From Marinosulfonomonas sp. (GTDB lineage Bacteria > Pseudomonadota > Alphaproteobacteria > Rhodobacterales > Rhodobacteraceae), in NCBI GenBank assembly GCA_015488685.1, contig WFNH01000010.1:1-34131 (forward strand): 34,131 bases of DNA. Reading direction: 5' to 3'. Shown here in pieces: positions 1 to 34,131 of this stretch. Position 1 is the stretch's first letter; each line of letters begins with the position of its first letter. The notes below the pieces were generated by a model. That model did no database searches, was not told the origin of the DNA, and saw only the letters and a program-made list of their open reading frames with translations. Position numbers and translations under genes: made by a program.

Positions 1-81
1 AAGATCGGACACCGGCACACCGCTTTCGGCCTGCTTCAAAATACCCATGATCTGCGCGTCACTGTATCGTTTGTTCTTCAT
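1..81 (-). CDS. IS3-family transposase OrfA, N-terminal part (runs off window)
   Basis: The 27 visible codons start MKNKRYSDAQIMGILKQAES, the opening of the helix-turn-helix OrfA of IS3-group elements. OrfA binds the element's ends, and with OrfB (by programmed frameshift) forms the transposase. The ATG at 81 is preceded by the ribosome-binding sequence TGAGGAGA. Upstream, to about position 150, lies a leader (GTGGTGTTCACAAGTAGAAT on the minus strand) that I recognise as typical of the left end of this IS group. The rest of the element lies outside the window, so intactness cannot be judged. It points away from the orfB fragment that follows, so the two are not one element. Confidence 0.8.
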   Translation of the reverse strand, partial: MKNKRYSDAQIMGILKQAESGVPVSDL

Positions 82-152
82 CAAAATCTCCTCAGATATT
101 ATGCCGAGAAAATTCTACTTGTGAACACCACTAATTTTCAGGGGGATTACCC

Positions 153-947
153 CGCCCTATCAGCCAGCGCCAGCGCGAAGACATGGTTTTGCTGGCTCAT
201 ATCCGAGAACAGCACCGCCTGAGCTTGAACAGTTATGGGCGACCAAGGATGACCGAAGAGCTGAAAGAGATCGGCCTGAATGTAGGGCACCGCCGGGTTG
301 GCCGTTTGATGCGCCAGAACGGGATATCCGTTGTCAGATACCTTTGACCGGCAGGGTATGCGCAGCATGCCCGAGAGGGGCACAAATACAAGGCCACGAC
401 GGATAGCAATCACAAGTTCAACATTGCGCCGAACTTGTTGAGCCGGGATTTCTTTGCCAAAAGGCCAAACCAAAAATGGGTGGTGGATATCAGTTATGTT
501 TGGACCAAAGAAGGCTGGCTCTATTTGGCTGTGGTCCTGGACCTGTATTCCAGGCGTGTCATTGGCTGGGCCGTGTCGAACCGTATGAAACGTGACCTTG
601 CAATCAGGGCGCTGAATATGGCCATCGCTCTACGCAGACCGCCTAAGGGCTGCATTCACCACTCGGATCGTGGCAGCCAATACTGTTCGCATGATTACCA
701 GAAAATCCTGCGCCAGAATGGTTTTAAAGTATCCATGAGCGGTAAGGGAAATTGTTACGATAATGCGGCAATGGAAACCTTCTTCAAAACCATCAAGGCG
801 GAACTACTTTGGCGGCATTCCTGGCAGACCCGCAGGGCGGCTGAGATCGCCATCTTTGAATATATCAATGGCTTCTATAACCCGCGCCGCAGACATTCGG
901 CGCTAGGTTGGAAAAGCCCGTTGGCTTTTGAACAAAAGGCCGCTTAA
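153..947 (+). pseudogene. IS3-family transposase OrfB, 5'-truncated and interrupted
   Basis: Reading frame 153 gives an OrfB N-terminal (HTH_21) segment with SYGRPRMTEELKE and RVGRLMRQNGISVVR, then an in-frame TGA at 345-347. The same frame resumes with KYKATTDSNHKFNIAPNLL and the complete rve/DDE integrase core (VDISYVWTKEGWLYLAVVLD, HSDRGSQYCS, ETFFKTIKAELL, YNPRRRHSALG) to a TAA at 947. About 15 codons around the stop do not match what I expect between the HTH and the integrase domain, so a short insertion probably introduced the stop. The original start codon and first few dozen residues are missing. From position 435 an uninterrupted 170-aa integrase domain could still be translated, but an active transposase is unlikely. 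Confidence 0.85.
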
Positions 948-985
948 ATGAGCACTTGGGGCGGAACGAAACCGTGACAGGTCCA

Positions 986-1259
986 GCCGGTCGAAAATCC
1001 GCTTGGCTGTATGACGTTGCTTGCGCGGATGCCCTTTATCCTCCGCCAGCCAGACATCGATCTGATCCGTAAACGCATCCAGCTTGGGCCGCTTGATCGG
1101 GACGGCGCGGCGACAACCGGGAGGTTCCGAATACGCCAACATCTTGGCCACACTATCTCGGCTGATCCCAAAATCTCGCGCGATTGTCCTGCCGCTTAGC
1201 CCATCCTGAAAATGGGCACGGCGTACCTTCAAATACAATTCCACAGTATAAATCCCCAA
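986..1259 (-). pseudogene. IS21-family transposase IstA, N-terminal stub
   Basis: From a TTG at 1259 the frame opens MGIYTVELYLKVRRAHFQDG, followed by the helix-turn-helix GRTIARDFGISRDSVAKML and the stretch RKQRHTAKRIFDRL. These are the N-terminal DNA-binding region of IstA, the transposase of IS21-type elements. Homology stops after about 90 residues, precisely where the IS3 end begins. The frame only continues because it reads through IS3 DNA. The integrase core and the istB ATPase are absent, so this is a dead remnant cut by a later IS3 insertion or rearrangement. Confidence 0.8.
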
Positions 1260-1301
1260 ACCCTCCCATAAATGAAAGGGCCAAAGTGGCCGGTTTTTAC
1301 A
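986..1301 (-). mobile_element. IS21-family remnant with probable terminal end
   Basis: It holds the istA stub and about 40 bp upstream of it. On the minus strand the outer edge reads TGTAAAAACCGGCCACTTTG, beginning with TG and resembling the TGTAAAA-GGCCA terminal repeats of IS21 elements as I recall them. The end is therefore placed at 1301. No second end or target duplication can be seen, because the other end was lost. Confidence 0.5.
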
Positions 1302-1544
1302 CCGCCCGCGACCGCATTCTGCCGCCGCTACTGCGGCCTAGTATTGCCCCGCCGTTTACAGTTTTCTTGGTCGCATCAAAAGGTCATTCCGCCAGATCGC
1401 AACTCGATACGAGAAAACATCACGCAACTTCATGGCATTGATAAAACACGCCGTTTCAGGCTCTGGTGCGAGTTTTATAAGTCCGCTACCTTATTTACCC
1501 GCCTTCTGGCCCGGTTGCGATGATCAAGCTGCCCCCGGATTCGA
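1302..1544. other. Gene-free spacer between IS debris and histidine kinase
   Basis: No frame here has recognisable protein similarity. I see no tRNA, no strong terminator with a T-run and no clear promoter. It may contain further decayed IS sequence. It lies downstream of the histidine kinase stop at 1545, so the long minus-strand operon ends into it. Confidence 0.5.
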
Positions 1545-3557
1545 TCAATCAAAATGCGCAGCCGGAATCCAGACGGCAAATACAGTCCCGACACCTTCTT
1601 TGCTTTGCGCCCATATATGCCCGCCGCTACGCGACACCAGCTTTTGACTGATCGACAGGCCCAGTCCCGTGCCTTCGGCCTGTTTTGTGGTGAAAAACGG
1701 ATCAAACACACTTTTCAGAATCTCGGATGACATGCCGATTCCGGTATCGGAAACTTCGATTTCCACACCCTGCACCCCGGCTTCATCTTTGTTGGTTGAA
1801 CGCAACGCGAGAGTGCCGCCTTTGGGCATGGCGTGGATTGCGTTGACGATCAGGTTGATCAGTACCTGCTGCAACTCCGTGCGGTTCATCGCAACGTGGC
1901 GGTCGGCGTGCAAGTCCAGCACCAGTTCGATATTCCCCTTGCCCAGCAGGTGCTGCACCAGCGGAATACTATCATTAATCACCTCGCCCGGCAGGTGGTG
2001 CTCGACAAAACCTGCATATTCCTCGGGGCGGGCGAATTGCAGCAGCTTGCTAACCAGAACATTCACGCTGTGGACCTGCTCGTAAATCAGGCCGAATTCG
2101 GTTTCCAACCCTGTGTCATTCCCAACTTCTTGACGGATCACATCCAGATTGCCTTGTATGACTGCAATCGGGTTGTTGATCTCGTGGGCGATACCTGCGG
2201 TAATTTCACCAATGGCCGCCAGTTTCTCTGCCACAACCAGTTGCTTGGTTGTAGCCTCTAGCCGTTGGTTCGCCTCGCTCAGTTCACTGGTGCGTTCGGC
2301 AACGCGCTTGTTTAATTCCTCGGCCCAGTCACGCAGTTTTTGGTCGCGCTCCTGCAACTGTTCCAGCAGGTGGTCCAGATGCCCCGCTACACGCCCCACT
2401 TCATCTTGACCCGCGGGCAGTCCGGTGCGGGCGCCCATATCGCCATCTTCGACTTTGCTGATGGTGGCCACCATGCGTTCCAGCGGTTTGATGATACCGC
2501 CAGCCCAGCGCAAAAAGATCGGCACAGACAGCAAAGCCACCGCCAAAAAACCGCCAAGTATCGTTTTCAAAGTCCGCTGTTTGGCCGCCTGAAACGGGGT
2601 GTCCAGAAAACCCACATACAGCATCCCGACCCGTTTACCAAAGCTGTCTATGATCGGCTCATACGCCGAAATGTACCAGTCATTGACCACGAATGCCCGG
2701 TCCAGCCAGACCTTGCCACCCCCCAGCACGGTTGACCGCACAATGGCCGACACGCGGGTACCCAAGGCGCGGACGTTTTCAAACAGGCGCACGTTGGTGC
2801 TGATACGCACATCGTCCAGAAACAGTGTTGCAGTGCCGCGGCTGCCTTCGGTCAGGCTGGCAGCCGGGTAAACCAGATCATTGATCGTGTCGATAAAAGA
2901 CAGGTTGCGGTTCAGCAGTAACCCGCCAACCAATGCAGCGGGGCTACCAGCATTAACAGCCGTGGCTGTATGAACCACCATTCCACGGGTTTCCGCCTGC
3001 CGGTCGGTAGGAACAGCGGCTTCGGTCGGAACGAGTTTTATCAAGGCCTGTTGTGCCAGATCGGGGGAAATCGCAGCCAGATCAGCCGCCTGGAAAATAT
3101 CAATTTCAGTAACGTCCTGCCCCGCAATTGCCTGCTGTACCACAGGCCATTTCATGACGTCCGATTTTCCGGCAAAGGATGGCGCAGAAATAATCTGTCC
3201 GGTTCCTGTTGTCAGGTACAGAAAATCCAGCCCCAGATTCGCGCGTTCCTTATCAAGATAGGCCGCAATCTCGGTAGGGTTGTTGGCCTGAATCACATGC
3301 GCGAATTCAGCAGATTTTCCCAGTGCTTTTACCCGTTCGCCACTACGTTCCAAAATACCCTTTAAATACTGGTGCGCGATGGTCAGATCACCATTCACCT
3401 TGGCAATCAGTAGATTGTCAAACCGGTTGACCCAGTTCACCCCGACCACCCATAAAAACAGCGGCATCACCACCAGCATAGGCAAAAGTGCAATCGCCAA
3501 CAGGCGGGCGCGGACCGAGTGGAACCATTTTATCCGGCTATGCAGAGACCTAGACAT
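1545..3557 (-). CDS. Cache-domain sensor histidine kinase
   Basis: This is a 670-aa membrane sensor kinase, expected to phosphorylate the response regulator encoded just upstream. In order it has a first membrane helix (about residues 18-38), a large periplasmic sensing region of Cache type (ending near the motif GKRVGMLYVGFLD), a second helix (ILGGFLAVALLSVPIFLRW), a HAMP linker, a coiled coil (ERTSELSEANQRLEA), a dimerisation domain with phospho-acceptor His458 in GIAHEINNPIAVIQ, and a GHKL ATPase with N572, VSDTGIGM and the G2 box EGTGLGLS. I chose the ATG at 3557 because it overlaps the regulator's stop codon (GATGTCTAG), implying translational coupling; an upstream in-frame start at 3635 would run far into the regulator. 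The ligand is unknown. By context it may report formate, a quinone/redox state or a small organic acid. Confidence 0.9.
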   Translation of the reverse strand: MSRSLHSRIKWFHSVRARLLAIALLPMLVVMPLFLWVVGVNWVNRFDNLLIAKVNGDLTIAHQYLKGILERSGERVKALGKSAEFAHVIQANNPTEIAAYLDKERANLGLDFLYLTTGTGQIISAPSFAGKSDVMKWPVVQQAIAGQDVTEIDIFQAADLAAISPDLAQQALIKLVPTEAAVPTDRQAETRGMVVHTATAVNAGSPAALVGGLLLNRNLSFIDTINDLVYPAASLTEGSRGTATLFLDDVRISTNVRLFENVRALGTRVSAIVRSTVLGGGKVWLDRAFVVNDWYISAYEPIIDSFGKRVGMLYVGFLDTPFQAAKQRTLKTILGGFLAVALLSVPIFLRWAGGIIKPLERMVATISKVEDGDMGARTGLPAGQDEVGRVAGHLDHLLEQLQERDQKLRDWAEELNKRVAERTSELSEANQRLEATTKQLVVAEKLAAIGEITAGIAHEINNPIAVIQGNLDVIRQEVGNDTGLETEFGLIYEQVHSVNVLVSKLLQFARPEEYAGFVEHHLPGEVINDSIPLVQHLLGKGNIELVLDLHADRHVAMNRTELQQVLINLIVNAIHAMPKGGTLALRSTNKDEAGVQGVEIEVSDTGIGMSSEILKSVFDPFFTTKQAEGTGLGLSISQKLVSRSGGHIWAQSKEGVGTVFAVWIPAAHFD

Positions 3558-4926
3558 CCCACATCGCGCATTTGCGGTCGATGGTTTTGCGCGACACGCC
3601 CAGTCGGCGCGCGGCCTCGGCGCGGTTACCACCACAGGCGTCCAGAACGGTCAGGATATGGCGACGTTCAACCGCTTGCAGGGAATCCGGTGCGGCAGCG
3701 GTATCATCCTCGTCGCCACAGGAAAATTCCGGCGGGAATTCCCCAAGGATAAGCGAGCGTTCAATCAGGTTGCGCAATTCACGCACATTGCCGGGCCAGT
3801 CATAGCAGGACAGTTTCAACAGCACCTGTTCGGTCAACGGCAGCGGCGGCACACGCAATTCATGCGACAGCTTTTTCATGAACATCGCCGCCAGTTCCGG
3901 CAAATCACTGATACGTTCACGCAAGGTAGGCATCCGCACATTCAGCACGTTGATCCGGTGATAAAGATCCTCGCGGAAATGACCCTGTTCAACCGCCGCC
4001 GGAAGATCGGCATTGGTGGCAAAGATAAACCGCAGATTCAGCGGCACTTCGCGTTGCGAGCCAAAGGGGCGGATGCGCATTTCCTCGATCACCCGCAGCA
4101 GGGTGGCTTGCAACAACAATGGCATTTCCGCGATTTCATCGAAAAACAACGTGCCGCCGCTGGCATAAAGCAACAGCCCATCCTGCCGCCCGTGTGCCTG
4201 TGCCGGATCATTCTGCACATAGCCGAACAGCTCGTTGGCGATTACTTCTGGGGAAAATGACGCGCAATTGACCGGCACAAAGGGCTTGTCGGACCGGTCC
4301 GACATGGCGTGCAATGCGCGGGCGGCGATTTCCTTGCCGGTGCCGGTATCGCCAGTGAATAGCACCGGCGTTGGCAGCGGCGCGACACGTTGCAGGGTTT
4401 CGCGAATATCGGTAATTTCTTTGGAATTCCCCAGCAACCGCCCCCGTCCTGCCGTGGCATCCGCCGACAACTCGTATTTAAGCAAGAAGTTTTCGCGTTG
4501 CAGATGCAGCCGGTCCATACTGCGTGCCACTGCGTTCAATATCTGATTTGACCGAAACGGTTTGAGCACGAAATCCACCGCCCCCGCCCGCAGCGCCTGA
4601 ATGGCGGTTTCCAGATCGGCAAAGGCGGTTATCAGAATGGCATCGGCGAAAAATCCGACCTGTCGCTGTTCGCGCAGCCATTCAAGACCGGTTTTGCCTG
4701 GCAGTATATTATCAAGGATAACAATGTCATAGTGGTTGTTGTCCAGCAGTTTTGAGGCCTCTTCCACATCGGCGGCCTGTTCGACCCGTTTACACCGCGG
4801 TCCCAGAATTTTGGTCAGGAAATTGCGCATCCCCGGCTCGTCATCCACAACAAGGATCGAGCACAGCTCAAGTCCGGCGCCGAATTCGGGCGACGGGTTT
4901 GTCGGGGGGGTGTCGGGTTTGTTCAT
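3550..4926 (-). CDS. NtrC-family response regulator lacking the GAFTGA loop
   Basis: The 458-aa protein has a receiver domain (DD acidic pair in ILVVDDEPGM, phospho-acceptor Asp72 in VILDN, Lys122 in VLKPF), an AAA+ domain with Walker A GDTGTGKE (Lys198) and Walker B GGTLFFDEI (Asp263), the arginine-containing REDLYHRINVL segment, and a Fis-type C-terminal helix-turn-helix (GNRAEAARRLGVSRKTIDRK). In sigma-54 activators ELFGHEKGAFTGA is expected; here, after ELFGY (Tyr236), the sequence is VQNDPAQAHGRQDG, so the sigma-54 contact loop is missing. Related regulators without it (Rhodobacter NtrC, HupR) work with sigma-70 polymerase. ATG 4926 is preferred over GTG 4932 because AGGG lies five bases upstream of it. 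It is partnered with the overlapping kinase gene and is likely the regulator of the formate dehydrogenase operon. Confidence 0.9.
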   Translation of the reverse strand: MNKPDTPPTNPSPEFGAGLELCSILVVDDEPGMRNFLTKILGPRCKRVEQAADVEEASKLLDNNHYDIVILDNILPGKTGLEWLREQRQVGFFADAILITAFADLETAIQALRAGAVDFVLKPFRSNQILNAVARSMDRLHLQRENFLLKYELSADATAGRGRLLGNSKEITDIRETLQRVAPLPTPVLFTGDTGTGKEIAARALHAMSDRSDKPFVPVNCASFSPEVIANELFGYVQNDPAQAHGRQDGLLLYASGGTLFFDEIAEMPLLLQATLLRVIEEMRIRPFGSQREVPLNLRFIFATNADLPAAVEQGHFREDLYHRINVLNVRMPTLRERISDLPELAAMFMKKLSHELRVPPLPLTEQVLLKLSCYDWPGNVRELRNLIERSLILGEFPPEFSCGDEDDTAAAPDSLQAVERRHILTVLDACGGNRAEAARRLGVSRKTIDRKCAMWDV

Positions 4927-4992
4927 CGGCACCCTATGTCTGGAATCCGGTTGATCATGATCCGTCTAGCCTGCGCTATCGCGCATCAATTA

Positions 4993-6282
4993 TCAACCTT
5001 CTGCTTGCTCTATATCCTTCAAGGTTTCGGCAACCAGTTCGCCCAGCCCCAACACCTCGAGGTTATAGATCTCGCGCTCTTCCAGACCTTCTTCGAAAAC
5101 CGTACGGCAGTTGGCGCAGGGCACAACCACGGCTTCCAGCCCGTCAATCGCGTTCAACTGGTCCGCTTTGCAGCCAAAGGCCGCATTCTGCAATTCGGCT
5201 GCACGCGGATTGGCCGAAACACCACCACCACCACCGCAACACAGGTTGCCAAGACCTGCGTTTTCCATTTCGACAAAATCGGCGCAGCTTTCATCCAGCA
5301 ACCTGCGAGGCTCTTTCAGCAGACCGCCACGCCGGATAATCTGGCAAGGATCATGCAACGTCATCTTGCGCCCGTCCTTGGCCCCTGCCGGTATTTTGCC
5401 ATCACGGCGCAACTGATCCAGCAGTTCGATAATATGCACGACTTCGAACTTAAACGGGCGGCCAACCATATTCGGACCCGCCCAGCGGATCGCGCCATAG
5501 GCGTGGCCGCATTCGGGGCTGATCACATATTTCACGCCCAGTTCCTCGGCGGCATCCACCACGCGGGTAACGATTTCTTTGGCCAAGGGGCCAGAACCAA
5601 TCTGAACACCAACATTGGTTGCTTCATATGCCTTGGAGGAAATAGTCCAGCTGACACCGGCCTTTTGGAAAATTTTGGCATAGGCGCCTATGATTTCAGG
5701 ATACCCCATGATTTCCATCGACGACAGGATCGCCATGTAATCGGCCCCCTGCTTGTCGACCTCGATCTTGATGCCGGTTTCCTTTTCCTGATGTTTGACC
5801 TGCGCCAACAGGGCTTTGGAAGTAACCCCCATCGGGCTGCCGGTTTTCTCGACAAAATCAACCGAGCGTTTCAGCCCGTCTGGCACGATATCCGCCGCCG
5901 CGTAACCTTCGCGCATCTTGCGGATGGTGCCGGCAATGTCGATGCCCATCGGGCAAACCATCGTGCAGCGCCCGCACATGGTGCAACTGTCATAAACCAG
6001 CGTTTCCCATTCTCGTAACTCGTCCTCGGTTACGGCGGGGGGCAGCAGGCCGAACATCTTGCGGATGCTGTGCAGCGGGGCCTTTTCCCGCTTGTAGGCC
6101 TTGACCATCGGGAACAGTTTATAGGTAGGCGTATATTTCGGATCCTTGGTTGCCATGTAGAAATGGCACGCCTCGGCGCATTCGCCGCAATGCACGCAGG
6201 CCTCGAAAAACGAGGCGACCTCGCCATCGGTAAATTGCAGGAATTTATCGACGGCAATTTGGGCTTTGTTATCACTGCTCAT
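4993..6282 (-). CDS. DsrK/HdrD-like iron-sulfur protein, copy 1
   Basis: This 429-aa soluble or membrane-associated electron carrier belongs to the GlpC/HdrD/DsrK/TmcB group. Two [4Fe-4S] motifs lie at the front (Cys29-32-35-39 in CVHCGECAEAC; Cys100-103-106-110 in CTMCGRCTMVC). A degenerate first CCG-type region follows (SPECGHAYG, Cys258), then a complete CCG domain (HDPC at 313, CCGGGGG at 349-350, PCANC at 389-392), the type that binds a noncubane 4Fe-4S cluster in heterodisulfide reductases. The start is the ATG at 6282, which overlaps the TGA of the cytochrome b gene upstream (ATGA); longer in-frame starts reach into that gene. Its partner is that NarI-like subunit. The role is electron exchange between the membrane and a cytoplasmic acceptor or donor; substrate unknown. 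Confidence 0.88.
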   Translation of the reverse strand: MSSDNKAQIAVDKFLQFTDGEVASFFEACVHCGECAEACHFYMATKDPKYTPTYKLFPMVKAYKREKAPLHSIRKMFGLLPPAVTEDELREWETLVYDSCTMCGRCTMVCPMGIDIAGTIRKMREGYAAADIVPDGLKRSVDFVEKTGSPMGVTSKALLAQVKHQEKETGIKIEVDKQGADYMAILSSMEIMGYPEIIGAYAKIFQKAGVSWTISSKAYEATNVGVQIGSGPLAKEIVTRVVDAAEELGVKYVISPECGHAYGAIRWAGPNMVGRPFKFEVVHIIELLDQLRRDGKIPAGAKDGRKMTLHDPCQIIRRGGLLKEPRRLLDESCADFVEMENAGLGNLCCGGGGGVSANPRAAELQNAAFGCKADQLNAIDGLEAVVVPCANCRTVFEEGLEEREIYNLEVLGLGELVAETLKDIEQAEG

Positions 6283-6920
6283 GGGTTCATCCCCTTCCGG
6301 CCATAGGTCGCGCCGGTGTGGCCGCGCGACAGAACAAAGGTGAAGGCGTGCATCAATCGACTGAACGGGAAGTAGATCAGCCAGATATCGACGAACAGCA
6401 TATGGATACCACGCAGCACTTCGTGGCTTTGTTGTAGCGCCAGACAGCCAGTCAGCATGACAAGGAACGTCAGCCATGTGCCGATGTGATCATCCCGATC
6501 GGAAATCAGCCGCATTACAGGGTCCGAAAACCGACGCACCCACAGAACAATCAAACCGGCAAAGGCAATTTCCGACGCAAGGATAAAGCCCCAGCGCGGA
6601 AGTGGTGTCCAAGAGATGCCCAGATACTGTTTAATGAAATCAATGTGGAACGCACCGAAAAAGAACAGCACGAACAGACCTAGATGAAAAGCATACCCGC
6701 CGACAATATGGATCCAGGTCCGCCGCGCGAACATCCCGCGCGGTAGGAAATGGCGCAGATTACCTTTGATGAAACCGGCTGTCGCCGACCCCTTTGGCGG
6801 TGAAATATCGGGCTTGCGACCCATGCGGATCAGTCCAAACACGCGCCATGCAGCGGCCAGCGCAAAGATAGCAGCGGCGATATAGAACAACGGGCCTTCT
6901 ACAAAACCAACAAACCCCAT
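6279..6920 (-). CDS. NarI/DsrM-like cytochrome b membrane subunit, copy 1
   Basis: The protein is 213 aa with about five hydrophobic helices. It begins MGFVGFVEGPLFYIAAAIF and ends with a short basic tail. Histidines that could bind two b hemes sit in HIVGGYAFHLGLF on the second helix and in SHEVLRGIHMLFVD and FSRLMHAF near the end, the arrangement expected of NarI-, DsrM- and HdrE-type quinone-reactive subunits. Its stop overlaps the start of the DsrK-like gene by four bases, so the two make a membrane module. A ribosome-binding sequence (AAGGGGTAAAGG) precedes the ATG at 6920. It is a paralogue of the gene at 8229-8873: the FVEGPLFY opening, the YAFHLGLFVL segment and the VDIWLIYFPFSRL segment recur in both. 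Confidence 0.87.
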   Translation of the reverse strand: MGFVGFVEGPLFYIAAAIFALAAAWRVFGLIRMGRKPDISPPKGSATAGFIKGNLRHFLPRGMFARRTWIHIVGGYAFHLGLFVLFFFGAFHIDFIKQYLGISWTPLPRWGFILASEIAFAGLIVLWVRRFSDPVMRLISDRDDHIGTWLTFLVMLTGCLALQQSHEVLRGIHMLFVDIWLIYFPFSRLMHAFTFVLSRGHTGATYGRKGMNP

Positions 6921-6981
6921 GCCTTTACCCCTTGTACATTAAAGAGCCGCGTCCGCCTTTATATTACGTCCAGCCTTCGTA

Positions 6982-8232
6982 TCAGTCTATCATTTGGCGC
7001 TCGACCATCTGCACCATATCTTCGATTTTCTTATCCCATTTGAAATGTTCGGAACTCTTGTCAAAGGTCATGTGGCAAAAGGCACATGACATAACGACAC
7101 CTTCTGCCCCGGTTTTTTCCACCTGATCCATTTTGATCTTGAACGATTCCAGCTGCAACTTGCGGGCGCTTTCAATCACAACCACGCCACCACCGCCGCC
7201 GCAGCACCAGTTGGTTACACCACCCGGCTTCATTTCGCGGTAATCGGTTACAAGGTCTCGCATCATTTCGCGTGGTTCTTCAAACACACCACCGCGTCGG
7301 CCCAATTTACATGGGTCGTGATAGGTAAGTGCCCGACTCTCGGGTTTGAGCTTAAGTCGCCCTTCTTTGTGCATTCGTGCCAGAAATTCGACGATATGCA
7401 GCACTTCAAACGGCAATTCTCGGCCCAATAGGTTGGGCGCCTCCCAGCGGATCGAGCCATAGCCATGGCCGCATTCCGGAGCCAGCACAGTTTTTGCCCC
7501 CATATCTTCTGCCGCTTCGGTAATTCGTTCCACCATTGTCCGGGCTATGCTCTCTTCGCCAGAAAATAGGCCCAGATTGCTCGCCTCGTAGCCTTTCGAC
7601 GAGAAGCTCCAATCTATTCCAAGGCGGTCAAGAATCTTGGCCATCGCCGCCAGAGTTGGTTGATAGGCTTCATAATCTAGTGAAGAGTCGAGCAACAAAA
7701 CTTCAGCATGAGGCTTGTCGAGGTGCATCTTGACATCATATTTTTTCTCAACGTCATCGAGGATTTTCCGCAATTTTTTTGCAGTGACACCAATCGGGCT
7801 GCCGGTATCGCGGGCAGCGTGGGCCATTTTTGTGATCTCTGGTGGCACAAGGCCCACCTCTGACATGCCCTCGCGCATCACCCAAACCAGCGAGGCAATA
7901 TCGATTCCCATCGGACAGGCAAGTGTGCACCGGCCGCACATAGAGCAAGAATCGTAAATCAGATCCTGCCAATCCGATAATTCTTCTTCGGTGACTTTCT
8001 TTGGCGCCCGCCCAATCATACGCCAAAGAGGCGACAATGGATCCTTGCTTGCCTGATAGGCCTGCTGGAGGGGCTGGAATTTCATCACCGGCGCATGTCT
8101 GGGGTCACCCGTCGCCTCGTGGTATTGACAGGCCTGCGCACAAAGCCCGCACCGAACACAAGCATCCAGATAGCTTGCGACCTTGGCACCTGTTTTTTCA
8201 ACAAATTTATCAATGGCTTTTTGAACGGTCAT
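6982..8232 (-). CDS. DsrK/HdrD-like iron-sulfur protein, copy 2
   Basis: This 416-aa paralogue of the protein at 4993-6282 has the same order of motifs: CVRCGLCAQAC (Cys25-28-31-35), CSMCGRCTLACPMG, APECGHGYGSIRW, YHDPCKLGRRGG, CCGGGGGVVV and SCAFCHMTF. The ferredoxin motifs should carry two cubane 4Fe-4S clusters and the CCG domain a noncubane one. Sequence between motifs has drifted, so this is an old duplication rather than a recent copy. Its ATG overlaps the stop of the second cytochrome b gene (ATGA). It is closest to the formate dehydrogenase genes and may be the module that receives formate-derived electrons, but which direction electrons flow is inference. Confidence 0.88.
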   Translation of the reverse strand: MTVQKAIDKFVEKTGAKVASYLDACVRCGLCAQACQYHEATGDPRHAPVMKFQPLQQAYQASKDPLSPLWRMIGRAPKKVTEEELSDWQDLIYDSCSMCGRCTLACPMGIDIASLVWVMREGMSEVGLVPPEITKMAHAARDTGSPIGVTAKKLRKILDDVEKKYDVKMHLDKPHAEVLLLDSSLDYEAYQPTLAAMAKILDRLGIDWSFSSKGYEASNLGLFSGEESIARTMVERITEAAEDMGAKTVLAPECGHGYGSIRWEAPNLLGRELPFEVLHIVEFLARMHKEGRLKLKPESRALTYHDPCKLGRRGGVFEEPREMMRDLVTDYREMKPGGVTNWCCGGGGGVVVIESARKLQLESFKIKMDQVEKTGAEGVVMSCAFCHMTFDKSSEHFKWDKKIEDMVQMVERQMID

Positions 8233-8873
8233 AGCTTAGCCCCCCGCCGGCCATAAGTGGCACCGGTCTGTGCCCGCGAAAAGAAGAAGGTAAAGGTGTG
8301 AATCAGGCGACTAAACGGGAAGTAGATAAGCCAGATATCAACAAAAACCATATGAGTAGCCCGCAATGCAACGTGCGATTCCTGCAGTGCCAAACAGCCA
8401 GTCAGCATAACCAGAAAGGTCAGGATGGTGGCGGCATAGTCTCCGGATGTGGAAATCAGTTTCTGAACCGGATCAACGAACCGGCGGACCCAAAGCATGA
8501 TAAGCCCAGCAAAGGCCACCTCGGCAGTGAGTATAAAAGCCCAATGCGGCAATACCGGCCAGCCGAAACCCAGAACTCGCTCCTGAAGAAACGCGACATG
8601 CGGCGCGGCAAGTAGAAGAAGTACGAATAGCCCAAGGTGAAAGGCATAACCCGCAACAAAATGGAAAGAGCTGCCTCGCCAGAAGGTGCGACGTGGCACG
8701 AAATGGCGCAGGACTGTAAGGATCGCCCCGCCGGTTGCGGAACCATTGGGGCGTGCAAGGTCGCGCTCTCCGCCCAACCTCAAAATACCAATCAGGCGGT
8801 AAACCACCCCCACCACAAAAATAGCAGCGGCAACATAAAACAACGGACCTTCGACGAATTGCAGGAACGTCAT
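8229..8873 (-). CDS. NarI/DsrM-like cytochrome b membrane subunit, copy 2
   Basis: This 214-aa membrane protein begins MTFLQFVEGPLFYVAAAIF. It has about five helices, paired histidines in HFVAGYAFHLGLF, and further histidines in ESHVALRATHMVFVD and FSRLIHTF, consistent with two b-type hemes and quinone contact. The start is the ATG at 8873, which overlaps the stop of the formate dehydrogenase gamma gene (TCATGA); this tight coupling ties the module to the dehydrogenase. An upstream in-frame start at 8924 would overlap that gene by 50 bases and lacks support. It is followed by its DsrK-like partner with a four-base overlap. Confidence 0.87.
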   Translation of the reverse strand: MTFLQFVEGPLFYVAAAIFVVGVVYRLIGILRLGGERDLARPNGSATGGAILTVLRHFVPRRTFWRGSSFHFVAGYAFHLGLFVLLLLAAPHVAFLQERVLGFGWPVLPHWAFILTAEVAFAGLIMLWVRRFVDPVQKLISTSGDYAATILTFLVMLTGCLALQESHVALRATHMVFVDIWLIYFPFSRLIHTFTFFFSRAQTGATYGRRGAKL

Positions 8874-9934
8874 GATGTGCCTTCCTCTTCTGTCGCGGAT
8901 TTTCCTGTTACCTCTTCGTACCATAGATCATGGTGTTCTTTGGCCCAGTTTTCATCCACTTCACCTTTCAGCATGGAATCGATGGACCCTTCCATCCCGG
9001 CAGTGCCGACATAGATGTGGCCGAAAAGAACCGAGATCAGCAGGATTGCCCCGCCTGCGTGCAGGATGGTCGACAGTTGCAGCCAGCGCAGATCATCCAC
9101 CAGCCACGGGAACAGCAGCAAAATACCGGTCCCGCTCATCACGATACCAACAAGGATCACCAGCCAGAACCATGACTTTTCACCAAAATTAAACTGCGAG
9201 GAACTGACGTGGCCGCCAAAAAAACCACCCAGTTTGAAGATCCATTTCAGATCTACCCACTGGAAAAAATTGCCCCGCACGAATTTGATAAACATCCATA
9301 CCAAAGCAACAATAAACAGCGGACCAAACAGGTTGTGCCCCTGCATGGACGCACTGGTCAGAACCGAGTTTACCTCTTTGCCCAGATAGGGCGCAATCAG
9401 CGGTCGGCCTAACAGGATGATCAAACCGGTAACACCCAGTATGGTAAACACGGATGCCATGAACCAATGGGATACCCGTTGGTTGATATTGAAACGTGGC
9501 AGGGTTTTGCCGGAAAATCCGCCTTTGATACGCATTTTGCCTTTGATCAGGTGATATAGCAGCAATAGGGCGATGACGCCCAGCGGGAACCAACCGGCGT
9601 ATTTGCGAATATAGTTTTCACGCAGTTCACGCCAATGTTGGCCTGTCGTGGTTAGCACTGCCCCTTCGGGGCGGGCCTCCAACATCTGCTTTATGTCATT
9701 CGGATCACCGCCGCGAAAATTGCGCCAGAAATCGGATTGGGAATCATCGCCCAATGCGTTTGAGGGGCCGTCTTCTATCCCGTCATCCAGATTTACCGCA
9801 TTCCCGGGCGCACGAACACTTTGTGCGTATGTTTCGGTCGCCCCAAACAGCATCAAGAGCACAAGCAACAAGGCAAGCCCTGTGCCCAGCTTACCAACCG
9901 ATGTGCGGGCGGATGTAAGTAGCGTATTTTGCAA
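8870..9934 (-). CDS. fdhC: Formate dehydrogenase gamma subunit, cytochrome b
   Basis: The membrane anchor of the respiratory formate dehydrogenase transfers electrons from the iron-sulfur subunit through b hemes to quinone. A signal-like helix (LALLLVLLMLFGATETYAQS) is followed by a periplasmic stretch and four further helices of the FdnI/FdoI cytochrome b type. Candidate heme histidines lie in INQRVSHWF, MQGHNLFGP, TILHAGGAIL and LFGHIYVGT. No ATG opens the frame. I favour the TTG at 9934 because AGAAAGG lies nine bases upstream; the TTG at 9955 has no ribosome-binding sequence. It is long for the family (354 aa against about 220 in E. coli) because of the extra N-terminal part, which is common in alphaproteobacterial versions. 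Confidence 0.88.
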   Translation of the reverse strand: MQNTLLTSARTSVGKLGTGLALLLVLLMLFGATETYAQSVRAPGNAVNLDDGIEDGPSNALGDDSQSDFWRNFRGGDPNDIKQMLEARPEGAVLTTTGQHWRELRENYIRKYAGWFPLGVIALLLLYHLIKGKMRIKGGFSGKTLPRFNINQRVSHWFMASVFTILGVTGLIILLGRPLIAPYLGKEVNSVLTSASMQGHNLFGPLFIVALVWMFIKFVRGNFFQWVDLKWIFKLGGFFGGHVSSSQFNFGEKSWFWLVILVGIVMSGTGILLLFPWLVDDLRWLQLSTILHAGGAILLISVLFGHIYVGTAGMEGSIDSMLKGEVDENWAKEHHDLWYEEVTGKSATEEEGTS

Positions 9935-9988
9935 AACTATTGACCTTTCTGACAAGGCGACACACGCGAGACCGTCGCGACGTGGGCT

Positions 9989-10016
9989 GTGGCGCGCAAC
10001 ATATTTTGCGCGCCAC
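9989..10016 (-). other. Strong intercistronic hairpin between fdhB and fdhC
   Basis: Perfect 11-bp arms (GTGGCGCGCAA and its complement) enclose a six-base loop. No T-run follows on the minus strand, so it is less likely a full terminator than an RNA stability or processing element, or an attenuator lowering fdhC and downstream expression relative to fdhAB. Confidence 0.7.
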
Positions 10017-10036
10017 GTTGTTTTCAGATCAAAGGA

Positions 10037-10630
10037 TCAGCCGCCTTTTTGGCCATAGGCAGTGCCCCAGCCCCAAGCACCAGACCCAAAGCCGCGTGCC
10101 ACGACCCGTTCGCGGTAGATGCCGGAAACGACGTTCCCGTCACCTGCCAGCAGGGCCTTCGTTGCGCACATTTCGGCGCAGATCGGCAGCTTGCCTTCCG
10201 CAATACGGTTGCGACCGTATTTCTGGAACTCGGCCTGGCTGTTGTCCTCTTCCGGGCCACCGGCACAGAAGGTGCATTTGTCCATCTTGCCACGACTGCC
10301 ATAGTTGCCGGCCTGCGGATATTGCGGTGCGCCAAACGGGCAGGCAAAGAAGCAATAACCACACCCGATGCACAGATCTTTGTTGTGCAGCACAATGCCG
10401 TCGGCTGTTTGATAGAAACAGTCGGTCGGGCATACGGCCATACAGGGCGCATCCGAACAATGCATGCACGCCATCGAGATCGAGCGTTCACCCGGTGTGC
10501 CATCATTGATGGTCACAACCCGGCGACGGTTGATGCCCCAAGGCACCTCGTGCTCGTTCTTGCAGGCGGTTACGCAGCCGTTGCATTCAATGCAGCGCTC
10601 CGCATCACAGAGAAATTTAACTCGTGCCAT
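10037..10630 (-). CDS. fdhB: Formate dehydrogenase iron-sulfur (beta) subunit
   Basis: A 197-aa four-cluster ferredoxin carries electrons from the catalytic subunit to the cytochrome b. Cysteine groups, in order: CIECNGCVTAC, CMHCSDAPCMAVC, CIGCGYCFFAC, and CTFC with the later ICAEMC. Together these fit the four [4Fe-4S] clusters of the FdnH/HybA family. It has no signal peptide of its own, as expected for a subunit exported together with the Tat-bearing partner. Unlike E. coli FdnH it lacks a C-terminal membrane helix, so it must be held by fdhC. It follows fdhA by 14 bases, with a good AGGAGA-type site before the ATG. Confidence 0.92.
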   Translation of the reverse strand: MARVKFLCDAERCIECNGCVTACKNEHEVPWGINRRRVVTINDGTPGERSISMACMHCSDAPCMAVCPTDCFYQTADGIVLHNKDLCIGCGYCFFACPFGAPQYPQAGNYGSRGKMDKCTFCAGGPEEDNSQAEFQKYGRNRIAEGKLPICAEMCATKALLAGDGNVVSGIYRERVVARGFGSGAWGWGTAYGQKGG

Positions 10631-10644
10631 TTCTCAATTCTCCT

Positions 10645-13539
10645 TTACGCTACAGTGATTTTGCAAAGGGACGCTTTGGTCTCTTGCATTTGGGTTACGG
10701 AATCATAGCCGTAGGTCAGCGCGGTATTGGCGCTTTCGCCCAGCACATAAGGGTCCGCACCTTCGGGATACTTGTCCCGCAGGTCCTTGCCTTCGAACTG
10801 ACCGCCGAAATGGAACGGCATAAAGGCAACGCCTTCACCAACCCGTTCGGTCACCATTGCGGCCACTTTAACCTTGGCACCCTCGGCACCCTCGACCCAG
10901 ACCTGTTGACCATCGCGAATACCCAAATTGTTGGCATCACGAGTGTTCACTTCAACAAACATTTCCTGCTGAAGTTCGGCCAACCATGGGTTGGAGCGGC
11001 TTTCAGCCCCGCCACCCTCGTATTCGACCAAGCGGCCCGAAGTCAGGATCAGCGGATAGTCCTTGCTGAAGTCCTGTTTCTGGATCGATTCATACAGCGT
11101 TGGCAGACGATAGGCCTGTTTATCCGCATAGGTCGGATAATCCGCCACCAGATCACGCCGCGAAGTATAAAGCGGCTCGCGGTGGATCGGCACAGGGTCA
11201 GGGAAGGTCCAGACCACAGCGCGCGCCTTGGCGTTGCCGAACGGCGCACACTCATGCATGATCGCCACCCGCTGGATGCCGCCCGAAAGGTCGGTTTTCC
11301 AGTTGGTTTTCGGTCCGGCCACAGCATCGATTGCTGCGCGTTCCTCGTCCGTCAGGTCTTTGTCCCAACCCAGATCCATCAGCATCTGCATGGTGAATTC
11401 AGGGTAACCGTCCTGAATTTCGGACCCTTGGGAATAGACACCTTCGGCCAACAGGTTCACCCCGTCACGTTCCACGCCGAAACGGGCGCGGAAGGTCAGG
11501 CCACCTTTAGAGACAGGTTTGGACATGTCATAAAGGTTCGGTGTGCCGGGATGGCCCATTTCCGCAGTGCCCCAACATGGCCACGGTAGACCATAGTATT
11601 CACCGTCGTTCGGACCACCAACGGCCTGAAGTGTGGTGCGATCGAACGTGTGTTGGTTCGCCATATGGCTTTTGATCCGCTCAGGCGAACAGCCGGTATA
11701 ACCGATGGTCCATGTGCCGCTGTTGATTTCGCGGGTTACGTCCTCGATATTCGGCTCGTCTTCGGCATCCATCGAAATGTTGCGGAAGAACTTGTCGGCC
11801 CAGCCGAATTTCTTGGCAAACTTTGCCATGATGATGTGATCCGGCAGGGATTCAAACACCGGCTCGATCACCTTGTCACGCCACTGGAATGACCGGTTGG
11901 ATGCTGTAACCGAACCGCGCGTTTCGAACTGGGTCGAAGCAGGCAGCAGATAAACACCATCGGTGCGATCAGAAAGCACAGCGGAAACGGTTGGATAGGG
12001 GTCAACAACGACCAGCATATCCAGTTTTTCCATCGCGGTTTTCATTTCCTTACCACGGGTTTGGCTGTTAGGCGCATGGCCCCACAGGATCATGCCGCGC
12101 ACATTGTTTGGCTGATCGATGTTGTCCTTGTCTTCCAGAACACCGTCAATCCAGCGACTGACCGGAATACCCTTCAGATTCATCAGGGATTTTTCCTTGC
12201 CGTCAGCACCTTTGATGCTGTCGAAACGGGATTTCATCCAGTCCAGATCTTCACCCCAAACACGCGACCAGTGTGCCCATGCGCCTGCGGACAGGCCATA
12301 GTAACCGGGCAGAGTGTGGGACAACACGCACATGTCCGTCGCGCCCTGAACGTTGTCGTGGCCACGGAAAATGTTGGTGCCGCCACCGCTGGTGCCCATG
12401 TTGCCAAGGGCCAGTTGCAGGATGCAATAGGCGCGGGTGTTGTTATTGCCGTTGGTGTGCTGGGTGCCACCCATACACCAGATCAGAGTGCCGGGGCGGT
12501 TGTTGGCCAGCGTGCGGGCAACCCGCTCCAACTGGGATCCGGGAACACCTGTAACCCGCTCGACTTCATCGGGTGTCCAGTTGTTAACCTCTTTCCTGAT
12601 CTCGTCCATACCGTAAACACGGGTGCGGATGAATTCTTTGTCTTCCCAGCCGTTTTCGAAGATATGCCACAGGATACCCCAGACCAGCGCAACGTCCGAA
12701 CCGGGACGGATGCGGACATATTCGTCGGCATGCGCGGCAGTGCGGGTAAAGCGCGGATCGCAAACGATCAGCGGTGCGTTGTTTTGTTCCTTGGCCTTCA
12801 TAAGATGCAACAGGGAAACCGGATGCGCCTCGGCGGGGTTGCCACCGATTACAAGGATCGCCTTGGAGTTATGAATGTCGTTGTAGCTGTTGGTCATGGC
12901 GCCGTAGCCCCATGTGTTGGCTACACCGGCAACCGTGGTCGAGTGACAGATACGTGCCTGATGGTCCACGTTGTTTGTGCCCCAATAGGCGGCAAACTTG
13001 CGGAACATATAGGCTTGTTCGTTGGAATGTTTCGCCGATCCCAGCCAATAGACTGAATCAGGCCCGCTTTCCTCGCGGATTTTCATCAACCCGTCGCCGA
13101 TCTCGTTGATCGCCTGCTCCCAGCTGATGCGTTTCCATTCACCACCCTCTTTTTTCATCGGGTACTTCAGGCGGCGTTCACCATGTGCATGTTCACGCAC
13201 CGAAGCGCCTTTTGCACAGGCCCCGCCCAAGCTGAACGGGCTGTCAAAGCCCGGCTCTTGGCCGACCCAGACGCCATTATCGACTTCGGCAATCACTGTG
13301 CAGCCGACTGAACAGTGGGTGCAAACGGATTTAACTGTTACAATGGCATCATCCATCGCCTCTTGGGCGGATGCCTGTGTGACCGTGCCACCTGTTGCGC
13401 CAATTGCTGCAAGGCCGCCAATGGCAAGCCCCGAGCCGCGCAAGAAGCTGCGTCGGTCTACCGATTTCTCGGCAATGTTGGATAGGAGGCTGGACCCTTG
13501 GGAGCGTCTCGCAATCCCGTTGGTTTTTTTCCTAAGCAT
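10645..13539 (-). CDS. fdhA: Formate dehydrogenase catalytic subunit, Tat-exported, Cys type
   Basis: This 964-aa molybdopterin-guanine-dinucleotide oxidoreductase oxidises formate to CO2 in the periplasm. The N-terminus has a twin-arginine signal (DRRSFLRGS, Arg29-Arg30) followed by a hydrophobic stretch ending near ASAQE. The [4Fe-4S] motif CTHCSVGC plus a distant Cys gives Cys73-76-80-108. The metal ligand lies in ARICHSTTV at Cys198 and is followed by His199; E. coli FdnG has selenocysteine at this site, so this is the cysteine variant and needs no selenium insertion. A C-terminal molydop-binding domain follows (SGRLVEYEGGG, VWVEGAEGAKV). The full length matches the family. GGGAGAAACAC precedes the ATG. 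The nearby tungstate transporter suggests the metal may be W, but sequence alone does not decide between Mo and W. Confidence 0.95.
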   Translation of the reverse strand: MLRKKTNGIARRSQGSSLLSNIAEKSVDRRSFLRGSGLAIGGLAAIGATGGTVTQASAQEAMDDAIVTVKSVCTHCSVGCTVIAEVDNGVWVGQEPGFDSPFSLGGACAKGASVREHAHGERRLKYPMKKEGGEWKRISWEQAINEIGDGLMKIREESGPDSVYWLGSAKHSNEQAYMFRKFAAYWGTNNVDHQARICHSTTVAGVANTWGYGAMTNSYNDIHNSKAILVIGGNPAEAHPVSLLHLMKAKEQNNAPLIVCDPRFTRTAAHADEYVRIRPGSDVALVWGILWHIFENGWEDKEFIRTRVYGMDEIRKEVNNWTPDEVERVTGVPGSQLERVARTLANNRPGTLIWCMGGTQHTNGNNNTRAYCILQLALGNMGTSGGGTNIFRGHDNVQGATDMCVLSHTLPGYYGLSAGAWAHWSRVWGEDLDWMKSRFDSIKGADGKEKSLMNLKGIPVSRWIDGVLEDKDNIDQPNNVRGMILWGHAPNSQTRGKEMKTAMEKLDMLVVVDPYPTVSAVLSDRTDGVYLLPASTQFETRGSVTASNRSFQWRDKVIEPVFESLPDHIIMAKFAKKFGWADKFFRNISMDAEDEPNIEDVTREINSGTWTIGYTGCSPERIKSHMANQHTFDRTTLQAVGGPNDGEYYGLPWPCWGTAEMGHPGTPNLYDMSKPVSKGGLTFRARFGVERDGVNLLAEGVYSQGSEIQDGYPEFTMQMLMDLGWDKDLTDEERAAIDAVAGPKTNWKTDLSGGIQRVAIMHECAPFGNAKARAVVWTFPDPVPIHREPLYTSRRDLVADYPTYADKQAYRLPTLYESIQKQDFSKDYPLILTSGRLVEYEGGGAESRSNPWLAELQQEMFVEVNTRDANNLGIRDGQQVWVEGAEGAKVKVAAMVTERVGEGVAFMPFHFGGQFEGKDLRDKYPEGADPYVLGESANTALTYGYDSVTQMQETKASLCKITVA

Positions 13540-13558
13540 GTGTTTCTCCCTTGCTGAA

Positions 13559-13574
13559 ACCGGCCAGCGCCGGT
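13559..13574 (-). other. Short hairpin before fdhA
   Basis: ACCGGC and GCCGGT form a 6-bp GC-rich stem with a four-base loop, about 20 bases upstream of the fdhA start codon and just ahead of its ribosome-binding site. With no T-run it is a candidate stability or translation-control element rather than a terminator. Confidence 0.4.
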
Positions 13575-13645
13575 CTTTTGCGGGGTTTCGTAAAATAGAA
13601 CCGCTGGGCGTCTCGCAACCGTTGGTCCTGTCGAATGGTCAAACG

Positions 13646-13840
13646 CTAGAACTTGGCGCTCTCAAAATAGGCCCGTGTGTGCGCTGTATCGCGCAACCCG
13701 CTCCCTTTTTCATCCTGCACGGCGGCCTCTGCTGTCGTGCCGGATAATGACACTGCAGCCACGGCTGCCGGTGCGGAAACTGAAGCCATCTTTAGAAAAT
13801 TCCGGCGACTTTTTGCGTCGACTTCTGTTTTCTTGCCCAT
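13646..13840 (-). CDS. Small Tat-signal protein of formate dehydrogenase clusters
   Basis: Only 64 aa long. It has a twin-arginine motif (KSRRNFLKMAS, Arg12-Arg13), a hydrophobic stretch ending TAEAAVQ, and a tail of about 25 residues finishing HTRAYFESAKF. This matches the family known as formate dehydrogenase region TAT target (TIGR02811, from memory), found next to Tat-exported formate dehydrogenases. Function is not established; a small accessory or assembly subunit is plausible because nearly all of the protein is signal peptide. It lies between the chaperone and fdhA in the same orientation. AGGGAGGAGA, a strong ribosome-binding site, precedes the ATG. Confidence 0.85.
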   Translation of the reverse strand: MGKKTEVDAKSRRNFLKMASVSAPAAVAAVSLSGTTAEAAVQDEKGSGLRDTAHTRAYFESAKF

Positions 13841-13891
13841 CAGCTCTCCTCCCTTCTATATGCCTGCATGATGCAGGCGGTTGTTGCGGGC

Positions 13892-14503
13892 CTAACCCGC
13901 GTTCATGCGAAATGCTTCGCGCTCAATCTCCATAAACGCCTTACCGGCCGCGCCAACTGATGCGTAAAAGACCGAATTCTTGGCCCCTTCCAGATCGGTA
14001 AAGAAATGCGTGGCCCAGGGGGCGATATGTTTGTTGAAATATTCGACCTGCCGGTCCAGCGGCACAGGGTCGCCAAAGCGGCCCGTGATCATGCCAGCCA
14101 TCATTTCAAACAGGCTGGCGATGTTGTCTTCAGGCTCGAATACATTTGGGGCGCGCGCGATATGCAGCGCCGCCATGTCCTTGCGCAATGCCGCCAACGG
14201 TTTTTCGTTCAAGAACCCCGTCAGATAAAAACTGGCATAGGGCAACAATTCCCCGCGCCCCATCCCGATGAACAGCGCGGTAAATTCGCTTTCCGCCGCA
14301 CGTTCCTTTGTCACTGCCGCAACCCGCGCCATTGACTGGATTGCCTTGCCCAATTCGCTGTCATCCCCTGACAGGTTTGCCGTTTTCTGCAACAACTCTT
14401 TCGAGGGCGGGCGCGCCAGAAGGGCGGCCAGAAAATCGTAAAAATCCGCGCGCAGTTTGTCTTCGTCTGCAATCACTGGCGTTGTCATGGCGGCTGTCGT
14501 CAT
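13892..14503 (-). CDS. TorD/DmsD-type molybdoenzyme maturation chaperone
   Basis: The 203-aa protein is mostly helical and has no signal peptide. The family signature is visible as EPEDNIASLFEMM in the second half, with RADFYDFLAALLARPPS at the front and ASFYLTGFLNEKPLAALR in the middle. TorD-family chaperones bind the twin-arginine leader of a molybdoenzyme in the cytoplasm and hold it until the cofactor is inserted. The client here is most likely FdhA, encoded two genes downstream, possibly also the small Tat protein. M1 at 14503 or the second Met six codons later could start translation. The flanking DUF3305/DUF3306 genes are typical companions. Confidence 0.9.
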   Translation of the reverse strand: MTTAAMTTPVIADEDKLRADFYDFLAALLARPPSKELLQKTANLSGDDSELGKAIQSMARVAAVTKERAAESEFTALFIGMGRGELLPYASFYLTGFLNEKPLAALRKDMAALHIARAPNVFEPEDNIASLFEMMAGMITGRFGDPVPLDRQVEYFNKHIAPWATHFFTDLEGAKNSVFYASVGAAGKAFMEIEREAFRMNAG

Positions 14504-14518
14504 CCTTTGGCTTTCTGC

Positions 14519-15094
14519 CTAGCTGGCAAACTGAAACCGCATTCTGCGCTTGATGGCAAAATCCGGTTCATCGGGTTGTTCGGTCTGTGTTTCAACGGGG
14601 TCTTCTGCAACCAGAGCCGCTACCGGCTCCTGTTCTTCGATCTTCTCGGTCAGGGCTTTAGGCTCCTCGGTAACCTCTTCGGTCACGTCCTCTGGCACCT
14701 CGATTTCCTCGACTTTATTCAAAATGCCCTTGCCAACCTGATAGGCTGTTTTGACAGCCGCGCCCAAGGCACCTTCCTTGGTGAAGTCCTCGCCGTAGTC
14801 GACCAGATTATCGACATTTGCCAACACCGGATTGCTGCGCCACAATTTACGCAAAGCCAGTTTGCGGATACGTTCCGGCACAGCGGTCTGCATAAAGCCG
14901 GAAAAATCATCACCGGGCTGTAATGTTTCAGGGTCAGGCAGATCCAGTTCCGCCAGAATTTCGGCATCCGTCTTTTCGGCCAGCTCGGCCTGACGTTCGG
15001 CAACAACCGCCTGTTGCTGCGCCAGCACTTCGGCCTCGGCTTCGGCCTGAACCGCCGCGCGACGGCGCGACCATCTGTCCAGCGGCGCGCTCAA
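14519..15094 (-). CDS. DUF3306 protein of formate dehydrogenase cluster
   Basis: The 191-aa protein opens with DRWSRRRAAVQAE and a charged helix, followed by the conserved core LPDPETLQPGDDFSGFM, ERIRKLALRKLWRSNPVLAN and LVDYGEDF. Those features identify the DUF3306 family, which is found beside formate dehydrogenase and DUF3305 genes and whose biochemical role is unknown. The C-terminal third is acidic, low-complexity sequence rich in Glu, Pro and Val, ending in a basic KRRMRFQF. The start appears to be TTG at 15094, overlapping the DUF3305 stop as TTGA. It has no signal peptide, so it is expected in the cytoplasm. Confidence 0.88.
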   Translation of the reverse strand: MSAPLDRWSRRRAAVQAEAEAEVLAQQQAVVAERQAELAEKTDAEILAELDLPDPETLQPGDDFSGFMQTAVPERIRKLALRKLWRSNPVLANVDNLVDYGEDFTKEGALGAAVKTAYQVGKGILNKVEEIEVPEDVTEEVTEEPKALTEKIEEQEPVAALVAEDPVETQTEQPDEPDFAIKRRMRFQFAS

Positions 15095-15663
15095 TGCACC
15101 ACCCTCGCCTTGCGGGACGGCGCACGATAAACATCGGTCGCCTGATGAATACGGGGATCGCCAATGCCGTCTTCCAGCAAATCGATCCGCTTTTTGTCGC
15201 GTTTGCGTTTGACGAAGACTTCTTCTTGGTAATGTTTTTGCACAAAATCATTGACCCAGGCAATCAGCCCGTCAGGCATCGGCACCTGTTCGATGATTTC
15301 TTCGCCGCTATCCGCGTAATCTTGCGCGTCATAGGGCGATGCGGTGGCCAGCAAAATTTCGATATCCTGAGGCGCCTCCGCTGCGTCGGCCTCGCGCATC
15401 ACAACGTAAATGGCGGGTGGGTTGGTGGATAGACCGGCCAAATAAGCCTCGGCATCGGCGCGGAACAATTCCAGTTCAACCGTGGCCGCATGATATTCGA
15501 CAACATCGCCTTCACGGCGCAATTCTTTCCAGCTTTCTTGTGCAGCACCGGGCAGCACTGCCACGGCCTTCCAGACCCATTTTGCCCAGCGCGTCACGCC
15601 CGGAGATTTCCGGAGCACAATCCCAAGCGGTAGGCTGGCTGTAGCGTTCTGCGTCAAAAGCAT
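15091..15663 (-). CDS. DUF3305 protein of formate dehydrogenase cluster
   Basis: First gene of the long minus-strand operon, 190 aa. The DUF3305 core is visible as LPLGIVLRKSPGVTRWAKWVWKA-type sequence near the start, followed by VELELFRADAEAYLAGLSTN, PPAIYVVMR and VNDFVQKHYQEEVFVKRKR, with a basic C-terminal tail. DUF3305 and DUF3306 are regularly paired next to formate dehydrogenases; an accessory role in assembly is inferred from that pairing only. A purine-rich GAGGGAGAA lies directly before the ATG at 15663. The gene diverges from the 652-aa ferredoxin gene across a 340-bp regulatory gap. Confidence 0.87.
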   Translation of the reverse strand: MLLTQNATASLPLGIVLRKSPGVTRWAKWVWKAVAVLPGAAQESWKELRREGDVVEYHAATVELELFRADAEAYLAGLSTNPPAIYVVMREADAAEAPQDIEILLATASPYDAQDYADSGEEIIEQVPMPDGLIAWVNDFVQKHYQEEVFVKRKRDKKRIDLLEDGIGDPRIHQATDVYRAPSRKARVVH

Positions 15664-15789
15664 TTCTCCCTCGGCCCGGTTTGTCGTTTTCGCTCACCTT
15701 GGCCTTGCTACAGCTTGCGTGGTTTTTCCCATTCGATCAAAGGAAAATTTCAGAATTCTCACATTGATGAACAACAGCATGTCAAAACT

Positions 15790-15802
15790 GGACAATTCGT
15801 CC
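15790..15802. promoter_or_regulatory. Putative operator GGAC-N5-GTCC, site 1
   Basis: GGACaattcGTCC is a dyad with 4-bp arms, in the divergent promoter region about 130 bp upstream of the DUF3305 start. An identical-form site lies 41 bp away centre to centre, close to four helical turns, so a dimeric or oligomeric regulator could bind both on one DNA face. The NtrC-like regulator at 3550-4926 is the natural candidate, by inference only. Confidence 0.45.
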
Positions 15803-15830
15803 CGATCCAACCCATGTGCACCTCAACGCG

Positions 15831-15843
15831 GGACATAAAGTCC
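15831..15843. promoter_or_regulatory. Putative operator GGAC-N5-GTCC, site 2
   Basis: GGACataaaGTCC has the same arms as the site at 15790-15802 but a different, A/T-rich centre, as expected if the arms rather than the spacer are recognised. It lies next to a TTGACA hexamer on the minus strand (TTGACAGGTGGAC), so binding there could act directly on promoter access. Confidence 0.45.
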
Positions 15844-16003
15844 ACCTGTCAAAAACCTTAGTCTTTCGCTTGGAAATCGCTGCGCAATAAAACCGAATCG
15901 CCTATGGTCAGAAATGATTCGAAATTGCTTTACGGCGCGGCGATTTGGTGAATATGTGGACAAGGGAATCGCCCTGAATAATCGGGGAAACCAAGGGGGA
16001 AAC

Positions 16004-17962
16004 ATGGCTAATAGACTGATTTTATGTGATTGTTCCGGCAGCCAGCCGATAGATGACAAGGCATTGGGGGGCACTTGCGGCCTGTCCTGTTCACGCGTCT
16101 ATACGGCCTTATGCACCACACAAATCGGTGAGGCCGCCAAGGAAATAGCCAAGGGCGGCGCGATGATCGCATGCCTTCAGGAACGCGACCTGTTCGAAGA
16201 GCTGGCAGACGAAATTCAGGCGGAAATGCCCGTTTTTATCGACATCCGCGACCGCGCAGGGTGGTCGGACGAGGCCAATAAATCCACCCCGAAAATGGCC
16301 GCATTGATCGCGGATTCCCTGCTGGAAAAACCGGCGGAAAAACTGTTCGATATTACGTCCGAAGGGCGCTGCCTGATCCTTGGATCACCGGAAATAACCC
16401 TACCTGTGGCCGAGCAACTGGCCGACACTCTGGCCGTCACCATACTACTGGAGGAGGTAGAGGATACATCCGTTGACCGGCGGTTCGATCTGGTCATCGG
16501 ACGGCTGAAAACAGCCGCCGGCACGCTGGGGGATTTCCACCTGAAAATCGATGCCTTGCAACAGCTGGACCCGACCGGACGCGGTGCGTTCCAAATGACG
16601 CCCCCGCGTGACGGTGCCGAAACCGAATGCGACATCATCCTTGATCTGCGCGGCGAAACCCCGCTTTTCCCCGCCCCGAACAAACGCGACGGCTATCTGC
16701 GCGCCGACCCGCGCAACCCTGCCGCTGTGGCCAAGGCCGTGTTCGATGCCAGCCAGATGGTCGGCACCTTTGAAAAACCGTTCTACCTGAAAACCGAAAG
16801 CCACCTCTGCGCCCATTCCCGCGCCGAAATCACCGGCTGTTCCAAATGTCTGGATATCTGCCCCACCGGCGCGATTTTTCCCGATGGCGAACATGTCACC
16901 GTTGATCCGGCGATTTGTGGTGGCTGTGGTTCCTGCGTGGCGCTATGCCCCTCGGGCGCTTTGACTTATGACGCGCCGCCCACGGATATTACCTTCAAAC
17001 GCCTACAAACCCTTGCCGATGCCTATCGCAACGCCGGTGGAAAATCCCCCCGCCTGCTGGTGCATGATGGCGAATACGGTGGCGAAATGATCAGCCTTGC
17101 CGCCCGTTTCGGGCGCGGCCTGCCCGCCAATGTGATCCCGATCGAGGTGGCCGCCCTGTCCGGTTTCGGCCATGCGGAAATGCTGGCGGCACTGGCCTGC
17201 GGGTTCAGCGAAATCAGCATTCTGATGACCCCGAAAACCGACCCCGAAACCCTGACCCGCGAACAGGCGATGGCCCTGGCCATTGCAGGCGATCCACGTA
17301 TCACCCTGCTTGATCTGGCCGACCCCGATGCGCTGTCTGATGCACTCTATGGCGCGGCACTCGCCCCGCTGGTTGACGCCCCGATCCTGCCGCTGGGCAG
17401 TCGCCGCCAGATCGCCCGCCTGTCGGCAACGGCCTTGCGCCCCGACACCGACACCCCCATCCCGCTGCCCGAACACGCGCCTTACGGGGCCGTGGTTGTC
17501 GATACCGACGCCTGCACCCTGTGCCTGTCCTGTGCTTCGCAATGTCCAACCGGTGCCTTGGGCGACAACCCCGACAAACCGCAGTTGCGTTTTCAGGAAG
17601 ATGCCTGTCTGCAATGCGGGTTATGCACCCGTGTTTGCCCCGAAAAGGCAATCACCCTGAACCCGCAATTAAACCTGTCGGATCAGGCCTTTACCCAGGT
17701 TGTGGTGCATGAAGAAGACCCGTTCGAATGTATTTCCTGCGGCAAACCCTTTGGTGTGAAATCCACCATTGAAAAGATCATGGAAAAGCTGGCCGGCAAG
17801 CACCCGATGTTCGCCACAACGGACGCCGGAAAACTGATCCAGATGTGTGATACATGCCGGATCGAGGCGCAGTACCATTCCGAAAACAGCCCGTTTCAGG
17901 GCGGCGAGCGCCCCCGTGTGGTCACGACCGAAGATTATCTCAGCAAGCGTCGGGATCACTGA
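16004..17962 (+). CDS. Hdr-like poly-ferredoxin of the formate dehydrogenase cluster
   Basis: This 652-aa cytoplasmic iron-sulfur protein starts MANRLILCDCSGSQ after the site AAGGGGGAAAC; an earlier in-frame ATG at 15914 has no such site. The N-terminal part has clustered cysteines (Cys8, 10, 25, 29, 37, 57) reminiscent of the HdrA N-terminal region. Four classical [4Fe-4S] motifs follow in two pairs: CSKCLDICPTGA (279-285) with CGGCGSCVALCPSGA (305-315), and CTLCLSCASQCPTGA (504-514) with CLQCGLCTRVCPEKA (535-545). Between the pairs is a segment (PRLLVHDGEYGGEMISLAA ... GFSEISIL) resembling the MvhD/FrhD fold but without its cysteines. A CISC/CDTC pair (576-579, 615-618) near the end may bind zinc or a cluster. 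It probably distributes electrons between the dehydrogenase modules and cytoplasmic partners. Confidence 0.85.
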   Translation: MANRLILCDCSGSQPIDDKALGGTCGLSCSRVYTALCTTQIGEAAKEIAKGGAMIACLQERDLFEELADEIQAEMPVFIDIRDRAGWSDEANKSTPKMAALIADSLLEKPAEKLFDITSEGRCLILGSPEITLPVAEQLADTLAVTILLEEVEDTSVDRRFDLVIGRLKTAAGTLGDFHLKIDALQQLDPTGRGAFQMTPPRDGAETECDIILDLRGETPLFPAPNKRDGYLRADPRNPAAVAKAVFDASQMVGTFEKPFYLKTESHLCAHSRAEITGCSKCLDICPTGAIFPDGEHVTVDPAICGGCGSCVALCPSGALTYDAPPTDITFKRLQTLADAYRNAGGKSPRLLVHDGEYGGEMISLAARFGRGLPANVIPIEVAALSGFGHAEMLAALACGFSEISILMTPKTDPETLTREQAMALAIAGDPRITLLDLADPDALSDALYGAALAPLVDAPILPLGSRRQIARLSATALRPDTDTPIPLPEHAPYGAVVVDTDACTLCLSCASQCPTGALGDNPDKPQLRFQEDACLQCGLCTRVCPEKAITLNPQLNLSDQAFTQVVVHEEDPFECISCGKPFGVKSTIEKIMEKLAGKHPMFATTDAGKLIQMCDTCRIEAQYHSENSPFQGGERPRVVTTEDYLSKRRDH

Positions 17963-18708
17963 GTTTGCAACGGCGCACCCAGATCGGCCGGCTTGATCGT
18001 CGACACAAAAGCAAGGATGTCGTCCAGATCTTTGTTGGTCAACCTCAGCGGATTGATTACCGGCGGACGTGCGGGGTCGAACGGTTCGGTCACATCAACA
18101 ATCTGCGAAAAGGACGGGTGCGGGTTCAACGTGTAAAACCCGCCGAACCTTTGCTGCCAATCGGGAAAGCTGCGCATCAAAGCAAACGACGGGGTCGAAC
18201 CGATGCCCTTCATCCGGTTGCGCGTGCCTATCACATGACACCGCCCGCAGTTCTGATAAGACAGGGTTTCCCCCCGCGCAGCATTGCCCTCAAGCACGAC
18301 ATCAACCGCTTTCGTAGCCAACCCCGCCGCACCGGCAAACGGCAGGCCGGTTTCAGGGCTGAACTGTTCAATCGTGCGCTGACCGACATCCGACAACAAC
18401 CAATCGGCAAACCGTTTGGCCCCTTTGCCTTCATCCACCGAGACATAATAAACCACATCCCCGCGCGCCAACACCGGCTTGGCGTCACCAATGGGCTGAT
18501 CGTCCAGCACCACATTGGCCCCATCCGTCACCACCTGAATCGCCACCCCTGTTTTCAACGAAAACCGCGGGCGCAGGAATTGCACCAGCCCGCTTTCCTG
18601 CAACGCCGGAGCAAGACGCAGCCTTACCCCGTCCTCCTGCCCCGACGCCATCATTGGCGCGACAAACAGCAGTATTGCGAGGCGCAGTATTTTGGTTATT
18701 CTACCCAT
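17956..18708 (-). CDS. c-type cytochrome with shortened TupA-like N-terminal module
   Basis: A 250-aa exported protein with a signal peptide (LRLAILLFVAPMMASGQ). Residues about 28-125 look like a cut-down periplasmic binding protein. LRLAPALQESGLVQFLRPRF parallels IRLAVTTSFQNSGLSDVLLP in the TupA at 21152-21961, and FADWLLSDVGQRTIEQFSPE parallels its C-terminal LEDWLTGETAARLINGYKIN, but the middle of about 150 residues is missing. The C-terminal half is a monoheme cytochrome c: CGRCH at 154-158, a conserved NPHPSFSQI segment and LDDILAFVSTIKP. It should sit in the periplasm and carry electrons to or from the formate dehydrogenase system. The last 7 bp overlap the convergent ferredoxin gene. 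Confidence 0.82.
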   Translation of the reverse strand: MGRITKILRLAILLFVAPMMASGQEDGVRLRLAPALQESGLVQFLRPRFSLKTGVAIQVVTDGANVVLDDQPIGDAKPVLARGDVVYYVSVDEGKGAKRFADWLLSDVGQRTIEQFSPETGLPFAGAAGLATKAVDVVLEGNAARGETLSYQNCGRCHVIGTRNRMKGIGSTPSFALMRSFPDWQQRFGGFYTLNPHPSFSQIVDVTEPFDPARPPVINPLRLTNKDLDDILAFVSTIKPADLGAPLQTQ

Positions 18709-18769
18709 TCCCCGAACCTAGGGGACAGGCATTCCGCCCGTCAATCCGAAAGATAAAGGTATAGCCCCC

Positions 18770-19834
18770 ATGAGTGCCACACGCGAAGATATTCTGGCCG
18801 CGCTGAAACAGATCAAAGACCCCAAAAGCGGCAGCGATATGGTGACCGCCGGACTGGTCAAGGCGCTGACCGTTGACGATGGCACCGTGCGGTTCGTGAT
18901 GGAGATCGACCCCGCCGCACACACCGTAATGGAGGCCGTCCGCGCCGATGCGCAAGCCGCGCTCGAGGCGCTGGACGGGGTGGAAAAGGTGACAATCGCC
19001 CTGACCGCCCACAGCAACGCCACCCCGCCGGACCTGAAGGCGCATGGCGCGCCCAAACCGCAGGGGCCGCAGAAAATTCCGGGGGTTGACCGGATTATCG
19101 CGATTGCCTCGGGCAAGGGCGGCGTCGGGAAATCCACTGTTTCCGCCAATCTGGCCGCCGCACTGGCCGCCGAAGGGCGCAAGGTCGGGTTGCTGGATGC
19201 CGACGTGTTCGGCCCCTCGCAACCCCGGATGCTGGGCATTTCGGGGCGGCCTGCCTCGCCGGATGGCAAAACCATCCTGCCGCTGCGCAACCACGGCGTA
19301 ACCATGATGTCGATGGGCCTGATGATCCGCGAGGACGAGGCCGTGATCTGGCGCGGCCCGCTGCTGATGGGGGCGTTGCAGCAGATGCTTAATCAGGTGC
19401 AATGGGGGGCACTGGATGTGCTGATCGTTGATCTGCCGCCGGGCACGGGTGATGTGCAGATGACGCTGGCGCAAAAGGCCGAACTGGACGGCGCGATCAT
19501 CGTTTCCACGCCACAGGACGTGGCCCTTCTGGACGCCCGCAAGGGGATCGATATGTTCAAGAAACTGGGCACGCCAATCATCGGCATGATCGAAAACATG
19601 TCCACCCATATCTGCTCAAACTGTGGTCACGAGGAGCACACTTTCGGCCATGGTGGCGTTGCGGCCGAGGCCGAAAAGATGGGCGTTCCCCTGTTGGCCG
19701 AACTGCCGCTGCATCTGGACATTCGCCTTGCTGCCGATGGCGGTGCGCCGATCGTGGTGTCAAAACCCGATTCCCCACAGGCCAAATCCTTTCGTGATCT
19801 GGCCAGGAAACTGATCGACATGGACCACGCATGA
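18770..19834 (+). CDS. mrp: Mrp/ApbC-family P-loop ATPase, Fe-S cluster carrier
   Basis: The 354-aa cytoplasmic protein has an N-terminal MIP18/DUF59 domain (about residues 1-75; KQIKDPKSGSDMVTAGLVKAL) and a Mrp/NBP35 ATPase domain with deviant Walker A SGKGGVGKST, the VGLLDADVFGPSQP and DLPPGTGDVQ motifs, and a CSNCG (CxxC) motif near residue 283 that can hold a bridging [4Fe-4S] cluster in dimers of this family. Full length. By family knowledge it delivers iron-sulfur clusters to apoproteins. The many cluster proteins next door make a dedicated or general supply role plausible. Stop and next start overlap as ATGA. Confidence 0.92.
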   Translation: MSATREDILAALKQIKDPKSGSDMVTAGLVKALTVDDGTVRFVMEIDPAAHTVMEAVRADAQAALEALDGVEKVTIALTAHSNATPPDLKAHGAPKPQGPQKIPGVDRIIAIASGKGGVGKSTVSANLAAALAAEGRKVGLLDADVFGPSQPRMLGISGRPASPDGKTILPLRNHGVTMMSMGLMIREDEAVIWRGPLLMGALQQMLNQVQWGALDVLIVDLPPGTGDVQMTLAQKAELDGAIIVSTPQDVALLDARKGIDMFKKLGTPIIGMIENMSTHICSNCGHEEHTFGHGGVAAEAEKMGVPLLAELPLHLDIRLAADGGAPIVVSKPDSPQAKSFRDLARKLIDMDHA

Positions 19835-20580
19835 CCAAGGAAAACCCCTTCGAGGCCCCGCAGCCCGTTACCTTCCCGCCGCTGTTTCAGGGACAGGCGG
19901 TCGAGGGGGCAACAGACCCGTTCGACAAGGCCTGCGCACTGGCCACACTGGGGTGTGATTCCGGTGTCTTGGTGCACAACGTCAGCGCCGACCGCCTGCG
20001 CGCGGCCATCGTATTTGCCCCAGAAGTGCCGCTGGAACAGGCCATGAGTGTGTTTTGCACCTGCGGAATCGGGTTTCAGAACGCCCTTGGCGCTTTGGCT
20101 CCGCCCGAGGTCGCGGTGCATCTGGGCTGGACCGGAGAACTGCGGGTCAACGGCGGCATAGCAGGCACCCTGCGCGCGGCGGCCTCGACCAATGATCCGG
20201 CAGCAGAACCCGACTGGCTGGTGATCGGACTGACGGTTGACCTGATCCCCCCGTCCCAAGACGACCCGGGGAACCGACCAGACAGCACAGCGCTATACCT
20301 TGAAGGCTGCGGCGATGTCTCCCCGATCCGCCTGCTGGAAAGCTGGGCGCGGCACACGCTGGTGTGGATCAATCGCCTGATGGAAGACGGCAATCAGGCC
20401 CTGCACGCCGAATGGCGCGGGCTGGTGCATGGCATGGGCGAAGATGTGAGCATCGACTATAATGGCCAAACCCTGTCCGGCACCTTTCTGGGTGTGGACG
20501 AGGATTTCGGCATGCTGATCCGCGATGGCGAAACCACCCACCTTGTCCCCCTGTCATCGCGTCTGGAAGGAAGCTTATGA
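19831..20580 (+). CDS. Biotin/lipoate protein ligase-like protein with DUF4444
   Basis: The 249-aa protein has an N-terminal BPL/LplA/LipB-like domain (FPPLFQGQAVEGATDPFDKA, IVFAPEVPLEQAMSVF, AVHLGWTGELRVNGGIAGTL, DWLVIGLTVDLIP) and a C-terminal DUF4444 part (YNGQTLSGTFLGVDEDFGML, LVPLSSRLE). I do not see the GRGR-R-W signature of functional biotin ligases, so catalysis is doubtful; it may bind rather than ligate a cofactor. Family members are common in Rhodobacteraceae, but no role is known to me. It is translationally coupled to mrp before it and the DUF6505 gene after it (ATGA overlaps at both ends), which suggests one function for the trio. Confidence 0.8.
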   Translation: MTKENPFEAPQPVTFPPLFQGQAVEGATDPFDKACALATLGCDSGVLVHNVSADRLRAAIVFAPEVPLEQAMSVFCTCGIGFQNALGALAPPEVAVHLGWTGELRVNGGIAGTLRAAASTNDPAAEPDWLVIGLTVDLIPPSQDDPGNRPDSTALYLEGCGDVSPIRLLESWARHTLVWINRLMEDGNQALHAEWRGLVHGMGEDVSIDYNGQTLSGTFLGVDEDFGMLIRDGETTHLVPLSSRLEGSL

Positions 20581-21056
20581 AACTTGCCCGCGCCATCCAC
20601 TTTGATGAAAGTGACCGCAACATTTTCCACCAACCGGCCCGCACCGGCGAATGGGCCATTTCAGGCGGGTTCGAGTTTTCCAACTGGGGTCAGGTCGACC
20701 TGACCGGCAAGGCACGACAGGCCTTTGCCAACGGCTGGCTGGGGCTGGAAACATTCGGGCGGGTAACATTCGTTGCCGTAACCCAGATTGAACCATCGGA
20801 ATTTGACGCGCTGGCTGACACGCTGGCCCAGCACTTCGTCACCATATACGGCGCCCCGTCACTGGAACAGGCGCGCCCCGTGGCACTGGAAGAGCTGCGC
20901 CACATGGCCGATATGTGCGAAGATCACGACACCAACACTCTGCTGACCGTGGCGCGCGAACTGACCGAAAGCGGCGTCAAAGAGGCTTACCGCGTGATCG
21001 AACCCCAAGGGGCCGAACTGGACCAGTTCGCCATCCACTCTACCCCCGAGGAATAG
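20577..21056 (+). CDS. DUF6505 family protein
   Basis: The 159-aa protein begins MKLARAIHFDESDRNIF and contains PARTGEWAISGGFEFSNW, ARQAFANGWLGLETFGR and LADTLAQHFVTIYGAPS, with an acidic C-terminus (IHSTPEE). I recognise it as the alphaproteobacterial DUF6505 type, usually found after a DUF4444 protein; its function is unknown. No signal peptide or membrane helix. Only two cysteine-free halves are evident apart from one Cys in ADMCEDHD, so a metal cluster is unlikely. It is the last gene of the mrp operon, before a strong terminator. Confidence 0.75.
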   Translation: MKLARAIHFDESDRNIFHQPARTGEWAISGGFEFSNWGQVDLTGKARQAFANGWLGLETFGRVTFVAVTQIEPSEFDALADTLAQHFVTIYGAPSLEQARPVALEELRHMADMCEDHDTNTLLTVARELTESGVKEAYRVIEPQGAELDQFAIHSTPEE

Positions 21057-21083
21057 AGGGCACCCTTTCCATTATCGTTCCCT

Positions 21084-21133
21084 AAATATCCCCGCCGGAG
21101 GCAATCCTAGTTTTGCCTCCGGCGGAGGTATTT
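21084..21133. terminator. Bidirectional hairpin terminator between convergent operons
   Basis: A perfect 13-bp inverted repeat (CCGCCGGAGGCAA at 21092-21104, complement at 21113-21125) with an 8-base loop is extended by near-complementary flanks (AAATATC / GGTATTT) to about 21 bp. The A-rich left flank gives a T-run for the minus-strand transcript and the TATTTAAG right flank serves the plus-strand one. It separates the DUF6505 and tupA stops. CCTCCGGCGG hairpins of this kind recur between genes in Rhodobacteraceae as I recall. Confidence 0.8.
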
Positions 21134-21151
21134 AAGAAAAGAAGAAGGCCT

Positions 21152-21961
21152 TCAGGGTTTTGTTGCATTAAAGGTAAACAATGTCTCGCCGTTTATCTTG
21201 TAGCCATTGATGAGTCTGGCAGCTGTTTCGCCGGTCAACCAGTCCTCAAGCTGTGCCACCAGTGCGGTTTTCACATGTGGATGGCGCTGCGGGTTGACGG
21301 GGATAAAGGCATATTGGTTGAACAACACCGGATCGCCCGCGAACATCAGTTTCAAATCCCCCTTGTTGCCAAAATTCAACCAACTGGCGCGGTCCGCCAT
21401 CACATAGGCGTCCATGCCGCTGGCCACATTCAGCGTGGCCCCCATACCGGCCCCTGCCGCACGGTACCAACTGCCGAAGGTCGCAGGGTCCAGACCGGCA
21501 GCCTGCCACAGGGACAGCTCCTTTTTGTGGGTTCCGCTGTCATCCCCGCGGCTGACAAAGGGGGCTTTGGCAGCAGCGATTTTCTGTAAGGCAGTGACGG
21601 CCGTATCAGCTTCAGAAATCTGTGCGGGATCAGACGAGGGGCCAATCAGAATGAAATCATTATACATGATCTCGCGCCGATGCGTGCCGAAACCGGCCTT
21701 TAGAAACGCCTCTTCGGCCTTGCGGGAATGGACCAGAATGGCGTCCACATCCCCTGCCTCGCCCAGTTTCAGCGCCTGCCCTGTGCCCACCACAATCAGT
21801 TGCACATCCAGACCGATGTCTTTCTTGATCTGTGGCAGCAACACATCCGACAGGCCGGAATTCTGGAACGATGTGGTCACCGCCAGCCTGATTTCAGCCG
21901 CCTGCACCATGGTTGCCAGCAACAGGGAAAACAGGGTGGCAAAAGGGAATTTCCAGTTCAT
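21152..21961 (-). CDS. tupA: Tungstate ABC transporter, substrate-binding protein
   Basis: This 269-aa exported protein has the signal peptide FPFATLFSLLLATMVQAAE. The TupA/WtpA-type binding site is visible: TTSFQNSGL near the mature N-terminus (TTS..SGL motif) and SRGDDSGTHKKE in the middle, which in TupA contribute the oxyanion contacts. AGMGATLNVASGMDAYVMAD and AFIPVNPQRHPHV are also family-typical. It binds tungstate in the periplasm with a preference over molybdate in characterised members. The ATG at 21961 overlaps the stop of tupC (ATGA). In the usual order tupA is first; here it is last. Confidence 0.9.
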   Translation of the reverse strand: MNWKFPFATLFSLLLATMVQAAEIRLAVTTSFQNSGLSDVLLPQIKKDIGLDVQLIVVGTGQALKLGEAGDVDAILVHSRKAEEAFLKAGFGTHRREIMYNDFILIGPSSDPAQISEADTAVTALQKIAAAKAPFVSRGDDSGTHKKELSLWQAAGLDPATFGSWYRAAGAGMGATLNVASGMDAYVMADRASWLNFGNKGDLKLMFAGDPVLFNQYAFIPVNPQRHPHVKTALVAQLEDWLTGETAARLINGYKINGETLFTFNATKP

Positions 21962-22674
21962 TCTACGATGTCTCCATTGATAAACGCGCGTGCTTCAGCC
22001 GTGGTCGGTTGCTTGAAAAAATCGGGCGCGGGCGCGGTTTCATGCACCTTGCCGCCATACATAAACACCACATCCGTGGCCAACCGCCGCGCCTGCCCCA
22101 TATCGTGCGTCGCCATCACGATGCGGGTGCCATCGGCCTGCGCCTGTTGCAGGATGGTTTCGATTTCACGTATCGCGCGGCCATCCAGGTTGGCGCAGGG
22201 TTCATCCAGAAACAGGATTTCCGGCTGGCGGATCAGGGCGCGGGCCAGCGCCAGCTTTTGCTTTTCGCCGCCTGACAGATAGGGTGCGGGACGATCCAGC
22301 GCATCCCCCAGACCAAAGCGCGCGGCCCATTCGGCGGCGGTGCTGCGGGCTTGCCGGCGTGGCACCCCGTGCAGGATCAGCGGATAGGCGATGTTATCAA
22401 CCACCTTGCGGCGCATCATGATCGGGGACTGGAACACATAGGACTGCCGCCCGCGCGCCATCCCGTCCGGCACCGCCCATTCGACGCGCCCGCCGGATAC
22501 CCTCTGCAACCCGTGCATCAGGCGCAGCAGCGTGGTTTTACCCGACCCGTTCGGCCCCATCACAATGGTCAGCCCCGTTTCGCCAATCTGTAAATCCACC
22601 GGCCCGACCAGTGTCTTACCGCGCACGCGGGCAATCGCGCCGTCCAGTGTCAGGGGCAGGATGGAGTGTGTCAC
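21958..22674 (-). CDS. tupC: Tungstate ABC transporter, ATP-binding protein
   Basis: A 238-aa ABC ATPase with Walker A GPNGSGKTT, Q-loop YVFQSPIMM, signature LSGGEKQKLALARAL, Walker B EILFLDEPCANLD and the switch His in MATHDMGQAR. Context (TupA and TupB neighbours) gives the substrate. I chose the GTG at 22674 because AAGAGCGA lies just upstream; another in-frame GTG at 22704 lacks a ribosome-binding site. The last four bases overlap tupA. No regulatory C-terminal domain is present, as is usual for TupC. Confidence 0.88.
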   Translation of the reverse strand: MTHSILPLTLDGAIARVRGKTLVGPVDLQIGETGLTIVMGPNGSGKTTLLRLMHGLQRVSGGRVEWAVPDGMARGRQSYVFQSPIMMRRKVVDNIAYPLILHGVPRRQARSTAAEWAARFGLGDALDRPAPYLSGGEKQKLALARALIRQPEILFLDEPCANLDGRAIREIETILQQAQADGTRIVMATHDMGQARRLATDVVFMYGGKVHETAPAPDFFKQPTTAEARAFINGDIVE

Positions 22675-22763
22675 GTTTGTTCGCTCTTGGTTGATTGTTG
22701 CCACAATGGTTGCGCGGTTTTCATGACGATGCCAAGGGAAATTTTGCCCCGATGGCCCGTGCT

Positions 22764-22817
22764 GTCATTTTGACTATTCCAACGGCGCGACCAAAACCCC
22801 GAGGCAGACAAAATGAC
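22764..22817. repeat. Widely spaced inverted repeat between tupB and tupC
   Basis: GTCATTTTG (22764-22772) and CAAAATGAC (22809-22817) are perfect 9-bp complements separated by 36 bases. They sit in the 148-bp gap between the tupB stop and the preferred tupC start, an unusually long gap for a transporter operon. In RNA they could close a multi-part stem over the tupC leader. No known riboswitch fold was recognised. Confidence 0.4.
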
Positions 22818-22822
22818 CACCC

Positions 22823-23527
22823 TTACCAGACGCTGGCGCGTTCGGTGCGCGACAGGCTGTGCATCAACAGGTTGATCGTAACCGCCAGCGTGATCAACAC
22901 AAACCCCAGCCCCATCGCAAAGGCAAAATTCCCCTTGCCGGTTTCCAGCGCGATCGAGGTGGTCAGCACCCGCGTGGAATGATCAATGTTGCCACCTACG
23001 ATCATTATCGCCCCCACTTCGCCAATCGCGCGACCAAAACCGGCCAGCATGGCGGTTAGCAAGGCGCGGCGGCCATCCCACAGAAGTGCCGTAATGCGTT
23101 GCCACCGCGAGGTGTTCAGCGAGATCAGCAAATCATGGTATTCGGCCCATAAATCGCGGATCGTCTGGTGAGAGATCGAAGCAATCAGCGGCGTGATAAT
23201 GATCACCTGCGCGATGATCATTGCGGTCGGGGTGAACAACAACCCGAACACCCCGAACGGGCCGGACCGTGACAGCATCATATAGACGAACAGCCCCACC
23301 ACCACCGGCGGCAGCCCCATCAGCGCGTTCAGCACCGCAATGGTCTGGCGGCGAAACCGGAAGCGGTTGATCACCAGCCACGCCCCTAATGGCAAACCAA
23401 TCAGTGAGGCAATCAGCACCGCCGTCACTGTCACCCGTAGCGATAGGCCAACAACTTCCAGAAGGTCCGGGTCAAGCGTAAAGATCAGCCGGAAAGCGTC
23501 AATCGTTCCCTGTGCAATGTCGTTCAT
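22823..23527 (-). CDS. tupB: Tungstate ABC transporter, permease
   Basis: The 234-aa inner-membrane protein has about five to six helices (for example VTVTAVLIASLIGLPLGAWL, VLNALMGLPPVVVGLFVYMM, TAMIIAQVIIITPLIASI, FAMGLGFVLITLAVTINLLM). The binding-protein-dependent permease loop is present as YHDLLISLNTSRWQRI followed by AGFGRAIGEVGAIMIVGG, typical of TupB/ModB-type permeases. It is the first gene of a tupB-tupC-tupA unit. It begins ATG at 23527, about 100 bp after the lysR stop, so the promoter probably lies in 23528-23628. The transporter supplies tungstate, plausibly for the formate dehydrogenase. Confidence 0.9.
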   Translation of the reverse strand: MNDIAQGTIDAFRLIFTLDPDLLEVVGLSLRVTVTAVLIASLIGLPLGAWLVINRFRFRRQTIAVLNALMGLPPVVVGLFVYMMLSRSGPFGVFGLLFTPTAMIIAQVIIITPLIASISHQTIRDLWAEYHDLLISLNTSRWQRITALLWDGRRALLTAMLAGFGRAIGEVGAIMIVGGNIDHSTRVLTTSIALETGKGNFAFAMGLGFVLITLAVTINLLMHSLSRTERASVW

Positions 23528-23628
23528 TCTCTAAATCCGATTGATAGGTCATAAAACCATTCACCGGTAAACGCTACAATAGGTAGGAACCCATCTCAAT
23601 GGCCAAGAGCTAATGTATTGCCTGACGC

Positions 23629-24540
23629 TTATTCTCGCAAACTTTGCCAATCGGTCAGCCCCTTGAACCGACCAGCAAGAAAATCCAGAAAAACGCGCAC
23701 TTTGGCGGGCATGTAACGCGCATCCAAATATACTGAATGAATATCAAGGGATGAAGACGGATAATCTGCAAGAACCCTCTCCAGATTTCCGGCGGTAACA
23801 TCTTGGGTCACAACATAATCAGGACAAAGGCCAATTCCTTCTCCTGCAACCACCAGATCACGAACGGCCAGTGCACTGTTGACCATATACCCGCCGTTCA
23901 CTGCAATCTTCTGCATCTGCCCATTGATTAGGAACGGCCATGCGCCACCGGAACGCAGGTTTGTATCCTGAATACATTGACAGCCATTCAAATGGCGTGG
24001 CGTTTCCGGGGGCGTATTTGCAGCCAGATAATCGGGCGAGGCAACTGCCCACAATTCGGTTACTGCCAGTTTGCGCGCGATCAGGCTCGAATCATCCAGC
24101 GTTCCTATCCTGATTGCCAAATCAAACCCTTCATCAGCCAGATCAATGAACCTGTCACTTAACCGCAATTCAATGGCCAAATCAGGGTGCTGCTGTCTGA
24201 ACTGGCGAACAAGAGGTTGCACATAGAGTTCCCCGAATGTTGTTGGTGCAGCAAGACGCAGTATTCCTTTTAATGCCTTGCTGTCATCTCTGACCGCCCC
24301 CTCCAACGCATCGAAATCTTCAAGCAAACGGGCGCAGCGGGGATAGTATCGTTGCCCGGCATCAGTCAGGCTTAGGGTGCGGGTTGTTCTGTGCAGCAGG
24401 CGCACCGACAAATGGTCTTCTAACTGGGCAATGTATTTACTGGCCAGTTTGTTTGATATTCCGATGCGATCAGCTGCGGCGGTAAACGATCCGGTTTCAA
24501 CCGTCGCCACAAAGGTTCTCATTCCTGTAATCATATCCAT
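23629..24540 (-). CDS. LysR-family transcriptional regulator
   Basis: A 303-aa regulator with the N-terminal winged helix-turn-helix (MRTFVATVETGSFTAAADR, ISNKLASKYIAQLEDHLSVR, LLHRTTRTLSLTDAG) and a C-terminal effector-binding domain (GILRLAAPTTFGELYVQPLV, DLAIRIGTLDDSSLIARKL, GEGIGLCPDYVV). It resembles the CrgA/DmlR-like subgroup. It diverges from the secreted SnoaL-like gene, the normal layout for a LysR regulator and its target, with a clear dyad in the gap. The inducer is not predictable; a quinone or aromatic compound fits the downstream hydroquinone reductase. Met at 24534 is an alternative start. Confidence 0.9.
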   Translation of the reverse strand: MDMITGMRTFVATVETGSFTAAADRIGISNKLASKYIAQLEDHLSVRLLHRTTRTLSLTDAGQRYYPRCARLLEDFDALEGAVRDDSKALKGILRLAAPTTFGELYVQPLVRQFRQQHPDLAIELRLSDRFIDLADEGFDLAIRIGTLDDSSLIARKLAVTELWAVASPDYLAANTPPETPRHLNGCQCIQDTNLRSGGAWPFLINGQMQKIAVNGGYMVNSALAVRDLVVAGEGIGLCPDYVVTQDVTAGNLERVLADYPSSSLDIHSVYLDARYMPAKVRVFLDFLAGRFKGLTDWQSLRE

Positions 24541-24541
24541 A

Positions 24542-24564
24542 ATTATCTATATCATGGCGATAAT
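24542..24564. promoter_or_regulatory. Putative LysR operator ATTATC-N11-GATAAT
   Basis: Perfect 6-bp arms are separated by 11 bases, fitting the T-N11-A rule for LysR-type binding sites. It lies immediately upstream of the lysR start, so binding should also repress lysR. An overlapping second dyad, GGCGA-N7-TCGCC (24556-24572), may be part of the same site. It is about 110 bp upstream of the divergent target gene. Confidence 0.6.
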
Positions 24565-24674
24565 AATTCGCCAATACCGCCATTTTAAAACATAATCGTT
24601 TTCCGCATGTTCAGCTTATCGAAAGGGGCAACAGGCAACCCGCCGCCCCGCAACAAACTGAAAAGGAACATGTC

Positions 24675-25238
24675 ATGAAACTCAAATCACTTCTCACCAC
24701 AGCCGTTATCGCCCTTGCCGCCAACGCCGCCTCGGCACAGGATCCCAGTTATTTTGAGGGCGGAATTACGCCCGGCCAGTTTTACTCTGGTGGTGCTTCG
24801 GATGGTCCGCTGGGCGATCAGCATCTGAAGACATTCGATGAGCTGGATTTCGATGTCTTTAGCAATCAGGACTGGTCGCGCCTGCATGAAAGCCACGCAG
24901 ACGACATCATTGTTACATGGCCGGACGGACATTCGACCGTGGGCATTGATGTTCATATTGAAGATCTGAAAAAGCTTTTTATCCACGCCCCGGACACCGA
25001 AATCAAACTGCATCCCGTTCGTATTGCCTCGGGTGACTGGACGGCTGTGATCGGCGTTATGACCGGCACATTCACCGAACCGATGCCCATTGGCGATGGC
25101 AAATTCATCGAGCCGACAGGAAACCGGTTCGAATTGAAGATGTCCACCATCGCATTCTGGCAGAATGGAGAGATGGTTCACGAATGGCTGTTCTGGGACA
25201 ACGCCACCTACGCGGCCCAACTGGGCATAGGAGGCTGA
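24675..25238 (+). CDS. Secreted SnoaL/NTF2-like protein
   Basis: A 187-aa protein with a Sec signal peptide (SLLTTAVIALAANAASAQ) and an NTF2-like alpha+beta fold as in SnoaL-type cyclases or ester-cyclase homologues: DWSRLHESHADDIIVTWPDG, PVRIASGDWTAVIGVMTGTF, STIAFWQNGEMVHEWLFWD. Such proteins may bind or isomerise small ring compounds, but no catalytic assignment is possible from sequence alone. Export to the periplasm is notable for this family. AAAAGGA lies seven bases before the ATG. It is followed after 77 bp by the hydroquinone reductase gene, and both probably respond to the divergent LysR regulator. Confidence 0.75.
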   Translation: MKLKSLLTTAVIALAANAASAQDPSYFEGGITPGQFYSGGASDGPLGDQHLKTFDELDFDVFSNQDWSRLHESHADDIIVTWPDGHSTVGIDVHIEDLKKLFIHAPDTEIKLHPVRIASGDWTAVIGVMTGTFTEPMPIGDGKFIEPTGNRFELKMSTIAFWQNGEMVHEWLFWDNATYAAQLGIGG

Positions 25239-25258
25239 CCTTATTCTTCCGTATTCTT

Positions 25259-25286
25259 CCGTCTGCGCAAGCATCTGTGCAGACGG
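25259..25286 (+). other. Intercistronic hairpin with adjacent direct repeat
   Basis: CCGTCTGCGCA and TGTGCAGACGG pair over 11 positions (one G-T wobble) around a six-base loop. No T-run follows, so it may be a processing or attenuating structure rather than a terminator. Just upstream ATTCTTCCGT is present twice in tandem (25243-25262), possibly a replication slip. Confidence 0.5.
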
Positions 25287-25315
25287 CCAATCGTATATGT
25301 AAAAGGGAAATAAAC

Positions 25316-26287
25316 ATGCTTATTCAAGGTAAGTGGACATCTGACTGGCATCCGGTTCAGGCCAAAGACAAAACCGGCCGCTTTATTCGCCAGACCTCGG
25401 AATTCAGAAACTGGGTCACACCAGATGGAGCAGTTGGCCCAACAGGCATTGGCGGTTTCAAGGCCGAAGCAGGGCGCTATCGGTTGTATGTTGCCTTGAT
25501 CTGCCCTTGGGCTTCTCGCGCATTGATTGCCCGATCATTAAAGGGGTTGGATAATATTGTTCCCGTAACTGTTGTTGAGCCGTTTCTGACCGATCAAGGC
25601 TGGCAGTTTGGTGACTATCCTGGCGCAGATTTGGACCCTCTGTTTAACGCCAGATATATGCACCAAATATATACTCGCGCGGCACCAGATTATTCGGGCC
25701 GTGCCACGGTTCCGGTTCTGTGGGATATGAAACAGAATGTGATGGTAAACAACGAAAGCGCCGATATTCTTCGTATGTTCAACTCGGCGTTCGATGGATT
25801 GGCGCCGGAGTCGATCAACCTATATCCTGCTCATTTGGCGTCCGAGATTGATCAGCTGTCCCCATGGTTATACCACAACCTAAACAACGGCGTTTACAAA
25901 GCCGGTTTTGCATCCAGTCAGGCGGCCTATGACGAAGCCGTTGCCAATGTATTTTCAGCACTCGATCAGTTGGAGGAGCGGCTTTTGGATGGTCACACGT
26001 TTCTATTGGGTGACAATCTGACAGAAGCTGACATACGTCTGTTTGTCACATTAATCCGGTTTGACGCGGCCTATCATGGCCTTTTCAAAACCAACTTGCG
26101 ACGCATAACCGATTACCCGATCCTGCAATCCTATCTTACACGAGTCCTGAACTTTCCCGGCATTGCCAAAACGGTAAATATGGAACACATCAAGGCCGGG
26201 TATTACTCGATCAAGGCATTAAACCCTTCTGGCATTATTCCCAATGGGCCAGATGATATTGGACAACTGGTAAAAGATGCCCAATAA
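25316..26287 (+). CDS. Glutathionyl-hydroquinone reductase (Xi-class GST)
   Basis: A 323-aa cytoplasmic enzyme that reduces S-glutathionyl-hydroquinones with glutathione. The family motif CPWA is present with catalytic Cys63 in RLYVALICPWASRAL, the same residue number as in E. coli YqjG. VVEPFLTDQGWQF, ARYMHQIYTRA, TVPVLWDMKQN with NNESADILRMFN, and the C-terminal helical GST domain (LLGDNLTEADIRLFVTLIRF) complete it. The ATG at 25316 follows AAGGGAAATAAAC; an ORF extension upstream would overlap the previous gene. It likely protects against quinones and is probably co-regulated with the SnoaL-like gene. The stop is only 8 bp from the convergent dctM stop. Confidence 0.9.
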   Translation: MLIQGKWTSDWHPVQAKDKTGRFIRQTSEFRNWVTPDGAVGPTGIGGFKAEAGRYRLYVALICPWASRALIARSLKGLDNIVPVTVVEPFLTDQGWQFGDYPGADLDPLFNARYMHQIYTRAAPDYSGRATVPVLWDMKQNVMVNNESADILRMFNSAFDGLAPESINLYPAHLASEIDQLSPWLYHNLNNGVYKAGFASSQAAYDEAVANVFSALDQLEERLLDGHTFLLGDNLTEADIRLFVTLIRFDAAYHGLFKTNLRRITDYPILQSYLTRVLNFPGIAKTVNMEHIKAGYYSIKALNPSGIIPNGPDDIGQLVKDAQ

Positions 26288-26295
26288 CAGATTGA

Positions 26296-27765
26296 CTACT
26301 CCAGCAATACCCTTGGCAACCACAGTGCAATTTCCGGAAACGCCATCACCATGCCCAGCCCGAACAGTTGCAACAGCACAAAGGGCACAATCCCCGCATA
26401 GATTTGCTGGATCTTGATCGATTTTGGTGCGACCGCTTTCATATAGAACAGCGCAAAACCAAACGGCGGGGTCAGGAACGAGGTTTGCAGGTTCACCGCC
26501 AACAGGATGGCGAACCAGTAGACCGTGTCCACTTTGGCGACGTGATCGCCGAAATCCAGCTGCTGGATAATCGGGGCGAAAACCGGCAGCACGATCAGGG
26601 TGATTTCAATCCAGTCAAAGAAGAAGCCCAGAACGAATACGATCCCCATCAACATAAACAACAGACCCCACGACCCAAGGCCAAGCGATTCCACCAGATC
26701 AACCACAATCACATCCCCGCCCAATGACCGGAACACGAAGGAAAACAGCGTTGCGCCAACGAACAGGCCGAATATCATGGCATTGGTCAGCGCGGTGCTT
26801 TCCATCACTTCGGACACCACTTTCCAGAAATTTTTCAGACTCTGCCAAAAGCTGCCTTTGACGCCTACGTCCTTAACCTTTTCGCCGGTGACGAACATTT
26901 CCATCGGCTCGACCCCCAGCGCGGGCAGGATCACAAGGTTGAACAACCCCAGCAGGATTGACCCCATTGCGCCAACACCGGCGGCTTCGGTCGGAGTGGC
27001 AAGCCCGATCAGGATCGATCCAAGAACCGCCGTGATCAGCAAAACGGGGGGCACAAACGACCGCAGTACCATCAGCAGGATTGGGCCCAGCGTTTGCGGC
27101 CCTACGCTGGCATCCAGACGCGGTGCCAGTTTGGGGTTCAGCGTGCAGCGCACGATGATGTAGATAAAGTAAAGGCTGGCCAGCAACAGGCCGGGGAATA
27201 CGGCGGCGACAAACAGGTTGCCGACCGAACGGCCCAGCAGATCGGCCATGATCACCAGCATGATGGAGGGCGGGATCAGGATACCCAATGTGCCCGACGC
27301 AGCAATCGTGCCGGTGGACAGGCGTGCATCATAGCCCTGCTCGATCATCACCGGCAGCGCCAGCAGTGACATCATCACAACCGATGCGCCGATAATCCCC
27401 GTTGTAGCGGCCAGAATGGTGCCCATCAGGGTCACCGCCAATGCTAGCCCGCCAGGGATGCGGCGCAACAATACCTGCAAGCAATTCAACAGATCGCGGG
27501 CGATGCCGGATCGTTCCAGCATCGTGCCCATAAGGATGAACATCGGCACCGCTGTTAGCAGCAGGTTTTCGGAAACGGCGCCATATATGCGCGACGGAAT
27601 CGCGCCGAATTGCGGCCAGTCAAACAGCCACGGGTCGATCCAGATCGCCAGCAAGGCAAAGCCCAACCCGACACCGCCCAGAACAAATGCCACCGGAAAG
27701 CCGGAAAACAAAAAGATACCCAGCGCGCCGAACATGGCGAGCGGCAGAATTTCCTCGATGCCCAT
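26296..27765 (-). CDS. dctM: TRAP transporter large permease (DctM)
   Basis: The 489-aa inner-membrane protein has 12 or more helices and is the sodium-coupled translocation subunit of a TRAP uptake system. Typical segments are visible: LFSGFPVAFVLGGVGLGFAL, GTMLERSGIARDLL, GTLGILIPPSIMLVIMADLL and SFLTPPFGFALFYMKAVAP. A long cytosolic insertion between helices (EPMEMFVTGEKVKDVGVKGS and following) marks it as the extended DctM subtype. The ATG at 27765 is preceded by GGAGATATAAC and lies one base after the dctQ stop; an upstream in-frame start would overlap dctQ. It acts with the binding protein at 28403-29443. Confidence 0.92.
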   Translation of the reverse strand: MGIEEILPLAMFGALGIFLFSGFPVAFVLGGVGLGFALLAIWIDPWLFDWPQFGAIPSRIYGAVSENLLLTAVPMFILMGTMLERSGIARDLLNCLQVLLRRIPGGLALAVTLMGTILAATTGIIGASVVMMSLLALPVMIEQGYDARLSTGTIAASGTLGILIPPSIMLVIMADLLGRSVGNLFVAAVFPGLLLASLYFIYIIVRCTLNPKLAPRLDASVGPQTLGPILLMVLRSFVPPVLLITAVLGSILIGLATPTEAAGVGAMGSILLGLFNLVILPALGVEPMEMFVTGEKVKDVGVKGSFWQSLKNFWKVVSEVMESTALTNAMIFGLFVGATLFSFVFRSLGGDVIVVDLVESLGLGSWGLLFMLMGIVFVLGFFFDWIEITLIVLPVFAPIIQQLDFGDHVAKVDTVYWFAILLAVNLQTSFLTPPFGFALFYMKAVAPKSIKIQQIYAGIVPFVLLQLFGLGMVMAFPEIALWLPRVLLE

Positions 27766-27766
27766 G

Positions 27767-28330
27767 TTATATCTCCTCGCCCAGCATTTCGGCGGCCTGA
27801 TCCGGCGGCAATTGTCCGCGCAGACCGGCAACCGCTTTGATCAGTTGCGAAAGGCCCGCGATGCCGATCAGGGCAAACATGATAGGAAGGCTGACTTTCA
27901 ACGCCCAGCTATAGGGAAGGCCGATAATGGATTTCGATATTTCGTGTTCCAGAAAAGACGTGTGGGTGTAAGCGGCAGAGTAATATCCGGCGATGCTGAC
28001 AAACGGCAGCAGGAACAGCACAAGCCCAAGGATTTCAACCCAGTATTTTCCACGCATGGAAAACCTGTCGCGCAACAAATCAATGCGCACATGGCTGCCC
28101 TTTATCAGGGCATATCCCAACATCATTGTAAAAAAGTAGGAGTGCAGCCAGTATTCGGATTCCTGCACTTTTGTGGAATTCAGGCCAAACGGTTTCGGCA
28201 CCCCGAAATACCGCGTGCCAACATCATAGCAGACGGTGATAACCAGCAGCAGCCCCGCCCATTTGAAGATGCGCGCGATCAGGGTCAGGAACCCGTCAAA
28301 CACCGCACTAAGTTTCAACAATGCCTGCAT
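27767..28330 (-). CDS. dctQ: TRAP transporter small permease (DctQ)
   Basis: A 187-aa membrane protein with four helices (for example FKWAGLLLVITVCYDVGTRY, SYFFTMMLGYALIKGSHVRI, WVEILGLVLFLLPFVSIAG, SLPIMFALIGIAGLSQLI). The second helix ends with the family's G-HVRIDLLRDR motif. It pairs with dctM in the membrane and stabilises it. It starts ATG 28330, about 70 bp after the binding-protein gene, and precedes dctM by one base. The acidic C-terminus (EMLGEEI) is encoded by the dctM ribosome-binding site region. Confidence 0.9.
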   Translation of the reverse strand: MQALLKLSAVFDGFLTLIARIFKWAGLLLVITVCYDVGTRYFGVPKPFGLNSTKVQESEYWLHSYFFTMMLGYALIKGSHVRIDLLRDRFSMRGKYWVEILGLVLFLLPFVSIAGYYSAAYTHTSFLEHEISKSIIGLPYSWALKVSLPIMFALIGIAGLSQLIKAVAGLRGQLPPDQAAEMLGEEI

Positions 28331-28402
28331 GATATATCCGCCCCTTACCGTGAAAAAGCTGCGCGACCCCGCCTTTGGAACAGGGCCGCGCGGTCTTGGT
28401 TC

Positions 28403-29443
28403 TTACTTCAGGTACCCGTACTCGGCCCAAAGTTTGTATTCTTCACGATAGGCCTGAAGGGACGCCCAGACGCGTGCGAAATCTTCGTTATCCGCAGCTT
28501 GTTCGGCGGCAACCTCGTTCCACTTTTCCTCAAAAACAGCCAGTTCATCGTCTGTCCAGCGGTGCAGGGTCACGCCTTTATCAACAAGCTCTTTCAGGGC
28601 CTTGGCCTGAATGGCCTCGCCCTCGGCCAGGCCCATTGCGACATTGGCCTTGCAGGCGGTTTCGATCACAGCGTGCTGTTGATCATCCATCGCGTTCCAC
28701 TTGTCCATATTGACCATGAATTCAAGGAATGTGGATTGCTGGTGCCAGCCGGGGAAATAGTAATGCTTGGCAACCTGATAAAAGCCCAGCTTCAGATCAA
28801 TCGCGGGCATGGAAAATTCGGTCGCATCAATCGCGCCGCGTTCCAGCGCCGGATAGATGTCGGCGGCGGCCAGAAGCTGTGTATCAACCCCCAGCTTTTG
28901 CATCACCTTGGCCCCCAGACCAAAGAAGCGCATTTTAAGACCCTTCAGGTCATCAATCGAATTGATCGGCTCACGGAACCAGCCCGAAGCCTCGGGCGCG
29001 ATGATGCCGCAGACGTTGACGTGGATGTTATGACGCGCGTAAATCTCCTGCATCATTTCCTCGCCGCCGCCGTAATACATCCAGCCAAGGTATTCCCCCG
29101 CGGACGGCCCGAACGGAACGGTCGTGAACAGTGTCACGGCAGGTTCTTTCCCCGCCCAATACCCGGGCGCAGACCAGCCGGAATCAACCGCACCGGATTT
29201 GATGGCGTCAAATAGTTCCAGCGCAGGTACCAGCGCACCCGGTTCGAACATTTTAACCTGAAGACTGCCACCGGATGTTACATTGATATTGCTTTCCAGC
29301 TGCTTGCCCAACGTGCCCAGTTGCACCAGCCCCGAAGGAAAGGTCGAGCCCATTTTCAACCGTATTGTATCAGCAGATGCACCGCTGACCGTGGCCAGCG
29401 TCATTGCCGCACCGACAAGTGTCGCACTAAATAGTTTCTTCAT
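28403..29443 (-). CDS. dctP: TRAP transporter substrate-binding protein, TakP-like
   Basis: A 346-aa periplasmic binding protein with the signal peptide FSATLVGAAMTLATVSGASA. Core DctP motifs are SGGSLQVKMFEPGALVPALE, PEASGWFREPINSIDDLKG, MRFFGLGAKVMQKLGV, ALERGAIDATEFSMP and FYQVAKHYYFPGWHQQ. The last three strongly recall TakP of Rhodobacter sphaeroides, which binds 2-oxoacids such as pyruvate and 2-oxobutyrate. A 2-oxoacid substrate is therefore the best guess and agrees with the neighbouring ThDP enzymes. GGGAGA precedes the ATG. It is first of the three TRAP genes, about 85 bp after the ThDP enzyme gene. Confidence 0.9.
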   Translation of the reverse strand: MKKLFSATLVGAAMTLATVSGASADTIRLKMGSTFPSGLVQLGTLGKQLESNINVTSGGSLQVKMFEPGALVPALELFDAIKSGAVDSGWSAPGYWAGKEPAVTLFTTVPFGPSAGEYLGWMYYGGGEEMMQEIYARHNIHVNVCGIIAPEASGWFREPINSIDDLKGLKMRFFGLGAKVMQKLGVDTQLLAAADIYPALERGAIDATEFSMPAIDLKLGFYQVAKHYYFPGWHQQSTFLEFMVNMDKWNAMDDQQHAVIETACKANVAMGLAEGEAIQAKALKELVDKGVTLHRWTDDELAVFEEKWNEVAAEQAADNEDFARVWASLQAYREEYKLWAEYGYLK

Positions 29444-29495
29444 TTGTTAGTCTCCCTATTGATGCCAACTCTAACCGGTTGGCGGATGATAATAG

Positions 29496-29509
29496 CGGGG
29501 TTTACCCCG
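29496..29509 (-). other. Small hairpin between ThDP gene and dctP
   Basis: CGGGG-TTTA-CCCCG forms a tight stem in the 85-bp gap. No T-run follows on the minus strand, so it is at best a weak attenuator or an RNA end-protector separating the enzyme genes from the transporter genes. Confidence 0.35.
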
Positions 29510-29528
29510 TCTTTATTTTCGGCATTTA

Positions 29529-31259
29529 TCAGGCAACCCGATCACCTTTCTTGATTTTCACGGTGCGGTTATCGACTGCGGGCAACATGCGCGACGGATC
29601 GCGTGTGACCATCACGTCAATCACCGTTGGCCGCCCTTTTTCCGCAAGGGCTGCGGCCAGTGCGGGGGCCAGATCGTCGGGCGTTTCCACACGGATCCCC
29701 TGACAACCCATCGCCTGCGCCACATTGGCGTAATTGGTTTCCGACAGGTCCGAGGATTGGTAATTCCCTTCGCCATACATCAGATGTTGCAGCGCCTTGA
29801 CATAGCCGGAGGCAGCATTATTCACCACGATCACCGTCAGCCCCAGCCCCATGCGCCGCGCGGTTTCCAATTCGCCCAGCACCATGTTGAAACCGCCATC
29901 GCCGGTCAGCCCGACAACCACCGCATCGGGTGCCGCCAGTTGCGCCCCCATCGCGCCGGGCAACCCGTATCCGATGCTGGCAAAACCGCGATCCGGCACA
30001 AAGGAACGCGTGGCTTTCTTGGTGTCAAACAACAGGCCGCCCCAGTGGGCCGCAAAGCCGCCATCGGCAACCAGATAGCCATCCTCGGGCAGGGCCTTGT
30101 TGATCTCGGTGATCAGGCGGGCCATGTGGACGGGGGATTCGCCGGAATAAAGCCGTTCCGACACATCCCGCCGCCACGCTTCCATCGCCGCCGGAATTTC
30201 CGCCAGATACTCGGCGCGACTGGCCTTTTGCTCCGCCGCATTTGCGGCCAGCGCCGCCGTGATATCCTGCAACCCCGCCTTGGCATCGCCCCACAGACGC
30301 AGGGTGGGTTGATAGGTGCGGCCCATTTCCTCGGCCACGGAATCCAGATGGATCACCCGCGCACAAGCAGCCGGAATGGAATAGCGTTTGGTGGCGATTT
30401 CACCCAGTTTACAGCCGACCACCAACAGGCAATCGCTTTTGTCGATCAGATCGTTTGCTATCCGGTCATAACGCCCGAACAACCCGGCACTTAGCGGGCT
30501 GTTACAGGCAATCGCCCCCTTGCCGGTCAGCGTATGGGCCACGGGAATGCCGCAAGCCTCGGCCAATTCTGTCACCGCCCCTTGTGCGGCAGACAGATGT
30601 ATCCCGCCCCCGACCAGCATCATCGGGCGTTTCGCAGCGGCCAGCATTTTCGCGGCTTCAACCACCCCGTCCGCATCGGGACGGCACCGGATCGCCGGTA
30701 TTCGGCAATGCGCCGGATCGGCCACGAAATCGGCCTCGTCAAACTCCAGCACGCCATGCGCCACATCTTCGGGCACAGACACGACCACCGGACCGGGGCG
30801 GCCCGACGTGGCCAGCATGAACGCCCGCCGGATCAGTTCGGGTATCCGCGCCACCGCTTCCACCCGCAGCAATTCCTTACAAGCGGGACGCAAGATGGTC
30901 ACCTGATCGGTTTCCTGCGTCATGTTCTTGCCCGCGTGATCACGGTTGGCGTCACCAATAATCGCCACGATGGGCGTGCCCGCATTCAACGCCTCGACCA
31001 GACCGGTCACAAGGTTCGTCGCCCCCGGCCCCAGCGTGGCATCCACCAGCCCGACACGGTTCGACACCTTGGCATAGGCATCCGCCGCGAACACCGCACA
31101 GCGTTCGTCATTGATCAGATTGTGGTTCAGCCCCAGCCGCCGCGCCGCGTCATAGAACGGCAACAGTTGAAACCCGCCCATGCCGAACATCGGACCGGCA
31201 TCATGGGCCAGCAACATGCGGGCGATGGCTTCGCCACCGGTGATTTCGATATTGCTCAT
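29529..31259 (-). CDS. Acetolactate synthase-like ThDP-dependent enzyme
   Basis: A 576-aa member of the acetolactate synthase/benzoylformate decarboxylase superfamily. Domains in order: an N-terminal pyrimidine-binding domain with the activating glutamate in LINDERCAVFAADAYAK, a central Rossmann-like domain (LVGGGIHLSAAQGAVTELAE), and a C-terminal pyrophosphate domain with the GDG...NN motif (GLTGDGGFNMVLGELE, then VNNAASGY). The substrate is not predictable; 2-oxoacid decarboxylation or carboligation is the general chemistry. It is coupled to the E1 beta gene by a four-base overlap (ATGA) and followed by a 2-oxoacid-type TRAP system, so it is probably part of one catabolic route. No FAD-dependent acetolactate synthase small subunit is nearby, arguing against branched-chain amino acid synthesis. 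Confidence 0.88.
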   Translation of the reverse strand: MSNIEITGGEAIARMLLAHDAGPMFGMGGFQLLPFYDAARRLGLNHNLINDERCAVFAADAYAKVSNRVGLVDATLGPGATNLVTGLVEALNAGTPIVAIIGDANRDHAGKNMTQETDQVTILRPACKELLRVEAVARIPELIRRAFMLATSGRPGPVVVSVPEDVAHGVLEFDEADFVADPAHCRIPAIRCRPDADGVVEAAKMLAAAKRPMMLVGGGIHLSAAQGAVTELAEACGIPVAHTLTGKGAIACNSPLSAGLFGRYDRIANDLIDKSDCLLVVGCKLGEIATKRYSIPAACARVIHLDSVAEEMGRTYQPTLRLWGDAKAGLQDITAALAANAAEQKASRAEYLAEIPAAMEAWRRDVSERLYSGESPVHMARLITEINKALPEDGYLVADGGFAAHWGGLLFDTKKATRSFVPDRGFASIGYGLPGAMGAQLAAPDAVVVGLTGDGGFNMVLGELETARRMGLGLTVIVVNNAASGYVKALQHLMYGEGNYQSSDLSETNYANVAQAMGCQGIRVETPDDLAPALAAALAEKGRPTVIDVMVTRDPSRMLPAVDNRTVKIKKGDRVA

Positions 31260-32227
31260 TTGCCCATTGTCTCCTTTGCCGCTGTGACGATCATCTGTTC
31301 GGTCACGCGCATTTTATCCTCGAGGTTGGGCGCATAAGCGACCAGTGAACGCGGCGCGCCCAAACGGCGCACGGGGCCGCGCAGGGCATCGCCCGCCTGC
31401 TCGACCACAGTCGCCACCACTTCGGCGCCAAAACCGCCCACAGCCACCGATTCATGCGCCACCACCAGACGGCCGGTTTTACGAACCGAGGAAACCACCG
31501 CTTCCTTGTCCCACGGCCACAGGCTACGCAGATCGATCACTTCGGCATCGACGCCTTGGGCGGCCAGCGTTTTTGCCGCCTGCACGCACAGGTTTGCTGT
31601 GTCGGACCAGCTGACCAGCGTCACATCCGCGCCTTGCCGGCGCACCGCCGCCTTGCCCAATTCGATCTCCAGCGAAGTATCCACCTCGCCCTCCATCCCC
31701 CAGATGTTTTTGTGTTCCAGATAGACCACCGGATCATCACAACGGATCGCGGCCTTCATCATCGAATAATTGTCCTGCGGCGTGGCGGGGCACAGCACCA
31801 CCAGACCGGGGATATGCACATACCAGCTTTCCAGCGACTGGCTGTGTTGTGCCGCCGAGGAGCGCCACAAACCGATCGGTTTTCGAATGACCATCGGCGC
31901 GCGAGACTGGCCGCCGAACATGAACCGCGCCTTGGCGATCTGGTTTACCAATTCATCGGTCGCACATAGTGCAAAATCGGAAAACCGCATCTCGACCACA
32001 GGCCGCGTGCCCACCATCGCCGCACCAAAGGCCGCACCCATGATGGCGGCTTCGGAAATAGGGGTGTCGGCCACACGGTCGGGGCCGAATTCATCCTGCA
32101 AGCCCAGATATTGCCCAAAGACCGAGCCACGCCCCAGATCCTCGCCCACGCACCAGACGGTTTCGTCCGCCTGCATCATTTCGCGCAGCGCTTCGCGGCT
32201 GGCCTCGACGAATGTCATTTTAACCAT
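31256..32227 (-). CDS. 2-oxoacid/acetoin dehydrogenase-type E1 beta subunit
   Basis: The 323-aa beta chain of a heterotetrameric ThDP-dependent E1. It has a transketolase-like pyrimidine domain (FGAAMVGTRPVVEMRFSDF, QIAKARFMFGGQSRAPMVIR) and a transketolase C-terminal domain (KTGRLVVAHESVAVGGFGAE). The ATG at 32227 overlaps the alpha stop by one base, with GGAGG seven bases upstream. Closest families are pyruvate dehydrogenase E1 beta (PdhB) and acetoin dehydrogenase AcoB. No E2 or E3 gene is in the window. The enzyme could borrow them, or it could act without the full complex. Confidence 0.9.
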   Translation of the reverse strand: MVKMTFVEASREALREMMQADETVWCVGEDLGRGSVFGQYLGLQDEFGPDRVADTPISEAAIMGAAFGAAMVGTRPVVEMRFSDFALCATDELVNQIAKARFMFGGQSRAPMVIRKPIGLWRSSAAQHSQSLESWYVHIPGLVVLCPATPQDNYSMMKAAIRCDDPVVYLEHKNIWGMEGEVDTSLEIELGKAAVRRQGADVTLVSWSDTANLCVQAAKTLAAQGVDAEVIDLRSLWPWDKEAVVSSVRKTGRLVVAHESVAVGGFGAEVVATVVEQAGDALRGPVRRLGAPRSLVAYAPNLEDKMRVTEQMIVTAAKETMGK

Positions 32228-33225
32228 CAGTAAGCCTCCTGCGCGGGGCTGCCGATGTCCTGAACATCCTGCAAGGCCATTTCATCTGCGGGGAATGGTG
32301 TGGCGGCCGCATCGGCCAGAACCTGCACCATTTCGGATTGCGCAGCGGCGTGGATCGCGTCCAGCTCGTCCGTGCTTAACCCCATACCCGCCAGAACCGC
32401 ACGTTGGCGTGCTATCGGGTCATTGGTCTTGGCTTCGTGTTCGGACTCGCCATTCGGTCGGTATCCGGCAGGGTCAAAGGATGTGTGGCCGGTGCGCCGA
32501 TAGGTGATCGCGTGCAGCATTTCCGGCCCGCCACCTGCGCGGATGCGGGCGGTGATTTCGGCCGTTATATCGGCCACGGCTTCGGCATCGTTGCCATCCA
32601 CCGTGGTTGCCCGCAGACCCAGCGATTCCGCGCGTGCGGCTGCCCCCGGCCCGCCGGTGACGGATGATGTTTTGGTGGTGGCGGAATACTGGTTGTCCTC
32701 GCACACAAACAGAATTGGCAGATCAAACACCGAGGCCCAATTCACCCCCTCAAGGAAAGGGCCGCGATTGATTGCGCCGTCCCCGAAAATATCCACCACA
32801 ACCCGGTCACTGCCCTGCAGTTTCAACCCGTGTGCCGCCCCCGCCGCAATGGTGATATTCGCCCCGACAACGCCGTTGGCCCCCAACATCCCGACCCCGA
32901 AATCGGCAATATGCATCGAGCCACCCTTGCCACCGCAACAGCCCCCCTCGCGCCCCAGCAATTCGCGCATCATCGCCAGCGGATCGGCCCCTTTGGCCAG
33001 CGTGTGCCCGTGCCCGCGATGGGTGGACAGTAGGATATCGTCGCGGTTGAAATTGCACATCACACCCGCGGCAACCCCTTCCTGCCCGATCGACGGGTGG
33101 ATCGCCCCCAGCACCAGTTTGTCGCGTTCGGCGGCCAAACAGGCCTGTTCCTCGAACGCGCGGATGCGCTCCATCATCGCCAGCAAATCGCGGCCGCGTT
33201 TGGTGTTATGGTCTGCGGTACTCAT
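32227..33225 (-). CDS. 2-oxoacid/acetoin dehydrogenase-type E1 alpha subunit
   Basis: The 332-aa alpha chain. The ThDP motif is complete: DIFGDGAINRGPFLEGVNWA followed by VCEDNQYSATT. MARVNFNRD-like start-region sequences are replaced here by CNFNRDDILLSTHRGHGHTL, with the catalytic-loop histidines of this family, and CCGGKGGSMHIAD binds the cofactor region. It resembles AcoA (acetoin:DCPIP oxidoreductase alpha) more than the longer pyruvate dehydrogenase alpha. It starts ATG 33225, two bases after the iclR stop, with AAGGATAGGA as ribosome-binding site, so it is in one operon with its likely regulator. Confidence 0.9.
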   Translation of the reverse strand: MSTADHNTKRGRDLLAMMERIRAFEEQACLAAERDKLVLGAIHPSIGQEGVAAGVMCNFNRDDILLSTHRGHGHTLAKGADPLAMMRELLGREGGCCGGKGGSMHIADFGVGMLGANGVVGANITIAAGAAHGLKLQGSDRVVVDIFGDGAINRGPFLEGVNWASVFDLPILFVCEDNQYSATTKTSSVTGGPGAAARAESLGLRATTVDGNDAEAVADITAEITARIRAGGGPEMLHAITYRRTGHTSFDPAGYRPNGESEHEAKTNDPIARQRAVLAGMGLSTDELDAIHAAAQSEMVQVLADAAATPFPADEMALQDVQDIGSPAQEAY

Positions 33226-33227
33226 TC

Positions 33228-34001
33228 CTATCCTTGCTCCATTTCGTCCATCCGGCGGGCCAGCAATTCCGCTTCCTTGCGCAGTGCCGGCACCAATACC
33301 GTTTCAACCCGTTCTTTTGTCATCCGGGCGTCAATCGCGCCAAAGGCCAATGCGCCGACCACCCGTTTGCTGCGGGTGATCACCGGCACCGCGACGGCAC
33401 TGGTGCCTGCCACGATCCGGCCAATGTTGGCGGCATAGCCATTGGTAACGTAGGCGTCATAGCTGGCCTGCAAATCCGCCTCCGTGATCCCGTATTCCGC
33501 CATCCAGTTGCGGTTCACCCGCAACACGGCCTCGCGTTTTTCATCCCCCATCGCGCAAAACAGCGCCAAGGCCCCGGCGCCCACGCCCAGTGGCCGCCGG
33601 TCGCCGATGTTCAGGGTCAGTGTCCGGATCGGGAAGGCGCCTGTTGCCCGTGCCACACAAATCGCCGCCGCCCCTTCGGGCACTGACAGGAACACTGTGT
33701 CTTCGGACAATTTGGCCAACCGCTCCATCCCGCGCTGCGCCATGCCTGTAATGTTCGACCGCGTCGCCACCTGCGCGATATGGGCCAGCTTGTGACCCAG
33801 CAGATAGCGGCGGCTTTCGGGGTCATGATAGATGAACCCGACCTCCTGCATATTGGCCAGCACGCGGAATGCGGTGGTTTTGGAAAACTCGCTGCGTTCG
33901 ACAATCTGGTTCAGCGCCAGCCCTTCGGGGGTCGCCGTCAGCACATCAATGATCCGCGCCGCGCGGGCGATTGAACCGGTTATTGCCGCTATTTCTGTCA
34001 T
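33228..34001 (-). CDS. IclR-family transcriptional regulator
   Basis: A 257-aa regulator with an N-terminal winged helix-turn-helix (RIIDVLTATPEGLALNQIVE, FSKTTAFRVLANMQEVGF) and a C-terminal IclR effector domain (RPLGVGAGALALFCAMGD, YAANIGRIVAGTSAVAVPVI, VGALAFGAIDARM). It heads the operon with E1 alpha, E1 beta, the ThDP enzyme and probably the TRAP genes, and diverges from the partial gene at 34078. A TTCCG-N5-CGGAA dyad lies just upstream of its start. The effector is likely the transported compound or its oxoacid product. Confidence 0.92.
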   Translation of the reverse strand: MTEIAAITGSIARAARIIDVLTATPEGLALNQIVERSEFSKTTAFRVLANMQEVGFIYHDPESRRYLLGHKLAHIAQVATRSNITGMAQRGMERLAKLSEDTVFLSVPEGAAAICVARATGAFPIRTLTLNIGDRRPLGVGAGALALFCAMGDEKREAVLRVNRNWMAEYGITEADLQASYDAYVTNGYAANIGRIVAGTSAVAVPVITRSKRVVGALAFGAIDARMTKERVETVLVPALRKEAELLARRMDEMEQG

Positions 34002-34013
34002 TCCCCACCATAA

Positions 34014-34028
34014 TTCCGTTTATCGGAA
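34014..34028. promoter_or_regulatory. Putative IclR operator TTCCG-N5-CGGAA
   Basis: A perfect dyad with 5-bp arms and an A/T-rich centre (TTTAT) lies 13 bases upstream of the iclR start and about 50 bases before the divergent gene. Length and symmetry fit IclR-type sites, which are often 15-bp palindromes. A single regulator could control both directions from here. Confidence 0.55.
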
Positions 34029-34077
34029 CAAATCGTTCTGCTAACGTGCAATTAATTCAACCAACGAGTCAAGAACC

Positions 34078-34131
34078 ATGGCCGATAAAATACAGCTTCT
34101 GGATTCCATCACCGACGCAACAACGGCGACC
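34078..34131 (+). CDS. Start of an unidentified plus-strand gene (runs off window)
   Basis: An ATG at 34078 opens 18 codons beginning MADKIQLLDSITDATTAT before the window ends. No family can be assigned from so few residues. It diverges from iclR across a 76-bp gap holding the putative IclR operator, so it is probably a member of the same regulon, for example another catabolic gene. Confidence 0.5.
   Translation, partial: MADKIQLLDSITDATTAT

Follow-up and report, generated by a model that had tools for sequence, protein, structure and literature searches.

The closest described systems to the locus analysed here are the Isp1/Isp2 proteins of group 1e [NiFe] hydrogenases and, in structure, mycobacterial EtfD. 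Isp1/Isp2 are said, in the available part of one source, to confer the electron transfer required for hydrogenase activity in vivo (PMC3102683), and according to a 2024 paper the isp genes, once believed to occur only with the group 1e hydrogenases of bacteria and the group 1g hydrogenases of archaea, are also present in one more hydrogenase clade (PMC11018855). EtfD resembles a membrane and an iron-sulfur subunit (M and K below) joined in a single protein; the accessible portion of its description gives an electron path from cytoplasmic ETF to menaquinone, and a residue, His583, that caps a cluster and renders it non-catalytic there (PMC13083937). We describe here M-K pairs of this general kind in a formate dehydrogenase (FDH) operon. 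No description of an FDH-Isp combination was found in the literature searched, which is weak evidence as most subscription papers lay outside the search.

Operon layout and assignment of the M and K subunits

The window, that is, the whole stretch of 34,131 nt from Marinosulfonomonas sp. that was analysed, carries on its minus strand fdhA-fdhB-fdhC followed by M1-K1 and M2-K2. fdhA (10645..13539) encodes the catalytic subunit of a molybdopterin formate dehydrogenase, in which an RR (Tat-like) leader was read by eye, fdhB (10037..10630) an iron-sulfur subunit (NF038355, 343.6 bits against a cut-off of 240), and fdhC (8870..9955, start uncertain, TTG taken) a cytochrome b561-type gamma subunit (TIGR01583, 150.7 bits against 115.85). 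The enzyme is of the FDH3 type, its beta subunit passing the NCBIfam FDH3_beta cut-off and FdhC that for the formate dehydrogenase gamma subunit. M1 (8229..8873) is a NarI-fold, Isp1-like cytochrome b in which four histidines (H79, H92, H174 and H192) are invariant, and M2 (6279..6920) an Isp1-like cytochrome b of the clade found in most of the Paracoccaceae-type FDH operons sampled; K1 (6982..8232) and K2 (4993..6282) are Isp2-like iron-sulfur proteins of two lineages, A and B respectively. Identity is 42% between K1 and K2 and 61% between M1 and M2. Reading of the open reading frames and translations found every frame intact, bearing out the claim of the first-pass annotation that two membrane/iron-sulfur pairs follow fdhC. 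The 4-nt overlaps it described (ATGA) are present at fdhC/M1, M1/K1 and M2/K2; the junction between the pairs is instead a gap of 61 nt (6921-6981).

Downstream, also on the minus strand, lie genes for a sigma54-dependent response regulator (3550..4932), found 3' of K2 in several relatives as well, and a histidine kinase that has an sCache_3_3 sensor domain and a HAMP domain (1545..3635). Upstream on the same strand are a TorD/NarJ-like chaperone (13892..14503), the DUF3306 (14519..15094) and DUF3305 (15091..15663) proteins of the FDH accessory set, and a tungstate-type ABC transporter (21152..23527; Pfam PBP_like_2, ABC_tran and BPD_transp_1), which we take to be tupA, tupC and tupB-like. A divergent gene on the plus strand (15914..17962), present in many FDH-Isp loci too, encodes a multi-[4Fe-4S] protein. 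No dsrJOP-like genes were recognised beside the M-K pairs in the locus annotation, and no multihaem cytochrome c partner in the operon.

The best NCBIfam matches, TmcC/HmcE for M and DsrK/TmcB/HmcF for K, all fell under their cut-offs. K2 and K1 scored 231 and 233 bits as DsrK (cut-off 400), and DsrK rows formed a separate clade in the tree; M reached at most 21.7 bits as DsrM (cut-off 300). Against the curated cut-offs, the pairs scored 208/206 of 735 for TmcB, 201/204 of 750 for HmcF, 100/106 of 240 for TmcC and 70/96 of 275 for HmcE. HdrD is defined by two complete CCG cluster motifs; in K only the C-terminal one is complete, the first retaining one invariant cysteine (C258), and an HdrDE identity was rejected. 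Neither K1 nor K2 reached the curated cut-offs for GlpC, LutB or LdhH, and an assignment to the GlpC or lactate dehydrogenase families was rejected. The tree part of these rejections covers DsrK, with TmcB, HmcF and HdrD set apart by cut-offs and motifs. EtfD itself was rejected by alignment, K being without the cysteines of the linear cluster (EtfD Cys503, 538 and 584, from the ligand list in the accessible part of PMC13083937). As judged from sequence, the nearest relatives of both pairs are the Isp1/Isp2 modules found with group 1e [NiFe] hydrogenases, and the likeness to DsrMK/HdrDE proposed earlier holds at superfamily level only. The pairs are putative Isp-like modules and belong to no group 1e hydrogenase, since their genes sit with fdhABC and not in a [NiFe] hydrogenase operon.

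The K proteins carry two ferredoxin-type motifs and one HdrB-like motif, with 14 invariant cysteines in 42/42 rows (alignment A4, which leaves out L092, with a stop codon, L080 and L134), and the four histidines of M are invariant in 45/45 rows. The model of K2 (pLDDT 92.2) found EtfD (PDB 9ojn) as its best solved match (Z 26.4), and K2 His260 aligns with EtfD His583. The M1 model (pLDDT 93.8) matched NarI (Z 13.3) and EtfD (Z 9.2); for helical bundles such as M, Z under about 13 may reflect a common arrangement only, and little can be read from the match of M to EtfD by itself. The haem ligands of M agree with NarI at only 3/4 positions, in a weak alignment. When 34 FDH-linked and 72 hydrogenase-linked M rows were compared, FDH-specific divergence was high in TM3, TM4, the N-terminus and the 4-5 loop. 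Docking of M on the periplasmic side, with topology taken from NarI, is only hinted at, because divergence was low in the 2-3 loop.

Survey of related loci and trees

The genome search for fdhABC followed by M-K pairs, which the first-pass annotation had proposed, found the pair beside hydrogenase genes in 61/94 loci examined and beside fdhABC in 29/94, with context labels assigned automatically from any hydrogenase or FDH match above a score limit within the stretch examined; the scan was limited to the best 80 of 125 relatives, so that its shares should not be taken as prevalences. An M-K pair behind fdhC thus recurs in other genomes, far beyond chance.

The two subunits have different histories. 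FDH-linked M proteins form one clade, with FDH and hydrogenase labels needing one change (100/100; 100% of 200 bootstrap trees). M1, 31-41% identical to non-FDH rows, is homologous to hydrogenase-linked Isp1, yet stands within this separate clade. In the K trees, FDH-linked proteins are interleaved with hydrogenase-linked Isp2, and DsrK, which the proposed trees were to include, branches outside as its own clade. Five label changes were needed here (5-6 in 200 bootstrap trees), and the starred branches force five. These counts treat the rows from the window, and one at a contig edge, as FDH and give no label to three rows whose context was unclear. A single clade of FDH-linked K was rejected (dlnL 650, AU p 1.4e-6), as was a single clade for the M partners of K lineage A (dlnL 134, p 2.8e-5). 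Lineages A and B each hold FDH-linked and hydrogenase-linked members, and several exchanges of K, the inner half of the module, have apparently taken place between hydrogenase and FDH operons. Distances in FdhA correlated with those in M, K and FdhC at 0.74, 0.61 and 0.64 (Mantel comparison, 21 loci), placing M only somewhat ahead of K.

The M tree was built without fragments L054 and L165, and the K tree without fragment L138 and the DsrK rows L017 and L021 (wrong frame); L142, from the same contig as L063, and L066 stand outside both. The careful K tree used 65 of the 118 rows of the quick tree, with 30 hand-chosen non-FDH rows and no DsrK rows. The outgroup consisted of rows labelled DsrK, among which the row from the own genome alone was checked against the DsrK cut-off.

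Electron path and alternative explanations

We propose that a periplasmic FDH3-type FdhABC has probably been extended by an Isp1/Isp2-type electron module, present here as two modules with K from two lineages. The evidence agrees with the earlier idea of a putative formate-linked conduit that takes electrons across the membrane and has two diverged modules. Formate would be oxidised in FdhA, presumably exported, and electrons would leave FdhB by one of two routes, to the quinone pool through FdhC or to M, which would dock on the dehydrogenase. M, a cytochrome b of the NarI fold whose haem ligands are mostly NarI-like, would take electrons across the membrane to K and may also serve quinone. 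Within K they would pass through two ferredoxin-type clusters and then the HdrB-like cluster to a soluble cytoplasmic carrier, the flow presumably running inwards. Since the HdrB-like motif is accompanied by the histidine that caps that cluster in EtfD, we read K as a probable wire to this carrier, and not as a proven disulfide reductase. FdhC can be expected to serve quinone by itself, and FDH-linked K is missing from 67/75 FDH3-bearing genomes of the family sample, so the module would be dispensable for formate oxidation as such. No acceptor gene 3' of K was widely shared among 14 FDH loci inspected by eye.

The genomes with FDH-Isp loci are enriched in Dsr sulfur oxidisers, and K could instead act like DsrK as a reductase of disulfides/trisulfides or persulfides, with formate electrons reducing a sulfur carrier, e.g. 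of the DsrC family (or the reverse), and coupling FDH to sulfur oxidation. All 14 cluster cysteines and an ECGH motif are common to K and 8/8 correctly framed DsrK rows. DsrK occurs in 6/8 FDH-Isp genomes, as against 4/67 of the FDH3 genomes that lack the module (Fisher p 2.6e-5, or 1.5e-4 without the sister species G003), a test that overstates independence as the genomes are related. Applied to 27 FDH-Isp genomes, the DsrK model found DsrK above cut-off in 19; the own genome likewise has DsrK above cut-off and also has three DsrC-family genes, and L134 and L135 have a rhodanese-like gene 3' of K (read by eye). We nevertheless consider this explanation unlikely: the remaining 8/27 have no DsrK above cut-off, including G744, G774 and G103, which are 99-100% complete, and G069, which has a fragment resembling DsrK. 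The match of K2 His260 to the capping EtfD His583 also speaks against it, and is not decisive as DsrK has the same histidine. As EtfD flow runs from the cytoplasm to quinone, flow through M-K could be the opposite, with a cytoplasmic donor (ETF, ferredoxin or similar) feeding K and electrons going to quinone or to CO2 reduction by FDH. EtfD is the closest solved structure to K, and the tungstate-type transporter lies near the FDH; tungsten FDHs are often reversible. FdhABC of the FDH3 type, however, normally oxidises formate, no donor gene was recognised nearby, and such membrane-ward flow appears very unlikely.

In the extended FDH3 that we prefer, K1 and K2 may serve different partners. No other FDH-type tandem was seen among 390 order and 149 family genomes, the remaining FDH operons having a single pair each within the stretches examined. 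G003 has a single pair with a chimeric M gene, whose first 60 nt match M1 at 53/60 positions and M2 at 40/60, and which thereafter matches M2 at 64/74 and M1 at 41/74, pointing to a probable collapsed tandem; the same-genus G437 and G441 (81% and 85% complete) have a single M2-K2 pair. These observations would suit a redundant second pair, both K sharing one acceptor in a recombination-prone tandem that is in the course of being lost. We find this somewhat doubtful, with frames and ligands intact in both pairs and K1 and K2 of just 42% identity in different clades. Their placement led us to reject a recent tandem duplication of K and makes 'duplicated', the earlier term, doubtful for this subunit; for M it was not rejected, as M1 and M2 both fall inside the FDH clade, where the trees give M1 no firm position. 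With K1 and K2 in separate clades, the tandem more probably combines modules of two origins than two copies of one pair. As a tentative and on the whole doubtful extension, Isp2-type subunits could be interchangeable adaptors that give H2 and formate uptake enzymes the same cytoplasmic acceptor set, M fitting the dehydrogenase and K the acceptor. With both K lineages on one FDH, the enzyme could then feed two distinct acceptors in the cytoplasm in addition to quinone, and electrons might be split between high- and low-potential carriers. Isp on FDHs, mostly in Dsr-bearing bacteria and with the inner subunit swapped, offers a natural experiment on the partner of Isp2, and comparing the tandem K1/K2 operon with the sister species, which has one module, makes the acceptor testable.

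Comparison with known systems

The locus shares fdhA, fdhB, fdhC and accessory genes with the alphaproteobacterial FDH3, from most examples of which it differs in having an FDH-linked K (missing, as above, in 67/75). With DsrMK of DsrMKJOP it has all cluster cysteines of K in common, whereas K scores about 230 bits against the cut-off of 400, DsrK forms its own clade and no dsrJOP-like neighbours were recognised. TmcC and HmcE gave the top NCBIfam scores of M; in contrast to TmcBC/HmcEF of sulfate reducers, those scores are far under cut-off, and the operon has no recognised partner of the multihaem cytochrome c type. Mycobacterial EtfD (9ojn) has the same NarI-like membrane part, two cubane-cluster motifs, CCG domain and histidine at the capping position, but is a single chain that holds one haem and an additional linear cluster (PMC13083937), whereas M and K are split, M has four invariant histidines and K is without the cysteines of the extra cluster.

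The closest likeness is to the Isp1/Isp2 of group 1e hydrogenases (hynS-isp1-isp2-hynL), which form a two-gene module with the same ligands, K1 and K2 falling among hydrogenase-linked Isp2, and whose partner is likewise a periplasmic oxidoreductase with a Tat-like leader, if FdhA is exported as we infer. Here, however, there is no hydrogenase, and the position of the genes is 3' of fdhABC, not between hynS and hynL; the M subunits belong to an FDH-only clade, the operon holds two modules, and FdhC is also present.

Gene order and identity of the pairs

Two tandem pairs of a NarI/DsrM-like cytochrome b gene (M) and an iron-sulfur protein gene (K) had been reported after fdhC in the first-pass annotation, and this arrangement is real, the genes being read on the minus strand. 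The fdhA gene (13539-10645), whose product has a twin-arginine leader as read by eye, is followed by fdhB (10630-10037) and fdhC (9955-8870), which exceed the curated NCBIfam thresholds of the FDH3 beta model and the formate dehydrogenase gamma model, respectively. M1 (8873-8229) and K1 (8232-6982) then form pair 1, and M2 (6920-6279) and K2 (6282-4993) pair 2. The four-base overlaps described for the operon are present at the fdhC/M1, M1/K1 and M2/K2 junctions, but not between the pairs, where K1 and M2 lie 61 bases apart. K1, M1 and fdhC have GC3 values of 0.56-0.59, somewhat below those of ten other measured genes (0.62-0.76). K2 is followed by a sigma54-dependent response regulator gene and one for a histidine kinase with a Cache domain, while the upstream side of the operon holds TorD-like, DUF3305/DUF3306 and multi-cluster iron-sulfur genes, with a tungstate-type ABC transporter still further away. 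A small cytochrome c (17956-18708), the N-terminal part of which resembles by eye a shortened periplasmic binding protein, adjoins FDH accessory genes in several relatives. Genes at 18770-21056, for a Mrp/ApbC-like ATPase (by eye), BPL_LplA_LipB_2/DUF4444 and DUF6505, accompany the FDH locus in some relatives, and a transposase open frame with an integrase core (rve) occupies 435-947 at the left end.

The nearest NCBIfam models were TmcC/HmcE for M and DsrK/TmcB/HmcF for K, every score being far under cut-off. Relatives were gathered from genome searches and named genome contigs. Among 94 loci (the best 80 of 125 named plus 14 hand-picked regions, including the Dsr region of the window's own genome), the pair lay in a hydrogenase context in 61, beside fdhABC in 29 (one contig, L063 and L142, being counted twice) and elsewhere in 4; the combination of fdhABC with M-K pairs, for which a genome search had been proposed, is thus recurrent. 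The [NiFe] hydrogenase loci with a pair include Thiobacillus, Gallionella, Magnetococcales and Chromatiaceae contigs. When read gene by gene, the order was small subunit, M, K, large subunit in three loci (L093, L101 and L103) and M, K, large subunit in L126. The former matches the hynS-isp1-isp2-hynL arrangement, which passages of PMC2621215 and PMC7735108 describe for Thiocapsa, Allochromatium, Thiobacillus denitrificans and others. Because three hydrogenase loci read in this way share this order, and hydrogenase is the context in 61 of the 94 loci, the M-K pair is an Isp1/Isp2-type module, an identity which is well supported. The earlier DsrMK/HdrDE-like naming holds at the superfamily level only. 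The pHY1 plasmid of Methylovirgula sp. HY1 also has a K-like (Fe-S)-binding gene beside hydrogenase genes (L194, 11926-13305).

Cofactor ligands and predicted folds

Four histidines of M (H79, H92, H174 and H192) were invariant in 45 rows, and H79, H174 and H192 align with the NarI haem ligands 56, 187 and 205, although the profile match is weak (E 0.04). For the predicted M1 model (pLDDT 93.8), the match to NarI had Z 13.3 and that to EtfD's membrane part Z 9.2, the latter barely exceeding unrelated rhodopsins at about 8. In K, 42 rows shared C29, C32, C35, C39, C100, C103, C106, C110, C258, C313, C348, C349, C389, C392 and H260, the cysteines forming an HdrB-like cluster motif in addition to two motifs of ferredoxin type; they were also present in 8 of 8 correctly framed DsrK rows. 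The top structural match of the predicted K2 model (pLDDT 92.2) was EtfD (9ojn; Z 26.4 over 397 residues), followed at Z 19-20 by LutA, HdrB and a further chain. According to PMC13083937, His583 of EtfD completes its cluster and renders it non-catalytic, in contrast to Hdr. Since K2 His260 aligns with this residue, electron transfer rather than disulfide chemistry is favoured as the probable role of K, though not decisively, because DsrK carries the same histidine.

Histories of M, K and the tandem

In a quick M tree, a single group with support 100 contained the 31 FDH-linked rows together with the two window rows and a row whose context was unclear. A careful M tree required one change between FDH and hydrogenase labels (100/100), the same in all 200 bootstrap trees, whereas a careful K tree required five, five being forced by starred branches. 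Imposing one clade on the FDH-linked K cost 650 log-likelihood units (AU p 1.4e-6), and holding the M proteins paired with K lineage A (20 rows) as one clade cost 134 units (p 2.8e-5), both constraints having been chosen after the first trees were known. This one-versus-five count, with both constraints costly, argues that M stayed with formate dehydrogenase while exchange of K with hydrogenase operons happened on more than one occasion. K1 falls in lineage A and K2 in lineage B, both of which have hydrogenase-linked members; the exact place of K1 is unsure, given its long branch and a best relative of only 49%.

The tandem on FDH is rare. All other FDH-linked loci lacked a second pair within the stretches examined, some contigs stopping soon after K. 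An M match occurred in 13 of 390 genomes of the order; two M genes of FDH-like score were found in the window's genome only, and one further genome had two M genes, on separate contigs and with unequal scores. Within the genus (eight genomes), three others carry the pair in one copy each, namely G437 (81% complete), G441 (85%) and the complete G003. In G003, the closest genome, K2 is 97% identical, and the lone Isp1-like gene (L053, 9706-10344) is an M1/M2 chimera with a switch at about base 60: its first 60 bases match M1 at 53/60 vs 40/60 for M2, and thereafter it matches M2 at 64/74 vs 41/74 for M1. The simplest reading is that the common ancestor had the tandem, which collapsed in G003 through recombination; the window's lineage could instead have gained it from a tandem donor.

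Association with Dsr and comparison with known Isp systems

FDH3 beta was found in 75 of 149 family genomes and an FDH-linked K in 8 of these 75; in G069 the pair lay at a contig edge with no fdhB detected. DsrK, as judged by profile scores and not the DsrK cut-off, was present in 6 of the 8 vs 4 of the 67 other FDH3 genomes (Fisher p 2.6e-5, or 1.5e-4 when G003, which is of the window's genus, is left out). Of 27 genomes with the pair in an fdhABC locus that were scored with the DsrK model, two of which (G019 and G103) are shared with the family sample, 19 were over the DsrK cut-off and 8 were not. These samples thus show a clear link to Dsr sulfur oxidisers, though one that is not strict and is inflated by relatedness. 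The window's genome itself has, on C49, C77 and C89, a DsrK over cut-off and three DsrC-family genes, which makes a sulfur carrier a serious candidate acceptor. A rhodanese-like gene (by eye) directly follows K in two FDH-linked loci (L134 and L135).

In this system an FDH3 formate dehydrogenase is joined by an Isp-type electron module, present here in tandem. Formate would be oxidised on the periplasmic side, electrons from FdhB passing via FdhC to quinone in one branch and, in the other, crossing the haems of M to reach K and then a carrier in the cytoplasm. A very similar proposal appears in passages of PMC11018855 for archaeal Isp-type hydrogenases, with Isp1 leading to quinone and Isp2 to a low-potential acceptor, bifurcation not being excluded; there, isp genes are described as earlier thought exclusive to two hydrogenase subgroups, to which a third is added. 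No paper tying isp genes to formate dehydrogenase was found among the open-access papers searched, and the passages of PMC2621215 on FDH and on isp stand apart from each other.
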